Translations under genes and position numbers: made by a program
Shown: in pieces, positions 1 to 64,000 of the stretch
Layout: each line of letters begins with the position of its first letter
Position numbering within the stretch: position 1 is the first letter of the stretch
NCBI GenBank assembly: GCA_017546245.1
Contig: JAFYXI010000071.1
Coordinates: forward strand, 1 to 64,000
Reading direction: 5' to 3'
DNA: 64,000 nt
Source: Clostridia bacterium
Lineage (GTDB): Bacteria; Bacillota; Clostridia; UBA1381; UBA9506
Notes under the pieces: model-generated
Seen by the model: the letters and a program-made list of their open reading frames with translations, nothing else
The model's database searches: none
Told to the model about the DNA's origin: nothing

Positions 1-194
1 AGCTTTGGGTTACCCGAAGACGTACGCAGGTACGTCGAGAGGCGAAGTTTGTTGATAGCAAGAAAAGTTTTGTTTTTATGAAAAATCGAAAAAAATTCGA
101 TTTTTCTACCTTAAAAATCTAACTTTAACAATTATATTATTTATATTATATTTATTTTTTCTTTTCTTGCGTTCCGGAGTTTTTTAACATCCCT
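1..194. other. Non-coding stretch at window start with two inverted repeats
   Basis: No supported gene. A perfect 7-bp inverted repeat with a 4-base loop lies at 19-36 (GACGTAC / GTACGTC). A second AT-rich hairpin lies near 80-107 (AAAAATCGAA... / ...TTCGATTTTT) and may be the terminator of the acyl-CoA ligase gene that ends at 195 on the minus strand. The rest, 108-194, is AT-rich with no recognised signal. Confidence 0.4.
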
Positions 195-1829
195 TTATTT
201 GGTTGTTTCTGCCTCAACCAGTCTTGCCGCACCGTAACGCTCTCTTAAAGCATTTTTCTGAATTTTACCGGTAGCATTTCTTGGAATATCAGCAAAGATA
301 ATTTGTTTAGGTCTTTTATATCTCGGAAGTTCCATACAGAACTCACGAATTTCTTCTTCTGTTGCGGTCATACCCTCTTTAAGCTGAATTATAGCCGCTG
401 TAATTTCGCCCAGACGCTCGTCAGGAAGACCGATTACACCTACGTCGTTTATCTTTTCGTTAGAACGTAAAAAGTCCTCAATCTGAACAGGATAAATATT
501 TTCACCGCCAACGATGATAACGTCTTTTTTACGGTCAACAAGATAGATAAAGCCTTCTTCATCCTGTCTTGCTACGTCACCGGTATAGAGCCATCCGTCA
601 GGAGTTAAAACATCGCGTGTTGCCTCAGGATTTTTATAATAGCATTTCATAACGCCGTCACCCTTTAAGCACAGCTCGCCCACTCCGCCGGGTTCAACCT
701 CGTTGCCCTCGTGGTCAACAATTTTTACCTGCCAGTTATATCCGGGAACACCGATTGCACCAACCTTGTGAATGTTTTCAACACCCAAATGTACAGCACC
801 CGGTCCGATTGATTCACTAAGACCGTAGTTTGTGTCGTATTCGTGATTCGGGAATACCTCTTTCCAGCGTTTAATAAGCGACGGCGGTACAGGCTGTGCA
901 CCAATGTGCATAAGTCTCCACTGCGAAAGTCTGTAGTCAGAAAGATTTATTTCTCCGCGTTCTATTGCGTCCAAAATATCCTGCGCCCACGGTACTAAAA
1001 GCCATACTATGCTTGCCTTTTCGTCAGATACCGTCTGTAATATCCACTCAGGCTTAATACCCCTGAGAATTACTGCCTTAGAGCCTGAAATAAGCGAACC
1101 GAACCAGTGCATTTTCGCACCCGTATGGTAAAGCGGCGGTATACACAAAAATACATCATCGCGAGTTTGACTGTGATGCTTTTGCTCAACCTTACACGAT
1201 GCCACAAGCGCTCTGTGTCTGTGCAGAATAGCTTTAGGAAATCCTGTTGTACCGGATGAGAAATATATTGCTCCATCATCCTCGTCATCAATTTCAACAG
1301 GCGGGACAATTGACGAACAGTATGTAATCATTGTTTCATAGCTGTCTGCAAAAGACGGAACTTCTTTTCCGACAAAAAAGTAATGCTTGATTCGCAACTT
1401 TGGCAATACGCTTTCTAATCTTTGAGTAAATTCAGGACCGAATACCAACACCGAAACATCGGCAAGGTCTGCGCAATACTCAATTTCGTCGGCAGAAAAT
1501 CTGAAGTTGATGGGAACTGCAATTGCACCCGACTTTAAAATACCGAAGTATATCGGCAGCCAGTCGATGCAGTTCATCATTAAAATCGCAACCTTGTCAC
1601 CTTTTTTTACTCCTCTTGTTAAAAGAAGATTTGCAAAGCGGTTAGCTGCTACGTCAAATTCTTTCCACGTCAGCTCACGTCTGTATTTTTCTCCACCCGA
1701 TGATTCAATAAGGCTGTATTCGTGCCACGAAATATTTTTATCAGGCTGATTTTCAGGGTTGACCTCGACAAGACTTACCTCGTTCGGATGAAGTCTTGCG
1801 TTTCTTTCGAGAAAATCTGTAATAGGCAT
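195..1829 (-). CDS. Acyl-CoA ligase (AMP-forming, class I adenylate-forming enzyme)
   Basis: This 544-residue enzyme should activate a carboxylic acid to an acyl-adenylate and then to its CoA thioester in the cytoplasm. The sequence shows the P-loop-like motif SSGTTGFPK, the adenylate-binding YTGD motif, the hinge region around DRKKDVIIVGGENIYP, and the C-terminal catalytic lysine in NATGKI. The N-terminus has an insertion of about 30 residues before the usual LTW start of the fold. The start at 1829 is preceded by AAAGGAAG. It lies 62 bp downstream of the symporter gene on the same strand and is probably co-transcribed from the T-box leader, so the substrate may be the acid that the symporter imports. 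The substrate itself cannot be read; a fatty or aryl acid are both possible. Confidence 0.9.
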   Translation of the reverse strand: MPITDFLERNARLHPNEVSLVEVNPENQPDKNISWHEYSLIESSGGEKYRRELTWKEFDVAANRFANLLLTRGVKKGDKVAILMMNCIDWLPIYFGILKSGAIAVPINFRFSADEIEYCADLADVSVLVFGPEFTQRLESVLPKLRIKHYFFVGKEVPSFADSYETMITYCSSIVPPVEIDDEDDGAIYFSSGTTGFPKAILHRHRALVASCKVEQKHHSQTRDDVFLCIPPLYHTGAKMHWFGSLISGSKAVILRGIKPEWILQTVSDEKASIVWLLVPWAQDILDAIERGEINLSDYRLSQWRLMHIGAQPVPPSLIKRWKEVFPNHEYDTNYGLSESIGPGAVHLGVENIHKVGAIGVPGYNWQVKIVDHEGNEVEPGGVGELCLKGDGVMKCYYKNPEATRDVLTPDGWLYTGDVARQDEEGFIYLVDRKKDVIIVGGENIYPVQIEDFLRSNEKINDVGVIGLPDERLGEITAAIIQLKEGMTATEEEIREFCMELPRYKRPKQIIFADIPRNATGKIQKNALRERYGAARLVEAETTK

Positions 1830-1891
1830 AAGTTAATTCTTCCTTTCAAGATATAAGCGCAATAAAGCTTTACTGCACATTCAGTTTTTTA

Positions 1892-3427
1892 TTATTCATC
1901 ACCTAAAGCTTCTTTAGCCGAAACCAAAACCTTATTTTCGTAGCAGGTAAACATTGCATCTACCTTTTCTTTATTAAGCTTTGGTGTAAACAGGCTTACT
2001 GCCGGAACAATAATAAGTCCTGCAATCATTGCAACTGCACCGCAGTTAATCGGCGACTGTAAAACAACCGGAAAGCTCGGTCTTATAAGCATATTAAGCA
2101 CCATAATTCCTGCACCGAAAATAAAGCAAGCCCAAACAGATGCTTTAGATACCTTTTTGCTGTATAATCCAAAGAGGAACGGAGCCAGGAACGCACCGGC
2201 TAAAGCTCCCCACGAAATACCCATCATATCTGCTATGTAGCCCAGCTTATCTTTATTGATTGCAATAAATGCAGAAACCGCAACAAACACTACAATGAGT
2301 ATTCTCATAATGAGTACCTGTTTTTTCTCATCCATATTTTTAATAACGTGACCTTTTAACAAGTCAAGCGTTAAGGTTGAACTTGATGTAAGTACCAATG
2401 ACGAAAGAGTTGACATTGATGCAGAAAGCACCAAAACAATAACTACACCGATTAAAACATCGGGCAGATTTTCAAGCATTGCAGGGATAATTGCATCATA
2501 TCCGCCAACAGGCATTCCTGCTTCTGTAACTCCCAGACCTGCGATTCTTCCGAATCCGCCCAAGAAGTAACAGCCGCCTGCTACAATAACAGCAAAGATA
2601 GTAGAAATTATTGTTCCCTTTGCAATGTTTTTCTCGCTTTTAATCGCGTAGAACTTTTGAACCATCTGCGGTAGTCCCCATGTGCCAAGCGATGTTAAAA
2701 TTACAACACACGCTAAATTAAACGGGTCAGGACCGAAAAATGATGCATATGCACCCGGAATTTCGTGCTCTACCTTAGCAAGTTCGGTAAGCGAACCCAT
2801 AAATCCGCCGTGACCGTTTAACACCGCAACTATAACTGCAACGATACCGCCAAGCATTATAATTCCCTGAATAAAGTCGTTTATTGCAGTCGCCATATAT
2901 CCACCGGCTATAACGTAAATTCCGGTAAGAACTGCCATAATAATAACACAAACATTATACGAAACACCCGGAAAAGCCATTTCGAACAAACGGGATAATC
3001 CGTTGTATAAAGATGCTGTGTAAGGAATTAAGAATATGAAAACTATAAGTGATGCAACAATTTTTAAAGCGTTGCTGTCAAAACGTTTTCCAAAGTATTC
3101 GGGCATTGTTGCCGTTTTTAAGTGCTGTGTCTGAAGTCTTGTTCTTCTGCCGAGTATTACCCAAGCCAAAAGCGAACCGATAAATGCGTTGCCAAGACCA
3201 ATCCAGGTTGATGCAACACCGAATTTCCAACCAAACTGACCTGCATATCCTACAAAAATAACTGCCGAAAAGTATGATGTACCATACGCAAAAGCGGTAA
3301 GCCACGGACCAACACTTCTACCGCCCAACACAAAGCCCGAAACATCGGTCGCATGTTTTCTGCAATAGAAGCCAACACCCAACATTACTGCGAAAAAGAT
3401 TACCAACATTACAATTTTTACTGCCAT
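1892..3427 (-). CDS. Sodium:solute symporter (SSS family)
   Basis: About 511 residues with 13 or so hydrophobic segments, typical of the SSS/PutP-PanF family that imports a solute with sodium across the cytoplasmic membrane. Family-like stretches include the GGRSVGPWLTAFAYGTSYFS region near the N-terminus and the GGYMATAINDFIQG segment in the middle. The start at 3427 is chosen because AAGG lies 9 bases upstream; the in-frame ATG at 3436 abuts that ribosome binding site. It follows a T-box leader, so its expression should depend on the charging of one tRNA. The solute is not known; an amino acid or an aromatic or organic acid used by the downstream CoA ligase would fit. Confidence 0.88.
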   Translation of the reverse strand: MAVKIVMLVIFFAVMLGVGFYCRKHATDVSGFVLGGRSVGPWLTAFAYGTSYFSAVIFVGYAGQFGWKFGVASTWIGLGNAFIGSLLAWVILGRRTRLQTQHLKTATMPEYFGKRFDSNALKIVASLIVFIFLIPYTASLYNGLSRLFEMAFPGVSYNVCVIIMAVLTGIYVIAGGYMATAINDFIQGIIMLGGIVAVIVAVLNGHGGFMGSLTELAKVEHEIPGAYASFFGPDPFNLACVVILTSLGTWGLPQMVQKFYAIKSEKNIAKGTIISTIFAVIVAGGCYFLGGFGRIAGLGVTEAGMPVGGYDAIIPAMLENLPDVLIGVVIVLVLSASMSTLSSLVLTSSSTLTLDLLKGHVIKNMDEKKQVLIMRILIVVFVAVSAFIAINKDKLGYIADMMGISWGALAGAFLAPFLFGLYSKKVSKASVWACFIFGAGIMVLNMLIRPSFPVVLQSPINCGAVAMIAGLIIVPAVSLFTPKLNKEKVDAMFTCYENKVLVSAKEALGDE

Positions 3428-3483
3428 TTTAACCATCCTTCCATTTAATAATTTTTTGTCGATTCAGAAGACGGAAGGCAATA

Positions 3484-3516
3484 AAAAAGCCGTCCTCTAA
3501 ATAAATCAGAGGACGG
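3484..3516 (-). terminator. T-box terminator hairpin
   Basis: Read on the minus strand, a perfect 9-bp stem CCGTCCTCT/AGAGGACGG with a 9-base loop is followed by a run of T. It directly follows the T-box sequence, and its 5' arm overlaps the segment that would pair in the antiterminator. Confidence 0.85.
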
Positions 3517-3762
3517 AAAAAATCCGTGTTACCACCTCAGTTTACAAGCTCCTCACGGAGACCTGCCTCGACAAGTAGCATAAGATACTGAAACTCTTAT
3601 AGTACTCTGCGCTGTTACGGGCACACCCGTCAAAGGTTACTGTTATTTCTCCTTTGCAGCTCCCGGACTGTATTCGGACTATTTCAAGACCCCGGCTCGC
3701 ACCACCCGCCGTTTCTCTGTGCTCCATTCATAGCCTTACTTGTTTCCGTTCCTAGCCTTTAC
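3484..3762 (-). promoter_or_regulatory. T-box leader (tRNA-sensing riboswitch)
   Basis: The minus strand between promoter and symporter has the features of a T-box leader: a Stem I region with an AGAGA element and a GGTGGTGCGAGCC distal-loop-like segment (about 3725-3690), the T-box core AGGTGGTAACACGG at 3536-3523, and then an intrinsic terminator. A candidate specifier is UAC (tyrosine) in the context CCGAAUACAGUCC around 3675; this register is a guess because the AUA in the nearby GAAAUAG could also be argued. The established mechanism is that uncharged cognate tRNA stabilises the antiterminator and allows transcription of the genes downstream. The controlled genes are the symporter and probably the CoA ligase. 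Confidence 0.85.
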
Positions 3763-3767
3763 AAGAC

Positions 3768-3796
3768 ATTCTAACACACCAAATTTAATTTGTCAA
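3768..3796 (-). promoter_or_regulatory. Sigma-A-type promoter of the T-box operon
   Basis: On the minus strand TTGACA (3796-3791), a 17-bp spacer and TAGAAT (3773-3768) give a near-consensus promoter just ahead of the T-box leader. The prophage lies only 12-25 bp upstream of the -35 box, so the promoter itself is intact. Confidence 0.8.
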
Positions 3797-3807
3797 TACG
3801 TTTTTTG

Positions 3808-3827
3808 TCGATAGATGTAAAATTTAA
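3808..3827. repeat. Left flanking direct repeat of the prophage (attL or target duplication)
   Basis: The 20-bp sequence tcgatagatgtaaaatttaa is repeated exactly at 35630-35649. Identity stops at 3807 (G versus A) and 3828 (A versus T). The copies flank all phage genes, so they mark the insertion. If the element proper starts at 3822, the target duplication is 13 bp (3809-3821); if insertion was site-specific, the whole 20 bp is the core. Confidence 0.85.
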
Positions 3828-3849
3828 ATTGTATAATTAAATGCGAAAA
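3822..3849 (+). repeat. Left terminal inverted repeat
   Basis: Matches the reverse complement of 35603-35630 at 21 of 28 positions. Both outer tips read ATnTAAAT and both inner halves read TAAATGCGAAAA. A TATAAT hexamer (3832-3837) lies inside it, facing the phage. Bases 3840-3849 also form the left arm of the hairpin at 3840-3872. Confidence 0.75.
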
Positions 3850-3880
3850 GATTTTACACGTCTTTTCGCATTATTTTTTT
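3840..3880 (+). terminator. Intrinsic terminator at the left end of the prophage
   Basis: A perfect 12-bp stem (AATGCGAAAAGA at 3840-3851, TCTTTTCGCATT at 3861-3872) with a 9-base loop is followed by ATTTTTTT. It would stop transcription entering from the left flank, and perhaps attenuate transcription from a junction promoter. Its arms repeat the inner motif of the inverted repeats, so it is also a second possible transposase-binding site in opposite orientation. Confidence 0.8.
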
Positions 3881-3905
3881 ATATTTTTTGGAGGTGTGAA
3901 ACACA

Positions 3906-4172
3906 ATGGCAAGAAAAAAATACAAGCTTTTAACCTATGAGGACAGAAAGAAGCTTGAAGAAATGTACTTGAACAACGAACGCCCTTCGGACATCGCCGA
4001 CAAATTGGGCGTTCACACGGCTACAATTTACAAAGAATTGCAGCGCGGCGACACGGGAACGCTTGACAAGAACTTGCGTTCCGAATATAGCGCCGAACTT
4101 GCACAGCGCAAAACAACCGAAAGTTTAAAGAACCGCGGCCGCAACCTTGAAGAAGCGGCAGCCAATGCGTAA
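3906..4172 (+). CDS. Small HTH protein related to the IS30 transposase DNA-binding domain
   Basis: An 88-residue basic protein that is almost entirely one helix-turn-helix domain (HTH_38 type) of the kind at the N-terminus of IS30 transposases. It aligns over most of its length with the first 80 residues of the phage's own transposase at 34540: compare LTYEDRKKLEEMY...DIADKLGVHTATIYKELQRG with FTRDDRLKLEAYI...EIAGLLHKHISSIYREIGRG. It has no catalytic domain. RBS GGAGGTG lies 9 bases before the ATG. As the first gene inside the left end it is well placed to bind the ends or the early promoter. A regulator or repressor role is inferred by analogy with phage Mu, whose repressor shares a DNA-binding domain with its transposase. 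Confidence 0.75.
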   Translation: MARKKYKLLTYEDRKKLEEMYLNNERPSDIADKLGVHTATIYKELQRGDTGTLDKNLRSEYSAELAQRKTTESLKNRGRNLEEAAANA

Positions 4173-4183
4173 GGGGTGATATT

Positions 4184-4285
4184 GTGAAAAAGCTTCCTTG
4201 TGGCTTGTCGCAAAAGCTTCCGCGCTTCTGCAAAGGCCGAAAATGCATAGATTGCCCGTTGAATAATGCAAATAGAAAGGATTGA
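4184..4285 (+). CDS. Small four-cysteine protein
   Basis: A 33-residue basic ORF starting with GTG after a strong AAGGGGTG site. It has four cysteines (residues 6, 16, 21, 24), the last two pairs as CIDC, which suggests a small zinc-binding knuckle. It fills the gap between the HTH gene and the next ORF in the same direction. Its function is unknown. Confidence is limited by its size. Confidence 0.5.
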   Translation: MKKLPCGLSQKLPRFCKGRKCIDCPLNNANRKD

Positions 4286-4292
4286 TTTTCTA

Positions 4293-4598
4293 ATGGTAAG
4301 CAAATATCTTTCGGACAAAAAAGAACTTCCCGCAATAGTTATTCCGCTTTCGGTAGCGGGGCAAGTAAAAAAACAAACCCTTGAAGACTACACACAAAAA
4401 GCAAACCTTGTTACAAAGGAATTAAGCGACCTTCTTAAAAAAATAGACAAAGAAATTATCGGCGCTTCCTATGTGGTTACGGATTGCAGAACTGAATTTG
4501 TACGCGTTCACTACAAGGGCGGCAGCTACTACGACAAAAATGTTACGGGCTGCAGCTTGGGTGTTATTGCGATAGATGTTATTGAAAGAATTATTTAG
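4293..4598 (+). CDS. Hypothetical phage early protein
   Basis: About 101 residues from the ATG at 4293, with AAAGGA 12 bases upstream; an alternative ATG at 4266 has no ribosome binding site. A helical middle (residues ~25-55) is followed by a compact segment rich in beta-branched residues containing CRTEFVRVHYKGGSYYDKNVTG. I do not recognise the family. It is in the rightward early operon, 14 bp before the next gene, so a role in early phage functions is likely but unspecified. Confidence 0.65.
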   Translation: MVSKYLSDKKELPAIVIPLSVAGQVKKQTLEDYTQKANLVTKELSDLLKKIDKEIIGASYVVTDCRTEFVRVHYKGGSYYDKNVTGCSLGVIAIDVIERII

Positions 4599-4612
4599 GA
4601 GGAGCGCAGACG

Positions 4613-5008
4613 ATGAACAAAGAACGCTACATTATTAACGAATGCGAAATAGAACTTCTTGAACGCTTCGAAGGCACAACGGCACAGAAGAAAGACCCGT
4701 ACAGATACGACAGTTTCGATAAAACTACCCTTGCCGCGTTTTGTCATATGAAAGACCGCAGCAATGATATTTTCTTCAAGAGGTATCAAGCCGCGCGGGA
4801 GGTTATCGACCTTATCGCAAAACAAGTGGGGATTGACCCGGAAAACACGGGCTTTTGGCTCTACGCCCCCGACCTTGACGGCACAACCGCTATTGTTAGA
4901 CGTATGCAAGATTGGTTCAGCCGCAGCGGTGAGAAGGCGCAACTAAAAAGGCGGCTTCAAGAATTGGAACAAGAAAATCTACTTTTACGCTCACTAATTC
5001 AAAAATAG
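4613..5008 (+). CDS. Hypothetical phage early protein with C-terminal coiled coil
   Basis: 131 residues, charged and mostly helical. The last 25 residues (about 107-131) carry a leucine heptad pattern (LKRRLQELEQENLLLRSLI) that should form a short coiled coil, so the protein probably oligomerises. No domain family is recognised. RBS GGAGG lies before the ATG, and the gene is spaced 14 and 12 bp from its neighbours in an apparent early operon. Confidence 0.7.
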   Translation: MNKERYIINECEIELLERFEGTTAQKKDPYRYDSFDKTTLAAFCHMKDRSNDIFFKRYQAAREVIDLIAKQVGIDPENTGFWLYAPDLDGTTAIVRRMQDWFSRSGEKAQLKRRLQELEQENLLLRSLIQK

Positions 5009-5020
5009 GAGGAATAAAAA

Positions 5021-5470
5021 ATGTTATCAATTAAAAATCAAAAGTACATATTTGAAAGGCTGCTGAAAGGCAATACCGTTTCTTATGAAAAGTTAGACGA
5101 CAAACGCTTCGTATTTACCGACGGCGTAAGGCTGTTTATTTTCTCGGAAGAACAAATCAAATTTGATATTACCAAATGCGCCCCGTCGGATAAATTAAAG
5201 AATGTTTTAAGGGACGCTTTGAACGGCCGCGAATTAAGACCGACCGAAGAAATAAGAGCGGACGAACGCAAAAGCAAATCTTATAGACGCTTACTTTCCC
5301 CCGACGGCGTATGTTCTATATGGATTGAAGACGAATTCGTCAAAGATTACAAAACTTGCTTATTTATCGGCGAAGGCCGCAAAAAGCACGTTTGCGTATT
5401 AGACGATTACGGCGACTTACTCGCGGCAATTATGCCTTGCGACATCGACAGAGAGGACGGCGACGAATGA
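5021..5470 (+). CDS. Hypothetical phage early protein
   Basis: 149 residues, acidic C-terminus, no membrane segment, no family recognised. AGGAGG precedes the ATG. The stop overlaps the next start as ATGA (5467-5470), which indicates translational coupling within the early operon. Confidence 0.7.
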   Translation: MLSIKNQKYIFERLLKGNTVSYEKLDDKRFVFTDGVRLFIFSEEQIKFDITKCAPSDKLKNVLRDALNGRELRPTEEIRADERKSKSYRRLLSPDGVCSIWIEDEFVKDYKTCLFIGEGRKKHVCVLDDYGDLLAAIMPCDIDREDGDE

Positions 5471-5814
5471 TGTTTAAAACATATCCCGGAAGCAAAATCA
5501 AAAGAATATTTGAAAAGGAACTTGAAGAACTGAACACAGAACACGAAATTTTACAAGTGGAACATATCCCCGAAGCGATACGCGAAAATTACGCTTGTTT
5601 AGTTGAGTATATACCCCGAAATGAATACAAAATCGAAACGGACTACAAAAAACTTGAAAAAGATTACAATGCGCTGTTATCACATCATAACAAATTATGC
5701 GACGCGCTTTACACTTCTTTGGTTTACGATGAAGACGGCAACCCAACCGCCGCAATAGCAGACGAAGCCAAATTAAATGAAGCGATAGACCTTGCAGCGG
5801 ATTTCTTCGGTTAA
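5467..5814 (+). CDS. Hypothetical phage early protein, helical
   Basis: About 115 residues, starting at the ATG that overlaps the upstream stop as ATGA. The open frame reaches further left (5356), but that upstream part is an arginine-rich shadow of the preceding gene. The central part (residues ~55-75) is strongly helical with a KKLEKDYNALLSHHNKL stretch; the C-terminus is acidic. No family is recognised. Confidence 0.65.
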   Translation: MMFKTYPGSKIKRIFEKELEELNTEHEILQVEHIPEAIRENYACLVEYIPRNEYKIETDYKKLEKDYNALLSHHNKLCDALYTSLVYDEDGNPTAAIADEAKLNEAIDLAADFFG

Positions 5815-5826
5815 GCAGGGGGCGTT

Positions 5827-5955
5827 ATGGGAATTCTTTGTCATAATTACAAATGCGACCATATAAGCAAAAGGAAAACGAAATGGCAAACAAAAGACGG
5901 GAAGCCGCTTTATAGATGTACGCTTCAAGAAACAATTATAAGCGATTGCCAATAA
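5827..5955 (+). CDS. Small cysteine-containing phage protein
   Basis: A 42-residue ORF with RBS GGGGG and ATG at 5827. Four cysteines (5, 10, 28, 41) and several histidine and lysine residues suggest a small zinc-stabilised fold. No known family is recognised. It fills the gap between two better-supported early genes in the same direction. Confidence 0.5.
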   Translation: MGILCHNYKCDHISKRKTKWQTKDGKPLYRCTLQETIISDCQ

Positions 5956-6008
5956 TTCAATTTGTGTTAATTGCACAGTAGAAAAACACTTCGCGGAGGA
6001 ATGAGAAA

Positions 6009-6221
6009 ATAACAACAGAAGAAGCAATCGCAGCTTTTAAAGCGCAAGTCCCGGTCGTTTCCCGAAATGTCGGTTTTGATATTGAATATTTGAAAATATC
6101 GGCCCTTATATATCGGCTTAACGACGAAGGCAAAATGCAACTTACGCTTGAACTATTAGACAAATGCAAACACAGCGTAACAATTACAACCCCTTCAATG
6201 GTTAAATTAAAGGAGGATTGA
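6009..6221 (+). CDS. Small phage protein with an apparent ATA start codon
   Basis: A 70-residue coding frame begins after the ribosome binding site GGAGGA (5995-6000), but the codon at the right spacing (8 bases) is ATA at 6009. The ATG abutting the site (6001) hits a stop after three codons. The product (start MTTEEAIAAFKAQVPVV if ATA initiates) resembles, from memory, a widespread family of short Firmicutes phage proteins that begin with a similar EEAIAAFK sequence and contain an ISALIYR-like and an LLDK-like segment. Function unknown. Either ATA is used as a start or the start codon was mutated from ATG. Confidence 0.6.
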   Translation: MTTEEAIAAFKAQVPVVSRNVGFDIEYLKISALIYRLNDEGKMQLTLELLDKCKHSVTITTPSMVKLKED

Positions 6222-6224
6222 CAA

Positions 6225-6503
6225 ATGGAAAAAGAAAATATCCGGCGTTTTCTTCGTGATGAAGCGGAATTAACGGGCGTTCTGTTTGACGCATACCGCG
6301 AAAGTGAACGCGGCGAAGTATGCGTAACGCAAATCAATGCGCGGCGCGCAAAGATATTCAAGGATATGTGCATAAATTTTCTAAATAAAAACGGAATAAA
6401 AGATTTCGCGATAACAAAAGACGGAATTCAATTCTACGGCCATTATAAAATTACATTTCGTTCGGAAAATGCTAATCTTAACGGCTACTACAAAATTTTA
6501 TGA
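6225..6503 (+). CDS. Hypothetical phage early protein
   Basis: 92 residues, ATG at 6225 preceded by GGAGG. Mixed charged helical N-terminus, then a segment FAITKDGIQFYGHYKITF that looks like beta-strand. No recognised domain. It is 3 bp after the ATA-start gene and 14 bp before the next gene. Confidence 0.65.
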   Translation: MEKENIRRFLRDEAELTGVLFDAYRESERGEVCVTQINARRAKIFKDMCINFLNKNGIKDFAITKDGIQFYGHYKITFRSENANLNGYYKIL

Positions 6504-6517
6504 AAGGATTTTGAACA

Positions 6518-6859
6518 ATGGATAAGAACGTACATTCATATTTTAAAGGTTTTACAGACGGAGCGGCACAGAGAGCGGCAGAAATGCCCGCAGAAAGAAA
6601 AAGCATTACAAATGTTTCCTTATATATAAAGGAAGAAAACAAAGACCACGAACGCCAAATGCGCCGTGAAGCGAAATTACGCGCGCGTGCGGGTTGGACT
6701 TTCCTTGCGGGCCTTTGTTGGGGTTTAACGCCTTATTTCTTCCATATAGCACACGCGGCCCGCGGAAGTAATGTTCCGGGCGGCGAAATCGTAATCCCCC
6801 TTATTCCCTTCTTTTGTGCCTTATTACATAGTGCAGAAAATAAAAGAACAAAAAAATAA
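6518..6859 (+). CDS. Small membrane-associated phage protein
   Basis: 113 residues. The first 55 are charged and soluble; residues ~60-77 (WTFLAGLCWGLTPYFFHIA) and ~88-103 (GEIVIPLIPFFCALLH) are hydrophobic and could span the membrane twice as a hairpin. No known family. It is the last gene before the 426-bp non-coding region and probably ends the first early operon. Confidence 0.6.
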   Translation: MDKNVHSYFKGFTDGAAQRAAEMPAERKSITNVSLYIKEENKDHERQMRREAKLRARAGWTFLAGLCWGLTPYFFHIAHAARGSNVPGGEIVIPLIPFFCALLHSAENKRTKK

Positions 6860-7285
6860 CTGCTTCCGCAGGAAACGAAAACAGTTAAACAATACAACGG
6901 CTTTTCGCCGTCGCTTATCAACATATTTATTATATCACGGCAGCGGCGAAAAGTCAATAACAAATACACACGGCCGCGGGCTGTTTTCGGCCTTGTATTT
7001 GATATTATCTTATCAACCACAAAGGAATACCAAAAGAGAATAAAGACCCCCGAAGCCCTACCCGAAAAAGAAAAAAGAAAAAATATTATTTTTTATATAT
7101 GGGAAAATGACGGATAGAAAGGGGGTGCGCCGTTGGGGTGTGGTAAGGGTGTGTAAACTCAAAGAGTTTTCCACGCTTTCCATATCCCAACAAGCAGGGG
7201 GAAGGAAAGGTGTCATTTTCCTTTACTTTTTGCTTTCCTTCCCCCTTCTCTTGGGTTATTGACTTTTTGAAAGTTAGGTGAAACA
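6860..7285. other. Hairpin-rich non-coding region before the Rep gene, candidate replication origin
   Basis: No gene is supported in this 426-bp stretch. It contains two perfect long inverted repeats: 6901-6910 with 6944-6953 (CTTTTCGCCG arms) and 7197-7209 with 7233-7245 (GGGGGAAGGAAAG arms, 23-base loop). A smaller hairpin lies at about 7156-7168. The position directly upstream of an HUH Rep gene makes it a candidate nick site (double-strand origin), though HUH Reps can also nick inside their own gene. The second hairpin could alternatively be a terminator or attenuator, although it is not followed by a T run. Confidence 0.5.
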
Positions 7286-8059
7286 ATGATACGCGAAAAA
7301 AATATAATATCGGGCGCGATGTATGAAGCGGAGTTTTACCCGGTATTCCCCAACGGCCGACGTATGCCGCAGAGAAAACCGAAAAGCCGTCCGACATCAA
7401 AGGAACAAGCGAACCTTAACGACAAGAACGCCCGAAAAAAAATCGTCCGTTTGGTAAATGCAAACTTTGGTAAAGGTGATATTGTTATACACGGCACATA
7501 TTGCGACAGCGAAATGCCTTCTTCCGAAGAACAATGCCGCAAGGATATTCAAAACTACATACGCAGGATAAAGCGGTACAGAGAAAAGCAGGGCTTGCCC
7601 GAAATGAAATACATATACGTCATTGAAGCGAAGGTAAGTAAAAAAACGGGCCTTGTTCGGTATCATTTTCATATGATTACTAACGCAATGGATAGAGATA
7701 CAGCCGAAGAAATGTGGCCTTTTGGTGATTGGACGAACGCTGACAGATTACAACCCAACGAAAAAGGGTGCGAAGCTTTGGCGAAATATCTTGTTAAGAA
7801 GCCCGAAGGCGGCAAACGTTGGGCGCAATCCCGAAATTTAGATAAGCCAAAAGAACCAAAACCCAAAGACGGTAAAATTTCAAAGCGCCATTTACAGCGC
7901 CTTGCAACTGAACACATAGACGACGCGCCTTATTGGGAAAAGCGTTACAAGGGTTATCGCTTTATCGAAGCGGCCGCGCGATACAATGAATATAACGGGC
8001 ATTGGTATTTGTCCGTCGTGATGTTCAAGAAAAACGAAACGGAGGTAATGCGAAAATGA
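7286..8059 (+). CDS. HUH-type Rep (replication initiator)
   Basis: 257 residues. The central HUH motif is H127-F-H129 in VRYHFHM. The motif III tyrosine is Y168 in YLVK, matching the YxxK pattern of rolling-circle Reps. Proteins of this type nick one DNA strand and stay bound to the 5' end through the tyrosine, which starts rolling-circle-like replication. The N-terminal 55 residues are basic and probably bind DNA. RBS AGGTGA precedes the ATG. It follows a hairpin-rich non-coding region and its stop overlaps the next ATG as ATGA. A tailed phage with such a Rep instead of the usual helicase-loader set recalls the gpA strategy of P2. Confidence 0.78.
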   Translation: MIREKNIISGAMYEAEFYPVFPNGRRMPQRKPKSRPTSKEQANLNDKNARKKIVRLVNANFGKGDIVIHGTYCDSEMPSSEEQCRKDIQNYIRRIKRYREKQGLPEMKYIYVIEAKVSKKTGLVRYHFHMITNAMDRDTAEEMWPFGDWTNADRLQPNEKGCEALAKYLVKKPEGGKRWAQSRNLDKPKEPKPKDGKISKRHLQRLATEHIDDAPYWEKRYKGYRFIEAAARYNEYNGHWYLSVVMFKKNETEVMRK

Positions 8060-8568
8060 ATATTGAAAAATCGGTGCTTATTAGTATTCAGCCCAAATGG
8101 TGCAAGCTTATAGCATTAGGCAAAAAGACGGTTGAGGTAAGAAAAACAAAACCGAAGCTTGGAACGCCTTTTAAGTGTTATATCTATTGCACGCTATCGG
8201 GAAGCAATGAGTTTTTCAAAGAAGATTGTAAAGGCGATATTGCCGAATGGAACAGAAGTGAAATGGCATTAAAAAAAGGCAAAGTTATAGGCGAATTTGT
8301 GTGCGATTATATGACGGGTTTTAAGGCGATGGGCGAAGTGCAAGCGATATACGGCGAAACGCAGGAAACTTGTTTGTCAAACGATGAAATCATAAAGTAT
8401 GCGGAAGGAAAACGGCTTTATTATTGGCATATATCCGACCTTGTAATTTACGATAATCCGAAGGAATTAAACGAATTCGTCGTGGAACGTTACCCGTGTT
8501 TGGCAAAATTAAAAAGACCGCCGCAAAGTTGGTGTTATGTCGAAGAAGTGGAAGGCGGTGTATTATGA
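8056..8568 (+). CDS. ASCH/PUA-like domain protein
   Basis: 170 residues from the ATG overlapping the Rep stop. The N-terminal SVLISIQPKWCKLIALGKKTVEVRKTKP is characteristic of the ASCH family of PUA-related folds, with the substrate-binding region GKKTVEVRK. Such phage proteins are thought to bind RNA or modified nucleotides; the precise role is unknown. Translationally coupled to both neighbours (ATGA overlaps). Confidence 0.75.
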   Translation: MNIEKSVLISIQPKWCKLIALGKKTVEVRKTKPKLGTPFKCYIYCTLSGSNEFFKEDCKGDIAEWNRSEMALKKGKVIGEFVCDYMTGFKAMGEVQAIYGETQETCLSNDEIIKYAEGKRLYYWHISDLVIYDNPKELNEFVVERYPCLAKLKRPPQSWCYVEEVEGGVL

Positions 8569-8945
8569 GTTATAAACCATACGTTCACGAAAACGTCGAA
8601 CAAACTTGCCTTTTTAGGTGGGCGGCTTATGAACAAGGCAAATACCCCGAATTGAATTTGCTTTATCATATCCCGAACGGCGGCAGCCGCAACAAATACG
8701 AAGCGGCCAACTTGAAGCGGCAGGGCGTAAAAGCGGGCGTACCCGATTTATGTTTGCCCGTCGCCCGCGGAAAATACCACGGCTTGTATATCGAAATGAA
8801 AGCAGGAAAAAACACGCCTTCCAACCTTCAAAAAGATTGGTTGAAGGCACTTAACGAACAAGGCTTCCTTGCTGTTGTCTGCTATGGTTGGGAAAAGGCT
8901 TCGGAAGTCTTAATACAATACCTTGAAGGGAGGATTGACGAATGA
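8565..8945 (+). CDS. VRR-NUC domain nuclease
   Basis: 126 residues from the overlapping ATG at 8565; the frame extends upstream but only as a shadow. It has the VRR-NUC (PD-(D/E)xK superfamily) pattern: an N-terminal E (NVEQ), the core GVKAGVPDLCLPVARGKYHGLYIEMKAG, in which the D of VPD and the ExK of EMK supply the metal site, and a Q downstream (LQKDW). Phage VRR-NUC proteins are structure-specific DNA nucleases, used in replication or recombination. It lies in the replication module behind Rep. Confidence 0.85.
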   Translation: MSYKPYVHENVEQTCLFRWAAYEQGKYPELNLLYHIPNGGSRNKYEAANLKRQGVKAGVPDLCLPVARGKYHGLYIEMKAGKNTPSNLQKDWLKALNEQGFLAVVCYGWEKASEVLIQYLEGRIDE

Positions 8946-9856
8946 ACTATATTGCATTTTTATTTACGGCCGCTTCAATCGTGGGAACACTTGCAAACAG
9001 TTTTCAAAAAAAGTGGTGCTTTTATATATGGCTTTGCACTAATTCTTTTTGGTGTATATATAACACCATTAACGCGCAGTATGCGCAAGCCTTGCTTTAT
9101 GTCTTTAATTTGGCAACGTGTATTATAGGCCTTTACAAATGGCGAAGGCCCGTTCAAATAGCGGCCGACCTTTCAAACGGACACGATAAAGGCTGTATTG
9201 TGGAATATCGAAAAACAAAAAACGGTATAGATGTTTTGTCGTGCAAATATGACGACGGAGCGGCAACCGACACAGAAAACAACGCTACATTGCGCGGCGA
9301 CGATTTAAAAGAATTGGTTTTGCCGCCTTTGCGCCGCTGTAAGCATTGCGGGAAAACGGGTGTATATTACGGTGAAAATTTCGGCGGCGGTGCTTCTATG
9401 CGGGCAGAAGCTATTATAAAACATCATAACGCGGACGGCGAAGAAATTTTCTTATGCCAAAATTGCCATTTAAAAGCACACGAAATAAAACCACACGCAG
9501 CCGACGGCTTCCGCGCTGACGTTGCAATAATAGACGAACCAAAGGAAGCCGAAAAACCTTCGGAGGAAATCGAAGACCCATATACAAGAATGTCAAAGGC
9601 TTTTGACGTTTTTAAAACGGCGGTTATAGATGCAGTACGCCCAATGCTCGAAGCGCATATCGACGCATTTTTCAAGTTTCCAAAAACATTTCGCGGCGGC
9701 GTTTATGAATTCTTGAAATGGCAAGACAACGCCACAGACCCGCGCTTGCTACATAGAGCATATAACGCGAAACGATACAGAACGCGCAAAAAGAACCTTG
9801 CGCGCCTACATCGTGAATATAAAAAATATATCAAGAAAGGCGGCGGCAGAAAGTGA
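8942..9856 (+). CDS. Membrane/zinc-ribbon fusion protein (PnuC-like N-terminus)
   Basis: 304 residues. Residues 1-70 contain two to three hydrophobic segments that look like the short PnuC-like membrane proteins of phages (FQKKWCFYIWLCTNSFWCIYN...ALLYVFNLATCIIGLYKW). The middle has a two-pair cysteine site, CKHC (~residues 132-135) and CQNC (~173-176), suggesting a zinc ribbon. The C-terminus (~250-304) is very basic. I read this as a fusion of two modules often encoded separately; the function is not known. Start ATG overlaps the nuclease stop as ATGA. Confidence 0.6.
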   Translation: MNYIAFLFTAASIVGTLANSFQKKWCFYIWLCTNSFWCIYNTINAQYAQALLYVFNLATCIIGLYKWRRPVQIAADLSNGHDKGCIVEYRKTKNGIDVLSCKYDDGAATDTENNATLRGDDLKELVLPPLRRCKHCGKTGVYYGENFGGGASMRAEAIIKHHNADGEEIFLCQNCHLKAHEIKPHAADGFRADVAIIDEPKEAEKPSEEIEDPYTRMSKAFDVFKTAVIDAVRPMLEAHIDAFFKFPKTFRGGVYEFLKWQDNATDPRLLHRAYNAKRYRTRKKNLARLHREYKKYIKKGGGRK

Positions 9857-10329
9857 AGAAAGATTTTACAAGAGATTATGCAACAGAAGCTTTTCGGCTT
9901 TATGCTGCTATGGGTAAGCCGTCGTATGAAGAAGCCACAAAGCAGATATACGAAGCGGCCTTGAATGATTGCGAATTCAAAGACCCCGAAATCGCCAATA
10001 TATCAGCCGAAGCAGCGGTAAACAATGCAACGCCGCTTTTGCTTGATATTCTCGCGGTCGAAAAAACTATTGACATTTTGGAGCGGGGCAACAAAACACA
10101 TATTGCCCGCGCTATATCCGACGTTTACTTCGTGCAGCCCGAACAGCCATTGCGCCGCGGCGACATTACCGCGCGCGTGCGTCGCTATTCCCTTACGGCT
10201 TTTGCAAGTGAACGCAATGTTTATTTATGGCTTAAAGAAGCCCGCTTATTATTCGCGGCCGTCCGTGGCCTACGTATAGCGGAAGCCGACGCAAATAAAT
10301 ATAAAGTTTGCAGTAGTAGCGTATTGTAA
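9853..10329 (+). CDS. Probable phage transcriptional regulator or packaging-related protein
   Basis: 158 residues starting at GTG that overlaps the upstream stop (GTGA). It is alpha-helical, and the region RRYSLTAFASERNVYLWLKEARLLFAAVRGL resembles the C-terminal helix-turn-helix of late regulators of the ArpU/RinA kind. Such a gene is usual just before the HNH/terminase block of Firmicutes siphophages. The assignment rests on position and general appearance and is tentative. Confidence 0.45.
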   Translation: MKKDFTRDYATEAFRLYAAMGKPSYEEATKQIYEAALNDCEFKDPEIANISAEAAVNNATPLLLDILAVEKTIDILERGNKTHIARAISDVYFVQPEQPLRRGDITARVRRYSLTAFASERNVYLWLKEARLLFAAVRGLRIAEADANKYKVCSSSVL

Positions 10330-10333
10330 TGTG

Positions 10334-10387
10334 TTATAATAAACACGATGAAAGTATATAAGCCTTGCGCCTTCGGGTGCAGGGCTT
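10334..10387 (+). promoter_or_regulatory. Candidate late promoter element and hairpin before the packaging genes
   Basis: An extended -10 element TGTTATAAT ends at 10340, without a clear -35, consistent with an activator-dependent promoter. About 20 bp on, a hairpin at 10361-10387 (AGCCTTGC...GCAGGGCT arms, TTC loop) is followed by TTTT. They mark the break between the early and late operons. Confidence 0.4.
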
Positions 10388-10460
10388 TTGTATTTTGTGG
10401 GGTAACACGTTGCATATTGCAAGGGGCGGGAGCGGCAACGAATAACAAAGGGTTAGTGCT

Positions 10461-10787
10461 ATGAAAGAATATGCAAAAAGTTTTTACTTGTCGAAGGCTT
10501 GGCGCAAGACGCGCGACGCATACGCTACAAGTCAAAACGGTTTATGCGAACGCTGCAAGCAAGCGGGCGACATAGTACATCATAAACAATACATAACGCC
10601 AAAGAACATAAGCGACCCGCTTATTACTCTTGATTGGTCGAACCTTGAATTGCTTTGTCAAGATTGCCACAACAAAGAGCATATGAAGAAGCAGAATTCG
10701 CGTTATGTGTTTGACGAAAACGGAAACATACTCCCCCCGGGGTGCGAAAAAAATAAACGCCCACGGGAACCGATGAAGGGGAGTTAA
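10461..10787 (+). CDS. HNH endonuclease
   Basis: 108 residues. It has CERC...CQDC zinc pairs and the ββα-metal core DIVHHKQYITP...NLELLCQDCHNKEH, where the paired histidines and the final H of NKEH are the HNH residues. HNH proteins encoded directly before the terminase genes take part in cos-type DNA packaging together with the terminase. RBS AAGGG precedes the ATG by 8 bases. The C-terminal tail is basic and proline-rich. Confidence 0.88.
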   Translation: MKEYAKSFYLSKAWRKTRDAYATSQNGLCERCKQAGDIVHHKQYITPKNISDPLITLDWSNLELLCQDCHNKEHMKKQNSRYVFDENGNILPPGCEKNKRPREPMKGS

Positions 10788-10845
10788 AAAAAACTCCGCG
10801 GGCGCGCACGCGTGAGGGGGGGTCAACGAAAGGCGGTGAATTTAT

Positions 10846-11244
10846 TTGGCAACTTCAAAGAATACCGAAATTTTGGTAAATGATAGCGTGATTAAGAAAG
10901 AAAAACGCAAACTTATGAAGATTTTTGAAAAGGCTGTAAAAGAAGTCGGCGACGACGGCAAAAAGCGCTTTACCGACAAAGGAATTATGCTTGAAGGGCT
11001 TATCGACGAAGCGGCTTTCGTCCGTTCCGTTCTGCTTGAAGCAAAACGCCTTATAAAGACCGACGGAATAGAAACAACCACCATAAACGGCAGCCAAAAA
11101 TACAAGAACGCAACACCCGCAACAAAGATTTATGCGGAATATTTGCGAACTTATACGCCGCTTGTAAATTCACTTCTTGAACATATCCCCGAAAAGAAAG
11201 AAAAGAAGCAAGCAAGGCTTGCAGCGCTGCTGATTGACGACTAA
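10846..11244 (+). CDS. Terminase small subunit
   Basis: 132 residues, initiated at TTG (10846) with AGGCGGTG upstream. Mostly helical and basic at the N-terminus; the pattern (a helical domain, TKIYAEYLRTYTPLVNSLLEHI near the end) fits the P27-type small terminase subunit, which recognises phage DNA for packaging. The position between HNH and the large subunit supports this. Its 3' end overlaps the start of the large subunit by 11 bp. Confidence 0.75.
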   Translation: MATSKNTEILVNDSVIKKEKRKLMKIFEKAVKEVGDDGKKRFTDKGIMLEGLIDEAAFVRSVLLEAKRLIKTDGIETTTINGSQKYKNATPATKIYAEYLRTYTPLVNSLLEHIPEKKEKKQARLAALLIDD

Positions 11245-12895
11245 AAATTATATTTACGAATACCGCGACGCAATCGAAACGGGGCGCGTTACCGTCGGCG
11301 TGTGGATAAAGCTTATTTTTGATATTTTAATACGCGGAATTGAAAATAAGACTTGGTTTTACGACGATAAAAAGGCAAAAAAAGCAATAAAATTCATCGA
11401 AAATTTTTGCCACCACAGCGAAGGCCGCAACGATTTATTAAAGCTTGAATTATGGCAAAAAGCCATTGTTTCGGCAATATTCGGAATAGTAGATTGCGAC
11501 GGCTTCCGACAATTCCGCGAAGTGTTTATAATTGTCGCCCGTAAGAACGGAAAAACCCTTTTTGCGGCTGCAATTATTGCATATATGGCATATCTTGACG
11601 GCGAATACGGCGCGAAAATATATTGCCTTGCGCCGAAGCTTGAACAAGCCGACCTTGTATATGACGCATTTTACCAAATTGTGCAAGCTGATGAAGAACT
11701 CGGCGACCCCGACTTCACAAAGAAGCGTCGTTCCGACATCTACATACAGCAACTTAATACATCAATAAAACGCCTTGCCTTCAATTCCAAAAAGTCGGAC
11801 GGCTTCAACCCGCATTTAACAGTATGCGACGAAATGGAAGCTTGGCCGGGTGAACAAGGCTTGAAGCAATACGAAGTTATGAAATCCGCGCTTGGCGCAA
11901 GAAAACAGCCGCTTATATTATCAATAGCAACAGCGGGTTACGTCAACGACGGAATTTATGACGAACTTATGAAACGTTCGACCGCTTTTCTAAAAGGCGG
12001 CGACGAAATGCGCTTGCTTCCCTTCTTGTATATCATTGACGATGTGCAGAAATGGGACGACATCGAAGAATTAAAAAAATCAAATCCGAATATGGGCGTT
12101 TCTGTTTCCGAAGATTTTTACATTGAGGAAATAAAAGTGGCCCGCAATTCCCTTTCTAAAAAAGCGGAATTTATGACGAAATATTGTAACATCAAGCAAA
12201 ATTCTTCGGTTGCGTGGCTTGATTTTCAAGACGTGGACGACGTTTCGGGCGAAAAATACACCCTTGACGATTTTAAGGGCTGTTATTGCGTCGGAGGTAT
12301 CGACCTTTCACAAACAACCGACCTTACGGCCGCTTCAATCGTTGTTGAAAAATCAAAAAAACTATATGTATTTACACAATTCTTTATGCCGCAGGAGCGG
12401 TTCGACAAAGCTTGCGAAGAAGACAACGTACCTTACAGCATTTACCAAAAGCAAGGCTTGTTGACTTTATCGGGCGAACATTACGTTGATTACAAAGACG
12501 TGTTTAATTGGTTCGTTACGCTTATAAAACACTACAAAATACGGCCTTTGAAGGTCGGTTATGACAGATATTCGGCGCAATACTTAATACAAGAAATGGC
12601 GCAATCGGGCTTCCATATGGACGACGTTTTTCAAGGTACAAACCTTTCGCCGCTTTTGAAGGAATTTGAAGGAATTATCAAAGACCGAAAAATCAATATC
12701 GGCGAAAATAATTTGTTAAAGTCGCATTTGCTGAATGTTGCTGTTCAAATCAACAGCAGCGACGGCAGAATGAAGCCCGTTAAAATTGAACCGCGTATGC
12801 GTATAGACGGTTTTGTTTCTGTTATAGACGCTATGACGGTACGAAGCAAGTATTTTTCCGAAATCGGAAAACAGCTTGAAAATAACGCAGCGTAA
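11234..12895 (+). CDS. Terminase large subunit
   Basis: 553 residues, start TTG at 11234 overlapping the small subunit. The ATPase has a deviant Walker A, VARKNGKT (~101-108), and a Walker B with catalytic glutamate, LTVCDE (~195-200). The C-terminal RNase H-like nuclease begins at GGIDLSQTTD (D357, D363). It cuts phage concatemers and pumps DNA into proheads. Length and motif order are typical of the family, and nothing looks broken. Confidence 0.95.
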   Translation: MTTKNYIYEYRDAIETGRVTVGVWIKLIFDILIRGIENKTWFYDDKKAKKAIKFIENFCHHSEGRNDLLKLELWQKAIVSAIFGIVDCDGFRQFREVFIIVARKNGKTLFAAAIIAYMAYLDGEYGAKIYCLAPKLEQADLVYDAFYQIVQADEELGDPDFTKKRRSDIYIQQLNTSIKRLAFNSKKSDGFNPHLTVCDEMEAWPGEQGLKQYEVMKSALGARKQPLILSIATAGYVNDGIYDELMKRSTAFLKGGDEMRLLPFLYIIDDVQKWDDIEELKKSNPNMGVSVSEDFYIEEIKVARNSLSKKAEFMTKYCNIKQNSSVAWLDFQDVDDVSGEKYTLDDFKGCYCVGGIDLSQTTDLTAASIVVEKSKKLYVFTQFFMPQERFDKACEEDNVPYSIYQKQGLLTLSGEHYVDYKDVFNWFVTLIKHYKIRPLKVGYDRYSAQYLIQEMAQSGFHMDDVFQGTNLSPLLKEFEGIIKDRKINIGENNLLKSHLLNVAVQINSSDGRMKPVKIEPRMRIDGFVSVIDAMTVRSKYFSEIGKQLENNAA

Positions 12896-12914
12896 AAGGG
12901 GGTGAAAAGAAATC

Positions 12915-14171
12915 ATGAAATTGCTTTCAAATATGGCGGCATTTTTCACCGGGCTAAAAAGGCGCATTTTCCTTTCCGGGCGAAGCGAAAGCGTTTATTT
13001 CGGCAGCCTTCGGGAAAACGAAATTGTCGGAGCGATTGCGAACGCTGTTGCTTCCAACGTTGCGAAGCTTACGCCGCAGGTAATACGAAAGACGGCCGCA
13101 GGGGTAACAATCAAAAACGATAAACTTTCGCGGCTGCTTGAAATTCGACCAAACGCCGAAAACTCAACGTATGATTTTTTATACAAAATGGCTTCGGATT
13201 TGGTTTACACTTCAAACGCCTTCGCGGTTGTATTCTTTAACGATGATTTTTCCGAAATCACGTCAATACAACCGATAACGGCCACAAGCCACAGAATTTT
13301 CGAAGTTGACGGCGTTTTATATTTCAAATTCGTATGGGAATATGACAAAAAAAGTTATACCGTCCCTTATCAATTTGTTATTCACATAAAAGGCAGATAC
13401 AACCGAAAAAGATTTTTAGGAACACCCCCGGACGCAGAATTGCAAAATTCAACCGAACTTTTGGGCGTTACCTACAACGGAATTAAAAACGTTATCAAGA
13501 ATTCCGCTTCCCTTCGCGGATATTTAAAATATAACAACTTTGCTGATGAAGAAGAATTGCGAAAAAAGGTCGGCGAATTTCAATCGGCCTATATGTCGGC
13601 CGATAACGAAGGCGGCATTGCGGGCCTTGACAATACAATGGAATTCCACGAAATCACGCAGAAGCCCCCGGCTATTCCTATAACGCAAGTAAGCTTCTTC
13701 CGCGAAAACATATACCGTTATTACGGAGTAAATGAAAAAATATTAAATTCAACTTACACCGAAGCGGAATGGAACTCGTTTTACGAAGGCGTTATTGAGC
13801 CTATCGCAATACAACTTTCGCTTGAATTTACTTTCAAGCTATTCACGGAAGGCGAACGCAGCTACGGAAATAAAGTCATTTTTACGACAAACCGCCTTCA
13901 ATACGCAACCTTGCAAACACGAAATACCATTGCGGGAAGCCTTTTTGACCGTGGTATTATCACAATTAACGAATATCGCGACTTTATGTATTTGCCGCAG
14001 ATAGACGGCGGCGACGTTCGTATGGTATCACTTAACTATGTAAAAGCCGATGAACAATCGGAATACCAAATCGGCAAAAAAGACGGAGCGGAAACCGACC
14101 CGCCCGCCGACGGTGCGGCAGTAGTTAAGTATATAAAATGCAAATTGAAAGAAGGTGAAACGAATGAATAA
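12915..14171 (+). CDS. Portal protein (HK97 type)
   Basis: 418 residues. HK97-family portal features are the N-terminal NEIVGAIANAVASNVAKLTPQVI stretch, the YDFLYKMASDLVYTSNAF segment, and the LEFTFKLFTEGERSYGNKVIF stem and wing region. It forms the dodecameric ring through which DNA enters and leaves the head. RBS AGGGGGTG precedes it. The acidic C-terminal tail (~385-418) overlaps the protease gene by 8 bp. Confidence 0.93.
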   Translation: MKLLSNMAAFFTGLKRRIFLSGRSESVYFGSLRENEIVGAIANAVASNVAKLTPQVIRKTAAGVTIKNDKLSRLLEIRPNAENSTYDFLYKMASDLVYTSNAFAVVFFNDDFSEITSIQPITATSHRIFEVDGVLYFKFVWEYDKKSYTVPYQFVIHIKGRYNRKRFLGTPPDAELQNSTELLGVTYNGIKNVIKNSASLRGYLKYNNFADEEELRKKVGEFQSAYMSADNEGGIAGLDNTMEFHEITQKPPAIPITQVSFFRENIYRYYGVNEKILNSTYTEAEWNSFYEGVIEPIAIQLSLEFTFKLFTEGERSYGNKVIFTTNRLQYATLQTRNTIAGSLFDRGIITINEYRDFMYLPQIDGGDVRMVSLNYVKADEQSEYQIGKKDGAETDPPADGAAVVKYIKCKLKEGETNE

Positions 14172-14925
14172 AGGATTGAACACCGGGCAGCAGCCAAAAG
14201 ACAATTTAAAACAGTTTTTAACCGTGAAAAATTCGACGCTTGCAACGGCTGATTTATATTTTTATGGTGATATTGTTTCTTCTTGGTGGGGCGCGTGGGA
14301 CGATACCGACCAATACCCCGAAGCGATACGCGACTTTTTAAAAGAGCAGGAAGGAAAAGACCTTAATATTTACATAAACAGCGGCGGCGGTTCAGTTTTC
14401 GCGGGCATTGCTATTTACAATATGCTTTTAAGGCATAAAGGCAAAAAGACGGTACACGTTGACGGTATGGCGGCTTCGATTGCTTCTGTAATTGCGCTTG
14501 CGGGCGATGAAATTATCGTACCTTCAAATGCGTTCTTAATGGTTCATAAGCCGTGGGCTTCTTGGATAAGTGGCAATGCTGACGACTTCCGCAAAATGGC
14601 CGACGACCTCGACGCAATCGAAACGGGAATAATGAACGTTTACAAAGCGCACCTTGCAGAAGGCGTAAGCCTTGACGACGTACAACAGCTTGTAAATGCT
14701 GAAACGTGGTTAAATGGCGAAGAAGCTTCAAAATACTTCAAAATTACAGTTACCGAAGCGAAGGAATATGCGGCGCAAGTTACCGACGGCGTAAAAGCCG
14801 CGTATCAAAATATCCCCGAACAGATTATCAAGTCCGCGCAAGCGGCCGATAATACAGCCGAAGCAAAAGCAACGGCAAATAAAATTTTAAGCCTTGTAAC
14901 AAAAGGTATATCGAAAGGAGTTTAA
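14164..14925 (+). CDS. ClpP-like prohead protease
   Basis: 253 residues from the ATG at 14164 (RBS AAGGTG). ClpP/S14 fold: the oxyanion region NSGGGSVFAGIAIYN (~72-86), nucleophile S105 in GMAASIA, and H128 in LMVHKPW. It matures the capsid by cleaving the N-terminal delta domain or scaffold. The acidic, alanine-rich C-terminus may act as internal scaffold. It lies between portal and capsid as usual. Confidence 0.93.
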   Translation: MNKGLNTGQQPKDNLKQFLTVKNSTLATADLYFYGDIVSSWWGAWDDTDQYPEAIRDFLKEQEGKDLNIYINSGGGSVFAGIAIYNMLLRHKGKKTVHVDGMAASIASVIALAGDEIIVPSNAFLMVHKPWASWISGNADDFRKMADDLDAIETGIMNVYKAHLAEGVSLDDVQQLVNAETWLNGEEASKYFKITVTEAKEYAAQVTDGVKAAYQNIPEQIIKSAQAADNTAEAKATANKILSLVTKGISKGV

Positions 14926-14931
14926 AAAACT

Positions 14932-16116
14932 ATGACAGTAAAAGAAATGAAAGCCCGCTTGCGTGCAATTAACGCAGAAGCGGCAAAAACCACAGACCCC
15001 GAAGCCCTCAACAAGCTTTTGCAGGAAGCAGAGGACTTAAACGCAAAAATCGAAGAAGCAGCCAACCGCGCAAGATTACAGCACCTTGCGGACGGAGCGG
15101 GCGAAGAACCCGAAGGCAACCCCGCGGGCGGCGAAGGTAGCGGCGGCGAAAGCGGAACAGACCCCGAAAACAGCACCGCAAAGCGTGGAAAAACGCTTAT
15201 GGCGGGCGGTAAAGTTTCGCGCGCATTTGGAGCAAAAAGCGCCCTTACTTCTTCTTCTACCGTACAGCCGCAGCATAGCGCGACAGATGTAAACCCCGGC
15301 TTCAACGAAGTTTCTTCGCTTGTTGACCGCGTAAAAGTTGTTCCGCTGAATGGTGGCGAAAGCTACAAGCGCGGATTTGTAAAGGGCTACGGCGAAGGCG
15401 ATTACACAGCCGAAGGCGCAGACTATGCAGACGCAGAACCAACATTCGGTTATGCTGAAATGGTTAAAACCAAAATTACAGCATATTGCGAAGAACCCGA
15501 AGAAATTTCAAAGCTTGCCCCGGCTGCTTATAGCGATACCGTGGAAAGCTCAACCGAAATTGCAATCCGCAAAAAACTTTCAAGACAAATTCTTATCGGT
15601 GAAGGCGGCGAAGGAAAATTATTCGGTATTTTCCACAATCCCGCGGACGCGTCAAAGGATATTATCGACCGTAAAACAGACGTTGCAATTTCCGAAATCG
15701 ACGCAACAACACTTGATACAATTATTTATTCATTCGGCGGCGACGAAGATGTCGAAGACGTGGCCGTGCTTATCCTTAATAAGCTTGACTTGAAGGCGTT
15801 TGCAACTTTAAGAACAGACGACGGCAAGAAGGTTTATAACGTGGTAAATCACGGAAATACAGGCACAATCGACGGCGTTCCTTACATCATCAATTCCGCT
15901 TGTAAGGCAATCACAGCCGCAAGCACCGAAGCTGATGAATATGCAATGGCTTACGGCCCGTTGTCAAATTACGAATTGCCCGTATTCTCGGACATCGACA
16001 TTCAGCGTTCAACACATTATAAATTCAAGCAGGGACAGATTGCACACCGCGGCGACGTATTCGCGGGCGGTAACGTTGCAGCATACAACGGCTTCTTGCG
16101 TGTAAAAAAAAAGTAA
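14932..16116 (+). CDS. Major capsid protein (HK97 fold), zero-frame product
   Basis: 394 residues. Residues 1-~50 are a charged coiled-coil delta domain (MTVKEMKARLRAINAEAAK...), followed by a glycine- and acid-rich linker and then the HK97-fold body from ~100. The C-terminus ends VKKK* right after a run of nine A. The zero-frame codons GTA AAA AAA AAG TAA contain the slippery heptamer A AAA AAG directly before the stop, and a -1 shift enters a 105-codon open frame (next entry). The phage may therefore make a standard and an extended capsid protein. Confidence 0.93.
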   Translation: MTVKEMKARLRAINAEAAKTTDPEALNKLLQEAEDLNAKIEEAANRARLQHLADGAGEEPEGNPAGGEGSGGESGTDPENSTAKRGKTLMAGGKVSRAFGAKSALTSSSTVQPQHSATDVNPGFNEVSSLVDRVKVVPLNGGESYKRGFVKGYGEGDYTAEGADYADAEPTFGYAEMVKTKITAYCEEPEEISKLAPAAYSDTVESSTEIAIRKKLSRQILIGEGGEGKLFGIFHNPADASKDIIDRKTDVAISEIDATTLDTIIYSFGGDEDVEDVAVLILNKLDLKAFATLRTDDGKKVYNVVNHGNTGTIDGVPYIINSACKAITAASTEADEYAMAYGPLSNYELPVFSDIDIQRSTHYKFKQGQIAHRGDVFAGGNVAAYNGFLRVKKK

Positions 16117-16427
16117 ATGACGCGGCGGCATATAGCCGCAACGGGAGCGGGGCAACATTGACAATCACTTCCGAAGCGGGTACAACTTCGGGTAATACCC
16201 GTATAACTGTTTCCGAAGCTTTGGCCGACGGCAACGGCTATAAATATAAAATCGCAGCAAATCCGACAATTCCTTCCGTTGGTGATACTTGTTCTTCGGG
16301 TTACACTAATTGGAACGGCAGCGACGAAATAACCGCAGAGAGCGGAAAAACAATCGTAATTGTAGAGGTTGACGGCGATAATATGGCCGTTGCTGTTGGT
16401 TCTGCAAAAGTTGTTTCCGCTGAATAA
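16113..16427 (+). CDS. -1 frame extension of the capsid: Ig-like surface domain
   Basis: The -1 frame is open from the slippery site (16107-16113) to 16427 and encodes about 104 residues. They start with a linker and then a beta-rich domain of the type found at the ends of phage capsid and tail proteins: TLTITSEAGTTSGNTRITVSEA ... YKYKIAANPTIPSVGD ... TAESGKTIVIVEVD. The stop codon TAA lies directly after the heptamer, and a small hairpin GCGGC-ATATA-GCCGC (16125-16139) lies 11 bases downstream. An internal TTG at 16158 could alternatively start a separate 89-residue decoration protein, but it has only a weak ribosome binding site (GGAGCGGGG). Confidence 0.7.
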   Translation, partial: VNDAAAYSRNGSGATLTITSEAGTTSGNTRITVSEALADGNGYKYKIAANPTIPSVGDTCSSGYTNWNGSDEITAESGKTIVIVEVDGDNMAVAVGSAKVVSAE

Positions 16428-16438
16428 GGGGGCTTTAT

Positions 16439-16726
16439 ATGGTTAAAGAAGACCTTTTAAATGCGGCAAAAATGCGCGTAAGAAAAACGCGCAGCAATGT
16501 TCTTGACGACGATATAAAACAGCTTGCAGAAGTTGCAATCGCTGATTTAAAGCGTATAGGCGTATCCGACAAATTCTTGTCGGATTGCGCCGACCCTATA
16601 ATACGCGAAGCGGTTTTGACATATGTAAACGCAAATTACGGCAGCAATCCCGACAGTGAAAAGCTTATGGCTTCGTATGATATGCTTTTAACCAAAATCA
16701 AAGGGGGAAAATATTTCAATGTATGA
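16439..16726 (+). CDS. Head-tail connector (HK97 gp6-like)
   Basis: 95 residues, all helical: LLNAAKMRVRKTRSNVLDDDIKQLAEVAIADLKRIG ... DPIIREAVLTYVNANYG. This matches the gp6/DNA-packaging-like connector family that stacks on the portal. RBS GGGGG upstream. Overlaps the next start by 8 bp. Confidence 0.82.
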   Translation: MVKEDLLNAAKMRVRKTRSNVLDDDIKQLAEVAIADLKRIGVSDKFLSDCADPIIREAVLTYVNANYGSNPDSEKLMASYDMLLTKIKGGKYFNV

Positions 16727-16994
16727 CGATATTGTGATACTTGTTCACGAAATAGACGACGAAACGACCGAAGAAAAAGAAGTATTCGCGACCGTCGAAA
16801 GCGTCGGACAAAATGAATTTTTTTCCGCAGCGCAAGCAGGGTTAAAAGCAGAATTTAAAATTTCCTTATGGATAGACGATTACGACAACGAAGTTTATGT
16901 CAAAATCAATGGCCGCAATTACGACATTTACCGAACCTATATGCGAAGGGACGGCAAAATCGAACTTTATTGCGGTAAAAAAATAGGTGTTTAA
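16719..16994 (+). CDS. Head closure protein (SPP1 gp16-like)
   Basis: 91 residues, beta-rich with the pattern EVFATVESVGQNEFFSAAQAGLKAEFKISLW...EVYVKINGRNYDIYRTY that is typical of head closure or stopper proteins. It joins connector to tail. The start overlaps the connector gene. Order connector, closure, gp10-like, completion is conserved among HK97-like phages and supports the call. Confidence 0.82.
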   Translation: MYDDIVILVHEIDDETTEEKEVFATVESVGQNEFFSAAQAGLKAEFKISLWIDDYDNEVYVKINGRNYDIYRTYMRRDGKIELYCGKKIGV

Positions 16995-16996
16995 TT

Positions 16997-17386
16997 ATGG
17001 CGGGAATTCAAATCGGGCAATTAGCCGACGCAATTTCGAAGGAATTAACCTTGTATTCGGAAGCTATAACAGAAGGTATAAAACAAGTTGTTGACGATGT
17101 TTCCGAAGATTTATTGCAGAATACCCGCGCGGACGCACCCGAAGAAAGCGGAAAATACAAAAGGGCCATAAGCATTAAAACTGTTTACGAAAGCCCGACA
17201 GAGCGCCGCAAACGTTGGTTTGTAAAAGCGCCACGACATACGCTTCCGCACCTTTTGGAAAAGCCGCACAAAACGCGGAACGGCGGCACGTCCCGCGCTT
17301 TTCCTCACATAAAGGAAAATGAAGAAAAAGCCGTCAAGGACTTTGAAAGCAAAGTGGAAGGAGTGATAAAAAGCGGTGGACGTTGA
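16997..17386 (+). CDS. HK97 gp10-like tail component
   Basis: 129 residues. A helical N-terminal half, then DAPEESGKYKRAISIKTVYES and a basic segment with LPHLLEKPHKTRNGG, the hallmark of the HK97-gp10 family (tail completion or neck). It is 2 bp after the closure gene and overlaps the next by 11 bp. Confidence 0.85.
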   Translation: MAGIQIGQLADAISKELTLYSEAITEGIKQVVDDVSEDLLQNTRADAPEESGKYKRAISIKTVYESPTERRKRWFVKAPRHTLPHLLEKPHKTRNGGTSRAFPHIKENEEKAVKDFESKVEGVIKSGGR

Positions 17387-17717
17387 AAAATTACTTGCAG
17401 GGTTGGGGCTTCCCGTTGCTTTTGAAAAATTCAAGCCGTACAAAAACAAACCACTTCCCGACCCGCCTTATATTAAATGGTTTATAGATAACGAACATCA
17501 TTACGGCAGCGACGACAAAAACTTCTTAAATCGCTGTAAAGTTACGATTGAGTTATACACAAAAAGCAGAAACAAAGAAATCGAAGGAAAAATCGAAGCG
17601 GCTTTGTCTTCTGTTGAATTTGATATATGGCGCGAACATCTCGAAGACCAAAAATTGCACTTGGCTTCGTATGAATTTGAAACAATTATAAAGATTGGAG
17701 GAAATGCAAATGAGTAA
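17376..17717 (+). CDS. Tail completion / tail terminator protein
   Basis: 113 residues starting with GTG (17376) inside the previous gene. The length, the alpha/beta pattern (CKVTIELYTKSRNKEIEGKIEAAL...YEFETIIKIGG) and its place before the major tail protein match gp17-like tail terminators, which cap the tail tube and join it to the head. The identification is mainly by context. Confidence 0.7.
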   Translation: MDVEKLLAGLGLPVAFEKFKPYKNKPLPDPPYIKWFIDNEHHYGSDDKNFLNRCKVTIELYTKSRNKEIEGKIEAALSSVEFDIWREHLEDQKLHLASYEFETIIKIGGNANE

Positions 17718-18303
17718 AAAAAGAATTGTACTCGGAAGCGGACATACATACACAATGGAATTTACGGGGGCGCTTCCCGAAATTGCAACAATAGAAACAG
17801 AGGAAAACCGCTTGGGACACACTTCCGCGGGCGCTTCTCTTGAATATACCCCCGAAAGCTACACCGCAACGGACGATTTCGGAACGGTAACAAAAACAAT
17901 CATCATCAAGGAAGAAGCCTTGTTAAAACTTGGTATTTGTACCTTTAACGGAAGCACGCTCGAAAAGCTTGTTTCTACCGCAAGAGTTACCACGGAAGGC
18001 AATAAAAGAATTGTCAAAATCGGTGGACTTAACAACGATAACGGCAAATCTTGGGTTGTACTTTTTGCACACAAAGACAAAAAGGACGGAAATATTTATG
18101 TTCTTATCGTCGGCAAAAACACAGCGCCGCTTACTCTTGCTTTTGCAAAGGATAAAGAAACCGTTATCAATCCCGAATTCAAAGCAGAACCGCAGGACGA
18201 CGAAGGTACTTTAATTCAGTACATTGAAGAAATCCCCGAAGCCGAAGCGGCGAAAGCTTCGAACGAAAGCGGCGAAGCCACAGACGACGGCGAAGACGCA
18301 TAA
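17710..18303 (+). CDS. Major tail (tube) protein
   Basis: 197 residues from the ATG at 17710 (RBS GGAGG at 17698-17702). A beta-rich core and an acidic C-terminal tail (SNESGEATDDGEDA). The place between completion protein and chaperones, and the size, indicate the tail tube subunit. Confidence 0.8.
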   Translation: MSKKRIVLGSGHTYTMEFTGALPEIATIETEENRLGHTSAGASLEYTPESYTATDDFGTVTKTIIIKEEALLKLGICTFNGSTLEKLVSTARVTTEGNKRIVKIGGLNNDNGKSWVVLFAHKDKKDGNIYVLIVGKNTAPLTLAFAKDKETVINPEFKAEPQDDEGTLIQYIEEIPEAEAAKASNESGEATDDGEDA

Positions 18304-18316
18304 GGAGGAATAAAAA

Positions 18317-18631
18317 ATGCTTGATTTTACAAAGGTTAAAAAAAGCAAACTTCCGATAAAACTTCCCGACGGCGAAACGCTTATACTTACAATGCCGCAA
18401 AAGAAAACGTTTGAAAAAATGGCGGCCATGGAAGACGGTGCGGCAGACAACGGAAGCGAAGTTGCAGTTGACGAAATGTATCAAGTTGCAACCGAAATTC
18501 TTTCAAACAATCTTCAAAAAAGGCGTTTTACGGTTGATGAAGTCGGCGAAATGTTCGACATTGAAGATTTAACGTTGATTTATACCGAATATTCCAAATT
18601 CGCAAGCGGCGTTAAGACAGACCCAAACTAA
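18317..18631 (+). CDS. Tail assembly chaperone, G-type zero-frame product
   Basis: 104 residues, starting after AGGAGG. The context (between tube and tape-measure genes) and the frameshift site at the 3' end identify it as the analogue of lambda gpG. The last codons CCA AAC before TAA are part of the slippery heptamer C CCA AAC (18622-18628). It binds tape measure during tail assembly. Confidence 0.85.
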   Translation: MLDFTKVKKSKLPIKLPDGETLILTMPQKKTFEKMAAMEDGAADNGSEVAVDEMYQVATEILSNNLQKRRFTVDEVGEMFDIEDLTLIYTEYSKFASGVKTDPN

Positions 18632-18903
18632 AAATACCGTGTATTCCGGGCGACGACGAAAGCACGGTAAGATATGAAATTCGGACATTCGCGGAAAGGC
18701 TCGTTTCGCAATATTCGGGCCTTTCCTTTGCCGAAATCGAAGAACTTAACATTGATGTTTATTTTTTCTTACTTCGGGACGCTTTTATTTATGAAAAAAG
18801 CAAAACCAAAGAAGGGAAAGACTATCTTGAACAATGTTGGATTTTGGAACAAACAGAACCCGACAGAAAAACGCTTCGCGAAGAATTCAAGAAAGGAGGT
18901 TAA
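18628..18903 (+). CDS. Tail assembly chaperone, T-type extension reached by -1 frameshift
   Basis: This frame is open from just after a stop at 18613-18615 to TAA at 18901-18903 and adds 91 residues to the G-type product, giving a GT fusion of about 195. It lacks a good start codon and ribosome binding site of its own. The sequence is helical and acidic (SFAEIEELNIDVYFFLLRDAF ... LEQCWILEQT), as in T domains. The shift is C CCA AAC to the -1 frame, with the zero-frame TAA immediately following. Confidence 0.85.
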   Translation, partial: LKIPCIPGDDESTVRYEIRTFAERLVSQYSGLSFAEIEELNIDVYFFLLRDAFIYEKSKTKEGKDYLEQCWILEQTEPDRKTLREEFKKGG

Positions 18904-18909
18904 AAGCAT

Positions 18910-21900
18910 ATGGCAGGAAGTACAATCAAGGGAATTACTATTGACATAGGCGGTAATACCGCGCCTTTAAATAAGGCTTTGTTGGAAGTCAATAAAACAA
19001 GCCGAAGTCTTCAGCTTGAATTGCGTCAAGTTGATAAATTGTTAAAATTAGACCCGTCGAACGTTGATTTGCTTTCGCAGCGTCAAAAAATACTTACTTC
19101 GTCGATTGGCGAAACCAAAACAAAGCTTGATATATTAAAAGAAGCCGAAAAGCAAGTGCAAAAACAATTCGAACGCGGCGAAGTATCGGAAGAACAATAC
19201 CGCGCGTTGCAACGTGAAGTTATAAAAACAGAACAAGAATTGTCGGAACTTGAAACACAAGCAAAGCTTACGGCTGATAATTTGGAAGCCCTCGGCAATG
19301 GTGCAAAACACAGCGCCGAAGAAATCGAAAAAGCAAAAAAAGACGTTTCCGAATATGGCAACAAAATAAAAGATTTAGGAAGTAACGCAGCGGCGGGAAT
19401 AACTGCAGCAGGAGCGGCCGTCATAGCGGCGGGCGGTTATGCTGTTAAATTCAACAGCGATTACGACAGCGCCTTCAACAACTTTATTGCAAAAACGGGA
19501 ATTGCGGGCAATGAAGCGGCAAACTTCGAAGGCGTAATGCAAAACATTTATAAAAACAATTACGGCGACGATATAAACGACGTTGCTTCGGCAATGGCAA
19601 CCGTTGCGCAAAATGCGCGTACAATAGACCCTTCAAAAATTGAACAAATGACAGTTGCAGCGCTTACGCTCCGCGACACATTCGAATACGATGTTTCGGA
19701 AACTATGCGCGCGGCAAATATGCTTGTTGACCAATTCGGAATTAACGGCGAAGAAGCTTTCAACCTCATAGCGCAGGGAGCGCAAAACGGCCTTGACAAA
19801 AACGGCGATTTGCTCGACAGTATTAACGAATACGCGGTACATTATAAGCAATTAGGCTTTACGTCGGAAGAATTTTTCAATTCTCTTGCAAACGGTACGG
19901 CGGCGGGTACGTTCTCGGTTGACAAACTCGGCGACGCTATGAAGGAATTTGGAATAAGAGTTAAAGACAATTCCGACAGCACAAAAACAGCGTTTTCCGA
20001 CCTCGGCTTAAACGCTGATGAACTTACAAAGAAATTTACCGAAGGCGGCGTAACGGGTAAACAAGCTTTTGACGAAGTAACAAACGCGCTTTTTGCAATG
20101 GACGACAAAGTGAAACAAAACGAAGTCGGTGTTGCGCTATTCGGTACAATGTGGGAAGATTTAGGCGCAGAAGGTGTCGCCGCGCTTGCTGATATTAACG
20201 GCGAATTTGACAAAACACAAAAATCGCTTGAAGAAATCGGCAGCGTTAAATATAACGACCTTGAAAGCGCCCTCGGTGGGCTTAAAAGAACAATCGAAAT
20301 TGATGTTGTACAGCCGATAGGCGAAAGTCTAACCCCCGCAGTAAATGAAATAATCGACACAGTAAAGAAAAATGCGCCTTCTATAAAAGAAACGGTACAA
20401 TCAATAGCAAAAAACGTCCTTGAATTCTGTAATTGGGTTTTGGATAACGGAAACACAATCGGCCTTATTATAACAGCAATCGGAACGGCGATGCTTACTT
20501 GGAAGGCTGTTTCGGCAATACAAGGAGCGGTAAAAGCCTTCCAATCTTTCAAAATTGCAACGGAAGGCGCAACCGTCGCCCAATGGCTATATAACACAGC
20601 GTTAAACGCTAACCCAATAGGAATTATTATAACGGCTATAACGGCGCTTGTTGCTGCTGTTGTGTACTTATGGAACACAAACGAAGGCTTCCGAAATTTC
20701 TTTATAGGAATGTGGGAAGCAATCAAAGCAGCATTTCAATCCTTTGTTGATTGGATAAGCCCCGCAATAGAGGTTATAAAAGGATATTTTCAAGCGTTAT
20801 GGACGAAGCTTCAAGAAATATGGGCGGGAATTATGACAAGTTTACAGCCCGTAAAAGACGCAATTTCGGGGGCTTTTAAAGAAGCTTGGGAACTCATAAA
20901 AGTTATTTGGGATTTAGTGCAACCATACTTCGCGGCAATATGGCAGAACATACAGACGGTTTTTTCCGTTGTCAAAGATGTATTAAGCGGCTTTTTTGAA
21001 GCGGCTTGGATAGCAATTCAAGCGGTGTGGGACGTTGTTTCTTCCTATTTTGCGGCTATTTGGGACACCATAAAAGCCGTATTTTCGGTTGTTGCTACAT
21101 ATTTAGGCGGTATGTTTGAAACCGCTTGGACGGCCATAAAAGCCATTTGGGACACCGTAACGGGGTATTTTACCGCGATATGGGAAACAATCAAAGGCAT
21201 ATTTGCTGTTGTAAAGAATGTTTTAAGTGGTAATTGGTCGGAAGCTTGGGAAGCCATAAAAGGCATTGTGAACACTTGGGCGGGCTTCTTTTCGGGAGTA
21301 TGGGACAGTATAAAAGCTGTTTTTGCTTCTGTTGGTTCGTGGTTTAGTGATACATTTTCCGCAGCTTGGACGGCTGTAAAGAATGTATTTTCAACTTGGG
21401 GTTCGTTTTTTAGTGGCCTTTGGGACACTATAAAGAACACCTTTTCAAGCTTGGGTACATCTATTGCAAACGCAATCGGCGGCGCGGTAAAATCGGGCAT
21501 TAACGGCGTTATTTCTATGATACAAAATACAATTAACGGCGCAATCGGCCTTATAAATGGCGCAATCGGCCTTATAAATAAAATACCGGGCGTAAGCGTG
21601 GGAAAGGTTAAAACTGTTTCACTTCCGCGACTTGCGACGGGTACAGTATTAACGAAGGCAACCCCTGTTATAGCGGGCGAAGACGGAGCGGAAGCAATTA
21701 TGCCGCTTGAAAAACATACAGAGTGGATAGACGTTCTTGCAAGAAGGTTAAATATTGCAATGAATAACACGGGCGACGGTTCGCGTTATGCAATGCAGGA
21801 AATAAATAACAATCTCGGCGGCCTTAATTTCAATATAGATAAATTCGTAAATAATACCGATAAGGATTTACACCAAATTATGGGCGAATTTATGGAAATC

Positions 21901-21942
21901 GCCGAAGAATATATCAAACGTCGCGGGGGTGCTTTTGGGTGA
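18910..21942 (+). CDS. Tail tape measure protein
   Basis: 1010 residues; sets tail length and is injected with DNA. The N-terminus (~15-130) is coiled coil, followed by an alanine/glycine-rich hydrophobic stretch (~160-175), a PhageMin-type domain (~175-400), membrane-like segments (~510-580) and a tryptophan-rich zone (~590-810) made of several imperfect 36-39-residue repeats of the type AWxxIKxIWDxVxxYFxAIWxxI. The C-terminus carries LPRLATGTVLTKATPVIAGEDGAEAIMPL, common in Firmicutes tape measures. RBS AAAGGAGG. No peptidase motif was noticed. Confidence 0.95.
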   Translation: MAGSTIKGITIDIGGNTAPLNKALLEVNKTSRSLQLELRQVDKLLKLDPSNVDLLSQRQKILTSSIGETKTKLDILKEAEKQVQKQFERGEVSEEQYRALQREVIKTEQELSELETQAKLTADNLEALGNGAKHSAEEIEKAKKDVSEYGNKIKDLGSNAAAGITAAGAAVIAAGGYAVKFNSDYDSAFNNFIAKTGIAGNEAANFEGVMQNIYKNNYGDDINDVASAMATVAQNARTIDPSKIEQMTVAALTLRDTFEYDVSETMRAANMLVDQFGINGEEAFNLIAQGAQNGLDKNGDLLDSINEYAVHYKQLGFTSEEFFNSLANGTAAGTFSVDKLGDAMKEFGIRVKDNSDSTKTAFSDLGLNADELTKKFTEGGVTGKQAFDEVTNALFAMDDKVKQNEVGVALFGTMWEDLGAEGVAALADINGEFDKTQKSLEEIGSVKYNDLESALGGLKRTIEIDVVQPIGESLTPAVNEIIDTVKKNAPSIKETVQSIAKNVLEFCNWVLDNGNTIGLIITAIGTAMLTWKAVSAIQGAVKAFQSFKIATEGATVAQWLYNTALNANPIGIIITAITALVAAVVYLWNTNEGFRNFFIGMWEAIKAAFQSFVDWISPAIEVIKGYFQALWTKLQEIWAGIMTSLQPVKDAISGAFKEAWELIKVIWDLVQPYFAAIWQNIQTVFSVVKDVLSGFFEAAWIAIQAVWDVVSSYFAAIWDTIKAVFSVVATYLGGMFETAWTAIKAIWDTVTGYFTAIWETIKGIFAVVKNVLSGNWSEAWEAIKGIVNTWAGFFSGVWDSIKAVFASVGSWFSDTFSAAWTAVKNVFSTWGSFFSGLWDTIKNTFSSLGTSIANAIGGAVKSGINGVISMIQNTINGAIGLINGAIGLINKIPGVSVGKVKTVSLPRLATGTVLTKATPVIAGEDGAEAIMPLEKHTEWIDVLARRLNIAMNNTGDGSRYAMQEINNNLGGLNFNIDKFVNNTDKDLHQIMGEFMEIAEEYIKRRGGAFG

Positions 21943-22664
21943 TTAGAGAAAATACAAATCGTTTTATTTTTCGCAACGTATCTTCCGCAGATATGGGCTT
22001 AATTATCACAGAAACGCCGCACATCACAAGCCCGGAACGTGATGTTGAATTTATATCCGTACCGGGCAAAGACGGCGACGTGATAAATGACAACGGAAAA
22101 TTCAAAAATGTTTCCGTTACCTACCCCGTGAACTTGATTTCGGACGAAAGGCCGCTTGACCTTATGGCAAGAAAAATAAAAGCGTGGTTACAATCCGAAG
22201 TCGGGTATTTCACACTTACGGACACATACGACCCGTTATATTATCGCAAGGCGGCATACGTCGCCGCTTTGGATATTGAAGACAAAGTAAAAAAAATCGG
22301 TATTTCGTCAATAACATTTAATTGCAAACCGTTTAAATACCGTAAGGACGGCGACCGCGAAACAGTAATAACACAGCCGACAACGCTATACAACCCCGAA
22401 GCGTGGAAATCTCAACCGTATATAAGAATATACGGAACGGGAGCGGTAACGCTTCAAATTAACAACAATTCGTTTTTTATTTCGGACATAGACGAATATA
22501 TAGAAATTGACAGCGAATTGCAATCGGCATTTAAGGCGGCAACGCTGCAAAATAATAAAATAAGTTTTAGCACCTTCCCTTCCTTCGGAGCGGGTGCAAA
22601 TTCTGTTTCGTGGGTTGGCGATGTATCGAAAATAATAATTAAAACAAGGTGGTGTTGCATTTGA
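21939..22664 (+). CDS. Distal tail protein (Dit-like)
   Basis: 241 residues, GTG start overlapping the tape measure stop. The N-terminal pattern (FIFRNVSSADMGLIITETPHITSPERDVEFISVPGKDGD) matches phage tail proteins of the Dit/SPP1 gp19.1 family, which form the hub at the tail tip. The next gene is the tail endopeptidase, as in other siphophages. Confidence 0.88.
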   Translation: MIRENTNRFIFRNVSSADMGLIITETPHITSPERDVEFISVPGKDGDVINDNGKFKNVSVTYPVNLISDERPLDLMARKIKAWLQSEVGYFTLTDTYDPLYYRKAAYVAALDIEDKVKKIGISSITFNCKPFKYRKDGDRETVITQPTTLYNPEAWKSQPYIRIYGTGAVTLQINNNSFFISDIDEYIEIDSELQSAFKAATLQNNKISFSTFPSFGAGANSVSWVGDVSKIIIKTRWCCI

Positions 22665-25165
22665 TACCTATTCTATACGATAAAGACGAAACGGCGTTCA
22701 CAAGTAACGGTATAGGTATTTTAAGCGATACCACTTTTTGCAATGTTACAGAAGAACGCAACGGAATTTATGAAATTACTTTTTCGTATCCGATTGAATG
22801 CGCGCTTTTTGAACATATACAAGAAGGTTGCTTCGTTAAGGCGAAGGCCAACGAAACAAGCAAAGCGCAGATATTCCATATATACAAATCTTCAAAGCCA
22901 ATAAATGGTATTGTTACTTATTACGGCGAACATATTTCGTATGAACTCACGGGAAACCCGGTCGAAAAAGTCGTTATTACCAACGCTACGGGCGCGCAGG
23001 GTTTAAACAAGGTTCTTGAAGCGGCGCTTGTTCCCCACTCTTACAGCGGGTTAAGCGACATCGCTTCCCGAAAATCAACGGCGCTTTCGCTTTTAAGTGT
23101 ACGCGCAGCGCTTGGCGGTGTTGAAGGTTCTTTGCTTGATGTTTACGGCGGCGAATATGAATTCGACAATTTTACAATCAAGCTTCACGAAAGCCGCGGC
23201 AGCGACACGGGTATTATAATAGGCTACGGAAAAAACCTTACCGACTTACAGCAGGAAAAAAACATTTCCGAAACTTATACGGCGCTTTTTCCTTATGCGA
23301 AATATACACCCGAAAAAGAAGAAGGCGACGAAGAAGACCCGGAAGAAGTTGTTGTAACGCTTTCGGAAAAGATTATATATTCTTCAAACGCTACACGCCC
23401 GAAGGTTCTTACAATGGATTTTACGGACAAATTTTCGGACGATGAAGAAATCACCGAAGCGGCCTTACGTCAAAAGGCCAAAGCGTGGGCGGCTGATAGC
23501 GGATATAATAAACCTTCCGTAAGTATAAAAGTCGCTTTTACTCACCTTTGGCAAAGCCCCGAATATAAGCAATATGCAATTTTGGAGCGCGTAAGCCTTT
23601 GTGATACGCTAACGGTAAATTTTGAAAAGTTGGGAGTATCAGCAAAAGCGAAGGTTATAAAAACCGTTTACGATACCTTGAAGGAAAAATATGTTTCTAT
23701 TGAATTGGGCGACGCAAAAAGCAATTTTGCGGACAGCATAAACCAAACGACTCATGAAATAGAAAATATAAAAACCGAAGTAAAGAAAAATGAAACAGCA
23801 ACCGCGAAGAAAATTGCTGCAGCCGTGGCAAATGCAACGGCACTTATTACCGGGCAAAATGGCGGGTATGTTGTTTTGAACCCTTCAAACAATCCGCAAG
23901 AAATCCTTATAATGGACGCGCCTTCAATAAATGAAGCCGTTAAAATATGGCGTTGGAATTCGGGCGGGTTGGGCTATTCCTCCAATGGATATAACGGCCC
24001 TTTTGCAACAGCTATAACGCAGGACGGCGCAATCGTCGCCGACTTCATAACGGCAGGCGAAATCAACGGCGCTTTAATAAAGGCCGATACCGTTTCTTCC
24101 TCCGCTATTTCGCAAACCTTCAAAAATGAAATCACGAAAGAAATTTCGGACAACATAACAGAGGTAACGGCGACAATTACACAGCTTTTCGAAGCGGCCG
24201 ACGGAAGATTGAAAAGTGAAATTGAAGCACATATAACCGAAACCACACAGACACTTCAAACGTCAATCGACCAAAACGCGCAAAAAATCACTTTAACGGC
24301 GACCGAAATTCGGGACGAAGTAAATTCCATTAAAGAAGGCCTTGAAACCGAAATAAGGCAAACGGCCGACAGTATAACATTGACAGCAAGCGAACTTACA
24401 ATGTTAAGTACGGAAATGTACGAAAGAACGGACAGTTTACGGGAAGACCTCGCGGCCGCCGAAGGTGAAATTTCAACAAATGCCGCGGCGATTTTAGATG
24501 CTAACACCAAAATACAACAAAATGCAAACGCAATAACCCTTACAGCAAACGACATTCGCGGCGAATTGGTAGAGGTTGAAGACGGCTTGCAGGAACAAAT
24601 ATCAGCAAATCAAGCCGACATCGAAGTTAACGCCGATAATATAAAAATGCGCGTTGCAAAATCTGTTGAATACAGCACGGCCACACGCGACAGCGCCGTG
24701 CCGACATATTCAAACACAACCGCAGCAGAAAAAAAGAAATTGTATTTTTGTACTTCTAACGAAAAATATTATTACTACAATGAAATTTCGCGGGCTTGGG
24801 TGGAAGTTGACGACCAATGTGTATATAGTGCCTTCATACAGACGGCAAACGGCTTTAAATTAAGTGGAATTGTCGAAATAGACGGCGACCTAATTACAAA
24901 AGGAACTATAAGCGCCGACAGAATAAGTACAAATATTGCGCAAGTAAACGGAAACTTAAATATCGGCAATAGTGATGATGATGTCGAAAAGGAATTAAGA
25001 TTTTCGGGCGCAGCCGTTATCAAAACATTTTTTGACGGTATTTCACCGCCGACCGGGATTAAAATATCGGCTTCAAAGATTGATTTAGAAGCTTATAAAT
25101 TAGATTTATCCGATTGCGGCGAAATTATTTGGGGAAGCAATAAGCCCGTTGCGATATTTGGATAA
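22661..25165 (+). CDS. Tail-associated protein with N-terminal endopeptidase-like domain (Tal)
   Basis: 834 residues; TTG start at 22661 overlaps the Dit stop and has AAGGTGG at a good distance. Residues 1-~370 resemble the prophage tail endopeptidase (gp44/Tal) baseplate hub. From ~370 to ~690 it is a long coiled-coil region with repeating units such as QNAQKITLTATEIRDEV and QTADSITLTASEL. The end carries a small beta-rich part. It forms the tail tip beneath Dit. The catalytic status of the N-terminal domain cannot be judged here. Confidence 0.85.
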   Translation: MIPILYDKDETAFTSNGIGILSDTTFCNVTEERNGIYEITFSYPIECALFEHIQEGCFVKAKANETSKAQIFHIYKSSKPINGIVTYYGEHISYELTGNPVEKVVITNATGAQGLNKVLEAALVPHSYSGLSDIASRKSTALSLLSVRAALGGVEGSLLDVYGGEYEFDNFTIKLHESRGSDTGIIIGYGKNLTDLQQEKNISETYTALFPYAKYTPEKEEGDEEDPEEVVVTLSEKIIYSSNATRPKVLTMDFTDKFSDDEEITEAALRQKAKAWAADSGYNKPSVSIKVAFTHLWQSPEYKQYAILERVSLCDTLTVNFEKLGVSAKAKVIKTVYDTLKEKYVSIELGDAKSNFADSINQTTHEIENIKTEVKKNETATAKKIAAAVANATALITGQNGGYVVLNPSNNPQEILIMDAPSINEAVKIWRWNSGGLGYSSNGYNGPFATAITQDGAIVADFITAGEINGALIKADTVSSSAISQTFKNEITKEISDNITEVTATITQLFEAADGRLKSEIEAHITETTQTLQTSIDQNAQKITLTATEIRDEVNSIKEGLETEIRQTADSITLTASELTMLSTEMYERTDSLREDLAAAEGEISTNAAAILDANTKIQQNANAITLTANDIRGELVEVEDGLQEQISANQADIEVNADNIKMRVAKSVEYSTATRDSAVPTYSNTTAAEKKKLYFCTSNEKYYYYNEISRAWVEVDDQCVYSAFIQTANGFKLSGIVEIDGDLITKGTISADRISTNIAQVNGNLNIGNSDDDVEKELRFSGAAVIKTFFDGISPPTGIKISASKIDLEAYKLDLSDCGEIIWGSNKPVAIFG

Positions 25166-25178
25166 AGGAGGAATAAAA

Positions 25179-25538
25179 ATGCGAACAAGTGAACATTTAA
25201 TGCCGTTAAAATACAGCGGTTCAAAATTGGGAATTTCTGTTGCAGTTTATGGGCTATCACCCAATAAGAATTATAAAAAAATCACCATAAAAACAAACAA
25301 TGCCGCAATAGATGTTCGGCAAACGGGCGATTGCACGGAAGCTGCTGTGTTTGAAGAAGCGTCATTAAATACTTTTTACGATGTTACTGTAACAATAGAA
25401 ACTGACGAAGAAACATTTTCTTTTGCTTGCAAGGTTATTCCGTCGGAAGATGAAGCAAATTCAACCAAAATATTTACAAAACATTTTGCGGGAGGTATGC
25501 CGCCGCGTCCACAAAGCCCACGCCGCAAGGCTTTTTAA
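25179..25538 (+). CDS. Hypothetical tail-region protein
   Basis: 119 residues, ATG at 25179 after AGGAGG. A beta-rich protein (KITIKTNNAAIDVRQTGDCTEAAVFEEASLNTFYDVTVTIETDEETFSFACKVI) with a proline/arginine-rich tail. It could be a small baseplate or fibre-associated subunit. No family recognised. Confidence 0.65.
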   Translation: MRTSEHLMPLKYSGSKLGISVAVYGLSPNKNYKKITIKTNNAAIDVRQTGDCTEAAVFEEASLNTFYDVTVTIETDEETFSFACKVIPSEDEANSTKIFTKHFAGGMPPRPQSPRRKAF

Positions 25539-25550
25539 GGCGGTGAAACA

Positions 25551-27173
25551 ATGGCGCAATTAGATATAATAAACGTTACGTACAAAGAATTTACAATCGA
25601 AGTAACAGACTTGCAGTACACGGGCGACAACTACGATAAATTTGTTTTTAAAATATATCAAGGAAGCAGAAAAATAATTGAATGGGTCGAAAGTGATACT
25701 TCTTGGATAACCACAGTAAATTTTACTTTCGAATTTTCGAACTCTGTTTACGCGGGGTATAATTGGCTATCCCCCAACAACACATATGTAGCGGAAGTAA
25801 CTTGTTATTATGACGGCGTGGGTTATACACTAAACAACGTTACGTTTTCTACGGATAGCATTTCGCCGCCAACGGGGACGATAACCCCTTCGGTTTATGT
25901 TCCTATACGCAATCAAGTGTACGGCTCTTGTGTTGCTAATTGTTTAGCTTGCGGAATGGAAATATTTAAAGCAAAACAAACGGGCATAAAATACGAAAAA
26001 TTCAGCGAAGCATATATATTCGGCAGCGATGGCACAAATTACGATTATATGACATTTGAAGAAGCGGTCGATAATTGCATAACATACGGGTCGCCGCGTT
26101 ATGAAATATATTCGGGTTTTTACCCGGACGAAATGCCAAAAGCAACAGCGGTAAATATGTTTAATTCGGCAGATAGCATCGTGAACACAAACGCCCAAAA
26201 GCAAAAATTGCGAAATAAAAGGCATATTGATTTTTACGATTGTTCTTCTGTGAAAAGTTGCATTGAAACTTACGGGTTTTATATGCTGAATTTTCGTATT
26301 CCGAACAACTTTCAAACCAACAGCAGCGGAATAATACCGCAGCCCACAACATACCGCGGCGACAATCACGCAATCGCTCTTATTGGACTAACACAAATAA
26401 GCGGTAAAGCTTATTGGATAGCTCAAAACAGTTGGGGCGAAGATTGGGGGTTAAATGGAAGATGTTATATCCCTTACGATTGGGGGTGCGGTTGTCAATC
26501 GCCCATTACAAGCGATTACGGCGAACCTACTTCGTGGACGCTTGATTGTTATTCTGTTGCGCCGGGAAGTGGATATACAGACAGCAACCCAACAAAACCG
26601 TACAATATAAAAGTACAACAAATTGAAACGGAAAAAAACGTAAGCATATCTTGGGACTGCTCCACTTCTTCGTGTAATTTTGTAATACTTGCAAAGCAAT
26701 ATAATACGAACCGTTGGTATAGAAAAGCTTATACATCAAATAAAAACGCCATAATTTCGCTTGATACATACGGAACATATGATTTTGCCGTAATTGCAAT
26801 TTATAACGGCTATTGCTCGGAAATAAGCGACACCGAAAGAGTTTCCACGTCCGAAAACAAACGACCCGATAATTATTATTGGAGTTACGAAAAACGTCAA
26901 AATGAAGAAATCAAATTAACGGCTTCCGAATGGAACGGACTTACTTCAAGAATAAATGAATTTCGACAATACACTTCAAACGGAAGCTTGGGAAATTACA
27001 ATTTTGACACAGCAATCGACGGAAACGACTTTACGGCCGTAATGTACAATCAATGTCGCGAAGCAATGCAAGATATGGAATACGGAAGCTATATTCCTTA
27101 TGTTTATAAAAGTGAAGATGTAACCGCTTATATGATAAATGTTCTTATAAGCGAATTGAACGTAATACCGTAA
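25551..27173 (+). CDS. Tail protein with a papain-family (C1) cysteine peptidase domain
   Basis: 540 residues in three parts. Residues 1-~110 are an N-terminal beta domain. Residues ~115-335 form a papain-like domain with the full catalytic set: Q122 (oxyanion hole, RNQVYGSC), C127 (nucleophile), H273 (GDNHAIALIGL) and N293 in NSWGEDWG. Residues ~345-435 look like a fibronectin type III domain, followed by a ~100-residue C-terminal part. There is no signal peptide, and the gene sits between tail tip and receptor-binding genes, so the enzyme is probably carried on the virion. The target could be a surface protein of the host, or the phage's own tail proteins. RBS: a weak AAGGCGGTG. Confidence 0.85.
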   Translation: MAQLDIINVTYKEFTIEVTDLQYTGDNYDKFVFKIYQGSRKIIEWVESDTSWITTVNFTFEFSNSVYAGYNWLSPNNTYVAEVTCYYDGVGYTLNNVTFSTDSISPPTGTITPSVYVPIRNQVYGSCVANCLACGMEIFKAKQTGIKYEKFSEAYIFGSDGTNYDYMTFEEAVDNCITYGSPRYEIYSGFYPDEMPKATAVNMFNSADSIVNTNAQKQKLRNKRHIDFYDCSSVKSCIETYGFYMLNFRIPNNFQTNSSGIIPQPTTYRGDNHAIALIGLTQISGKAYWIAQNSWGEDWGLNGRCYIPYDWGCGCQSPITSDYGEPTSWTLDCYSVAPGSGYTDSNPTKPYNIKVQQIETEKNVSISWDCSTSSCNFVILAKQYNTNRWYRKAYTSNKNAIISLDTYGTYDFAVIAIYNGYCSEISDTERVSTSENKRPDNYYWSYEKRQNEEIKLTASEWNGLTSRINEFRQYTSNGSLGNYNFDTAIDGNDFTAVMYNQCREAMQDMEYGSYIPYVYKSEDVTAYMINVLISELNVIP

Positions 27174-27219
27174 ATATTATTTTTAAATAATAAATTTATA
27201 AAGATTGGAGGACAAACAA

Positions 27220-27516
27220 ATGAAAGTTATTTTCAAAGACGGCACTTGCAAAAAATGTTCTTTTCCCACGGAGCAAAAAGTATTCCGAAACGGTGAAGCG
27301 GTTGGGTGGTTGTGTTCTTTCAGCTTATCCGAAACAATAACTTCAAGCGAATTGGACGAACTTTTGACTTCGGAAAATGTTTCGGAATTGACATTCTGCA
27401 ACGATACTTCGGAAGAACTCTTCAAAATAACAGAATATGCGAAGGTTACTTCGGCTATTATACGTTATTCCGAAGAAGCTTCAAAAACAGAAGTACAGTT
27501 TTCAAAAGGCATATAA
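27220..27516 (+). CDS. Small acidic tail-region protein
   Basis: 98 residues from the ATG at 27220 (RBS GGAGG). Begins with a beta segment and a CKKC pair, then is acidic. It lies between the papain-like protein and the receptor-binding protein. Not basic or long enough to resemble the retroelement accessory protein Avd. Function unknown. Confidence 0.65.
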   Translation: MKVIFKDGTCKKCSFPTEQKVFRNGEAVGWLCSFSLSETITSSELDELLTSENVSELTFCNDTSEELFKITEYAKVTSAIIRYSEEASKTEVQFSKGI

Positions 27517-27531
27517 AGGAGTGAAAAGCAA

Positions 27532-29832
27532 ATGGAATTCATAAAGGAAATTACCGTCGAATTATCGGGCGAAATGCTTTTTGAATACATAACAGCGGTT
27601 CAAAGCGATGTCGGCCGAAAAATAAAAGTAATTTTGCTTGCGAATAATCAGCCTTACGAAATCCCCGCAGGGGCAACGGCTGTTCTTCGTGGCAAGAAGC
27701 CCGACGGCAAAGCAATTCTTAATAATTGCACCATAGACGAAAACGGGGCAATTATTGCGGAACTTACAAAACAGACCCTTGCCGTATGCGGCAATGTTCG
27801 TTGTCAAATTACGCTTTATTCTTCCGAAGGCGGCGAATTAACAAGCGTTCCTTTCGTTGTAAAGGTAACAGCCAAAAGCGCCAACGATACAGAAGTAAAA
27901 AGCACCAATGAATTTAACGTAATCGCCGAAGCGGAAGCGCTCGCACAATCAGCCCGCGAAATAGCTTCCGAAGCTTTGGAAAATGTTTCGGAGGTTGAAG
28001 CAAGGGTTGAAGCGTCAACACTTGCGGCCGATGAAGCGGCAGCGACAGCCATTGAAGCAGCTTCCGACGTAAATGTCGTAAAAGAAGCAGCGGCAGCCGT
28101 TACCATTGAAGCCAACGACGCAGCAGAAGCGGCAAACCTTGCGAAAGAAAATGCAGACACGGCCACTTCAAACGCTGAAAAAGCAACTTCGGCAGCAAAT
28201 ACAGCCGCAGGAGCAGCAAGCGGCGCAGCCAATGCAGCGAACACGGCCGCCGACAATGCAAATTCTGCAAAGGAAGCAACCGAAAAGGCAACAGAAGAAG
28301 CCGCAGCAGCAACCGAAGCTGCTAACACAGCAACCGAAGCCGCGCAGACCGCGACGGCCGAAGCGGAAGCGGCAACAACAGCCGCCAAAGAAGCAGCGGC
28401 AGCGGCCGAAAATGCGCTTGCAGAAATTGAAGGTTCAACCGTTACCCGTTACGGCGTTAAATTCGGCGGCAGCGCAAACAGCGGCGCAACCGTTCAAAGA
28501 TTATACAACGCCTTCGGCCTTGTTGCAAATGTCGGCACAGACGCAGCAACAGCAACAAACGATTTCGACAATATTTACCCGTGGAGCGGAAGGAAACGTG
28601 CTTGCGGATATTTCGACGACAACGGAAATTTTGTTGTAAATGCTTATGAAGGCGAACCCGGCTACGTTACCGACGGCAGCAACGGCGAAGTATGGGTTGA
28701 AACACCTTTATTCTATTATCTGCATACATACAACGACGACGGCAGCGAAGAAATCGTAATTTCGGCGCACCCGATAGGCGGTTACAAGCCTTCACCGATA
28801 CACATTAACGCAGACGGAAGCTTGCGACAGAAAGCATACACCGCCGCTTATCCTATGGCGTTAGTTGATGATAAGCCAACTTCCCGAAGCGGCGTATATA
28901 CGCCGATTATGTCGTTAAATTCGGGTATGACAAACGCCCGTAAGCTTGGCGACAAGTACACAACGACCACAGCGGCCGAACAGTATGTAAAATGCCTTCT
29001 TATGTGGGTTGAATTCGCGACACGCGACATTCAAACAAAAATGAAGGGTTGTTCCTCACTTTCATACAGCGAAAGCCACAAAGCAACCGTTGCGGAGGAC
29101 GCAGCCAACCGCATTATAATTTCAAGCAGCTATGCGGCGGCGTACGTTATCGGTCAAGGTATCGCAATAGGAACATCTCTCGGAAGTACAAACGTCGCAA
29201 ACAATAGAACAGTTACCGCGATAGATGCTTTCGACGACAGCAACAGCGCAATTACATTCGACGGCGACCCCGTAAATATAGCGGTTGGAAATATCGTCTT
29301 TGCGATTGCGTGGAAGACGGGTTCTTGCGATAATGTTTTATCTTCTTCGGGTTCGCCCGTTTCCAATACAAACGGTAAATATACTTGTATATACCGCGGC
29401 GAAGAAACACCGTTCGGAAATGCTTTCGAATGGATTTCCGACGTACTTTTCAAGAGAGAGGGCAGCGGCACGACCGAAGACCCATACAAATATGATATTT
29501 ACTTCTTGCCCGACGCTACCAAATACAGCAGCGGCAACATCACGGACGATTATGTGAAAGTAAATTATCAGTTACCGACGGCCGAAGGATATGTCAAAAA
29601 GCTTGGTTATGATGAACGCTTCCCGTTTGTTCGTATTCCTTGCGAAATTGGAGCTTCGACAACAACGTATTATGCCGATTATTATTATCGCCCGGCTTAC
29701 GCAGTAACCGCGGCGGGTGTCGGCGGCATTTGGTACAATGGGGCTTATTGCGGGCCGTGTTATTGGTATTGCTGCCTTGCGCCTTCGGTTACGCATATCT
29801 ATCGCCGCGCGCGTCTTTCTTACCGCCGTTAA
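27532..29832 (+). CDS. Receptor-binding tail protein, target of the diversity-generating retroelement
   Basis: 766 residues. Residues 1-~115 match the N-terminal domain of baseplate upper protein (BppU), which anchors it to the tail. Residues ~120-300 are an alanine-rich coiled coil (repeated AA-heptads), which gives a trimeric fibre shaft. Residues ~300-766 form the head; its end has the C-type-lectin/FGE-like pattern usual for retroelement targets (PFGNAFEWISDV ... GGIWYNGAYCGPCYWYC). The last 40 residues are the variable region; the residues that vary from the template are 726, 729, 733, 735, 739, 746, 748, 749, 753, 755 and 757. It probably determines which host surface is bound. Confidence 0.9.
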   Translation: MEFIKEITVELSGEMLFEYITAVQSDVGRKIKVILLANNQPYEIPAGATAVLRGKKPDGKAILNNCTIDENGAIIAELTKQTLAVCGNVRCQITLYSSEGGELTSVPFVVKVTAKSANDTEVKSTNEFNVIAEAEALAQSAREIASEALENVSEVEARVEASTLAADEAAATAIEAASDVNVVKEAAAAVTIEANDAAEAANLAKENADTATSNAEKATSAANTAAGAASGAANAANTAADNANSAKEATEKATEEAAAATEAANTATEAAQTATAEAEAATTAAKEAAAAAENALAEIEGSTVTRYGVKFGGSANSGATVQRLYNAFGLVANVGTDAATATNDFDNIYPWSGRKRACGYFDDNGNFVVNAYEGEPGYVTDGSNGEVWVETPLFYYLHTYNDDGSEEIVISAHPIGGYKPSPIHINADGSLRQKAYTAAYPMALVDDKPTSRSGVYTPIMSLNSGMTNARKLGDKYTTTTAAEQYVKCLLMWVEFATRDIQTKMKGCSSLSYSESHKATVAEDAANRIIISSSYAAAYVIGQGIAIGTSLGSTNVANNRTVTAIDAFDDSNSAITFDGDPVNIAVGNIVFAIAWKTGSCDNVLSSSGSPVSNTNGKYTCIYRGEETPFGNAFEWISDVLFKREGSGTTEDPYKYDIYFLPDATKYSSGNITDDYVKVNYQLPTAEGYVKKLGYDERFPFVRIPCEIGASTTTYYADYYYRPAYAVTAAGVGGIWYNGAYCGPCYWYCCLAPSVTHIYRRARLSYRR
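29707..29822 (+). repeat. Variable repeat (VR) of the retroelement
   Basis: 116 bp at the 3' end of the target gene, aligned without gaps to the template repeat at offset 174. It differs at 16 positions, all adenine in the template; none of the 87 non-adenine template positions differ. Eleven codons that read AAC/AAT in the template are changed. The 3' end is GC-rich (CGCCGCGCGCGTCT) as in initiation-of-mutagenic-homology sequences. Confidence 0.95.
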
Positions 29833-29842
29833 AACGGGGGTT

Positions 29843-29861
29843 TGGGGGCGGGCAGCCCCCA
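29843..29861 (+). promoter_or_regulatory. Hairpin downstream of the VR
   Basis: Perfect 7-bp stem TGGGGGC/GCCCCCA with a 5-base loop, 20 bp after the VR and 10 bp after the target gene stop. A hairpin or cruciform at this place is known to promote target recognition in retroelements such as that of Bordetella phage BPP-1. It has no T-run, so it is not a typical terminator. Confidence 0.7.
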
Positions 29862-29879
29862 TATAGGGATTTAACACGC

Positions 29880-29996
29880 AAACGCGGCGAATGTCGGCGG
29901 CAATTGGAACAATGGGGCTAATTGCGGGCCGTGTTATTGGAATTGCAACAATGCGCCTTCGAATACGAATATCAATCGCCGCGCGCGTCTATCTTA
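29880..29996 (+). repeat. Template repeat (TR) of the retroelement
   Basis: Non-coding template, 58 bp downstream of the VR and 111 bp upstream of the RT start. In the VR reading register it contains twelve AAC/AAT codons at the positions that vary. Adenine-specific error-prone copying by the RT makes cDNA that replaces the VR. Confidence 0.95.
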
Positions 29997-30107
29997 ATAC
30001 ATTCATCGCGTGTTATTTCCCTTGCCGCTTGGCAAAAATACATCGCTACGGGCGGGGTTAGTAAGAAATTGAAAGCCTTGCAGATAATTAAGAAAGAAGC
30101 TGAACCG

Positions 30108-31175
30108 ATGAAAAGAGCGGGAAACCTATTTGAAAAAATATGCGATATTGATAATATACACGAAGCTATCATAAACGCAGCCCGCGGGAAGAAAAGCCGA
30201 AGGACGGTTGCTTATGTTTTGGAAAATCAAGACAAGGCCGCAGGACTTATACGGGATATGCTTATAAATAAAACGTATAAACCGAAGCCGTACCGAACCT
30301 TCGTAATAAAAGACGGGCCACGTCAAAAGGAACGTACAATATTTTGTCCCGCCTACTACCCCGACCAAATTATACATTGGGCTTTAATGCAAGTGCTGCA
30401 GCCCGTTATAATGAAGGGTATGTATGAATTTTGTTGCGGAAGCATACCGGGCCGCGGCGTACATTACGGGAAACGGTATCTTGAAAAGTGGTTACGCAAA
30501 GACAGAAAGTATACAAAATATTGCTTAAAGTTGGATATAAAGAAATATTATCCACACATTGACAACGAAGTATTAAAAGAACAATTCCGAAGGAAAATCA
30601 AAGACCCGTCGGCATTGTGGCTTATTGATTGCATTATCGACAGCCACGCCGAAGGTTTACCAATCGGCAATTATACTTCGCAATGGTGGGCGAATTTCTA
30701 CTTGCAGGGTTTAGACCACTATATCAAGGAAGAATTGCGCATAAAACATTATCTTCGTTATATGGACGATATGGCGTTATTTTCTAACAATAAGAAGCAG
30801 TTACACAAAGCGCGAAAACTTATCGCGGAATATATAAAGCCTTTGGGCTTAACCTTAAAAGAAAATTGGCAAGTGTTCCGCGTCGATGAACGCCCGGTTG
30901 ATTTCTTGGGCTTCCGCTTCTATCGAAATAAAACAACATTACGGCGCAAGAATTCTTTAAGAATACGCCGCCGGGTGAAGCGGGCTTCCAAAAAGCCGAA
31001 GCCGTCGTTGTCGGACGCACGCGCAATATTAAGTTATATGGGTTGGATAAAACACAGTAATTCATATTACTTTTATTGCAAATACATAAAACCATATGTA
31101 AATATAAAGCAATTAAAGGAGGTTGTAAGCTATGCAAGCAGAAAGCACAATAAAGCCGAAATCGTATTATGTTGA
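30108..31175 (+). CDS. Reverse transcriptase of a diversity-generating retroelement
   Basis: 355 residues from the ATG at 30108; the frame is open from 29922, but that part lies within the template repeat. RT motifs include the catalytic D143 (LKLDIKKYYPHID), the diagnostic GNYTSQ (S191-Q192) of retroelement RTs, and the YMDD box (218-221). There is a final thumb-like basic region. Size is typical. It copies the TR RNA with misincorporation at adenines. No accessory Avd gene lies before or after it. The ribosome binding site is poor (AAAGAAG), so the level may be low. The gene overlaps the next gene by 44 bp. Confidence 0.95.
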   Translation: MKRAGNLFEKICDIDNIHEAIINAARGKKSRRTVAYVLENQDKAAGLIRDMLINKTYKPKPYRTFVIKDGPRQKERTIFCPAYYPDQIIHWALMQVLQPVIMKGMYEFCCGSIPGRGVHYGKRYLEKWLRKDRKYTKYCLKLDIKKYYPHIDNEVLKEQFRRKIKDPSALWLIDCIIDSHAEGLPIGNYTSQWWANFYLQGLDHYIKEELRIKHYLRYMDDMALFSNNKKQLHKARKLIAEYIKPLGLTLKENWQVFRVDERPVDFLGFRFYRNKTTLRRKNSLRIRRRVKRASKKPKPSLSDARAILSYMGWIKHSNSYYFYCKYIKPYVNIKQLKEVVSYASRKHNKAEIVLC

Positions 31176-31488
31176 AAATTGCGGAGGTACGGCCGAAGTC
31201 GTTTTGTATGAAAATATAAAGAAGCACACCCGAACAGACCCCGAAACGGAAGAAACTTCGACATATTACACATACGACGAACACAGAATAAACGTTCCCT
31301 TCCGCGAAAACTTATCGCAGGAAGTAAAAGACAACCGCGCGACGTGGTTAGCGGCCGCGATTGCTGCAGAAAATGCCGCAGCAGAAAAAAAGACGCTTGA
31401 AGAAGAAATCGCGTCGCTTAAAGTTGATAATGAAATTATGGGCGCAGCCCTTGAAGAAGTTATCGCAGTTATTGCAGGGGGTGAATAA
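31132..31488 (+). CDS. Hypothetical tail/lysis-region protein with C-terminal coiled coil
   Basis: 118 residues, ATG preceded by AAGGAGG. The N-terminal half is polar; the C-terminal half (about 70-118) is a coiled coil with alanine-rich heptads (AAEKKTLEEEIASLKVDNEIMGAALEEVIAVI). Similar proteins are common between tail fibre and holin genes in Firmicutes phages; function unknown. It is not basic and does not look like Avd. Confidence 0.7.
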   Translation: MQAESTIKPKSYYVENCGGTAEVVLYENIKKHTRTDPETEETSTYYTYDEHRINVPFRENLSQEVKDNRATWLAAAIAAENAAAEKKTLEEEIASLKVDNEIMGAALEEVIAVIAGGE

Positions 31489-31493
31489 TAATT

Positions 31494-31625
31494 ATGGCTA
31501 TGTTTTTAGCAAAAAGAATTATTAAAGGACAAACAACCTTCGCGAAAGTGCCGCCGACGCTCAAAGAAGCCGTCGCGGATATTCTCACGAAGGAAGGATA
31601 TTCAAATCTAATTACGGAGGTATAA
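31494..31625 (+). CDS. Small XkdX/CD1375-like phage protein
   Basis: 43 residues: short hydrophobic and basic N-terminus (MAMFLAKRIIKG), then VPPTLKEAVADILTKEGY, which is the usual pattern of XkdX/CD1375-type small proteins encoded just before the holin. Role unknown. It is too short for many gene finders. Confidence 0.65.
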   Translation: MAMFLAKRIIKGQTTFAKVPPTLKEAVADILTKEGYSNLITEV

Positions 31626-31631
31626 AAGCTT

Positions 31632-32099
31632 ATGGAAAAAATCGCGCATAAAATGAATACATTGTGGGGCGCAGCCGTTGCGCTGTTTGCTTCCACATTC
31701 GGGGAATTTTGGTTCTTGTTTGTGGCCTTCTTCGTCCTTAATGTAGTTGACTACATAACGGGAGTTGCAAAAGCCCGCTTTTCAAAAAAGGAAAATTCAA
31801 ACAAAGGCTTAAAAGGTATTATAAAAAAGGTTGGATATTGGGTTGTAATTGATATTGCCTTCTTTATCGCCTTATCCTTTGAAGAAATGGGAACAAATAT
31901 CGGAATAAACCTTGCGTTCGTCGAAATGCTCGGTTGGTTTACTCTTGCAACCTTTATTATTAACGAAATTCGTTCAATCCTTGAAAACCTTGTTATTTTG
32001 GGCGTGGACGTTCCCGTTTTTCTTACAAAGGGTTTAGAGGTTGCAGCGGCCGCGGTACAATCTAAAACAGAAAATATAACGGAGGACAAAAAAGAATGA
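31632..32099 (+). CDS. Phage holin
   Basis: 155 residues with three to four hydrophobic segments (LWGAAVALFASTFGEFWFLFVAFFVLNVVDYITGV, VGYWVVIDIAFFIALSF, LAFVEMLGWFTLATFIINE). The NVVDYITGVAKA motif is typical of the phage_holin_4/toxin secretion holin family. It makes the membrane lesion that lets the amidase reach the wall. RBS GGAGG; overlaps the amidase start (ATGA). Confidence 0.92.
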   Translation: MEKIAHKMNTLWGAAVALFASTFGEFWFLFVAFFVLNVVDYITGVAKARFSKKENSNKGLKGIIKKVGYWVVIDIAFFIALSFEEMGTNIGINLAFVEMLGWFTLATFIINEIRSILENLVILGVDVPVFLTKGLEVAAAAVQSKTENITEDKKE

Positions 32100-32833
32100 A
32101 AATATTATTGATTGCAGGACACGGAAACGGCGACCCCGGCGCGTGCGCTTGCGGCCTTAAAGAAGCCGACTTAACAAGAGAGGTTGCGGCCGCCCTTCTT
32201 CCGAAGCTTAAAGCGTACGCCGATGTCGATTTGTTCGACACATCAAAGAATATGTATTCATATTTGAAAAATGGCGGCGTATGCAATTTTGCAAATTATG
32301 ATTATGTATTCGAAATTCATTTCAACGCAGCGGCAGCCGATACAGCAGGAAACGGCAAAACAACGGGCGCGGAAATTCTTATACATACCACAGAGAGCGG
32401 CGCAAGCGTCGAAGAAGCTATTTTAAGCAATATTGCAGCGCTTGGCTTCAAAAATAGGGGCGTTAAACGTCGTTCCGATTTGCGAAATATGAATGTTTGC
32501 AAGAAAAATTACGGCGTATCTTATGCGCTGATTGAAGTTTGCTTCATCGACGACCGCGACGACGTGAATTTGTATCAGCAGAAAAAAGCCGAAGTTATAG
32601 ACGCTATTGTAAACGGTATTGCGTCGGGCTTCGGACTTGCCAAAACAGAAACGGTGGCGGCAGGGTTCAAAGACGCAAAGGGACATTATGCAGAAGCGGC
32701 AATAAATGACCTTTTTAAAATGGGTATTGTGAACGGCGACGGAAACGGAAATTTTCGCCCGGACGATAACATCAAGCGCGGCGACGTTGCAATAATGGTT
32801 CGTAATGCCATAAGATATATTACGGGAAAATAA
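32096..32833 (+). CDS. Endolysin: N-acetylmuramoyl-L-alanine amidase with SLH domain
   Basis: 245 residues. Residues 1-~180 are an Amidase_3 domain with zinc ligands visible as H9 (AGHGNGDPG), a glutamate after it (KEADLTREVA), a second histidine in FEIHFNAAA and the catalytic E in ALIEVCFID. Residues ~188-240 are one S-layer homology motif (AGFKDAKGHYAEAAINDLFKMGIVNGDGNGNFRPDDNIKRGD...). The SLH part would bind secondary wall polymer, the same ligand as the host's own SLH surface protein (gene at 48942). No signal peptide is seen, consistent with holin-dependent export. Confidence 0.9.
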   Translation: MKILLIAGHGNGDPGACACGLKEADLTREVAAALLPKLKAYADVDLFDTSKNMYSYLKNGGVCNFANYDYVFEIHFNAAAADTAGNGKTTGAEILIHTTESGASVEEAILSNIAALGFKNRGVKRRSDLRNMNVCKKNYGVSYALIEVCFIDDRDDVNLYQQKKAEVIDAIVNGIASGFGLAKTETVAAGFKDAKGHYAEAAINDLFKMGIVNGDGNGNFRPDDNIKRGDVAIMVRNAIRYITGK

Positions 32834-32839
32834 AAAAAG

Positions 32840-32872
32840 AACGGCAGCGGGAAACCCCGTCGCCGTTTTTTT
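32840..32872 (+). terminator. Terminator after the lysis genes
   Basis: GC-rich hairpin (ACGGCAGCGGG / CCCCGTCGCCGT) followed by eight T. It ends the late operon and separates it from the converging exonuclease gene. Confidence 0.8.
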
Positions 32873-32874
32873 TG

Positions 32875-33720
32875 TTATATTACGTCCTTTTCTTCAAGAA
32901 GCTTTTTAAATAATTTTGCTGTTGCGTAACAATCGGACAAAGAGCGGTGCGCGTCGCTTCTAAAAATAGAATAATAATCGCACAACGTTTCAAGTTTATG
33001 GTTTTCGACATCGTATTCCCCGTCGTAATCAACTTCGTACGAATTTGTATCGGAACAATACTTCGCCTTCGGCTTCTTCAACATCTTTTGCGCGATTTGT
33101 AACGTATCAAAATATTTTATTTTGCCTTGTTCGAAGTCAACGCCATTTACATATAAAAACTTCATATCAAATTCAAGATTATGGCCCGCCACGTTGCAAC
33201 CGTTTATAAAATCCATAAAAGCGGCTTTGACTTGATAAAAAAACGGGCTTTCGGAAATCATTTCTTTTGTTATTCCCGTAATATCGGTTATTTCTTGCGG
33301 CACATCGCCGCTAATATTAACCAACGTTGAAAAAGACGAAACGGGAACGAAATTTGCGTCGAACTTTATTGCCGAAACTTCTATAATGTCGTTACCCTTA
33401 ATTTTAATACCCGTTGTTTCTGTATCAATTACAACAAGCGGGAAAAGCTTTTCGGGATTTGTTTTTGCTGTTATACTTGAAAATGTATATTCGGGCATAT
33501 CGGAAGCGGCGCGCTTCTTTTCTTTTTCACCACTATATGAAAAAGCAGCTTCGGGAATTGCTTTTAATTCCTCGGAAAATATGCGTTCTTGTTCTTTTAT
33601 GTATAACATACGCTTTTCAAGGTATGTGGGCGCTTTTTCCTCTTTTGCTGCTTCGGGCGATGTAATAACTTGCGCTTCGGGCGCTTTCTTTTTAGACTTA
33701 AAAAAATTAAACATAAGCAT
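32875..33720 (-). CDS. DEDDh 3'-5' exonuclease (DNA polymerase III epsilon-like)
   Basis: 281 residues from the ATG at 33720 (AAGG 6 bases upstream). An N-terminal basic segment and a helical ~90-residue extension precede the exonuclease core. Exo I is VVIDTETTGI, exo II has HNLEFDMKFL, exo III is HRSLSDCYATAKL. The nuclease set is complete. It is the only prophage gene on the minus strand and has its own promoter, so it may be expressed in the lysogen. The role is unclear: phage DNA repair or host interference are possible. No polymerase gene is adjacent. Confidence 0.85.
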   Translation of the reverse strand: MLMFNFFKSKKKAPEAQVITSPEAAKEEKAPTYLEKRMLYIKEQERIFSEELKAIPEAAFSYSGEKEKKRAASDMPEYTFSSITAKTNPEKLFPLVVIDTETTGIKIKGNDIIEVSAIKFDANFVPVSSFSTLVNISGDVPQEITDITGITKEMISESPFFYQVKAAFMDFINGCNVAGHNLEFDMKFLYVNGVDFEQGKIKYFDTLQIAQKMLKKPKAKYCSDTNSYEVDYDGEYDVENHKLETLCDYYSIFRSDAHRSLSDCYATAKLFKKLLEEKDVI

Positions 33721-33753
33721 TTCCAACCTTCTATAATAAAAAATCTTTTTATA

Positions 33754-33782
33754 ATTATACCATAAAAGCAATACGAAATCAA
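33754..33782 (-). promoter_or_regulatory. Promoter of the exonuclease gene
   Basis: On the minus strand TTGATT (33782-33777), 17-bp spacer, TATAAT (33759-33754). It is back-to-back with the rightward promoter at 33833, so the region 33754-33861 is a divergent control region. Confidence 0.65.
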
Positions 33783-33832
33783 TCGAACAGAAAATTTTTG
33801 TAAAATCTTTTCAATTTTTTTCGTAAAACCCC

Positions 33833-33861
33833 TTGACATAATCGTACGACTATGTTATAAT
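33833..33861 (+). promoter_or_regulatory. Strong promoter with a palindrome in its spacer
   Basis: TTGACA (33833-33838), 17-bp spacer, TATAAT (33856-33861): a full consensus promoter for the small genes at 33895-34481. The spacer holds the 8-bp palindrome TCGTACGA (33842-33849), a possible repressor operator. Confidence 0.8.
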
Positions 33862-33894
33862 ATATACATAAGTTAAGGAAAGGAGAAAACAAAA

Positions 33895-34026
33895 ATGCAG
33901 AACATAACAAAAGCCCTGCAAGATTTGGCAAAAGCTGTTGAAAGTAACGACACCGTCCAAAATGTCAAAGTTACAATCACATTAAAAAAGCCGAAATCTA
34001 ACAAGGCTAAACCAAATAGCAAGTAA
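33895..34026 (+). CDS. Small basic phage protein
   Basis: 43 residues, MQNITKALQDLAKAVESND... with a lysine-rich end. A strong promoter and AAGGAGA ribosome binding site precede it, so it is likely to be well expressed. No family recognised. Confidence 0.6.
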   Translation: MQNITKALQDLAKAVESNDTVQNVKVTITLKKPKSNKAKPNSK

Positions 34027-34039
34027 TGCTAAAAGGCAG

Positions 34040-34060
34040 AGAGGGCGACGGGGTCGCCCC
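34040..34060 (+). promoter_or_regulatory. GC-rich hairpin between small phage genes
   Basis: Stem GGGCGAC/GTCGCCC with loop GGG at 34042-34058 or so, without a T run. Could reduce read-through or protect the upstream short mRNA. Confidence 0.45.
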
Positions 34061-34121
34061 TCGTAAGTCCTATTATAGCACTTTTATATAAAATTGTCAA
34101 TGATACGGAGGAATTAAGCGT

Positions 34122-34289
34122 ATGAGAATTGAAAAGGACGACCGCGTCTATATCGTTACAGAAACCGCGAAGCAATGGAATGTAAAAACAGACGCTTCAA
34201 AAATGGGTGTTTCTTATAATATCCCGAAGGAAGTATGCGGAACTTTCGACGACCTAAAAAAATATATAGCGGAAAACGAATTATTTTAA
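34122..34289 (+). CDS. Small phage protein
   Basis: 55 residues: MRIEKDDRVYIVTETAKQWN then a variable middle and an acidic helix DDLKKYIAENELF. RBS ACGGAGG. It is the second gene after the strong promoter at 33833, and it lies before the transposase. Function unknown. Confidence 0.6.
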   Translation: MRIEKDDRVYIVTETAKQWNVKTDASKMGVSYNIPKEVCGTFDDLKKYIAENELF

Positions 34290-34304
34290 ACGGGGGTGCT
34301 TATT

Positions 34305-34481
34305 ATGGAACGTAAAATAACGCCGCAGCAGCGATACGCAAAAAAGAACATTAAGCAATTTAAAATTGATTGCATTATAACCACCGAAGCCGACATCATA
34401 AAGAAGCTTGAAAGCGTACCGAACAAGGCCGGGTATATTAAACAACTTATACGGGCCGACATAGCAGCAAATAACAAATAA
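34305..34481 (+). CDS. Small phage protein, possible ribbon-helix-helix-like
   Basis: 58 residues, MERKITPQQRYAKKN... then VEADI-like helix, KKLESVPNKAGYIKQLIRADIAAN. The pattern of a basic start, a strand-like FKIDCIIT and two helices recalls the short Arc/MetJ-like proteins common on Clostridiales mobile elements. A DNA-binding role is possible but not shown. Confidence 0.55.
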   Translation: MERKITPQQRYAKKNIKQFKIDCIITTEADIIKKLESVPNKAGYIKQLIRADIAANNK

Positions 34482-34491
34482 GCGTTTTTAT

Positions 34492-34520
34492 AACCCCGCA
34501 GCGAAGCGGGGTTATTTTTT
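34492..34520 (+). terminator. Terminator before the transposase gene
   Basis: Perfect 8-bp stem AACCCCGC/GCGGGGTT with a 6-base loop followed by ATTTTTTT. It insulates the transposase gene from the strong promoter at 33833. Confidence 0.85.
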
Positions 34521-34539
34521 TACAAAGGAGGAATATTTA

Positions 34540-35571
34540 ATGCGTAATTTCAAACATTTTACACGCGACGACAGATTAAAGCTTGAAGCGTATATAAGAG
34601 CAGGAAAAACACCGCGCGAAATTGCGGGGCTTCTTCATAAGCATATTTCTTCTATATATAGGGAAATCGGCCGCGGCCGCTATGAGCATAAAAACAGCGA
34701 TTGGACGTTTGAAGAAAGATACAGCCCGGACATCGCCGAAGAAAAATACCGCGCCAACCTTGCCGCCAAAGGCGCAGACCTTAAAATCGGCGCAGATTTG
34801 GAATTCTCGCAGTATATAGAAGATAGAATAATAAACGACAAATATTCCCCCGCTGCTGTTTTGGGTGAAATCAAAGCGGAAGGGCTTGTTTTTGATACAA
34901 CTATTTCCGTAAGCACTTTATACAGCTATATTGAAAAAGGGATATTCCTTCACTTAACAAATAAAAATTTGCCCGTAAAAGGCAAAAAGAAAAAGCGCCA
35001 CTATAACAGAGTTAAGCAGAAGCGCCGCAGCGCGGGCGAAAGTATCGAAAACAGACCCGCGGAAATATTAACGCGTGAAGAATTCGGCCATTGGGAAATG
35101 GATTGCGTCGAAGGTGCAAAGAGAAGCCGTAAAACCCTTCTTATGTTATCGGAGCGGAAGACGCGCGACGAAATTGTTATACCTATAAAAGCAAAGACAG
35201 CCGAAAACGTCGTTGCAGCGCTTGACGCTTTGGAAAAGAATTGGCGAAATCTTTTCCCGCTTGTATTCAAATCAATTACAGTTGATAACGGTTCGGAGTT
35301 TTCCGACGTTGAAGGTATGGAAAAATCTATTTTCGGAGGAAAGCGCACACAATTTTATTATTGCCACGCTTACAGTAGTTGGGAACGTGGAACAAATGAG
35401 AATATAAACAAAATGGCGCGCCGCCATTATCCGAAGGGAACTAATTTTGAAAAGTACCCGGACGAAGAATTATTAAAGCTTAATGAATGGATAAACAATT
35501 ACCCGCGCGGGATATTTGGTTATCGCTGTTCGGCTGAATTATTCAACAATGAAATAGCGGCGCTTTTGTAG
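34540..35571 (+). CDS. IS30-family DDE transposase (apparent phage recombinase)
   Basis: 343 residues. The N-terminal HTH (~5-45) has LKLEAYIRAGKTPREIAGLLHKHISSIYREIGRG, followed by a second DNA-binding region and the DDE core: D188 (GHWEMDCVEG), D249 (ITVDNGSEFSD) and E287 in the IS30 signature GTNEN-INKMARRHYPKGTNF. The length is typical for IS30 (about 320-390). It has RBS AAAGGAGGAAT. It sits 32 bp from the right inverted repeat. No separate IS ends flank it on its own: the only matched repeats are at the prophage ends, so it appears to belong to the phage. It would mobilise the whole 31.8-kb unit. Confidence 0.9.
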   Translation: MRNFKHFTRDDRLKLEAYIRAGKTPREIAGLLHKHISSIYREIGRGRYEHKNSDWTFEERYSPDIAEEKYRANLAAKGADLKIGADLEFSQYIEDRIINDKYSPAAVLGEIKAEGLVFDTTISVSTLYSYIEKGIFLHLTNKNLPVKGKKKKRHYNRVKQKRRSAGESIENRPAEILTREEFGHWEMDCVEGAKRSRKTLLMLSERKTRDEIVIPIKAKTAENVVAALDALEKNWRNLFPLVFKSITVDNGSEFSDVEGMEKSIFGGKRTQFYYCHAYSSWERGTNENINKMARRHYPKGTNFEKYPDEELLKLNEWINNYPRGIFGYRCSAELFNNEIAALL

Positions 35572-35602
35572 AAATTGAATAAAATTAAAATATTTTCAAT
35601 TA

Positions 35603-35630
35603 TTTTCGCATTTACTCTTGACATTTACAT
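35603..35630 (-). repeat. Right terminal inverted repeat
   Basis: Matches the left repeat (3822-3849) in reverse complement at 21 of 28 positions. Contains TTGACA (35618-35623) pointing outward. See the prophage entry and the junction-promoter finding. Confidence 0.75.
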
Positions 35631-35649
35631 CGATAGATGTAAAATTTAA
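35630..35649. repeat. Right flanking direct repeat of the prophage
   Basis: Exact 20-bp copy of 3808-3827. It covers the last stop codon of the MFS gene (35646-35648 on the minus strand). The junction TTTACATC-GATA-GATGTAAA (35624-35643) is a perfect palindrome with a 4-base centre, made of phage tip plus host flank. Confidence 0.85.
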
Positions 35650-36860
35650 TTTTCTGCGCTTTTTCTTTTGTACGGAAGCGAAATAATCACACCAAAAACC
35701 ATTAATCCGAACCATACAAGTATAAGATTTCCCCATCCTATTGTTGATGCCGCATTTGCAAAAACCGTACTCGACACCGCTGCCGCAATATAGCTTACAA
35801 AATCTAAAAATCCTGTCGCGCTCGATACCATACCCGTATCACGCAAGCTTGGGCAATATCTGCTCCACAGCATTGATGCCGCACCGTTTGAGGACATTAT
35901 GCCAAGCACTAAAAATACTACATTTAACGCAGGTTGTTTTACCATATAAAGCAACAGGAAAAACACAGTTGCGCTCGAAAACATAATTTGTATTGTTAAA
36001 TCCATATTTCTGCCGAGTTTTTCGTATATAAATACCGATATAAATGTTGTAAGAGATATTACTAATGTTGCCGCTGTAAAGATTGCCGCAGCATGTTCAG
36101 GTGCAAATCCCAGATATTGTGATATGTAGGTAGGCATCCAGAACACAACAGTTGTTCTGACTACACCGGTTACAATAGATATAAAAGTAAATTTTATTAT
36201 CTGACGCTTGATAAGGACTTTGATTCCTGCTCCGCGCTCTCTGCCGCGCGCAAACTGACTGTAATTTACTATACCCTTTTTTTCAAACAGCATAAAAAAG
36301 CTAAAACAAATAACCGCCATTACGCAAAGCGAAAGACTGCTTGCAAAAAATACACTTTGCCAAACCATAAATGTAGCTGTTACACCGGCTAAGGGTGAAC
36401 CGAAAAACGAGGCAAAGGTATAACCCAAGCTGCATCTGGTTGCATATATCGGCTCTGTATTTTCTGCCACAACACGTGTCATAGGACCATAAATCATAGA
36501 CAGAAAATATCCTGTAAAGCCATAAACTATAAGTGCTATATCGGGCTGTGCAAGTGAAATTTCAGAAAACACCAGATTTGTAACACCGGCCATAAAAAGA
36601 CCAATGCTTATCATATATTTTGCTTTTATTTTATCGCCGATAAAGCCGTTAATAAGCTGACCTATGGCATAAAAAATAAAATAAATTGACGATGCTTTTC
36701 CTATGTACACTTCTGAATATCCGCTTTCTACCATCTGCGGAGTTACCGTTCCTAAAACGTTTCTTGCAAAGTATACCGCAAGATACGAAACTGAACATAA
36801 AACTCCCAAATAAATTGCATTCATTACTTTTTTATTTTTAAACATACTTTCTTTACTCAT
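35646..36860 (-). CDS. MFS transporter, OPA-like
   Basis: 404 residues, 12 predicted membrane segments. The N-terminal SYLAVYFARNVLG and the GKASSIYFIFYAIGQLINGFIGDK region are like those of organophosphate or other MFS antiporters (GlpT/UhpT relatives). The ATG at 36860 is chosen because GAGG lies 7 bases upstream. It overlaps the stop of the RpiR gene and is co-transcribed with it, so it probably imports a (phospho)sugar sensed by the regulator. The prophage lies directly at its 3' end, leaving the coding sequence intact. Confidence 0.85.
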   Translation of the reverse strand: MSKESMFKNKKVMNAIYLGVLCSVSYLAVYFARNVLGTVTPQMVESGYSEVYIGKASSIYFIFYAIGQLINGFIGDKIKAKYMISIGLFMAGVTNLVFSEISLAQPDIALIVYGFTGYFLSMIYGPMTRVVAENTEPIYATRCSLGYTFASFFGSPLAGVTATFMVWQSVFFASSLSLCVMAVICFSFFMLFEKKGIVNYSQFARGRERGAGIKVLIKRQIIKFTFISIVTGVVRTTVVFWMPTYISQYLGFAPEHAAAIFTAATLVISLTTFISVFIYEKLGRNMDLTIQIMFSSATVFFLLLYMVKQPALNVVFLVLGIMSSNGAASMLWSRYCPSLRDTGMVSSATGFLDFVSYIAAAVSSTVFANAASTIGWGNLILVWFGLMVFGVIISLPYKRKSAEN

Positions 36861-37716
36861 TTTCAACCTCTTCTACATTATGTGAACTTAAAATTTTCTT
36901 TAGTTTATAATAAGCGTTTTCATCATTTTTATGAATTTTGTTCCGTATATACGAACAAATTGTATCTGTGATTAAAAGCTGCGAAGAACGTACCTCGTTG
37001 GGACTATTGCTTATTGCGCTTCCGCTAGATGCCGCAATTAAAACATCGTCAGATAATTTGGCAAGCGGCGAATTTATGTTAGATGTTACCGAAACAATAG
37101 GAACGTTATTTGCTCTTGCATTTTCTACCGCATCTATTATATCTTTGGTTTTGCCTGATGATGATATTGCAATTACCAGCGAATTTTCATCAAGCATTGC
37201 AGCAGATACAGCGCAGGTTAATATATCACTTATAAAGCTTACGGGTATGCCAAGCTGCAAAAGCTGATAAAATAAATCCGATCCAACTGCTGCCGAGCGG
37301 TAAATGCCATAAATCTCAACTTTTTTGGCTTTTAAAATTCTGTCTGTTACTCTTTTTAATGTTTCTTCATTATTAACCTTTTGAGTAAGGCGATATGCCT
37401 CGTTAAGCGAATTTATATTTTTTTCTAATGCCTCTTTTAGCGTATCGTCATTTCCTACTATATTAAACTGCTGTTCTTCGTGCGAGGCACAGCAAGCCGA
37501 TATATGAAGCTTAAGCTCAGGAAAGCCTCCGTTTGCAAATTTAGCCGAAAAATTAATTATACTCCCCTGCGAGACCCCTGCCTTTTGTGCTAAATCAGAC
37601 ATCGAATAGGTTATAAATTCTTTCGGATTTTCTATAATAAGCTTGGCTATTTTTTGCTCAACCTTAGTCAAAAAATTAATATTGGTTTTTAGCCTGACAA
37701 TAATATTTTGCGTCAC
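36853..37716 (-). CDS. RpiR/MurR-family transcriptional regulator
   Basis: About 287 residues from GTG at 37716 (AAGGGTGG upstream); an ATG at 37755 gives a longer N-terminus. N-terminal HTH (~35-60, YSMSDLAQKAGVSQGSIINFSAKF) and C-terminal SIS domain (~120-260, including LVIAISSSGKTKDIIDAVENAR). The family senses phosphosugars and controls their transport and metabolism. It overlaps the MFS gene start and is in the same operon. Confidence 0.88.
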   Translation of the reverse strand: MTQNIIVRLKTNINFLTKVEQKIAKLIIENPKEFITYSMSDLAQKAGVSQGSIINFSAKFANGGFPELKLHISACCASHEEQQFNIVGNDDTLKEALEKNINSLNEAYRLTQKVNNEETLKRVTDRILKAKKVEIYGIYRSAAVGSDLFYQLLQLGIPVSFISDILTCAVSAAMLDENSLVIAISSSGKTKDIIDAVENARANNVPIVSVTSNINSPLAKLSDDVLIAASSGSAISNSPNEVRSSQLLITDTICSYIRNKIHKNDENAYYKLKKILSSHNVEEVENE

Positions 37717-37798
37717 CCGTTCACCACCCTTTGACTTTTTCTCATTTTTTTGCACAACAAATTGAGTATATCACAATATATGTATTAAGTCAATAAAA

Positions 37799-37838
37799 AA
37801 AACAGCTGCAAAAAATATTTTTTACAGCTGTTTTTTAA
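37799..37838 (-). terminator. Bidirectional terminator
   Basis: AAAAAACAGCTG (plus strand) pairs with CAGCTGTTTTTT across an AT-rich loop, with T runs on both strands. It separates the flavodiiron gene from the RpiR operon. Confidence 0.75.
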
Positions 37839-37841
37839 GCA

Positions 37842-38990
37842 TTATTTACATAATTCGCCGGCTAAGGTTTCAAGCTGTGCCAGGCTTTCATCATTTAACG
37901 CAGACATAATTTTTACAGTTGTATCGGTATAGATAATATTTTTACTTTTTTCAAGCATTCCTCTCATAACCTTTGCTGCCGTTGGCGCCCAGCTTCCGTT
38001 TTCAATAAAAGCAATGGTTCTGTTCGAATAATTGCGTTCTGTAAGATGGTTAATAAACTCACGCATAAACGGAAAAATTTCGCCGTTATATGTTGTCGTT
38101 GCCAAAACGAGCTTTCCGTATCTGAATGCATCCTCTACCGCCTCTGCCATATCGCATCTGGCTAAATCATTTACGCACACTCTCTGACCTTTATCTTCAA
38201 GCATTTTTGCAAGCCTTAAAACTGCCTTTTTAGTATTTCCGTAAACAGAGGTATATGCTATAACTATGCCGTCTGTTTCTGCCTCGTATTTTGACCAGGT
38301 ATCGTAAAGCCTGATATAATATCCTAAATCATCTTTAAGCACAGGACCGTGAAGCGGACATATAATATCAATTTCAAGTCCTGCTGCTTTTTTTAACAGC
38401 GCCTGAACCTGTGCACCGTATTTTCCTACAATTCCGATATAATATCTTCTTGCCTCGCATGCCCACTCTTCTTCTGCATCCAACGCTCCGAATTTACCGA
38501 ATCCATCTGCCGAAAATAACACTCTGTCGGTACTGTCGTAAGTAACGATTACCTCGGGCCAATGTACCATAGGAGCGGTAACAAAGGTTAAGTTATGCTT
38601 GCCTAAAGAAAGCGTGCTGCCCTCGCCTACTACAATCTGGCGGTCAACAAAATCATCACCGAAAAAGTTTTTCATCATTGTAAATGCTTTTGACGAAGAA
38701 ACTATTTTTGCATCAGGATATGCCTTAACAAAATGAACTATACTCGATGAATGATCAGGCTCCATATGCTGAACGATAAGATAGTCGGGCTTTTTGCCCT
38801 CTAAAGTATTTTCTATATTTTTAAGCCATTCATCTGCAAAACGTGCATCAACAGTATCCATTATTGCAATTTTTTCATCAATAATTGCATATGAGTTATA
38901 TGACATTCCGTTAGGAACTATATACTGACCCTCGAACAAATCTATCTCGTGGTCGTTTACGCCAATATATTTAATATCGTTTGTAATCAT
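37842..38990 (-). CDS. FprA-type flavodiiron protein
   Basis: 382 residues: N-terminal metallo-beta-lactamase-like domain with di-iron motif QHMEPDHS (H-x-E-x-D-H), then a flavodoxin domain from ~250 (IAYTSVYGNTKKAVLRLAKMLEDKG). Flavodiiron proteins reduce oxygen or nitric oxide and protect anaerobes. The length and motifs are complete. It reads away from the glycosidase-like gene across a short AT-rich gap. Confidence 0.93.
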   Translation of the reverse strand: MITNDIKYIGVNDHEIDLFEGQYIVPNGMSYNSYAIIDEKIAIMDTVDARFADEWLKNIENTLEGKKPDYLIVQHMEPDHSSSIVHFVKAYPDAKIVSSSKAFTMMKNFFGDDFVDRQIVVGEGSTLSLGKHNLTFVTAPMVHWPEVIVTYDSTDRVLFSADGFGKFGALDAEEEWACEARRYYIGIVGKYGAQVQALLKKAAGLEIDIICPLHGPVLKDDLGYYIRLYDTWSKYEAETDGIVIAYTSVYGNTKKAVLRLAKMLEDKGQRVCVNDLARCDMAEAVEDAFRYGKLVLATTTYNGEIFPFMREFINHLTERNYSNRTIAFIENGSWAPTAAKVMRGMLEKSKNIIYTDTTVKIMSALNDESLAQLETLAGELCK

Positions 38991-39090
38991 CTGTTTTCTC
39001 CTTTTAAAATATTTGTTATTATTTTACCACATTTGTTGCAAAAAAACAAGCAATATGATAATATTTGTCTTGAATATAATATCATTTGTC

Positions 39091-39119
39091 TTGAAAAAAA
39101 GCTGGCAGTATGATAAAAT
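39091..39119 (+). promoter_or_regulatory. Promoter of the glycosidase-like gene
   Basis: TTGAAA, 17-bp spacer, TAAAAT. A direct repeat TTTGTCTTGAAxA (39063-39077 and 39085-39097) overlaps the -35 and could be an activator site. Confidence 0.6.
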
Positions 39120-39152
39120 GTTAGTCAAACATCCACATTAGGGGGAAATATT

Positions 39153-41021
39153 ATGAAAAACAGAAAAAAAAGATATTTCGGACTTCATTTTGATTTTCAC
39201 GCAGCGCCTGATGCACACGTTGGAAAACGTGTGACGAACGAGCTTTTTGAGCGTTATTTAACCGAGGTTAAGCCTGATTTTGTGCAGGTTGATTCTAAAG
39301 GTCATCCCGGAAATGCAAGTTTTAAATCAAGCACAGACAACTCTACAAGCATCGACAGAGATTTGCTTATGGATTATCGCGAAATTACAAATAAACATAA
39401 CATACCCTTATATGTTCACTATTCAGGCTGTTGGGATTCAAGATATGTAAAAGATCATCCTGAATATGCCCTGACAGATAAAGACGGAAACAAAAATGAA
39501 AATCTGCCGAGTCAGTTCAGTCCTTACATTGACGAAGTTATGATTCCTAATCTTAAAGAATTAAACGACAAATATCACGTAGACGGTGTTTGGGTTGACG
39601 GTGACTGCTGGGCTGTATATAATGATTTTTCAGATGTTGCAAAACCGTATTTAAAGCCTGATTGCACTATAACAGAAAACAATTATATTGTAATGGAAAA
39701 ATTCAGACAAAATTTAAAAAAATATGTTTCAGCTATGCACGAACACAATCCTGAATTCAGGGTATGCAGCAACTGGGCTTATACCTCATATATGCCGGAG
39801 CAGATTGACACAGGTGTTGACTTTATAAGCGGTGATTTTCCTGCTAACAATGCCATTCGTACCGCACGCTATGAGGGCAGATGTATGGCTAACCGCGACA
39901 TACAATGGGATTTAATGGCATGGGGCTTTGATATTTTAGAAAACAGCCATTATTACAAATGCGGTGAGCAGTTAAAACAAGAGGCAGCAAGTATAATAAC
40001 TCTCGGTGGCGGATATCAGATATATAATATGCAGCGAGCTGACGGCACATTTAACGAGCATCCTATAAAAGCCGCAAAAGAAGTTGGCGAGTTTATGCGC
40101 AAGCGTGAAGAACTTTGCTATGGCAAAAAGCCAACCGCTCAGGTAGGTATTTACTACTCAAAAGAAGCTCGATATACATTCAGCAAAAGATTTAATGCCG
40201 CAGGAACAACCAACAGTCTTATAGGCATTACAGGCTGTGTTTTAGATGCACAGCACACCGCTGAAATATTTTATGAATATCAGCTCGAAAATATAAATAA
40301 ATATGATGTTGTTATCTTCCCTGAATGGTCTTTGATTACAGAAGAAGAGAAAAAAGTCTTTACCGAGTATGCAGCAAACGGCGGCAAGTTGGTAGTAATC
40401 GGTGCTAAGGCATCAAAACTGTTTGAAGATTGCTATGATTGTAAGTGGATAGAATATCACGAAAGCAAACCTTATTTCATTCATCAAAGCGGTCTTTTGT
40501 CAGGCTTTGAAACAAACTTTTACGAAGTTGAGTGCGATGGTCCCTCGGCATATACTGCTTGCGATATTGACACCACCTTCAGTGCGACAAAAATAAAATC
40601 AAATTACGGAAAAGGCAGCATTACTGCAGTATTTTTTGATTTAGGAACATCATATTTTAAAATGAGAAGTACTACTCTTCGTGATTTTATGAATGATGTT
40701 TTATGTGACCTTTATAATCCTATGGTAAATGTTAATCAGAGATATGTTGATATAACTCTGCAGCCTGACGGCGACGATATGATCGTTAATTTTATTAACA
40801 TAAACGGTGAGCACGCTGACCGCACAATATCAACATTTGATTACATACCCAAAGTATATCATCTTAAAGTAGATATTGATTTGCAGGGCAAATACAAAAA
40901 CATTTATCTTCCTCTTGAGGATAATAAAAGAGTAGATTTCGAGTTGAAAAACGGTCACGCTCTGTTTGAAATTGACATTGAAGATTTGCATCAGGCGGTA
41001 GTTTTAACAGAACAGGAGTAA
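39153..41021 (+). CDS. Putative glycoside hydrolase-like protein (TIM barrel plus GATase-like domain)
   Basis: 622 residues, no signal peptide, so cytoplasmic. The first ~330 residues look like a TIM barrel of the uncharacterised glycosidase-like group (FGLHFDFHAAPDAH ... YHVDGVWVDGDCWAV ... FRVCSNWAYTSY). Residues ~340-460 resemble the class I GATase-like fold used by beta-galactosidase trimerisation domains (INKYDVVIFPEWSLITEEEKKVFTEYAANGGKLVVIG). The C-terminus is beta-rich. The closest named family is possibly GHL6/GH42-like, a guess. The acidic residues of VDGDC are candidates for catalysis. Confidence 0.6.
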   Translation: MKNRKKRYFGLHFDFHAAPDAHVGKRVTNELFERYLTEVKPDFVQVDSKGHPGNASFKSSTDNSTSIDRDLLMDYREITNKHNIPLYVHYSGCWDSRYVKDHPEYALTDKDGNKNENLPSQFSPYIDEVMIPNLKELNDKYHVDGVWVDGDCWAVYNDFSDVAKPYLKPDCTITENNYIVMEKFRQNLKKYVSAMHEHNPEFRVCSNWAYTSYMPEQIDTGVDFISGDFPANNAIRTARYEGRCMANRDIQWDLMAWGFDILENSHYYKCGEQLKQEAASIITLGGGYQIYNMQRADGTFNEHPIKAAKEVGEFMRKREELCYGKKPTAQVGIYYSKEARYTFSKRFNAAGTTNSLIGITGCVLDAQHTAEIFYEYQLENINKYDVVIFPEWSLITEEEKKVFTEYAANGGKLVVIGAKASKLFEDCYDCKWIEYHESKPYFIHQSGLLSGFETNFYEVECDGPSAYTACDIDTTFSATKIKSNYGKGSITAVFFDLGTSYFKMRSTTLRDFMNDVLCDLYNPMVNVNQRYVDITLQPDGDDMIVNFININGEHADRTISTFDYIPKVYHLKVDIDLQGKYKNIYLPLEDNKRVDFELKNGHALFEIDIEDLHQAVVLTEQE

Positions 41022-41026
41022 GTGTT

Positions 41027-41191
41027 ATGGAACCAAAAGATTACATTTTAACACGAACAGAAGGCGAATATGCCTATTTAAAAGATATCGAAACAGGCAA
41101 TGAAATTTTTATTGCGCTTGCTCTTCTGCCCACAGGAGCAGATGTAGGAAGTAAAATTCATTGCGAAATGTTTGAATACACCTTAACATAA
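41027..41191 (+). CDS. Small conserved-looking protein (DUF3006-like)
   Basis: 54 residues, ATG 6 bp after the glycosidase stop. The pattern YILTRTEGEYAYLKDIETGNEIFIALALLPTGADVGSKIHCEMFEY is like short DUF3006-type proteins (RFEG-AVLE...LP-GA-EGD). Likely co-transcribed with the previous gene. Function unknown. Confidence 0.6.
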   Translation: MEPKDYILTRTEGEYAYLKDIETGNEIFIALALLPTGADVGSKIHCEMFEYTLT

Positions 41192-41197
41192 ACACAA

Positions 41198-41225
41198 AAG
41201 CACCGGTTAAAACCGGTGCTTTTGT
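41198..41225. terminator. Shared bidirectional terminator between the glycosidase operon and rnpB
   Basis: AAAAGCACCGGTT/AACCGGTGCTTTT hairpin (11-13 bp stem) with T runs on both strands. Confidence 0.85.
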
Positions 41226-41571
41226 GTTCGAGCAAGCCTGTAAGCCGAGTTTTGTATTTGATGATCATCTATCTAGACCGCATATTACTATACGGTTCAA
41301 GCCACCGCCAAGCACGGATATATCGGGCCGACTAATTCCGTGCGAGCCAATACGGTGTTGCTTCGGATGGGGTTTACATGGCCGCTGTGTCACCACAGCG
41401 CCGGTGAGCTCTTACCTCGCCTTTCCACCATCGCCGCTTGCGCGGCAGTCTATTTCTGTTGCACTTTCCTTAGAGTCGCCTCCACCGGGAGTTACCCGGC
41501 ACCCTGCCCTATGAAGCTCGGACTTTCCTCGTTGGCAAATTGCCCCCGCGACCATCTGGATTACTCGAACT
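41226..41571 (-). ncRNA. rnpB: RNase P RNA (type A)
   Basis: The minus strand has conserved RNase P RNA elements in order: GAGGAAAGTCC near the 5' end, GGGCAGGGTGCCGGGTAACTCCCGG, AGAAATAGACTGCCGC, GGTGGAAAGGCGAGGTAAGAGCTCACCGG and a 3' CTCGGCTTACAGG. The ends pair as P1 (GTTCGAG...CTCGAAC). The overall layout is the ancestral A type found in many Clostridia. It processes tRNA 5' ends with RnpA. Confidence 0.95.
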
Positions 41572-41576
41572 AATTT

Positions 41577-41605
41577 ATTTTAGCACTTTTTTAAAATATT
41601 GTCAA
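41577..41605 (-). promoter_or_regulatory. rnpB promoter
   Basis: Minus strand TTGACA, 17-bp spacer, TAAAAT, directly before the 5' end of RNase P RNA. Confidence 0.85.
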
Positions 41606-41640
41606 TTACCCTTTAATTTAATAAAAATATAATAAATTCT

Positions 41641-41669
41641 TTGACAAGTTGCCGTATTTGTAGTATTAT
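41641..41669 (+). promoter_or_regulatory. Promoter of the zinc-ribbon protein gene
   Basis: TTGACA (41641-41646), 17-bp spacer, TATTAT (41664-41669). Confidence 0.75.
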
Positions 41670-41720
41670 ATATAGAGGATATACATGTCCTTTATACACG
41701 GATTGAAACGAGGCCTTAAA

Positions 41721-42332
41721 ATGCTGATTAATTTTAACAGAACTGTTGCATATCGCTGCCCTGCCTGCGGCGAGTTTGCATATGGTAATTTTTCTTTGTT
41801 TGAATTATCGGGCCGCAAAGGAATTTCTGTTCAGTGCAGCTGCGGTCATTCATCAATCGAGATTTTACCCGAAAACAAAGTAACATACTCCGTTCGCATT
41901 CAATGTTTAGTTTGCGACGAAGTTCATAAATTTTCGCTTCCCTTTACATCGCTTGCAAAAAAAGAATGCTGCGAATTTACTTGCCCTAATGTTATTGTTG
42001 GGCTTGTATTTATCGGAAAGGACGAGGCTGTAAAAAAGGCTGTATTAGAAAACGAAGCATATGTAAGCGAAGTTGTTGCCGCCTGCGGTCTTAATCACAC
42101 AGGCAAAAACGGAGTTACAATGCTTAAAGCCTTAGACAAAATTCAGGATTTATCTGACCGCGAAATGCTTTTTTGTGAATGCGGTGCAAACATTATAGAT
42201 GTCGAAATTCACGAAGACGATATTATTTTAGAATGCTGCGTGTGCGGCTCTACAATGGTATTGACTACTGATATGATAAGAAACAATAATTTTGCACATC
42301 TGGATAAACTGGTAATTCCCTGCAAACACTAA
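41721..42332 (+). CDS. Cysteine-rich multi-zinc-ribbon protein
   Basis: 203 residues from the ATG at 41721 (GAGG upstream; a 12-residue longer start at 41685 would leave almost no leader after the promoter). At least four zinc-ribbon CxxC motifs: CPAC, CSCG, CLVC with CC, and CECG with CCVCGS at the C-terminus. No enzyme motif. It lies 60 bp before fba in the same direction. Function unknown; perhaps RNA or protein binding. Confidence 0.75.
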   Translation: MLINFNRTVAYRCPACGEFAYGNFSLFELSGRKGISVQCSCGHSSIEILPENKVTYSVRIQCLVCDEVHKFSLPFTSLAKKECCEFTCPNVIVGLVFIGKDEAVKKAVLENEAYVSEVVAACGLNHTGKNGVTMLKALDKIQDLSDREMLFCECGANIIDVEIHEDDIILECCVCGSTMVLTTDMIRNNNFAHLDKLVIPCKH

Positions 42333-42392
42333 AGATGACGATTTATGCTTTTTAAGCTTTAAATTTAGATTATAATTTTGGAGGTAATAAAT

Positions 42393-43241
42393 ATGTTAGT
42401 TACAGGTAAAGAAATTTTAGACAAAGCACACAAAGAGAACTATGCTGTTGGCGCATTTAACGTAAACAACATGGAAATTCTGCAGGCAGTTATTGCTGCA
42501 GCTGAAGAAACACAGTCACCTGTTATTATTCAGACTTCTGAGGGTGCAATTAAATATGCAGGAATCGATTATCTTTCTGCGATGGTTCATTTGGCAGCTA
42601 AAAAAGCAAGTGTTCCTGTTGCGCTTCACTTAGACCATGGTACAACCTACGAAACTATTATTAAATGTATCAGAAACGGCTGGACATCTGTTATGTTCGA
42701 CGGTTCACACTTCCCGCTTCCTGAAAACATTGAGCATACTAAAGAAATCGTTAAAATCGCTCACGCTTGCGGCGTTTCTGTTGAGGCAGAGCTTGGTCGT
42801 TTAGGCGGTATTGAAGATAACATCAGCGTTGACGAAAAAGATGCTCGCTTAACCTCTCCTGACGAGGCTGTTGAGTTCGTAAACGGCACAGGTGTTGATT
42901 ATTTGGCAATCGCAATCGGAACAGCTCACGGTAAATATAAGGGTGAGCCGAAGCTTGATTTTGACCGTTTACAGACAATTAAAGGTCTTTTAAATATGCC
43001 TATCGTTTTACACGGTGCATCAGGTGTTCCTGAAGATTCTATCATCAAATCAACCAAATTAGGTGTTAACAAAATCAACATCGACACCGACGTTCGTGTA
43101 GCATTTACAGAAGGTGTAAAATCGGTTGTTACAACATCTGACGAGTTTGACCCGAGAAAGATTTGCGGACCTGCTCGCGAAAATATGAAAAAAGTTGTAA
43201 TGGAAAAAATGATTATGTTCGGCAGCGCAGGCAAAGCGTGA
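42393..43241 (+). CDS. fba: Class II fructose-bisphosphate aldolase
   Basis: 282 residues. Zinc-binding HLDHG (SVPVALHLDHGTT), VEAELGRLGG and the final histidine in VLHGASGVP, with the phosphate-binding KINIDTD. It cleaves fructose 1,6-bisphosphate in glycolysis. RBS GGAGG precedes the ATG. Confidence 0.95.
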   Translation: MLVTGKEILDKAHKENYAVGAFNVNNMEILQAVIAAAEETQSPVIIQTSEGAIKYAGIDYLSAMVHLAAKKASVPVALHLDHGTTYETIIKCIRNGWTSVMFDGSHFPLPENIEHTKEIVKIAHACGVSVEAELGRLGGIEDNISVDEKDARLTSPDEAVEFVNGTGVDYLAIAIGTAHGKYKGEPKLDFDRLQTIKGLLNMPIVLHGASGVPEDSIIKSTKLGVNKINIDTDVRVAFTEGVKSVVTTSDEFDPRKICGPARENMKKVVMEKMIMFGSAGKA

Positions 43242-43264
43242 GATTAAAGTTAATATAAAATTAA

Positions 43265-43290
43265 GGGACTGCTTGGCAGTCCCTTTTGTT
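43265..43290 (+). terminator. Terminator after fba
   Basis: GGGACTGC/GCAGTCCC stem with loop TTG and TTTTGTTG tail. Confidence 0.85.
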
Positions 43291-43313
43291 GTTTATTTTA
43301 AAATATTAATCTA

Positions 43314-44537
43314 TTAGGCTACAGGATCAGGAGCAGGAGTGGCAGTTGCAGGAGCAGGAGTGGCAGTTGTTTCTGGATAAATATAATTTTGAGTCTGATA
43401 CTCGATAGCATCAACTATTTTATTATCTTCTAATCTTGCGATTACATTATAAGTATAAGTTGCACCACTCTTCTTTAAACTCGAAAGTGACGTAAGTGCG
43501 GTTACAGCATTTTTTCCGCTGCGTGCAGTGTTGTAAACCGCAACAGTCCCTACTTCATCACTATTTGCGAATGTATACTCCGAGCCGTCAACCACAATAT
43601 ACTTAGTTTCTTTATCTGTTACTTTACCTTCTATATATTTAATAGTATCAGTGTCTTGACCATTACCTATATCTCCACCATTTTTGTCAACTATTACAAT
43701 CTCACTATTTTTGTATTCAGCAATAATATTTGCTTTAAAAATTTCGTCACCAGCGAGTGTGTATTGGAATATATCGCCAACTCCTATTCCGCTTAAGTCA
43801 TCGCAATCTTCACTCACTACATAAGATAAAAACACACCATTTTGGAAGAATTGAATTTTCTTCTGTTCACTAGAAATCACTGAAGTCCCTACTACAACTG
43901 CTAATGCGTGCGTTTTAACTGGATCAAGTTTATCATATATTTCAAGCAAATAATTTTCAAACTGTGTAATATCAAAATACAAATTGCTTATAATGCTATC
44001 ATATATTTTTAACCATAAATCATCCTCTATCTTTTCTACATCGAATTTAACATCTATGATTTTTGTTTTATAACAATCTAACAGAACTTCTCGCAGTCCT
44101 TGCGGCGACACTGTATTTCCATTTATATATTTTAAAAAATTTTCTTCATTAAGACTTGCCTTGCTTGTTAATTTTCCTTCAAAAAAATCTCTTACAGGAT
44201 TCAAAGTATCATAATTCCAAATAAATACTTTGTAATCTACCCCATATAAAATATCATCCATAGGTATTATAAGTTTTTCCAATATAACATTTTGCACAAT
44301 GTCTTTTGATGATATCTTCAGTAGCTTTCCACTATTATCATATATAGCAAAATAAGCCTTAAAATCATATGTAAAATTACTAAAAGCAAGTGAGGCCTCT
44401 GCATCCCCGTCATTGTTATAATAACAATCAATTCCAACACGTTCACCGACTGCATTTGTGCTCGTAAAAACCGGCAACGAAAGGCATAAAACCAACATGA
44501 CGCAAATAAGTGATACAACTTTCATAAATTTTTTCAT
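43314..44537 (-). CDS. Secreted protein of unknown function
   Basis: 407 residues from ATG at 44537 (GGAGA 7 bases upstream; a longer frame to 44630 runs through the leader hairpin). Signal peptide MKKFMKVVSLICVMLVLCLSL followed by a likely cleavage site before NAVGERVG. The C-terminal half has KYIEGKVTDKETKYIVVDGSEYTFANSDEVGTVAVYN, a pattern that also appears in SLH surface proteins of Clostridia, and the last 25 residues are a threonine-proline-alanine repeat. It lacks SLH motifs of its own. Expression may be attenuated by the structured leader. Confidence 0.7.
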   Translation of the reverse strand: MKKFMKVVSLICVMLVLCLSLPVFTSTNAVGERVGIDCYYNNDGDAEASLAFSNFTYDFKAYFAIYDNSGKLLKISSKDIVQNVILEKLIIPMDDILYGVDYKVFIWNYDTLNPVRDFFEGKLTSKASLNEENFLKYINGNTVSPQGLREVLLDCYKTKIIDVKFDVEKIEDDLWLKIYDSIISNLYFDITQFENYLLEIYDKLDPVKTHALAVVVGTSVISSEQKKIQFFQNGVFLSYVVSEDCDDLSGIGVGDIFQYTLAGDEIFKANIIAEYKNSEIVIVDKNGGDIGNGQDTDTIKYIEGKVTDKETKYIVVDGSEYTFANSDEVGTVAVYNTARSGKNAVTALTSLSSLKKSGATYTYNVIARLEDNKIVDAIEYQTQNYIYPETTATPAPATATPAPDPVA

Positions 44538-44555
44538 AACCATTCTCCTAACCTT

Positions 44556-44580
44556 TTTATTTAAAAAATGCGCCAACCGA
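44556..44580 (-). terminator. Terminator in the leader of the secreted protein gene
   Basis: On the minus strand TGCGTCAGC-TTCG-GTTGGCGCA forms a 9-bp stem with two G-U pairs and is followed by TTTTTT. It lies before the coding sequence, so it could be an attenuator. Confidence 0.65.
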
Positions 44581-44735
44581 AGCTGACGCACGAAAAACGC
44601 AAGCTCCAATTGTCGCCAAACAAAGTTCATTCCACGATAAAAGGATATGAAAGCAGAGCATATGCATTTTTACCTAAAGGTTCAAAAAAAGCATATCCTT
44701 TATCGCAAAAAATTATTCAACTTTGTTTGGCAAAT
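44556..44735 (-). ncRNA. Structured leader or palindromic element before the secreted protein gene
   Basis: Nested inverted repeats: GCCAAACAAAGTT (44613-44625) with AACTTTGTTTGGC (44719-44731), and inside them CGATAAAAGGATATG with GCATATCCTTTATCG. The RNA on the minus strand would fold to a long stem with an AT-rich head and then the terminator at 44556-44580. It does not match riboswitch classes that I know; it lacks the GACGCAAAGC core of cyclic-di-GMP riboswitches. A MITE-like insertion is another option. Confidence 0.5.
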
Positions 44736-44794
44736 TTATTTTATCACATTTTTAATAATTTATCAATATTTTTCAAAAAAATTCCTTTTAAATG

Positions 44795-44823
44795 TTGAAA
44801 TTACTGTGTTCTTGCGCTATAAT
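44795..44823 (+). promoter_or_regulatory. Promoter of the his-coaX gene cluster
   Basis: TTGAAA (44795-44800), 17-bp spacer, TATAAT (44818-44823), 55 bp before hisZ. Confidence 0.75.
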
Positions 44824-44878
44824 AAAGAATGAATTAATATGCATAAATATGAATTATATACAGAAAGGTATGTAGCAA

Positions 44879-46186
44879 ATGTCAAACTGGAGATTGTACA
44901 CCCCCGAAGGAACAACCGACCTTTTGCCAAAGCAATGTGCAGAAAAAACATCAATCGAAAATGCTATTTCTGACGTTTTTGCAAGCTATGGCTATCAGGT
45001 TGTAGAAACACCCGTTATGCAGTTTTATGATGCATACGACACACCAAGCAGTAAAATGGAGCAGGAAATTTTATATAAGTTTTTTGATAAAGAGGGACGC
45101 ATTATGGTTTTGCGCCCCGATGTTACAACATCGCTCGCGCGAATGGTTGCAACAAAGCTGCCTAACGGACCTTTTCCGCTCAGAATGCAGTACAGCGGCA
45201 AGGTTTTTCGTTATGTAGACAGCTACTCTTCTGTTCAGCGCGAATTTTGTCAGTCGGGTATTGAGTTAATCGGTGCTAAAAACGATATGGCAGACTGCGA
45301 GGTTATTTTGTGCGCTATGGAGGCTCTGCTTGCAAGCGGTCTTGAAACCTTCCAGATTGAAATAGGTCAGGTTGAGTTTTTTAAAGGACTTTTAGAGCAG
45401 GCGCAGTTATCTGATGACGATGCCGAGCACGTTCGCCGCCTTATCGACAAAAAAGATACGCTGGCTTTAGAGGATTATTTAAAAACTCTTAATCTTTCTG
45501 AAGCTGTTTTTGATATTTTAATCAAGCTCCCTACCCTTTTCGGAGAAATTGATATTTTAGATGCAATTGATGAAAGTGTATTAAGCGAAAAGTCAAAAAA
45601 TGCGCTTTTAAACCTCAGAAATATTTATAAAATACTTTCTGAGTGCGGATATGAAAAATATATTTCTATTGACTTATCGTTAGTAAAAGGTACTAACTGC
45701 TATACAGGTATGATTTTTAAAGGCTTTACTCACGGCGTAGGCTTCCCGATTTGCTCAGGAGGCAGATACGATGACTTAATCGCAGAATTTGGCGCTAAAA
45801 TTCCTGCTGTTGGTATGGCAATCGGCACAGACCGTTTGGTTAGTGTGCTTACAAGACAGAATCTCTTAGATTCTGCCATCGGCTCTGATGCTTTAATTTT
45901 CGGCAGTAATCCTGTTTGGTGCTTTGCGCTTTTAACCGCGCTCAGAAATGAGGGTTATGTGGCTGAACAGTATTTAAGCGATGATAATTTCAATAACGCC
46001 GTAGCCTATGCTAAAGCTACTAACGTTCAGGGCATATTTAAAATTGAAGATGATGGCAAGGTTTGTGTTTATAATTTAATCGAAGACACAAAAGAATATA
46101 CAACTATAGATGAACTTTTAACAGAAGATGAACACGACCATGACTGCGATTGCGGATGCCATCACGAGCACGGACATCATCATTAA
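44879..46186 (+). CDS. hisZ: HisZ, regulatory subunit of ATP phosphoribosyltransferase
   Basis: 435 residues, HisRS-like fold without anticodon-binding domain. Motifs include TPEGTTDLLPK, MRYSGKVFRY and a class II aaRS motif 3-like GRYDDLIAEFG. It forms a hetero-octamer with short HisG to start histidine synthesis. The C-terminal ~20 residues form an unusual tail dense in His, Asp and Cys, which looks metal-binding and is not part of the usual HisZ fold. Confidence 0.93.
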   Translation: MSNWRLYTPEGTTDLLPKQCAEKTSIENAISDVFASYGYQVVETPVMQFYDAYDTPSSKMEQEILYKFFDKEGRIMVLRPDVTTSLARMVATKLPNGPFPLRMQYSGKVFRYVDSYSSVQREFCQSGIELIGAKNDMADCEVILCAMEALLASGLETFQIEIGQVEFFKGLLEQAQLSDDDAEHVRRLIDKKDTLALEDYLKTLNLSEAVFDILIKLPTLFGEIDILDAIDESVLSEKSKNALLNLRNIYKILSECGYEKYISIDLSLVKGTNCYTGMIFKGFTHGVGFPICSGGRYDDLIAEFGAKIPAVGMAIGTDRLVSVLTRQNLLDSAIGSDALIFGSNPVWCFALLTALRNEGYVAEQYLSDDNFNNAVAYAKATNVQGIFKIEDDGKVCVYNLIEDTKEYTTIDELLTEDEHDHDCDCGCHHEHGHHH

Positions 46187-46201
46187 TATTTGGAGGATAA
46201 T

Positions 46202-46843
46202 ATGAGATATATAACAATTGCACTTGCAAAGGGTCGCCTGGCAGAGCTTACCGTTGACCTTTTAGAGCAGGCAGGCTTAGAGGTAGATGAGCTTAGACAA
46301 AAGTCACGAAAGCTCATTTTTACAGACGAAAAAAACAAATTTAAGTTTATACTTGTTAAGGCATCAGACGTGCCCACCTATGTTGAATACGGTGCCGCAG
46401 ACATCGGCGTTGTAGGCCGCGATACACTTTTAGAGGACGGCAAGGATTTATACGAAATGATTGACTTGGGCTTTGGCGCTTGCAAAATGGCAGTAGCAGG
46501 TCCTGCCGAGCTTTCAGGCAAGCTTGACGGAATGAGCCATATTCGTGTTGCATCAAAGTATGTAAACATTGCAAAAAACTACTATCAGTTCGAGAAAAAA
46601 CAGTCAGTCGAAATAATCAAGCTTAACGGCTCGGTTGAGCTTGCTCCGCTTGTTGGCTTGTCAGAGGTTATTGTCGACATCGTTGAAAGCGGAAAAACCT
46701 TAAAAGAAAACGGTCTGGTTGTTTTAGAAGAAATATGTGACCTTTCTGCACGTTTCGTTGTAAACCGTGTAAGTATGAAAATGGAACGCGAAAGAATACT
46801 CGATTTGGTTGATAAAATAAAAAAACTGCTGCCAAATCAATAA
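46202..46843 (+). CDS. hisG: ATP phosphoribosyltransferase, short form
   Basis: 213 residues from ATG at 46202 (GGAGG upstream), typical short HisG without the C-terminal regulatory domain. Motifs: [18 protein letters not shown], and the phosphoribosyl-binding E-x8-DIVESGKTL. It needs HisZ, encoded 15 bp upstream. Confidence 0.95.
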
Positions 46844-46854
46844 CGGAGGAACAT

Positions 46855-47478
46855 ATGACTATTACTATTATAGATTACGGCGCAGGAAATCTGCGCAGCG
46901 TCGAAAAAGCTTTTTTATATTTAGGATATGATGTTGACGTAACATCTGACCCCGAAAAAATCGCATCTGCTAAAAAGCTCGTTTTGCCGGGTGTAGGCTC
47001 TTTTCGTGATGCAATGGACAGTTTAAAGGCACACAGCTTAGTTGAGCCAATTAAAGCCGCAATTAAGGCTAAAACACCGTTTTTGGGCATATGCTTAGGA
47101 ATGCAGATGATGTATGATTTCAGCGAAGAGGGCGACGCCGAAGGTTTGGGTATATTAAAAGGCACGATCCGCCGTTTTTCTGATGATATAGGGCTTAAAA
47201 TACCGCAAATCGGCTGGAACTCACTCGAAATTAAGCGTCCGTCTGTTCTTTTAAACAGCTTGGGCGAACAGCCTTTTGTATACTTTGTTCATTCATACTA
47301 CTTAGAGGCCGAAGAACCCGAAACAGTTGTTGCAACAACACATTACGGCATACATCCGCATGTATTGATTGAAAAGGACAACATTTTTCTTTGCCAATTC
47401 CATCCTGAAAAGAGCGGCGAAACCGGACTTAAAATGCTTAAAAACTTTGCCGAATATTCACCGGAGGACTTAAAATGA
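46855..47478 (+). CDS. hisH: Imidazole glycerol phosphate synthase, glutaminase subunit
   Basis: 207 residues. Class I glutamine amidotransferase triad: C in GICLGMQ, and H-x-E in QFHPEKSG. It feeds ammonia to HisF, which is not in this window. 11 bp after hisG; overlaps the next gene (ATGA). Confidence 0.95.
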   Translation: MTITIIDYGAGNLRSVEKAFLYLGYDVDVTSDPEKIASAKKLVLPGVGSFRDAMDSLKAHSLVEPIKAAIKAKTPFLGICLGMQMMYDFSEEGDAEGLGILKGTIRRFSDDIGLKIPQIGWNSLEIKRPSVLLNSLGEQPFVYFVHSYYLEAEEPETVVATTHYGIHPHVLIEKDNIFLCQFHPEKSGETGLKMLKNFAEYSPEDLK

Positions 47479-47903
47479 TTATTCTGGCTTTTTCAGACAG
47501 TCACGGCACTACCTACTCTATTGATGCTGCAATATCTCAAGAGCCGATTGTAAATGCCATAATTTTTTGCGGTGACATTGCAAAGGATGCTGATTACATA
47601 CGCTCAGCATATCCTAACATTCCGTTATACAGCGTATGCGGAAATAACGATTTTTTCTGTTCTGACCCATTCATTGCAATGCCCGAGTTTGATGGTGTTA
47701 AGCTTTATATAACTCACGGGCATAAAGAACGTGTAAAAGCAGGATATTACGGGCTTTTAAGCCGATGTCACAAATACGATTGCAGTTTGTGTGTTTTTGG
47801 GCACACTCATCAAGCCTTTGACGAAGAAATAGACGGAATACATTTGCTGAACCCCGGTTCTATTCGAACATCTGCCGGAACATATGTAAGATTACAATTT
47901 TAA
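47475..47903 (+). CDS. YfcE-like metallophosphoesterase
   Basis: 142 residues. Calcineurin-like motifs: FSDSHG, GDIA, GNND, and GHTH at the C-terminus. A short phosphodiesterase of the YfcE/MJ0936 type. Start overlaps hisH stop, so it is in the same operon; a link to histidine synthesis is not evident. Confidence 0.88.
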   Translation: MIILAFSDSHGTTYSIDAAISQEPIVNAIIFCGDIAKDADYIRSAYPNIPLYSVCGNNDFFCSDPFIAMPEFDGVKLYITHGHKERVKAGYYGLLSRCHKYDCSLCVFGHTHQAFDEEIDGIHLLNPGSIRTSAGTYVRLQF

Positions 47904-47956
47904 ATGGAGATTTTACCACAGAAATTAAAAGCGTAGAATAGTAAAGGAGTTTAAAT

Positions 47957-48727
47957 ATGCTTTTTACCATTGACGTAGGAAACACTAATATTGTACTTGG
48001 AATTTATGATAAGGATGAACTTAAATTCAGCTACAGAATGGCTACCGACAGAACCAAGTCTTCTGACGAGATAGGTTTTTTCTTTCTGCAGATTCTGCAA
48101 AATGCAGGAATTAATCCTTCACAAATTGAAGATGCGGTTATTTCTTCTGTTGTGCCTCCTGTTATGCACTCTTTAGAAAATGCTGTACGAAAATATTTTA
48201 AAAAAGAGCCTATTATTATAAGCAGCTCTGCTCCGCTTGATATGAAGATATTAATTGATAATCCCAAAGAGCTCGGCGCCGACCGGATAGTAAATGCAAT
48301 CGCTGCATACGAGCTTTATGGCGGACCAGCCATTGTAATTGATTTTGGTACTGCCACAACCTTTTGTGTAATAAACAAAGACGGAAATTATTTAGGCGGT
48401 GCTATTTATCCCGGTCTTAAAATATCGGTTGATGCATTGGTTGAACGAACCGCAAAGCTACCGCGTATCGAAATTACTAAGCCGGACAATGTTATCGGCA
48501 AAAACACCGTCAACAGTATGCAATCAGGAATTGTGTACGGCTATGTTGGAATGGTTGATTTTATAGTCAAAAAAATGGCTAAAGAAATTGGTGAAGATAA
48601 CATAAAGGTTATAGCAACGGGCGGTTTATCGACCTTAATTTCAGAAGAATCTGAAACTATAACACATATTGACCGCGATTTGACATTAAAAGGACTTAAA
48701 ATAATTTACGAAAAATATTTAAAATAA
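47957..48727 (+). CDS. coaX: Type III pantothenate kinase
   Basis: 256 residues. ASKHA fold: IDVGNTNIVLG at the N-terminus, ELGADRIVNAIAAYELYGGPAIVIDFGTATTF with the catalytic Asp, and the end ATGGLSTLI. It phosphorylates pantothenate in CoA synthesis. RBS AAGGAG. Confidence 0.94.
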   Translation: MLFTIDVGNTNIVLGIYDKDELKFSYRMATDRTKSSDEIGFFFLQILQNAGINPSQIEDAVISSVVPPVMHSLENAVRKYFKKEPIIISSSAPLDMKILIDNPKELGADRIVNAIAAYELYGGPAIVIDFGTATTFCVINKDGNYLGGAIYPGLKISVDALVERTAKLPRIEITKPDNVIGKNTVNSMQSGIVYGYVGMVDFIVKKMAKEIGEDNIKVIATGGLSTLISEESETITHIDRDLTLKGLKIIYEKYLK

Positions 48728-48731
48728 AGAA

Positions 48732-48886
48732 AAGGGACTGTCTCAACAAGCATATATAGCGAATAATTATGCATCATTTGGCTGTAGGGAATGGATTTAT
48801 CCATTCCGCAGAACGCATTAATGCGTTCCCTGCAATTTATCGTACATAAATATTCATTAAAAATGTTTATTGAAACTGTCCCTTTT
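48732..48886. repeat. Palindromic dispersed repeat, copy 1
   Basis: Outer arms AAGGGACTGTCTCAA / TTGAAACTGTCCCTT, inner palindromes GGAATGGATTTATCCATTCC and GAACGCATTAATGCGTTC. Same architecture as 59852-60012; the inner core of ~45 bp is nearly identical. Non-coding, between coaX and the SLH protein gene, and could act as terminator for coaX. Confidence 0.8.
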
Positions 48887-48898
48887 ACTTTACTTATT

Positions 48899-48936
48899 AA
48901 AACAGGTTGCAGCATAATTGCTGCAACCTGTTTTTT
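48899..48936. terminator. Terminator of the SLH protein gene
   Basis: AACAGGTTGCAGC / GCTGCAACCTGTT stem, 6-base loop and T runs on both strands. Confidence 0.85.
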
Positions 48937-48941
48937 AATTA

Positions 48942-51782
48942 TTATTCTTCAGGATATTTAAAAACTATAATTGCTTTAATTGTTCCCGATGTCTGATATA
49001 TAAACAGTTTAGACGGTTTTTCAGCTTCGGTATTATATCCCAGAATGTCACCAAAAGCGCCTTCTGTTGCAACTTTTGATTCATTTGCTTCTGTATCTAC
49101 AACAATGATTTTTGTTGATTCGCTAATGATATAACTTTCATCATCATTCTCATCCGCCCAATTTTCATCATCCGGATACATTGCTGTTAATACAAGTGTA
49201 TTTCCTTCCTGAGCATTCTCAGCTAAACGAGCCGTTCCGAGGAAATAACGATATTGTGCATTAAGCAGATTAAGGTTAGATCCCTCACTTGCGATTGCTG
49301 CTTCCTGATCGCCTGCAATAACATCCTCTGCCTTAGCAACAAGCATAACTTCTTCTAAAATGCCCTTGTCATCTGCAACAACCTTTATAATATCACCTGG
49401 CTTAATACCCTTAAAGTTGCCTTCTCCTGCCGGAATCTCGAGACTTGAAGACCATTTTTTAGTGCTTGCACCTTCAAATTTTGCATATTCTTCTTCGCCT
49501 TTAGAGTAATAAGTTTTTTCTTCACCATTTATGGTTTTTACCTTAAGTACGTTTAACGCACTATCTTCACCTTCAACGGTAGCTGTACCCGTTACCTTAG
49601 TAACTATTACAGGAACTGCAGCACGTATGTTTGTAGATGCAAGAGATGTGTTTGCGCCATAGATTAATACAGCCTTTACACTATTTCCTGATGTGGCATC
49701 GACAAGCTGAACCTTATATTTGCCGCCCTGAGTATACGACGATGCTGTTTTACCTACATATTTATCGTTAACACGGTTTGCAGGAATTACCAAGCCTGCA
49801 CCTGCAATTGAATATTTACCAAGTTTTGAACTGGTCTGAGCGGTAAGCTCGTCAGCTTCTAAGTTATCGATATTTAAAACATTAGCATTATTTCTGTCAG
49901 GATTCTCTGTAGGACCGGTATATGTGATAATCTTATCAACATATACGCCATCTAAGCTGTATTTAATAACCTGAGTATACTCTTCTGCTTCATCATCATA
50001 TGCAGCTGCACCAACATTAAGTTTTGCTGCAGATTCTAAAAGTGCAGTTTTAATGCTGTCAGAATCTCTCATTCTTTCGCCGTTAACTCTTACACCGTCG
50101 TCTAAGTTAATAGAAAGATATGTAGGAGTTATATTAGAACTTGTTGATATGTTATAAACCTTAAGTTTAAACTCTTCTTCTGTACCGCCGCTTGATTCAG
50201 CACCAACTAAGTAAGCATATTTGTAGTTGGTTGCGCTTGCAGAAATTTCAGCAAAAGCAATTTTACCGAAAGCGTCTAAATAAAGCTTAACTGCTACATC
50301 GTTTGCAAACAATTTCTGCGCTTCGCTTTCATAGCTTTTTGCAACCTTATAGGTTTTATTGTTAATAACCAATGTCATGCAGTCGCCATCAATTTCAGAA
50401 ATAGTTCCGCTTACAGTATTTGCTGAAATCAACACATCGATTTTATCTCCTGCTTCATTCTTAGCAATTGATAAAATGTTGTTTGTTGTAATATTAGAAA
50501 ATTCTGCCGGTTTGCCGTCTTTAGTAAATGTGATGGTAGTAGAACGGCTGTCTTCATCTAAAATTTCAGTTTTTCCGTTTACGATTTTATCATAAACTTT
50601 AAACTCATTTTTTGTAATGCTGCTTACAACAATTGTGTCATAAACCATTAAGAATACGATTGATGCCGATCCTTCGCCTTCTGCATCCAAGAATCTGATT
50701 GTACCGGATTCGTTGATGTTAGCATCTAAAACATCTGATAAAGTTTTGCTGTCAGTATCTATAGGAGAACCGTTAAGCATAATGATTACATCACGGTTAA
50801 CATCAATTTCTTCATATTCTTCGTCTTCAGTCATATATTCAACTGTGGTATCATCATATTCAGTAACATCACTTAAAGAGATAACTGTTTCGTCATTAGA
50901 ACCAGCCATTTCTCTGATGTTTGTAAGTTCCTGATAGTCACGGCTGGAATCAGCTTCGTAGTATATAGTTACATATCTTCCGAGCCATTCATTAGGATCA
51001 ATATCCAATTCTTCGATTGAGAAGATTTCAACATCGGTACCTAAGTCAACCTCAATCTGATCTCTTTTACACGGACTTTCTTCGCCGTACTCTAAAGTTG
51101 TTCCATAAATAGAAATAATCTGGCCGTCTTCTGTTTTTGTTTTGTCAATTGACGAAACAGAATCGCTTGTTTTTCCGGTAAGCGGATCAACGATTTTTAC
51201 GTTTAACGCATTGTCAACCAGTTTTGCAATCAAGCCGCGATGTGCACCTTTGCCAACCGTACCGTCAACAATTTCACGCAAAAGCTTTAATGTTCCTGCA
51301 ACAGTAATATATCCGTTAGGATATCCGCCGCGCGCCTGTGCCTGTGCATCATAACCTAAAGCACAAACGAGCATTTTTACAGCCTGTTCGTATGTAACAT
51401 CTGCATCAGGAGCAAATGTGCCGTCGCCCATACCATTAATAATGCCGGCAGCAGCTGCTACTTTAATGTAGCCAGATGCCCAGTGATCTGCAGCAACATC
51501 GGTAAATCCTGCACCGGCAGTAGCACCAAGCTCACCTGTTTTTACAATACCAATACAAACGATTTTTGCAAATTCGCTTCTTTTAACTGTTTTGTCAGGA
51601 GCAAATGTGCCGTCGCCCATACCGTTAATGATTTTGAGTGCCGCCAGATTTTCTACTGCGTTATAGTAGCGATATGTACTGTCAACATCACTGAACTGCG
51701 CTGCAGAAGCTGTCGGGATCATCATTGACAGTGCAAAAACGACAACTAACATCAATGATAAAAATTTCTTCATCTTACGCAT
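48942..51782 (-). CDS. S-layer-like surface protein with N-terminal SLH domains
   Basis: 946 residues. Signal peptide MRKMKKFLSLMLVVVFALSMMIPTASA (read in parts), then two SLH motifs (~29-88: FSDVDSTYRYYNAVENLAALKIINGMGDGTF; ~92-150: FTDVAADHWASGYIKVAAAAGIINGMGDG), and possibly a third degenerate one. The remaining ~780 residues are beta-rich with no catalytic motif. RBS GGAGGG, a strong promoter and a terminator suggest a highly expressed surface layer protein. The SLH ligand is the wall polymer that the phage endolysin also seems to bind. Confidence 0.88.
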   Translation of the reverse strand: MRKMKKFLSLMLVVVFALSMMIPTASAAQFSDVDSTYRYYNAVENLAALKIINGMGDGTFAPDKTVKRSEFAKIVCIGIVKTGELGATAGAGFTDVAADHWASGYIKVAAAAGIINGMGDGTFAPDADVTYEQAVKMLVCALGYDAQAQARGGYPNGYITVAGTLKLLREIVDGTVGKGAHRGLIAKLVDNALNVKIVDPLTGKTSDSVSSIDKTKTEDGQIISIYGTTLEYGEESPCKRDQIEVDLGTDVEIFSIEELDIDPNEWLGRYVTIYYEADSSRDYQELTNIREMAGSNDETVISLSDVTEYDDTTVEYMTEDEEYEEIDVNRDVIIMLNGSPIDTDSKTLSDVLDANINESGTIRFLDAEGEGSASIVFLMVYDTIVVSSITKNEFKVYDKIVNGKTEILDEDSRSTTITFTKDGKPAEFSNITTNNILSIAKNEAGDKIDVLISANTVSGTISEIDGDCMTLVINNKTYKVAKSYESEAQKLFANDVAVKLYLDAFGKIAFAEISASATNYKYAYLVGAESSGGTEEEFKLKVYNISTSSNITPTYLSINLDDGVRVNGERMRDSDSIKTALLESAAKLNVGAAAYDDEAEEYTQVIKYSLDGVYVDKIITYTGPTENPDRNNANVLNIDNLEADELTAQTSSKLGKYSIAGAGLVIPANRVNDKYVGKTASSYTQGGKYKVQLVDATSGNSVKAVLIYGANTSLASTNIRAAVPVIVTKVTGTATVEGEDSALNVLKVKTINGEEKTYYSKGEEEYAKFEGASTKKWSSSLEIPAGEGNFKGIKPGDIIKVVADDKGILEEVMLVAKAEDVIAGDQEAAIASEGSNLNLLNAQYRYFLGTARLAENAQEGNTLVLTAMYPDDENWADENDDESYIISESTKIIVVDTEANESKVATEGAFGDILGYNTEAEKPSKLFIYQTSGTIKAIIVFKYPEE

Positions 51783-51824
51783 ATTTTTCCCTCCGTAAAT
51801 ATAAATATAATATTTGCTTTTTAT

Positions 51825-51853
51825 ATTATACCATTGTTATTACATATCGTCAA
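51825..51853 (-). promoter_or_regulatory. Promoter of the SLH protein gene
   Basis: Minus strand TTGACG, 17-bp spacer, TATAAT, about 45 bp before the start codon. Confidence 0.8.
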
Positions 51854-51880
51854 TTACAAATATTTTACTTTTTGATTACA

Positions 51881-51918
51881 AACATAAAAGCTACCGCATT
51901 TGCGGTAGCTTTTATGTT
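51881..51918. terminator. Terminator after the dehydrogenase gene
   Basis: Long perfect stem AACATAAAAGCTACCGC/GCGGTAGCTTTTATGTT with loop ATTT, T-rich on both sides. It overlaps the last codons of the dehydrogenase gene at 51912. Confidence 0.85.
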
Positions 51919-52868
51919 TGTAAATCTATTCTGTTTTTAATTTCACCGGCAAAAAATGCGTTCGTATTTTCAATCATTACCGAAAAGCAACGCTCACGGG
52001 CTTCAATTGTTCCCCATGCCATATGAGGAGTGAGGCAAACATTGTCATAATCTTTAATTTCATAAACAGGACTATCCTCGCCGAACGGCTCAACTGAATA
52101 TACATCCGTTCCGAAGCCTGCTATGCGTCCCTCTTTAACAGCATCGCACAAGGCCTTCTCATCGGTTACCGCACCTCTTGCTGTGTTGACTAAAATAGCC
52201 GTTTTTTTCATTTTTGCTATGCGTTCTTTACTGATTATGCCACGAGTTTCGTCAGATAGCGGAATATGAACAGTAACAATATCACTTTTTTCTAAAAGCG
52301 TGTCAATATCGGTACATTCAACATTTTCAACCGGTGTGCGTTTATAGGCTAAAATGTTGCAGCCTAATGCCTTTGCAATTTCTCCAACCCGTTCACCGAT
52401 TGCACCGTATCCGACTATCCCCCACGTTTTTTGATAAAGCTCGTGATATACAGGTTTTAATATATTCGCTGTCTTGCCTTTAGAGTAGCTGCCGTCAGAT
52501 GTCGCACGGGTATATTCTTTTAAATGATTTACTAAGCTAAGCACCATAGATGCCGTCACCTGTGCTACACTGTATACAGAATATCCCGGAACATTGCAGA
52601 CCGCTATACCTTTTTTTCTGCAATATTCTAAATCTATATTGTCGTAGCCGGTTGCAGCCTCGCATATAAGCTTTAAGTTAGAGGCTTCTTTTAAATTATC
52701 TTCAAAAAGCTTTACTTTATTTACAAAAATAACATCAGCATCCTTTATATGTTCTGCCACTTCATCGGCATCTGTTTTATCATACGAAATAACCGTTCCG
52801 AATTTTTCAGCCACCGAAATATCTAAATCATCGCCTAAGGTCAGACGGTCTAAAACTACGATTTTCAC
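51912..52868 (-). CDS. D-2-hydroxyacid dehydrogenase
   Basis: 318 residues. Rossmann motif GIVGYGAIGERVG (~148-160), active site R in NTARGAV, and the acid-base histidine in LTPHMAWG. Similar to glycerate or hydroxypyruvate reductases. The substrate cannot be fixed from sequence. It is 18 bp downstream of the EamA transporter gene and is probably its operon partner. Confidence 0.88.
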   Translation of the reverse strand: MKIVVLDRLTLGDDLDISVAEKFGTVISYDKTDADEVAEHIKDADVIFVNKVKLFEDNLKEASNLKLICEAATGYDNIDLEYCRKKGIAVCNVPGYSVYSVAQVTASMVLSLVNHLKEYTRATSDGSYSKGKTANILKPVYHELYQKTWGIVGYGAIGERVGEIAKALGCNILAYKRTPVENVECTDIDTLLEKSDIVTVHIPLSDETRGIISKERIAKMKKTAILVNTARGAVTDEKALCDAVKEGRIAGFGTDVYSVEPFGEDSPVYEIKDYDNVCLTPHMAWGTIEARERCFSVMIENTNAFFAGEIKNRIDLQT

Positions 52869-52886
52869 CTATATGCCTCCTTGATT

Positions 52887-53771
52887 TTATGCACTCAATT
52901 CTTCTTTTTTATTTTTTTCTTTAAGCTGAATAAATATTCCCAGCACAATAACCACAAGACCCGTTATAAAATAAATGTTTAATTTTTCTTTTAAAATTAA
53001 CGATGTCCATACCATTGACAAAAACGGAGTTATATATGCCAGATTTGATATTTTAGCAGTATTACCTGCTTTCAGCGCCATTACCCATACTGTGTTTGCA
53101 ATAGCCATTGTAAATACGCCGTTCCATACGAATCCTAAAGTTTCAGCAATGGTAGGTATAAACATATTACCCTGCACAACGTTTATAAGACCGGTTAATG
53201 CAAAGCTTGCAATATAACTTATCATTACGGATATGCTTTTATCATAATCAAATTTTTGATTTAAAGCAGTAAATACACCATATGACACAGCACCCAAAAT
53301 ACAAAAAACCGCACCTGCTATTAAATTACCGTTGAGCTTTGCACTATCACCGCCTGCAACAATTGCCACACCTAAAAACGAGATTACTATTGCAATCATC
53401 TTTTTTACCGTCATTTTTTCTTTTAAAATGATACATGCAAACACAATACTCATAATTGGCCACAAATAGTTAATTATAAATGCCTGCGAAGCAAGCATTC
53501 TTGCTGTACCTGCATAGTAAAAAACATAATACAAAAAGCTGCCGGGCAAACCAATTAAGATTGATATAATATAGTCTTTAAGCTTATAATCTTTAAGTTT
53601 TTTTATGTTGCTGTTTGCTATATTAACAACCAGCAGAAATACCGCTGCAAAAAGCGCACTAATCCACATAACTTGAAAATTGTTGTATGAACCTAACAGC
53701 AGTTTTGATGTAACTGCAACAGTTGACCAGCACAGAATTGCTGTTCCTGCCAAAAAATATGCTTTTTTCAT
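52887..53771 (-). CDS. DMT/EamA-family transporter
   Basis: About 294 residues with ten hydrophobic segments arranged as two EamA repeats. Start at 53771 chosen for AAGG 8 bases upstream. The family exports or imports metabolites such as amino acids or nucleotide sugars. Substrate unknown. Confidence 0.85.
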   Translation of the reverse strand: MKKAYFLAGTAILCWSTVAVTSKLLLGSYNNFQVMWISALFAAVFLLVVNIANSNIKKLKDYKLKDYIISILIGLPGSFLYYVFYYAGTARMLASQAFIINYLWPIMSIVFACIILKEKMTVKKMIAIVISFLGVAIVAGGDSAKLNGNLIAGAVFCILGAVSYGVFTALNQKFDYDKSISVMISYIASFALTGLINVVQGNMFIPTIAETLGFVWNGVFTMAIANTVWVMALKAGNTAKISNLAYITPFLSMVWTSLILKEKLNIYFITGLVVIVLGIFIQLKEKNKKEELSA

Positions 53772-53832
53772 TATTTTCACCTTTTATATTTTGTCAATTA
53801 CATTATAACACCTAATGTAATTGTATTTGCTT

Positions 53833-54978
53833 TTAGAAGTTTTCTAAAATAAGCTCTGCCGCAATTTTAATTCCGGCAGGAATTGACGCAATTTCGACCT
53901 TTTCTTCTCGGGTATGCGCACCGCTGCCCCAGAAAATTCCTACACAAACCGCAGGAATGCCCATCGACATCGGAATATTACAGTCAGTAGATGCCGAGCT
54001 TGTCTTACATTCAAATCCGGAATGCTTTTCGCATATTTTAATACATTTTTCGGTCATTTTCGCTAATCTTTTCTCATCTACACCTTTGCCGCATGGTCTT
54101 ACGCCTATGGTATTAACAGTAATTTCGGCATCATTTCTTTCTTTGGATTTTGCAATTTCGGTTTCAAAAATTTCTCTCATTTTTTCAAGGCATTCATCAG
54201 AATCTGAACGGTATTCATAAAGAAGCTTCGCATTTTGTGCAATTGTATTTACCGATGTTCCGCCTTCTGCAACACCTGCATTGTATGTAGTTTTACTGTC
54301 ACCGCAAACAGGAACTTCGTAAGAATAAAGATTATGAACAAGTTCTGACATTGCATAAATTGCATTACGATTTCCGAAATCATTAAGCGAATGTCCGCCC
54401 TCTGTTTTGAAAATAATTTCGTATCTGTGCGAGCCTACACATTTGTTAGCGAGCCTCTTATACATCCCGTCAAATGAATATACCTCAGATATTCTGCCTT
54501 CGTAATCCTTCATTATCTGTTTTATGCCTTTAAGATTACCCAAGCCCTCTTCACAGGAATTTGCGGCAAACAATACACCACGTTTTGGGACTAAGCCGTA
54601 TTTTGTTATATATTTTGCAACTGTAAGCATAATTGCAAGACAGGTTGTGTCGTCACCAACACCCGGTGAATAAAGATATTCTCCGTCGTTTTTAAACGGC
54701 ATAGGTTCAGTATCAGGAAATACTGTATCGGTATGTGCCAGAAAAAGCACAATGTCATCTTTGTTTTCGCATCCAAGCGGATATAAAACATTAAGTGCAG
54801 AATCTATTACTACCCCCTCTGCGCCGCAATTCTCTAACCACTTTTTACAGAATTCCGCTCTTTTTTCCTCATGGTGTGATGGCGCAGGAATAGCGCAAAG
54901 CTGCTCGATGAGTGTAACGGTTTCTTGCTTTACATCCTCAAGATGTTCTGAAATGAAGTCAAATAATTCTTTAGCCAT
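53833..54978 (-). CDS. M20-family metallopeptidase
   Basis: 381 residues. Zinc ligands and base: LAHTDTVFPD (H-x-D), GVGDDTT, SCEEGLGN (EE), and the late H of GAHTREE. These enzymes act as cytosolic dipeptidases, deacylases or carboxypeptidases. It shares direction with the downstream DMT transporter and the upstream SLC13-like permease (12-bp gap), which may supply its substrate. Confidence 0.87.
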   Translation of the reverse strand: MAKELFDFISEHLEDVKQETVTLIEQLCAIPAPSHHEEKRAEFCKKWLENCGAEGVVIDSALNVLYPLGCENKDDIVLFLAHTDTVFPDTEPMPFKNDGEYLYSPGVGDDTTCLAIMLTVAKYITKYGLVPKRGVLFAANSCEEGLGNLKGIKQIMKDYEGRISEVYSFDGMYKRLANKCVGSHRYEIIFKTEGGHSLNDFGNRNAIYAMSELVHNLYSYEVPVCGDSKTTYNAGVAEGGTSVNTIAQNAKLLYEYRSDSDECLEKMREIFETEIAKSKERNDAEITVNTIGVRPCGKGVDEKRLAKMTEKCIKICEKHSGFECKTSSASTDCNIPMSMGIPAVCVGIFWGSGAHTREEKVEIASIPAGIKIAAELILENF

Positions 54979-54990
54979 AATTTTCTCCTT

Positions 54991-56124
54991 TTATTTTAAT
55001 GCAAGCATAAATGCTGTAAGCAAAATTACAAATCCAAAATTAAGCAATGAAAACAAACCTATATACTGCATACCTTTACCGGGATTGTGCTTTAAATACT
55101 CCCTGAAGGTAATAAGGCTTGCCAAAGACGCAATCAATGTTCCTGCTCCGCCTATATTTACTCCTAACAGCAAATCGCGATAGTTTTCGGTAAACTGTGA
55201 AAGCAAAATAGCCGACGGAACATTACTTATAATCTGACACGATAAAATACTGAATATTAATGCGCTTTTATTAAGTAAAAAGCAAAAAAATTCTCTTATA
55301 ACGTCAATCCTTGACATATTACCGGCGAAAACAAAGAAAAACACAAAGGTTAAAAGCAAAGGATAGTCAACTTTTTTTAATGCCTTTTTATCCATAAAAA
55401 ACAACACAGCAGGTATTATAATAAGACCAATCCAGTAAGGTATACCTCTGAATACTATTGCTATTGAAAGTACAAACAGCAGCATATATATAATTGTTTT
55501 GCGCAAATCAAGGTCAATCTGAATATCATCTATTTCAAGCTTTTCAGACCTAACACACAAACAGCATATTGTAATTATAATAATTGATACAATAAACGGC
55601 GGTGCCATTATCCCCATAAATTCTCCGGTAGGGATATTAAACTTAGTATATAAATACAAATTCTGCGGATTGCCGAACGGCGTCAGCATTCCGCCCAGAT
55701 TTGCAGCTATATTTTGCATTATAAATGTAAATGCCATATATTTTTCTTTGTGCGTGGTTATTAAAACAAAGCATCCAAGCGGCAAGAACGTTAAAAGTGC
55801 CATATCGTTTGCGATAAGCATAGAACCGATAAATGTTATGTACACCAAAGCCAGAATGCTCATTCGGGTTGTTTTAAACAAACGGATTATTTTTCTTGCC
55901 ATCATATAGAAAAAATGAATATTTTTTAAAGCACACACAACCGCAAGAACGCAAAACAGACAGGTTAATGTTTTAAAGTCAAAATAGCTGATATATTCTT
56001 TATCTATCGGCACAAAAAAGCACGTAATTAAAGCTGCAACAAAAGCAATTACCATAACTGCGTTCTTTTTTATAAACGCTCTTATCACCACAAAACTTTC
56101 CTCCCTTTGTTTTTTATTTAACAT
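54991..56124 (-). CDS. SLC13/ArsB-like anion permease
   Basis: 377 residues with ~10-11 membrane segments. Features of the ion transporter superfamily: NDMALLTFLPLG, NIAANLGGMLTPFGNPQNLYLY and QIISNVPSAILLSQF, the two pseudo-symmetric SNT/NVP-like loops. Probably transports a dicarboxylate or another anion. Just upstream of the M20 peptidase in one operon. Confidence 0.82.
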   Translation of the reverse strand: MLNKKQREESFVVIRAFIKKNAVMVIAFVAALITCFFVPIDKEYISYFDFKTLTCLFCVLAVVCALKNIHFFYMMARKIIRLFKTTRMSILALVYITFIGSMLIANDMALLTFLPLGCFVLITTHKEKYMAFTFIMQNIAANLGGMLTPFGNPQNLYLYTKFNIPTGEFMGIMAPPFIVSIIIITICCLCVRSEKLEIDDIQIDLDLRKTIIYMLLFVLSIAIVFRGIPYWIGLIIIPAVLFFMDKKALKKVDYPLLLTFVFFFVFAGNMSRIDVIREFFCFLLNKSALIFSILSCQIISNVPSAILLSQFTENYRDLLLGVNIGGAGTLIASLASLITFREYLKHNPGKGMQYIGLFSLLNFGFVILLTAFMLALK

Positions 56125-56228
56125 ATAAAATATAACACATTACAATGCAATAATCAAGTTCTTTTACTTATAGCTATAACTTTATTTTCCGGCAAATAAT
56201 TTTTCAGAAATTACAGTTTTATATATAA
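56125..56228. other. AT-rich intergenic stretch
   Basis: No gene or clear signal; upstream of the permease on the minus strand. Confidence 0.4.
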
Positions 56229-56290
56229 AAGGAGCTGTCTCAATAAACATTTATAATGAATATTTATGTACCAGATATTGCAGCAGCTAT
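56229..56290. repeat. Palindromic dispersed repeat, deleted copy 3
   Basis: Matches the reverse complement of the right arm of copy 1 (TGTCTCAATAAACATTT...GAATATTTATGTAC...TTGCAG) but lacks the internal double palindrome and the second arm. It ends 6 bp before the GH94-like gene stop. Confidence 0.65.
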
Positions 56291-56296
56291 TATAAT

Positions 56297-58828
56297 TTAA
56301 TCTTTAATTTCAATTAAAATTTTATCTTTAAGCTTATCATTTTCAAGATATATCTGCTTAGTATCCGAAACCTTATCTGTAAAGGTTTCTGCTTTAATTC
56401 CATTAACAAAATATTTTCTTTCGCCTGCATTTTCATTTTTATACGATATTTCTATTTCACAGTTTTTAATTTTTATTTTTATGCTTGCAGAATCTGTCGG
56501 CATATATGTTGCTGCTTTAATTTTTACACCATCTAAGTCAGGCTGAATACCGAATACGTGCTTTATAATATTTCTCATAAGCACACAACCGCTGCCGGTG
56601 TACCAATCGCCCATTGATTCTCCGTCCATATTGTATTCTTCATTATAGCAATATGAATTTGGCATAACAAACGGTGTTTTTGTTATATATGAATGAGTTA
56701 TTGGTATCGCTTTTTCAATCTGCTCCCATGCTTTTTTGCTCTCGCCCAGAATAAACAATGCCATAGCAGCAAACATCGTTGAATGAACATAAGCACAACC
56801 GTTTTCATATGTACCCGGTGTCAAGTTGGCAACATTACCGATAAAGTAGAATGTATCTCTCTCAAAGTGCGGATAACACGTTCTTATTCCGTATTTTGAA
56901 TCTAATGCTTCATACGCTCTTAAAATATCCTTTTTAATTTCAGGAGTGTCATTTATCATTTCAGATATGCACCAGAACGAATTAACCGTCGAGCTGTGAC
57001 GTTTTTTGCCGTCAGGGTCATTGGGTGTACATACCGAATATGCTTTTTTATCTCCCCAGCCGTGTATTATATGCTTGCCCTCATCACAATCCACCACCGC
57101 CAGTTTTATCAACGCATCGTGGATTTTTTGTCTTAGATCCATATAGGTTTTGCATTCTTCTTCATAACCGCCCACATGCGAAAGAATTTCGGTCATTTCG
57201 AGCAGATTTCTGTAAAACTGCAAAGATGCCATAACCGATACACCGCTGCCGAATTCTTTATCTTTGTCCTTTGTAACTCCCAGTCCCGTTATTGCATCAT
57301 TCCAGTCACCACGCAAAATTCTGAGGCAATTTGTATTCTCATCAACATTCGAAATAAGATATTTCATAATTCTGAGCAAATGCTCCAAAACAGTTGTAGT
57401 TTCGCCCTTTACCCATTTTTTTGTTGCTATATCTATTATATCATAATAAGAACATTTTTCATCAAGAATTATATAATCACCGGTAACTGCCAGATAGTTA
57501 TAAAGTGTTTCGATAATCCATATGCCCTGGTCTATAAATTCGCAGGTGTTAAGGTCGGGAATTAATCCCTCTTTTGCAGGAATTGAAAATTGTCTTGGCG
57601 ACCTTCCGTTTGAAAAAATATAATTAAGCGCAACAATTATTTTTTTGCGCGACTCGGCAGGATTCCACATTACAGATGTATCAAGCTGCTGAAAAACATC
57701 TCTTATTCCTATTAAATCACCCGCATAGTTTTTACCGTGCGCACACAAATCAACCTGCTTTTGAACGTTTTTCAAAAAGTTATTGAAAACATTTTTGTTA
57801 ATTGATGATATTTTCATATCATTAAACGAAATGCTCATTCGGGAAAATTTTTCTTTTTCTGCAATCTCCTGTGCTTTTATATCTTCTGTTAGTGCTTTAG
57901 TGTCTATAGCTTTATTAACAAGCTCTTTTGCTTTTTCTTCGTCATTTACTATTGTTATTAAATAACTTAACTCTGCCATCTCACCGGGATTTAACTTAAA
58001 TTTTACAATATCACTCACAACCGGTTCATCAGATGTGTTTGTTGCGCAAACTTTTTTATCAAAGCATCCGGTTTTTAACGCTTTTGCATTAACCATATTT
58101 CTTCCTGTTCCACCGGAAAATACTATTTTAGATGTTGTGCTTTCTACTATCGGTTTGTTTTCAGAATTAATCTTTTTATTTATAACAGCATAATAGTCAA
58201 TATCTGATTTTGCTCTGATTGTATAATTGCCGTTGTCGTGCAGTTTTGCATATTTTTTCATAGCAAACCAATGCAGTTCAAGCTCGGTATATCTCATACA
58301 AAAATCCATCAAAGCCGAAAGATACGCCTCTTTTACTTCTGACGTTTTATTTATTGCGCAAACAGTAAAGTTAATTTGTTTTTGAAAAGTTACGTTGGCA
58401 CGCACCGCGAAAACAAGTTCGTTACTGTCTAAAATATAGTATGCCGCTCTTTTTGTAAATACGGTATATCTTTTTATATCATCCGGCTCAAAAAGCTGCT
58501 TGTTTGCGCCTGTAACAGACAGAGGAAACCATTCATTCTCCCCTTTTTTAACTCCGCCCCAAAAGCCTAAAAGAGCTGAACTGTTAAAATATGCTGTTCT
58601 GAAAATAACAAATTTACTTTCACAAGCATCAATATGTCCATTAGAATACGCCCACAAATTCATACCGTCCATCTCATACGGATAACGGATATTTGCATTA
58701 TTTTCGCCCATACACAAAATATTTTCATCATTTAAGTAGTATGTATCGGCAGGAAGCTTGTTATCTGCGGATATGTTATTTTTTAAAAGCTCAATTTCTT
58801 TTAATAGCGCAAGTATTTTTTCTTTCAT
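56297..58828 (-). CDS. GH94-family glycoside phosphorylase-like enzyme
   Basis: 843 residues from 58828 (12 codons-of-bases to the weak AAGG; an ATG at 58840 is possible). N-terminal beta-sandwich, then an (alpha/alpha)6 barrel. The general-acid motif is GDWNDA (~490-500), the equivalent of the catalytic Asp of cellobiose phosphorylases. Other family-like stretches are GIRDVFQQLDTSVMW and the C-terminal GTYENGCAYVHSTMF and YNEEYNMDGESMGDWYTGSG. It should split a beta-linked disaccharide with phosphate; the exact disaccharide is unknown. No signal peptide, so cytoplasmic. Confidence 0.82.
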   Translation of the reverse strand: MKEKILALLKEIELLKNNISADNKLPADTYYLNDENILCMGENNANIRYPYEMDGMNLWAYSNGHIDACESKFVIFRTAYFNSSALLGFWGGVKKGENEWFPLSVTGANKQLFEPDDIKRYTVFTKRAAYYILDSNELVFAVRANVTFQKQINFTVCAINKTSEVKEAYLSALMDFCMRYTELELHWFAMKKYAKLHDNGNYTIRAKSDIDYYAVINKKINSENKPIVESTTSKIVFSGGTGRNMVNAKALKTGCFDKKVCATNTSDEPVVSDIVKFKLNPGEMAELSYLITIVNDEEKAKELVNKAIDTKALTEDIKAQEIAEKEKFSRMSISFNDMKISSINKNVFNNFLKNVQKQVDLCAHGKNYAGDLIGIRDVFQQLDTSVMWNPAESRKKIIVALNYIFSNGRSPRQFSIPAKEGLIPDLNTCEFIDQGIWIIETLYNYLAVTGDYIILDEKCSYYDIIDIATKKWVKGETTTVLEHLLRIMKYLISNVDENTNCLRILRGDWNDAITGLGVTKDKDKEFGSGVSVMASLQFYRNLLEMTEILSHVGGYEEECKTYMDLRQKIHDALIKLAVVDCDEGKHIIHGWGDKKAYSVCTPNDPDGKKRHSSTVNSFWCISEMINDTPEIKKDILRAYEALDSKYGIRTCYPHFERDTFYFIGNVANLTPGTYENGCAYVHSTMFAAMALFILGESKKAWEQIEKAIPITHSYITKTPFVMPNSYCYNEEYNMDGESMGDWYTGSGCVLMRNIIKHVFGIQPDLDGVKIKAATYMPTDSASIKIKIKNCEIEISYKNENAGERKYFVNGIKAETFTDKVSDTKQIYLENDKLKDKILIEIKD

Positions 58829-58971
58829 CTTAAGGCACATCCTTTTTAACTTTTTTGATTTTAATTAATATAAAATTATTGTATATATCCCTAAACTGTG
58901 ATATTATGATTATATAAATAAATGCTATTAAAATAAATTCATATATTGACTTAATTTTGAACTATTTTGAC
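58829..58971. other. Divergent AT-rich control region of the GH94-like and AraC genes
   Basis: About 140 bp of very AT-rich DNA between divergent genes. Only weak promoter-like hexamers are seen. It probably holds the AraC-type binding site. Confidence 0.4.
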
Positions 58972-59850
58972 ATGGAGGTGATTAAAACGGATAACGAAAT
59001 TATTAAATCAAGCATAAGCGGCATTCCCATATGGATTGCACAGGATAAAAACGCAAAGAAAACTGAAGGCATACGCAGACTTTCATATCCGCACTATCAC
59101 GACGAAATTGAGTTTTTATATGTTGAAAACGGCAGCCTTAAGCTGATTTGCGAAAATGCCGAACACATTATAAACGCCGGCGAAGCTGTTTTTATAAACA
59201 GCCGCACGGTACACGAAACATTCGGTCTTGAGCCGTCTTTATGTACTTCTTTAATTCAGTTTAAGCTCTTTGACTACTTAGACGATATAGGAAAAAATAT
59301 GGCAAGATTTATTAATCTTAACGAGTTGCCTTTTTTTAAATTTAACGCAGGACTTAGCGAAACACAAGAATTAAACAGCATAATAAACAAAATTGTTACA
59401 GAATACAAAAACAAATCTTTGGCGTATGAGATTTATATAAAAGGAATGGTGTATAATCTTATAGGCTTATTGGCAAGATACAATCTGATAAAATATGACA
59501 GTCTTATGCCAATAAACAGCGAAAACGAACGTTTACTTAACATTATTGAGTATATTGACAAAAATTACTCCGAGAAAATAACTCTTGATTACCTTGCCTC
59601 TTTGGTTAATTTAAACAGCGAATATCTTTGCAGACTTTTTAAAAAAGTTACCGGCTCAACCATTGGTGATTACATTAATTTTGTAAGAATAAGCAAGGCT
59701 GAAAAACTGCTTTCAACCACAGATAAAACCATTTCTGAAATTTCTATGGATACCGGATTTGCATCTGTTTCGTATTTTAATCGGGTTTTTAAAAGCTACA
59801 AAAAATGTTCACCGTCGGTTTATAAGAAAATTAAATTTGCTCAGTTTTAA
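58972..59850 (+). CDS. AraC-family transcriptional regulator
   Basis: About 292 residues. N-terminal cupin (H-x-H in YPHYHDEIEFLYVENG) for sugar sensing; C-terminal double HTH (~195-290: YLASLVNLNSEYLCRLFKKVTGSTIGDYINFVRISKAEKLL and ISMDTGFASVSYFNRVFKSYKKCSPSVY). The start is unclear: a strong GGAGGTG lies inside the first codons (58974-58980), so the real start may be downstream and non-ATG. It is divergent from the GH94-like gene and adjacent to the rhamnosidase-like genes, which it probably controls. Confidence 0.88.
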   Translation: MEVIKTDNEIIKSSISGIPIWIAQDKNAKKTEGIRRLSYPHYHDEIEFLYVENGSLKLICENAEHIINAGEAVFINSRTVHETFGLEPSLCTSLIQFKLFDYLDDIGKNMARFINLNELPFFKFNAGLSETQELNSIINKIVTEYKNKSLAYEIYIKGMVYNLIGLLARYNLIKYDSLMPINSENERLLNIIEYIDKNYSEKITLDYLASLVNLNSEYLCRLFKKVTGSTIGDYINFVRISKAEKLLSTTDKTISEISMDTGFASVSYFNRVFKSYKKCSPSVYKKIKFAQF

Positions 59851-59851
59851 T

Positions 59852-60012
59852 AAAAAAGAGGCTGTCTCAATAATCATATATAGCGAATAATTATGCAAGG
59901 TTTGGTTGTAGGGAATGGATTTATCCATTCCGCAGAACGCATTAATGCGTTCCCTACAATATTTAGTGCATAAATATTTATAAAAAATGATTATTGCGAC
60001 AGCCTCTTTTTT
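59852..60012. repeat. Palindromic dispersed repeat, copy 2
   Basis: Outer arms AAAAAAGAGGCTGTC / GACAGCCTCTTTTTT enclosing the same double palindrome as copy 1 (GGAATGGATTTATCCATTCC, GAACGCATTAATGCGTTC). Sits between the converging AraC and GH78-like genes, where it works as a bidirectional terminator. Confidence 0.82.
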
Positions 60013-60016
60013 ATTA

Positions 60017-62197
60017 TTAATTATTCACTTTTAAAATACCTTTTGGCGTATTAAGTTCTGCTTCGATTTTAAGAATATCAGAAGTTTTAATGCCTTTTAC
60101 CTGTTCGATAATTCCGGACGATGTCGGATATACACCTAACACATATCTCCAGAATACATAAACAGGAACAGCAGACCAGCCGTGACAAAGACTGCCTGCA
60201 CCGTCAAAATCTGCCTCACCTAAAATGGTTTCCCAGAAAGACGTTGCTCCGCTGCAGAGCATATATCCCCATTGATTTTCTATATCATCAAGCACAATAT
60301 TAATATATTTTTCAGGCTCCTGCATAAGCGCATCATACTTAAATGCCGCATAGCTTAGGCTTATTTCTACAAGGTCATTTGAGATAAGCTTTTCTCTGAC
60401 AGTTTTTTTGCACTCCTCAGGAACTAATCCTGCCAAAAGCGCCCAGGCTTGCGTAAGCTGTGCAAAATGAGGCTCTGCGTTCCCGATATATGTGCGATAT
60501 GCCTGCATATTTTGGCAATAAAAAGCTTTATGGAACACATACAATATCTTATTATAAATTTCATCTGCCCACTTAATTTCTTCCTGCATTTGCGCCCACT
60601 CACATAACTGCTTATATTCTTTTAACGCCAAAGCAAAAAGTGCATTTATAGGAGCATCAAACTCAGAATCTGAATCTGATTTTTCATTATCCATTTTATC
60701 CGTCCACTCGTAAAAATTCCATATAGCGCTATCATTTGAATGGAACACCAATCCGTCTTTCATATTATCTGCAAAATAATTAAGGACACCTCTTGCCGTT
60801 TTAAGCATATTTGCGCCAAAACTTTTATCACCTGTGAATAAAACATATTCTTTAAGGGCAATAATCCACGCAAGCGAAAACGACGGGATTGTAAATGGAA
60901 ATTTTGCAGGTGCGGTAATTTCTAAAAGACCGCTTTTAAGCTGACTCTGAGCCAAAAGCTCAAGAGATGCCCGGGGCATTTGGGTTTCTGAAAAAGCATA
61001 GTATCCGCAAAGTATCTGATTACGGCTGTCCATTCCGTAAAGAGCAAGCTCTCTCTGCGGACAATCCTCGTAATGCTCGTGCATACAAAGCTTTAATGTA
61101 CGCAGACAAACCGAATAAATTTTATTAAACAGACGGTCGCTTGAACTGAATTTATTCTCAAACGAAATAGGATACTCCACCTCACGAAGTCCCAATTTAT
61201 ATACAGAGCGTATGCCGCCGTGTGCAAAAATCTGCAAATATCTGCCGGCGAGTCTTTTAACGTAAAAGCTGATTTTTTGTCTGCCCTCACGGCAGGTACA
61301 GCTAAACGCATAATTTCTGCCCCCGATATAAGAACGCACACGCATATCTGCCAAATGCTCTCCTATTGCGATATCTAAAACTGCGCCTTCCTGAGCTTCG
61401 ACATCCAAGGTAATATATCCTGCTGTTTCTTCACCTAAATCAATAATCCAATATGCCTTATCTTTTAAGACATCAGTTTTTTCTTCTGTTATTTTAAATA
61501 TCTCGGTTTTATCACGATATGCTATATCAGCTTTCTGCATTTTTTCGGCAACCGTATCGCCATCACCGTATGAGAACTCACCTTGTGTGATAATTTTGCC
61601 GAATTTTGTTCCTAAAAGCTTTAGCATTTTTATAGGTCTTGGCAAGTATTCTATCGCCGAGTCATCACAAACAACCGCATTCTGCCAATTACAGCTGACA
61701 AAATTTTCTCGCCAGCCGTCATCATTTTTTAAATTGAACCCAAAATTAAACGAACGCTGAGAAGTTATTCTTTCAAACTCACCGCTTATAAATTCATTAC
61801 AATCTGCACACTTTACGTTTTCATCGCTGACAAATAAAGGCTCATTATCTGATATTGCCGCAAAAATTATCATAGGCAATCCGCGCATATGCTGCATCGA
61901 ATCTTCGCCTTGCGAATATGCCAAAACAGATACAAGATTTTTGCCGCCTTTAACATACTCGCTTATATCAACCTCGTCATATATCTTCTTTTGAGGAAAA
62001 TCCTCATACTGTCCGAAGGCTGCCAAATTTCCGTTTATATAAAGCTCATATTTTGTATCAGTACAGATATAAAACATTACTTTTTTGCCGGCTTTTGCAT
62101 CAAATTCACTCTGAAAACGCAAATATCTGTTAGGTAGCTCTTTATTATCTGCCCATATTGCTTTTGCACCTGATTTTCTGAAAATATCAGTTTTCAT
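60017..62197 (-). CDS. GH78-like alpha-L-rhamnosidase
   Basis: 726 residues, no signal peptide. N-terminal beta domains (~1-330) and an (alpha/alpha)6 barrel with EHYEDCPQRELALYGMDSRNQ, the characteristic EDCPxRE catalytic acid region of GH78, and a second glutamate in TSFWETILGEADFDGAGSLCHGWSA. It removes terminal rhamnose from glycosides or oligosaccharides. The start ATG overlaps the upstream paralogue's stop (TAATG). Confidence 0.85.
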   Translation of the reverse strand: MKTDIFRKSGAKAIWADNKELPNRYLRFQSEFDAKAGKKVMFYICTDTKYELYINGNLAAFGQYEDFPQKKIYDEVDISEYVKGGKNLVSVLAYSQGEDSMQHMRGLPMIIFAAISDNEPLFVSDENVKCADCNEFISGEFERITSQRSFNFGFNLKNDDGWRENFVSCNWQNAVVCDDSAIEYLPRPIKMLKLLGTKFGKIITQGEFSYGDGDTVAEKMQKADIAYRDKTEIFKITEEKTDVLKDKAYWIIDLGEETAGYITLDVEAQEGAVLDIAIGEHLADMRVRSYIGGRNYAFSCTCREGRQKISFYVKRLAGRYLQIFAHGGIRSVYKLGLREVEYPISFENKFSSSDRLFNKIYSVCLRTLKLCMHEHYEDCPQRELALYGMDSRNQILCGYYAFSETQMPRASLELLAQSQLKSGLLEITAPAKFPFTIPSFSLAWIIALKEYVLFTGDKSFGANMLKTARGVLNYFADNMKDGLVFHSNDSAIWNFYEWTDKMDNEKSDSDSEFDAPINALFALALKEYKQLCEWAQMQEEIKWADEIYNKILYVFHKAFYCQNMQAYRTYIGNAEPHFAQLTQAWALLAGLVPEECKKTVREKLISNDLVEISLSYAAFKYDALMQEPEKYINIVLDDIENQWGYMLCSGATSFWETILGEADFDGAGSLCHGWSAVPVYVFWRYVLGVYPTSSGIIEQVKGIKTSDILKIEAELNTPKGILKVNN

Positions 62198-64000
62198 TAA
62201 ATATCTCCTCTGCTTATGGTAGTGGTTATGCCGTCGGTCTTGATATTTAAGATACCCTGAGGAGTTTTAAGCACACCGCTGGCTGAAACAACACCCTTGC
62301 AAACAGGATTATTTTCTATCTCGCTAAAGCCGGGAGCTTTAGGATAAATACCAACAACATATCTCCAGAAAACATAAATCGGAACAGCCGACCAACCATG
62401 ACAAAGACTGCCTGCGCCGTCAAAGTCTGCCTCGCCTAAAATAGTTTCCCAGAAGGTTGTCGCACCATTATAGAGCATATATCCCCATTGTTCTTCGATA
62501 TCGGAAAGAACATAGTCGCTGTATTTTTCAGCTTCCTGCATAAGTGCATCATACTTAAAGCCGGAGTAACTAAGGCTTATTTCAACAAAATCTTTTGATG
62601 TAAGATTTTCTCTTATTTTTGCATCAAGCTCATCAGGCACCAATCCTGACAAAAGTGCCCATGCCTGTGTGAGCTGTGCAAAATGCGGCTCGCTGTTTCC
62701 TCCTATATATGTCTGATAAGCCTGCTTATCCTCGCAATAGAAGGTTTTGTGGAACACCGATGAAACCTTATTATAAATTTCGTCTGCCCATCTGATTTCG
62801 TCTTCTTTGCCTGCCCATTCGCAAAGCTGCTTATATTCTTTAAGGCCCAAAGCAAAAAATGCATTTATCGGCGCATCAAATTCAGAGCCTGAATCTGCCT
62901 CTAAGTTATCCATTTTATCTGTCCACTCATAAAAATTCCATATTTCTGTTGCATTAATGTGCGGAACAAGTCCGTTTTTCATATTGCGAACAAAATAATC
63001 AAGTATAGTCCTTGCGGTTTTAACCATGCCTATAGCAAAGTCTTTATCCCCTGTAAACATTACATATTCTTTAACTGCAATTATCCACGCAATTGAAAAT
63101 GCAGGGATTGTAAATCTGCATCTTGACGGAGCGGTAATTTCCAAAAGTCCGCTTTCGAGCTGACCGTCTGCTAAAAGCTTGAGGCATGCACGCGGCATTT
63201 TTGTTTCGCCGAATGCATAGTAACCAAACAGCATTTGATTACGGCTGTCCATAGGATAAAGTGACTGCTCTCTTTCAGGGCAATCTTCATAATGGTCGTG
63301 CATACAGCATTTAAGTGTATTTTCACTCGCTTTATAAATTCTGTTAAACAGTCTGTCGCTCATTAAAAGGCTGCCTTCAAACTCTAACGGATATTCAGTT
63401 TTGTGTATGCCGGCAGAATAAACCTTTTTAATTCCGCTATGTGCAAAAAACTGCAGATATCTTAAAGCTAAGCGCTGTATGTAAAAGCTGATTTTCTGTC
63501 TGCCGCCACGGCAGATGCATCTGAATGCATAGTTACGCTCTCCAACGTAAGTACGAACACGCATATCAGCCAGATGCTCGCCTATACCGATGTCTAAAAC
63601 AGCGCCATCTTCTGCCTCAATATCTAAGGTTATAAAACCTACAACCTCTTCACCTAAGTCAGTTATCCAATATGTATTATCTTTTAAAATACTGTATCCG
63701 TCTTCTTCTATATTCAACACTTCAGATTTATCTCTGTGTGCCATAGATGAATACTGCATTTTTTGAGCAACAGTATCGCCTTTTGTATAGCCGAACTCGC
63801 CCTGAGCAATAATTTTACCATAGCTTTTACCTGTCAATACCAGTTCCTTTACAGGTCTTTCGGAATATTTGATAGCTGAATCGTCACGCACGATTGCATT
63901 TTGCCACGAATCGCTTACTTTGTTTTCTTTCCACAAATCATCGTTGCGCAAATCAAAACCGAAATTGAACATACGCTCTGAGCATATTCTTTCAATTTTG
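62197..64000 (-). CDS. GH78-like alpha-L-rhamnosidase, 5' end beyond the window
   Basis: Close paralogue of the gene at 60017, with similar catalytic segments (HYEDCPEREQSLYPMDSRNQ; TTFWETILGEADFDGAGSLCHGWSA). The frame is open to the last base: residues ahead of the internal ATG at 63972 (KIERICSER) match the paralogue, so about 130-150 residues lie beyond the window. Tandem duplication in one operon suggests related substrates with different specificity. Confidence 0.87.
   Translation of the reverse strand, partial: KIERICSERMFNFGFDLRNDDLWKENKVSDSWQNAIVRDDSAIKYSERPVKELVLTGKSYGKIIAQGEFGYTKGDTVAQKMQYSSMAHRDKSEVLNIEEDGYSILKDNTYWITDLGEEVVGFITLDIEAEDGAVLDIGIGEHLADMRVRTYVGERNYAFRCICRGGRQKISFYIQRLALRYLQFFAHSGIKKVYSAGIHKTEYPLEFEGSLLMSDRLFNRIYKASENTLKCCMHDHYEDCPEREQSLYPMDSRNQMLFGYYAFGETKMPRACLKLLADGQLESGLLEITAPSRCRFTIPAFSIAWIIAVKEYVMFTGDKDFAIGMVKTARTILDYFVRNMKNGLVPHINATEIWNFYEWTDKMDNLEADSGSEFDAPINAFFALGLKEYKQLCEWAGKEDEIRWADEIYNKVSSVFHKTFYCEDKQAYQTYIGGNSEPHFAQLTQAWALLSGLVPDELDAKIRENLTSKDFVEISLSYSGFKYDALMQEAEKYSDYVLSDIEEQWGYMLYNGATTFWETILGEADFDGAGSLCHGWSAVPIYVFWRYVVGIYPKAPGFSEIENNPVCKGVVSASGVLKTPQGILNIKTDGITTTISRGDI

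What the first reader, a model, noticed from the sequence alone, without database searches (positions are those of the whole stretch)
3906..4172. Solo copy of the transposase DNA-binding domain as first phage gene
The 88-residue protein aligns with residues 1-80 of the phage's own transposase. The pair recalls Mu, where repressor and transposase share a DNA-binding fold and compete. No CI-like repressor is visible elsewhere, so this protein is a candidate for lysogeny control.
Basis: partly seen in the sequence, partly recalled or inferred. Interest (0 to 1): 0.7.

Follow-up and report, generated by a model that had tools for sequence, protein, structure and literature searches.

The report
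Transposase-domain protein beside split phage promoter
A family of gut phages that integrate with an insertion-sequence transposase carries a promoter cut in two by integration and rejoined when the phage circularises, and the first gene behind it is an old, free-standing copy of the transposase's DNA-binding domain, so the circular or integrated state of the DNA itself may act as the lysis/lysogeny switch.

Summary
In detail: 3906-4172(+) encodes an 88-aa free copy of the N-terminal DNA-binding domain of the prophage's IS30-type transposase (34540-35571), 31% identical, E 4e-11, with the same predicted fold. It is not a recent truncation. Solo proteins from many phages form their own clade and sit first after the joined phage ends in every joint found (32 of 32).

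The context changes the interpretation. In circular relatives the right end supplies TTGACn and the left end TAnnAT, 17-18 bp apart, flanked by the transposase repeats; an intrinsic-terminator hairpin follows, then the solo gene. Integration separates the two hexamers and makes 15-bp target duplications, so most prophage left ends have no -35. The early operon has no other strong promoter.

The Mu-like reading (shared domain, competition at ends) is plausible, but a Mu-c/CI-type maintenance repressor is unlikely, because the gene is switched on by excision and not in the lysogen. Best model: a junction promoter drives the early operon in the circle; the solo protein binds the end repeats there, feeds back on the promoter and competes with transposase. 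The promoter architecture is well supported; the protein's role is inferred. It is a new variant of IS circle-junction promoters and OrfA-like regulators, used here by tailed phages.

The parts
3808..3822 (+). left copy of 15-bp direct repeat TCGATAGATGTAAAA (target duplication)
   Evidence: five other prophages have different 15(-16)-bp repeats
3823..3837 (+). left phage end TTTAAATTG + -10 hexamer TATAAT (3832-3837) of the split junction promoter
3838..3850 (+). left inverted repeat TAAATGCGAAAAG, predicted transposase/solo-protein site; overlaps predicted +1
3840..3880 (+). intrinsic-terminator hairpin (13-bp stem) and T-run; 5' arm is the left inverted repeat
3890..3895 (+). ribosome-binding site GGAGGT
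3906..4172 (+). solo transposase DNA-binding-domain protein (phrog_11420, HTH_38), 88 aa
7286..8059 (+). HUH replication initiator (phrog_3584, PF23343) in the early operon headed by the solo gene
33833..33861 (+). consensus promoter TTGACA-17-TATAAT of the transposase operon, palindrome TCGTACGA (33842-33849) in the spacer
33895..34026 (+). 43-aa ORF at the head of the transposase operon; similar small ORFs at the same place in Lagaffe and nd4 (by eye)
34540..35571 (+). IS30-type DDE transposase used as integrase; D188, D249, E287 intact
35603..35614 (+). right inverted repeat TTTTCGCATTTA
35618..35629 (+). right phage end: -35 hexamer TTGACA (35618-35623) of the split junction promoter + TTTACA
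35630..35644 (+). right copy of the 15-bp direct repeat

Best explanation
The solo protein is an ancient paralogue of the transposase's N-terminal DNA-binding domain and the first product of an integration-state switch. Shown by comparison: when the phage ends are joined in the circle, the right end gives a -35 and the left end a -10, about 17 bp apart, flanked by the transposase's inverted repeats; this junction promoter points into the solo gene and the early operon. Integration inserts the ends into a 15-bp-duplicated target and separates the hexamers, and a terminator-like hairpin stands at the left end. Inferred: the junction promoter is active in the circle, while in the lysogen the split promoter and the terminator keep the early operon off without a CI-type repressor; transcripts starting at the junction promoter begin inside the 5' arm of the terminator and so escape it; the solo protein binds the end repeats that flank and overlap the junction promoter, lowers its own operon's expression (Cro/OrfA-like feedback), and competes with transposase for the ends, tuning early lytic expression against re-integration. 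Lysogeny is then controlled mainly through transposase expression from its own promoter.
For: Tnp - joint - solo order in 43 loci (30 distinct sequences) incl. Lagaffe, nd4, nd12 and Dulem 34; 32 joints with solo, none without. 28/30 joints score at least 9 of 12 with TTGACn and 15-18 bp to the -10 (17-18 bp in 27; Lagaffe also fits 16), median shuffle P 0.005. The -35 matches 5.7/6 at joints and 2.0/6 at 12 prophage left ends (P 7e-8; the joint scores were best-site picks). Different 15(-16)-bp repeats in six prophages; empty site in the same genus. Hairpin: all 6 pairs covary, 93% paired against 79% shuffled and at most 52% slid; -16.9 kcal/mol with 1 nt to the U-run in read-through RNA, -8.2 and 6 nt from predicted +1. 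Only weak forward promoter matches in the early operon. 34 solos form one clade apart from transposase domains; co-inherited with transposase (Mantel r 0.70). Same predicted fold. A recognition-helix residue follows the repeat (R in 8/9 GCGACA, 0 of about 26 GCGAAA) and changes likewise in most transposases. Precedents: IS2/IS30 junction promoters, OrfA and truncated IS30 transposase as repressors (PMC3299598, PMC9333248).
Against: No binding, transcription or mutant data. Repression, activation and a role in recombination are not separated by sequence. The helix-repeat covariation rests on about two independent switches, and the solo helix is not closer to its own transposase than to others (0.55 vs 0.54, P 0.12). 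This window's left end has by chance TCGATA-18-TATAAT (10/12), so some expression in this lysogen is possible. About 11 joints have a second full hairpin before the solo gene (sequences), which junction transcripts could not escape by starting late, so some relatives would need antitermination. Two joints (L107, L114) lack a good promoter. The window phage's own joint was not observed; its 17-bp spacer assumes a 2-nt joint, as in relatives.
Confidence: 0.55

Rival explanations
1. Accessory recombination factor: the solo protein binds the ends to help the transposase, as an excision/directionality factor or by completing the synaptic complex, and is not mainly a transcription regulator.
For: Always beside the joint and co-inherited with the transposase. 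IS911 OrfA stimulates circle insertion in vitro (cited in PMC3299598). An early product made only from the circle could favour or block re-integration.
Against: One phage fragment (L006) keeps the joint and solo gene with no transposase in its usual place or anywhere in the 22.6-kb record. A protein made only after excision cannot start excision.
Confidence: 0.2
2. Activator or antiterminator: the solo protein turns up early transcription from the joint or helps polymerase past the hairpin(s).
For: Hairpins, in some phages two in a row, lie between promoter and gene; Tn916 needs antitermination past a left-end terminator (PMC11658703). Weak profile similarity to sigma region 4.
Against: The promoter is already near consensus (5.7/6 in the -35); the left repeat overlaps the predicted start site, a position typical of repressors. 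Tn916's antiterminator is an RNA.
Confidence: 0.12
3. Mu c/CI-like maintenance repressor: expressed in the lysogen, it silences the early operon and the transposase.
For: Shared domain with the transposase; no other CI/Xre-type protein found; a 10/12 promoter-like match at this window's left end.
Against: Its promoter is split in the prophage in 12/12 left ends examined, with a terminator in front. Lagaffe and nd4 also carry Xre-type regulators near the transposase. Same-strand first gene, not divergent as in Mu.
Confidence: 0.08
4. It binds other DNA, host or phage, and is only positionally linked to the ends.
For: Solo and transposase domains are only about 34% identical and the recognition helices differ in some families.
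Against: Strict linkage to the joint, helix residue following the end repeat in two classes, conserved HTH core.
Confidence: 0.05

Closest known systems
Circle-junction promoters (Pjunc) of IS2, IS911 and IS30
   Same: Abutted ends supply -35 and -10; IS2 needs exactly 17 bp, set by the joint spacer (PMC3299598); IS30 forms Pjunc (PMC9333248). Same transposase superfamily as IS30.
   Different: In IS elements Pjunc drives the transposase. Here it drives a separate domain protein and the early/replication operon of a tailed phage; the transposase lies upstream of the joint with its own promoter. Target repeats are 15 bp, against 2 bp for IS30.
OrfA of IS2/IS911; truncated 17-kDa IS30 transposase
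   Same: N-terminal transposase DNA-binding domain alone, binding an end or promoter; proposed repressors in IS2 and IS30 (PMC3299598).
   Different: Made by a separate, anciently duplicated gene, not by frameshifting or truncation of the transposase gene.
Tn916 and ICEKp1 state-dependent transcription
   Same: Element genes expressed from the circle; a left-end terminator insulates integrated Tn916 (PMC11658703, PMC13023037).
   Different: There an intact promoter at one end is brought in front of the genes; here the promoter itself is cut at the recombination point. Tyrosine recombinases, not DDE.
Phage Mu repressor c / MuA
   Same: Regulator and transposase share a DNA-binding domain and could compete for sites (from general knowledge).
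   Different: Different family; not divergent; not expected in the lysogen; a HUH initiator suggests replication other than by transposition.
Faecalibacterium phage Lagaffe (Lagaffevirus)
   Same: IS30-type transposase as integrase, joined ends in the genome record, solo protein (64% identical) right after the joint (PMC5883640).
   Different: Myovirus with Xre-type regulators near the transposase; the paper, in the passages read, does not treat the solo protein or a junction promoter.

Membership tests
IS30-family DDE transposase (phage integrase clade, phrog_4646) | N-terminal HTH domains plus RNase-H-like DDE core with conserved D, D, E | tested here: met
   D188, D249, E287 invariant in 43 relatives; rve domain E 1.7e-5 (below Pfam's cut-off); fold matches IstA and retroviral integrase cores
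IS30-family DDE transposase (phage integrase clade, phrog_4646) | 2-bp target duplication as in IS30 | tested here: not met
   15(-16)-bp repeats in six prophages; so a divergent clade and not IS30 proper
Solo DNA-binding family phrog_11420 | Profile match over the whole domain, stand-alone protein | tested here: met
   E 3.4e-35, residues 4-81 of 88
IS-type junction promoter (Pjunc) | -35 in one end, -10 in the other, about 17 bp apart only when ends are joined | tested here: met
   28/30 joints; window ends give 17 bp if the joint keeps 2 nt
IS-type junction promoter (Pjunc) | Drives transcription in the circle | not testable with these tools
   needs RNA from the excised phage
Mu-like transposable phage (c/A pair) | Replication by transposition | tested here: inconclusive
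   HUH replication initiator present and joined circular genomes in relatives argue against it; replication itself not observed
Mu-like transposable phage (c/A pair) | Repressor gene divergent from the early operon | tested here: not met
   same strand, first gene of the early operon
CI-type lysogeny repressor | Expressed in the lysogen and silences early promoters | not testable with these tools
   no expression data; left-end architecture argues against
OrfA-like transposase-domain regulator | Binds the element's end repeats and represses the promoter there | tested here: inconclusive
   helix-repeat correspondence in two classes, about two independent switches; no binding data

The most novel reading that the evidence does not exclude
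A repressor-free lysogeny switch in tailed phages: transposase-mediated integration cuts the early promoter in two, so the prophage is silent by DNA topology alone, and excision rebuilds the promoter; the transposase-domain paralogue made from it then decides between re-integration and lytic growth by occupying the joint.
Probability: 0.4. Interest if true: 0.85.

Novelty: new variant of a known kind. Interest (0 to 1): 0.7.

Why it matters
Lysogeny is usually explained by a repressor protein. Here the lytic promoter seems to be physically divided by integration, with parts borrowed from IS-element biology: junction promoter, OrfA-like domain protein, end terminator. If right, it explains how phages without a visible CI can be stable lysogens, and might relate to why Lagaffe was not induced by mitomycin C (PMC5883640). 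It also gives a simple test: promoter activity of joined versus separated ends. The arrangement recurs across phages of different morphology in several families of gut Clostridia and related bacteria.

Tried and rejected
Chance similarity: rejected (13.8 SD, PHROG and tree). Recent truncation of the phage's own transposase: rejected (one solo clade; own-transposase identity 0.34 vs 0.33 for others). Site-specific attP/attB core: rejected, because the repeats differ at each site and circular joints hold no 15-bp core. Replicative Mu-like phage: unlikely (HUH initiator). Co-evolution of helix and repeat as proof of shared binding: association strong by counts but only about two independent switches, so kept as a hint. 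PDB fold search of the solo model: no significant match. An alignment of 14 diverse solos was too variable for a contig search; a closer set worked. No further transposase-less joint found beyond L006 (L252 flagged there is an attL by eye).

Full report
Observation. The ORF at 3906-4172(+) is real, starts behind a GGAGGT site, and its 88-aa product matches residues 2-85 of the transposase encoded at 34540-35571(+) with 31% identity (E 4e-11; 13.8 SD above shuffles). It belongs to phrog_11420 (E 3.4e-35) and also hits the transposase family phrog_4646. The prophage runs from 3823 to 35629 (31.8 kb) and carries capsid, portal and terminase genes; its flanks are collinear in a same-genus genome without it.

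What the protein is. AlphaFold2 with relatives gives three helices, a beta-hairpin and a fourth helix (H11-22, H27-34, H38-47, E49-53, E59-61, H63-76; pLDDT 85.5). The transposase model starts with the same elements (H9-20, H25-32, H36-46, E47-51, E57-61, H63-77), followed by a second helical domain and an RNase-H-like DDE core (matches IstA and retroviral integrases). In a maximum-likelihood tree 34 solo proteins form one clade (90/96) apart from 59 transposase domains; the three solo-labelled rows outside it are doubtful members. Solo and transposase distances correlate across phages (r 0.70), but a solo is no closer to its own transposase than to others (0.34 vs 0.33). So the pair is old and co-inherited.

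Where it sits. In the circular relatives examined (Lagaffe, nd4, nd12, Dulem virus 34, IMG/VR contigs) the order is transposase, joined ends, solo gene, on one strand. Among 100 distinct transposase right ends, 32 run into a joint with a solo gene and none into a recognisable joint without one; most of the rest are prophage right ends or too short. The one converse case, L006, keeps joint and solo gene but has no transposase in a 22.6-kb fragment.

The joint. Joints read: right repeat (for example TTTTCGCATTTACTC), TTGACn, 17-18 bp, TAnnAT, left repeat (TAAATGCGAAAA), loop, complement of the left repeat, T-run, ribosome site, solo gene. 28 of 30 distinct joints have a good sigma-70-type promoter there (median shuffle P 0.005). 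In prophages the -35 stays at the right end and the -10 at the left. At 12 left ends the best hexamer at 16-18 bp averages 2.0 matches to TTGACA, no better than shuffled flanks, against 5.7 at joints; the joint figure comes from a best-site search, so the contrast is somewhat flattering. This window's left end happens to have TCGATA-18-TATAAT. In the early operon (3880-11300) forward promoter-like matches reach only 9 of 12.

Integration. Six prophages have different direct repeats of 15 bp (one perhaps 16) at their ends. Circular joints contain no such core. With the phage ends defined this way, the window's ends leave 15 bp of spacer, so a 2-nt joint gives exactly 17 bp; joints in relatives have that length. 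IS30 itself makes 2-bp duplications (PMC9333248), so this clade differs.

The hairpin. It covaries at all six outer pairs (93% paired against 79% in shuffles and at most 52% with slid partners). The 5' arm begins directly after the -10, so transcripts from the junction promoter should start inside it: folding from the predicted +1 drops the mean energy from -16.9 to -8.2 kcal/mol and moves the stem 6 nt from the U-run. Read-through from host genes would meet the full terminator. A left-end terminator insulating an integrated element is known in Tn916 (PMC11658703). A complication: about 11 joints, most of them from one part of the tree, have a second complete hairpin before the solo gene (sequences).

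Does it bind the ends? One recognition-helix residue (T38 here) tracks the end repeat: R in 8 of 9 phages with GCGACA and in none of about 26 with GCGAAA, H or Y in four with GCACAG; the transposase residue follows the same classes in most cases. On the solo tree this is only about two independent switches, too few for a test. It is a hint, not proof.

Mechanism. Shown by comparison: the split promoter, the terminator-like hairpin, the conserved gene order and the shared predicted fold. Inferred: activity of the promoter, escape from the terminator, binding of the solo protein to the repeats, feedback repression and competition with transposase. The model predicts that the solo protein is made in the circle and not in the lysogen, which argues against a Mu-c-like maintenance role. 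In this phage lysogeny would be set by transposase expression, from a consensus promoter with a palindrome in its spacer (33833-33861).

Known and new. Junction promoters with a strict 17-bp spacer and OrfA-type repressors are known in IS2, and a truncated IS30 transposase is thought to repress its promoter (PMC3299598). IS30-type integration by Lagaffe was published in 2018, with direct repeats at the ends and no induction by DNA damage (PMC5883640); its genome record holds the joined ends internally. In the literature available here nothing was found on a junction promoter or a solo domain protein controlling a tailed phage's early operon; subscription papers were not searched.

Noticed in passing
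window 27532-31175: Diversity-generating retroelement: reverse transcriptase (PF00078, 29922-31175), Rfam RT-18 RNA at 30023-30095, and a BppU-N tail protein (27532-29832) as likely target.
   Followed up: partly
window 25551-27173: Papain-family cysteine protease domain (PF00112, E 1.9e-11) in a protein between the tail genes and the retroelement target.
   Followed up: no
window 7286-8059: A dsDNA tailed phage with a HUH (REP_ORF2-G2P) replication initiator; Lagaffe also has an annotated replication initiation protein. Suggests rolling-circle initiation.
   Followed up: partly
window 33895-34026; L001 28819-28944; L002 26607-26720: A small protein of about 40 aa opens the transposase operon in three phages, each behind a promoter with a palindrome in its spacer; possible regulator of integration.
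   Followed up: no
window 35618-35645: At attR the phage -35 and the duplicated target form TTGACA-16-TAAAAT (11/12) reading out into the host, antisense to the 3' end of the gene at 35646-36866.
   Followed up: no
L006 (IMGVR_UViG_3300038673_000048): Phage fragment with intact joint and solo gene but no transposase.
   Followed up: partly
L044, L045 (bajarodino virus 13 and 74, Inoviridae): Related IS30-type transposases in circular filamentous phages, followed by a joint-like TTGCAA...TTGTAAAT with inverted repeats, but no detectable solo protein next to it.
   Followed up: no
window 32096-32833: Endolysin-type amidase fused to an S-layer homology domain.
   Followed up: no
window 3506-3762 (-): The prophage sits about 45-60 bp upstream of a host T-box leader (Rfam RF00230) that precedes the transporter gene at 1892-3436.
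   Followed up: no

Follow-up and report, generated by a model that had tools for sequence, protein, structure and literature searches.

Is the reverse transcriptase gene just downstream of a phage tail fibre gene in a Clostridia bacterium part of a working diversity-generating retroelement (DGR), and if so, what does the variation that it introduces change? We addressed this question in a window of 64,000 nucleotides (positions 1 to 64,000 of contig JAFYXI010000071.1), where the original prediction had placed a DGR aimed at a receptor-binding protein. We are highly confident that the locus is a functional, recently active avd-less DGR with the order target-VR-TR-RT, carried by a temperate tailed phage. 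This reading is based on the repeats, the RT family, the hairpin, the IMH/IMH* pair, the spacer RNA, and the recurrence of this layout in about 45 relatives. Two close copies were compared with the window: L003 (IMG/VR contig 3300032167_003072) and L058 (MAG contig JAGAKI010000076.1). The cassette comprises the following features:

27532-29832, plus strand: DGR target, a 766-aa tail fibre and candidate receptor-binding protein (Pfam, PHROG, AF2, and TaqVP match)
29707-29822, plus strand: VR, from the ungapped repeat alignment (5' extension possible to 29706)
29803-29822, plus strand: IMH, GC-rich CGCCGCGCGCGTCT followed by TTCTTA; 29817 is T, fixed in VRs, and A in TR
29843-29861, plus strand: hairpin/cruciform 3' of VR, TGGGGGC-GGGCA-GCCCCCA, with a 7-bp GC stem and a 5-nt loop
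29881-29996, plus strand: TR, from the ungapped repeat alignment (5' extension possible to 29880)
30023-30095, plus strand: RT-18 RNA (Rfam RF03021; 58.3 bits, gathering threshold 41.3), putative 3' structured spacer of the template RNA
30108-31175, plus strand: DGR reverse transcriptase, 355 aa (PHROG 1423, bRT 8ub7, SQ motif, YMDD)

When we realigned the repeats, VR and TR matched over 116 bp without gaps at an offset of 174, with 16 mismatches (nine A>T, four A>G, and three A>C) that all fall on TR adenines. None of the 87 other TR bases differs, and recomputation thus reproduced what had been claimed for the repeat pair. If mismatches were placed at random, the chance that 16 out of 16 would hit the 29 adenine columns is 3.9e-12; a TR/VR pair that differs solely at TR adenines is what characterizes a DGR. 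The repeat can be extended by one base at its 5' end (29706/29880, an A) to 117 bp with 30 adenines, and column 29706 varies among natural VRs. The VR lies in frame within the target ORF, at the 3' end of a gene whose product has a C-type-lectin-like fold as in other DGRs; 7 nt separate it from the stop codon. In the frame of the VR, the TR contains 12 AAY codons as well as TAT, ACG, and ATC codons, and substitutions of their adenines never give a stop; we computed that the TR adenines allow about 8.3e15 theoretical protein variants. A search of the whole genome found no additional VRs of this element.

Not all of the 16 mismatches are likely to be products of mutagenesis. All VRs checked in the close clade have T at position 29817, whereas the TR retains A, and an IMH/IMH* mark is therefore the better reading of this column. 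The count of 16 adenine mismatches in the original prediction stands, but it is better divided into 15 mutagenic changes and one A>T that is probably a fixed difference. The VR thus ends in an IMH and the TR in a non-identical IMH*, as in DGRs, with the T/A pair at 29817 constant across the clade. A GC-rich hairpin follows the VR. Phage VRs have been reported to be followed by GC stems of 7-10 bp with 4-nt GRNA loops, both of which matter (Guo et al., PMC3240598). The window stem fits this description, but its loop has 5 nt and departs from the GRNA consensus; this loop, GGNCA, is conserved in the clade, and in one relative (L009) the stem is preserved through a C-G to T-A change. A scan of IMG/VR for the exact IMH pattern gave no matches, as the L003 record in that database is broken into two pieces inside its VR.

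The reverse transcriptase belongs to the DGR clade, with SQ in motif 4. Its sequence contains the GNYTSQ and YMDD boxes named in the original prediction (the former as GLPIGNYTSQ), its profile match is PHROG 1423 (E 9.8e-120), and the BPP-1 reverse transcriptase (bRT) 8ub7 (E 3.8e-33) is its best hit in the PDB. It also carries residues that align with bRT R74 and I181, positions that we take to be those linked to adenine infidelity in published work. The closest named RTs are those of Lactobacillus phage LBR48 (52%) and Butyrivibrio phage Arawn (47%), and VR, TR, and RT occur in this order in about 45 related loci. The mechanically called RT ORF begins inside the TR (29922). We rejected an RT extended upstream through the TR from TTG 29922 because ATG 30108 is where the alignment with its relatives and with the BPP-1 bRT N-terminus begins; this ATG is the likely start.

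Between TR and RT, the window carries an RT-18 RNA, and Rfam detects RT-17 or RT-18 at this place in 26 out of 34 related DGR loci. Rfam names both families as RT RNAs and gives them no function beyond the name. At the corresponding place, BPP-1 has the Phage_DGR RNA (RF03022); in that phage, bRT-Avd is recruited by the spacer, which also primes the synthesis of cDNA (PMC12875486). By analogy, RT-17 and RT-18 are probably DGR template-RNA domains, the same functional part as the BPP-1 spacer in other RT clades, and both families would thereby gain a probable function. An RNAalifold model of the spacer had modest covariation support and was superseded by the RT-18 match. The spacer of Faecalibacterium phage Lagaffe had no match in Rfam.

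The cassette contains no avd gene of the kind found in BPP-1-type, Avd-dependent DGRs. The bAvd profile had no match in this genome and none above the cut-off in 18 records with relatives of this RT, the complete LBR48 and Arawn records included, while it detected both positive controls, BPP-1 and Lagaffe (20 records in all). A two-sequence Avd HMM run over the relatives found none in this clade, and a Pfam search of the genome found no Avd at the cassette. The four proteins of the genome with the Avd-like four-helix domain PF05635 are all on other contigs, from where they may act in trans. BPP-1 cannot do without Avd (PMC12875486), but some DGRs are known to lack it, and about a quarter of DGRs have no accessory homologues (PMC7290462). 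Since avd-less DGRs of the same layout have already been described (PMC7290462), the window holds a known kind of system; its order of target, TR, and RT without avd is that of the avd-less lineage 3 DGRs, to which it may belong. In contrast to BPP-1 with its essential Avd, this clade has no recognisable Avd and shows clear evidence of recent activity.

Comparison with known systems agrees with this placement. The DGR of crAssphage LMMB, assigned to lineage 3 of Wu et al. in PMC7290462, likewise has the order target-VR(IMH)-TR(IMH*)-RT, no avd, and a tail-collar fibre as its target; its RT was retrieved with the window RT as query (37.5% identity), although it belongs to another phage group and host. 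The BPP-1 DGR (mtd-avd-TR-brt) has in common with the window adenine-specific transfer from TR to VR, an IMH, a hairpin, an SQ-motif RT, and a structured spacer RNA. It differs in having Avd between target and TR, another spacer RNA family, and 4-nt GRNA loops where the window has 5 nt. LBR48 resembles the window in having an RT-18 RNA before the RT, and neither LBR48 nor Arawn has bAvd; the RT cassettes of both are annotated merely as reverse transcriptase. The annotated integrase of LBR48 is not known to be of the IS30 type, unlike that of the window.

We propose that a transcript of the TR and the downstream RT-18 RNA would be bound by the RT through this structured spacer, and that the RT would misincorporate opposite template adenines during cDNA synthesis. 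The IMH and the hairpin directly after the VR would then direct replacement of the VR by the mutated cDNA. The outcome would be a C-type-lectin-like tip with up to 15 varied codons on a BppU-anchored fibre, which probably tunes the surface that the phage binds, presumably through receptor binding.

The target protein can be divided into three parts:

aa 19-135: BppU_N (Pfam E 1.7e-11)
about aa 145-300: Ala-rich stalk (coiled coil read by eye)
about aa 300-766: C-terminal variable domain (AF2 mean pLDDT 92.8)

The protein matches PHROG tail protein families. For the C-terminal 467 aa, we built an AF2 model on an alignment of 29 relatives. The best PDB match of this domain is the DGR variable protein TaqVP of Thermus aquaticus (5vf4; Foldseek E 3.6e-9, profile E 7.5e-17, TM 0.40-0.48); the two are about 14% identical, and TaqVP is not a BppU-anchored fibre. 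Mtd also appeared as a weak match, and the viral matches were tail collar fibres. With the confident model and these matches, there is good support for the prediction that the fibre is anchored in the baseplate and ends in a lectin-like tip. The model and the TaqVP match bear out the lectin-like end with the VR at its C-terminus that had been claimed; of the claimed BppU-anchored coiled-coil fibre, the anchor was confirmed, while the coiled coil was judged by eye only. We found no paper on the combination of BppU and a DGR in the literature searched. Variation of phage fibres by DGRs is a familiar phenomenon, and the cassette itself is ordinary.

The prophage lies in a MAG contig of a gut-type bacterium and spans about 3.82-35.63 kb, with ends at about 3818 and 35629. 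One gene marks its right end:

34540-35571: IS30-family transposase (HTH_38 and rve)

No integrase other than this transposase was identified in the prophage. Its nearest named relative is that of Lagaffe (57% identical), a phage reported (PMC5883640) to combine an IS30 transposase with direct repeats at its flanks and a DGR. Lagaffe thus shares with the window prophage an IS30-family transposase as integrase, direct repeats, and a DGR. Unlike the window, Lagaffe has a DGR with Avd and an RT that is only distantly related, and its baseplate genes are of the P2 type, whereas the window tail genes are of the prophage endopeptidase-tail/BppU type. The three copies have an identical right-end base followed by different flanking sequence, and the window and L058 copies, for which both ends are known, have different flanking direct repeats of about 17-20 bp each. 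Over most of its length, the L058 prophage (G095:C66; L085, L086) is about 92-98% identical in nucleotides to window positions 3823-35629. The bacteria around these two copies are far apart. PheS on the L058 contig shares about 40% identity with that of the window genome and its three genus mates; the aldolase on the window contig is 87-98% identical to those of its genus mates and 45-49% to that of the L058 genome; and the corresponding values for RNase P RNA are 92-99% versus 68%. As judged from these sequences, the hosts that one phage species lysogenises appear to extend well beyond a single genus. A chimeric contig would undo this reading, but the presence of direct repeats at both junctions speaks against one. 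We estimate the gap between the hosts as one of family or order. Two distantly related hosts that harbour one phage with different VRs amount to a natural experiment; three VRs are too few to say whether the VR is the cause of the host difference.

Several other features of the prophage were observed. Its left end lies just upstream of a promoter-like sequence preceding a T-box leader (3506-3762, minus strand), and the left flank of L058 has a similar TATTGACAAAT box. A small HTH_38 protein is encoded at the left end (3906-4172). At 7286-8059, this tailed prophage encodes a replication protein of the REP_ORF2-G2P type, a type associated with filamentous phages. The gene just upstream of the target (25551-27173) differs between copies: it encodes a papain-like Peptidase_C1 in the window, its counterpart is a DUF2927 protein in L003 (72-1790), and that in L058 (663-2108) has no Pfam match; the window and L003 proteins have a C-terminal domain in common (35%).

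By analogy with Mtd of BPP-1, and given the position and fold of the variable tip, we infer that the VR alters host recognition, as the original prediction held. The DGR could instead work as described while the variation of its target serves attachment to mucus, to particles, or to other phages instead of to the host receptor; a role in environmental binding has been proposed for DGR-varied phage proteins (PMC11792537, PMC5883640), and receptor binding is only a candidate function of the window fibre. We consider this unlikely, since the fibre has a BppU-type baseplate domain and sits in the tail module ahead of the holin and endolysin, a location that fits a receptor-binding protein, and since this phage carries different VRs in its two very different hosts.

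It is also conceivable that the DGR has decayed, so that the VR was diversified formerly and the window copy is now inert. A prophage in a MAG, in a clade without recognisable Avd, would be consistent with such decay, but the RT is open with all its motifs, and the TR, spacer, and hairpin are intact. Moreover, the TR, spacer, and hairpin are 99-100% conserved in two copies whose VRs differ at 16-21 of the 29 A columns. Between the window and L003, divergence is 0% in the spacers, 0.9% in the TR, and 0.9% in the RT, versus 18% in the VR; for L058 the values are 0%, 0.9%, 1.0%, and 14.5%. A-column differences between VRs number 21/29 (window and L003), 16/29 (window and L058), and 21/29 (the remaining pair), and all VR/TR mismatches fall on TR adenines in L003 (14/14) and L058 (19/19). 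The variation restricted to template-adenine columns that the original prediction expected in population reads was thus found in three assembled copies rather than in reads, with a variable VR and a constant TR as in DGRs. It had also named VR changes at non-adenine columns as evidence against a DGR; the sole such difference (1 of 88 columns) tracks a TR polymorphism at 29971, which is A in the window and G in L003 and L058. Each VR has the base of its own TR at this column, and information therefore flows from TR to VR. The RT codon differences between the window and L003 (eight synonymous and two nonsynonymous) fit a maintained gene. Taken together, these sequence comparisons support recent activity of the DGR of this phage and make decay very improbable. 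An ordinary tandem duplication diverged by general mutation or recombination would have the typical 174 bp spacing, but we give it practically no credence, since it is refuted by the placement of all mismatches on A columns (P ~4e-12), a rule that holds in the three copies and dozens of relatives.

With the locus read as an active avd-less DGR, its interest lies in the host-jump comparison and the assignment of RT-17 and RT-18 rather than in the DGR as such. We tentatively suggest, as a possibility that we hold to be somewhat less than even, that this is an IS30-type transposable tailed phage with hosts across families or orders, in which an Avd-free DGR with RT-18 retunes the fibre tip with each host jump while the neighbouring tail enzyme gene is swapped wholesale, and that RT-17 and RT-18 serve this avd-less clade as its template-RNA handles.

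In addition, we noticed other DGR loci. The same genome has a second DGR (G000:C45; L055), with an RT at 8660-9781 on the minus strand, adenine-only repeats at 9892-10006 and 10086-10200, an RT-17 RNA, and a target ORF of just about 100 aa; lysis genes lie close to pnuC and pheS, and the locus looks like what remains of a prophage. Among the relatives, extra TR-like copies lie in the interval from the end of the target gene to the TR (L004:4594-4712, L065:953-1050, and L059:4296-4724). In L004, most differences between this copy and the TR are at adenines, and the copy carries an IMH of the VR type, with no hairpin downstream.
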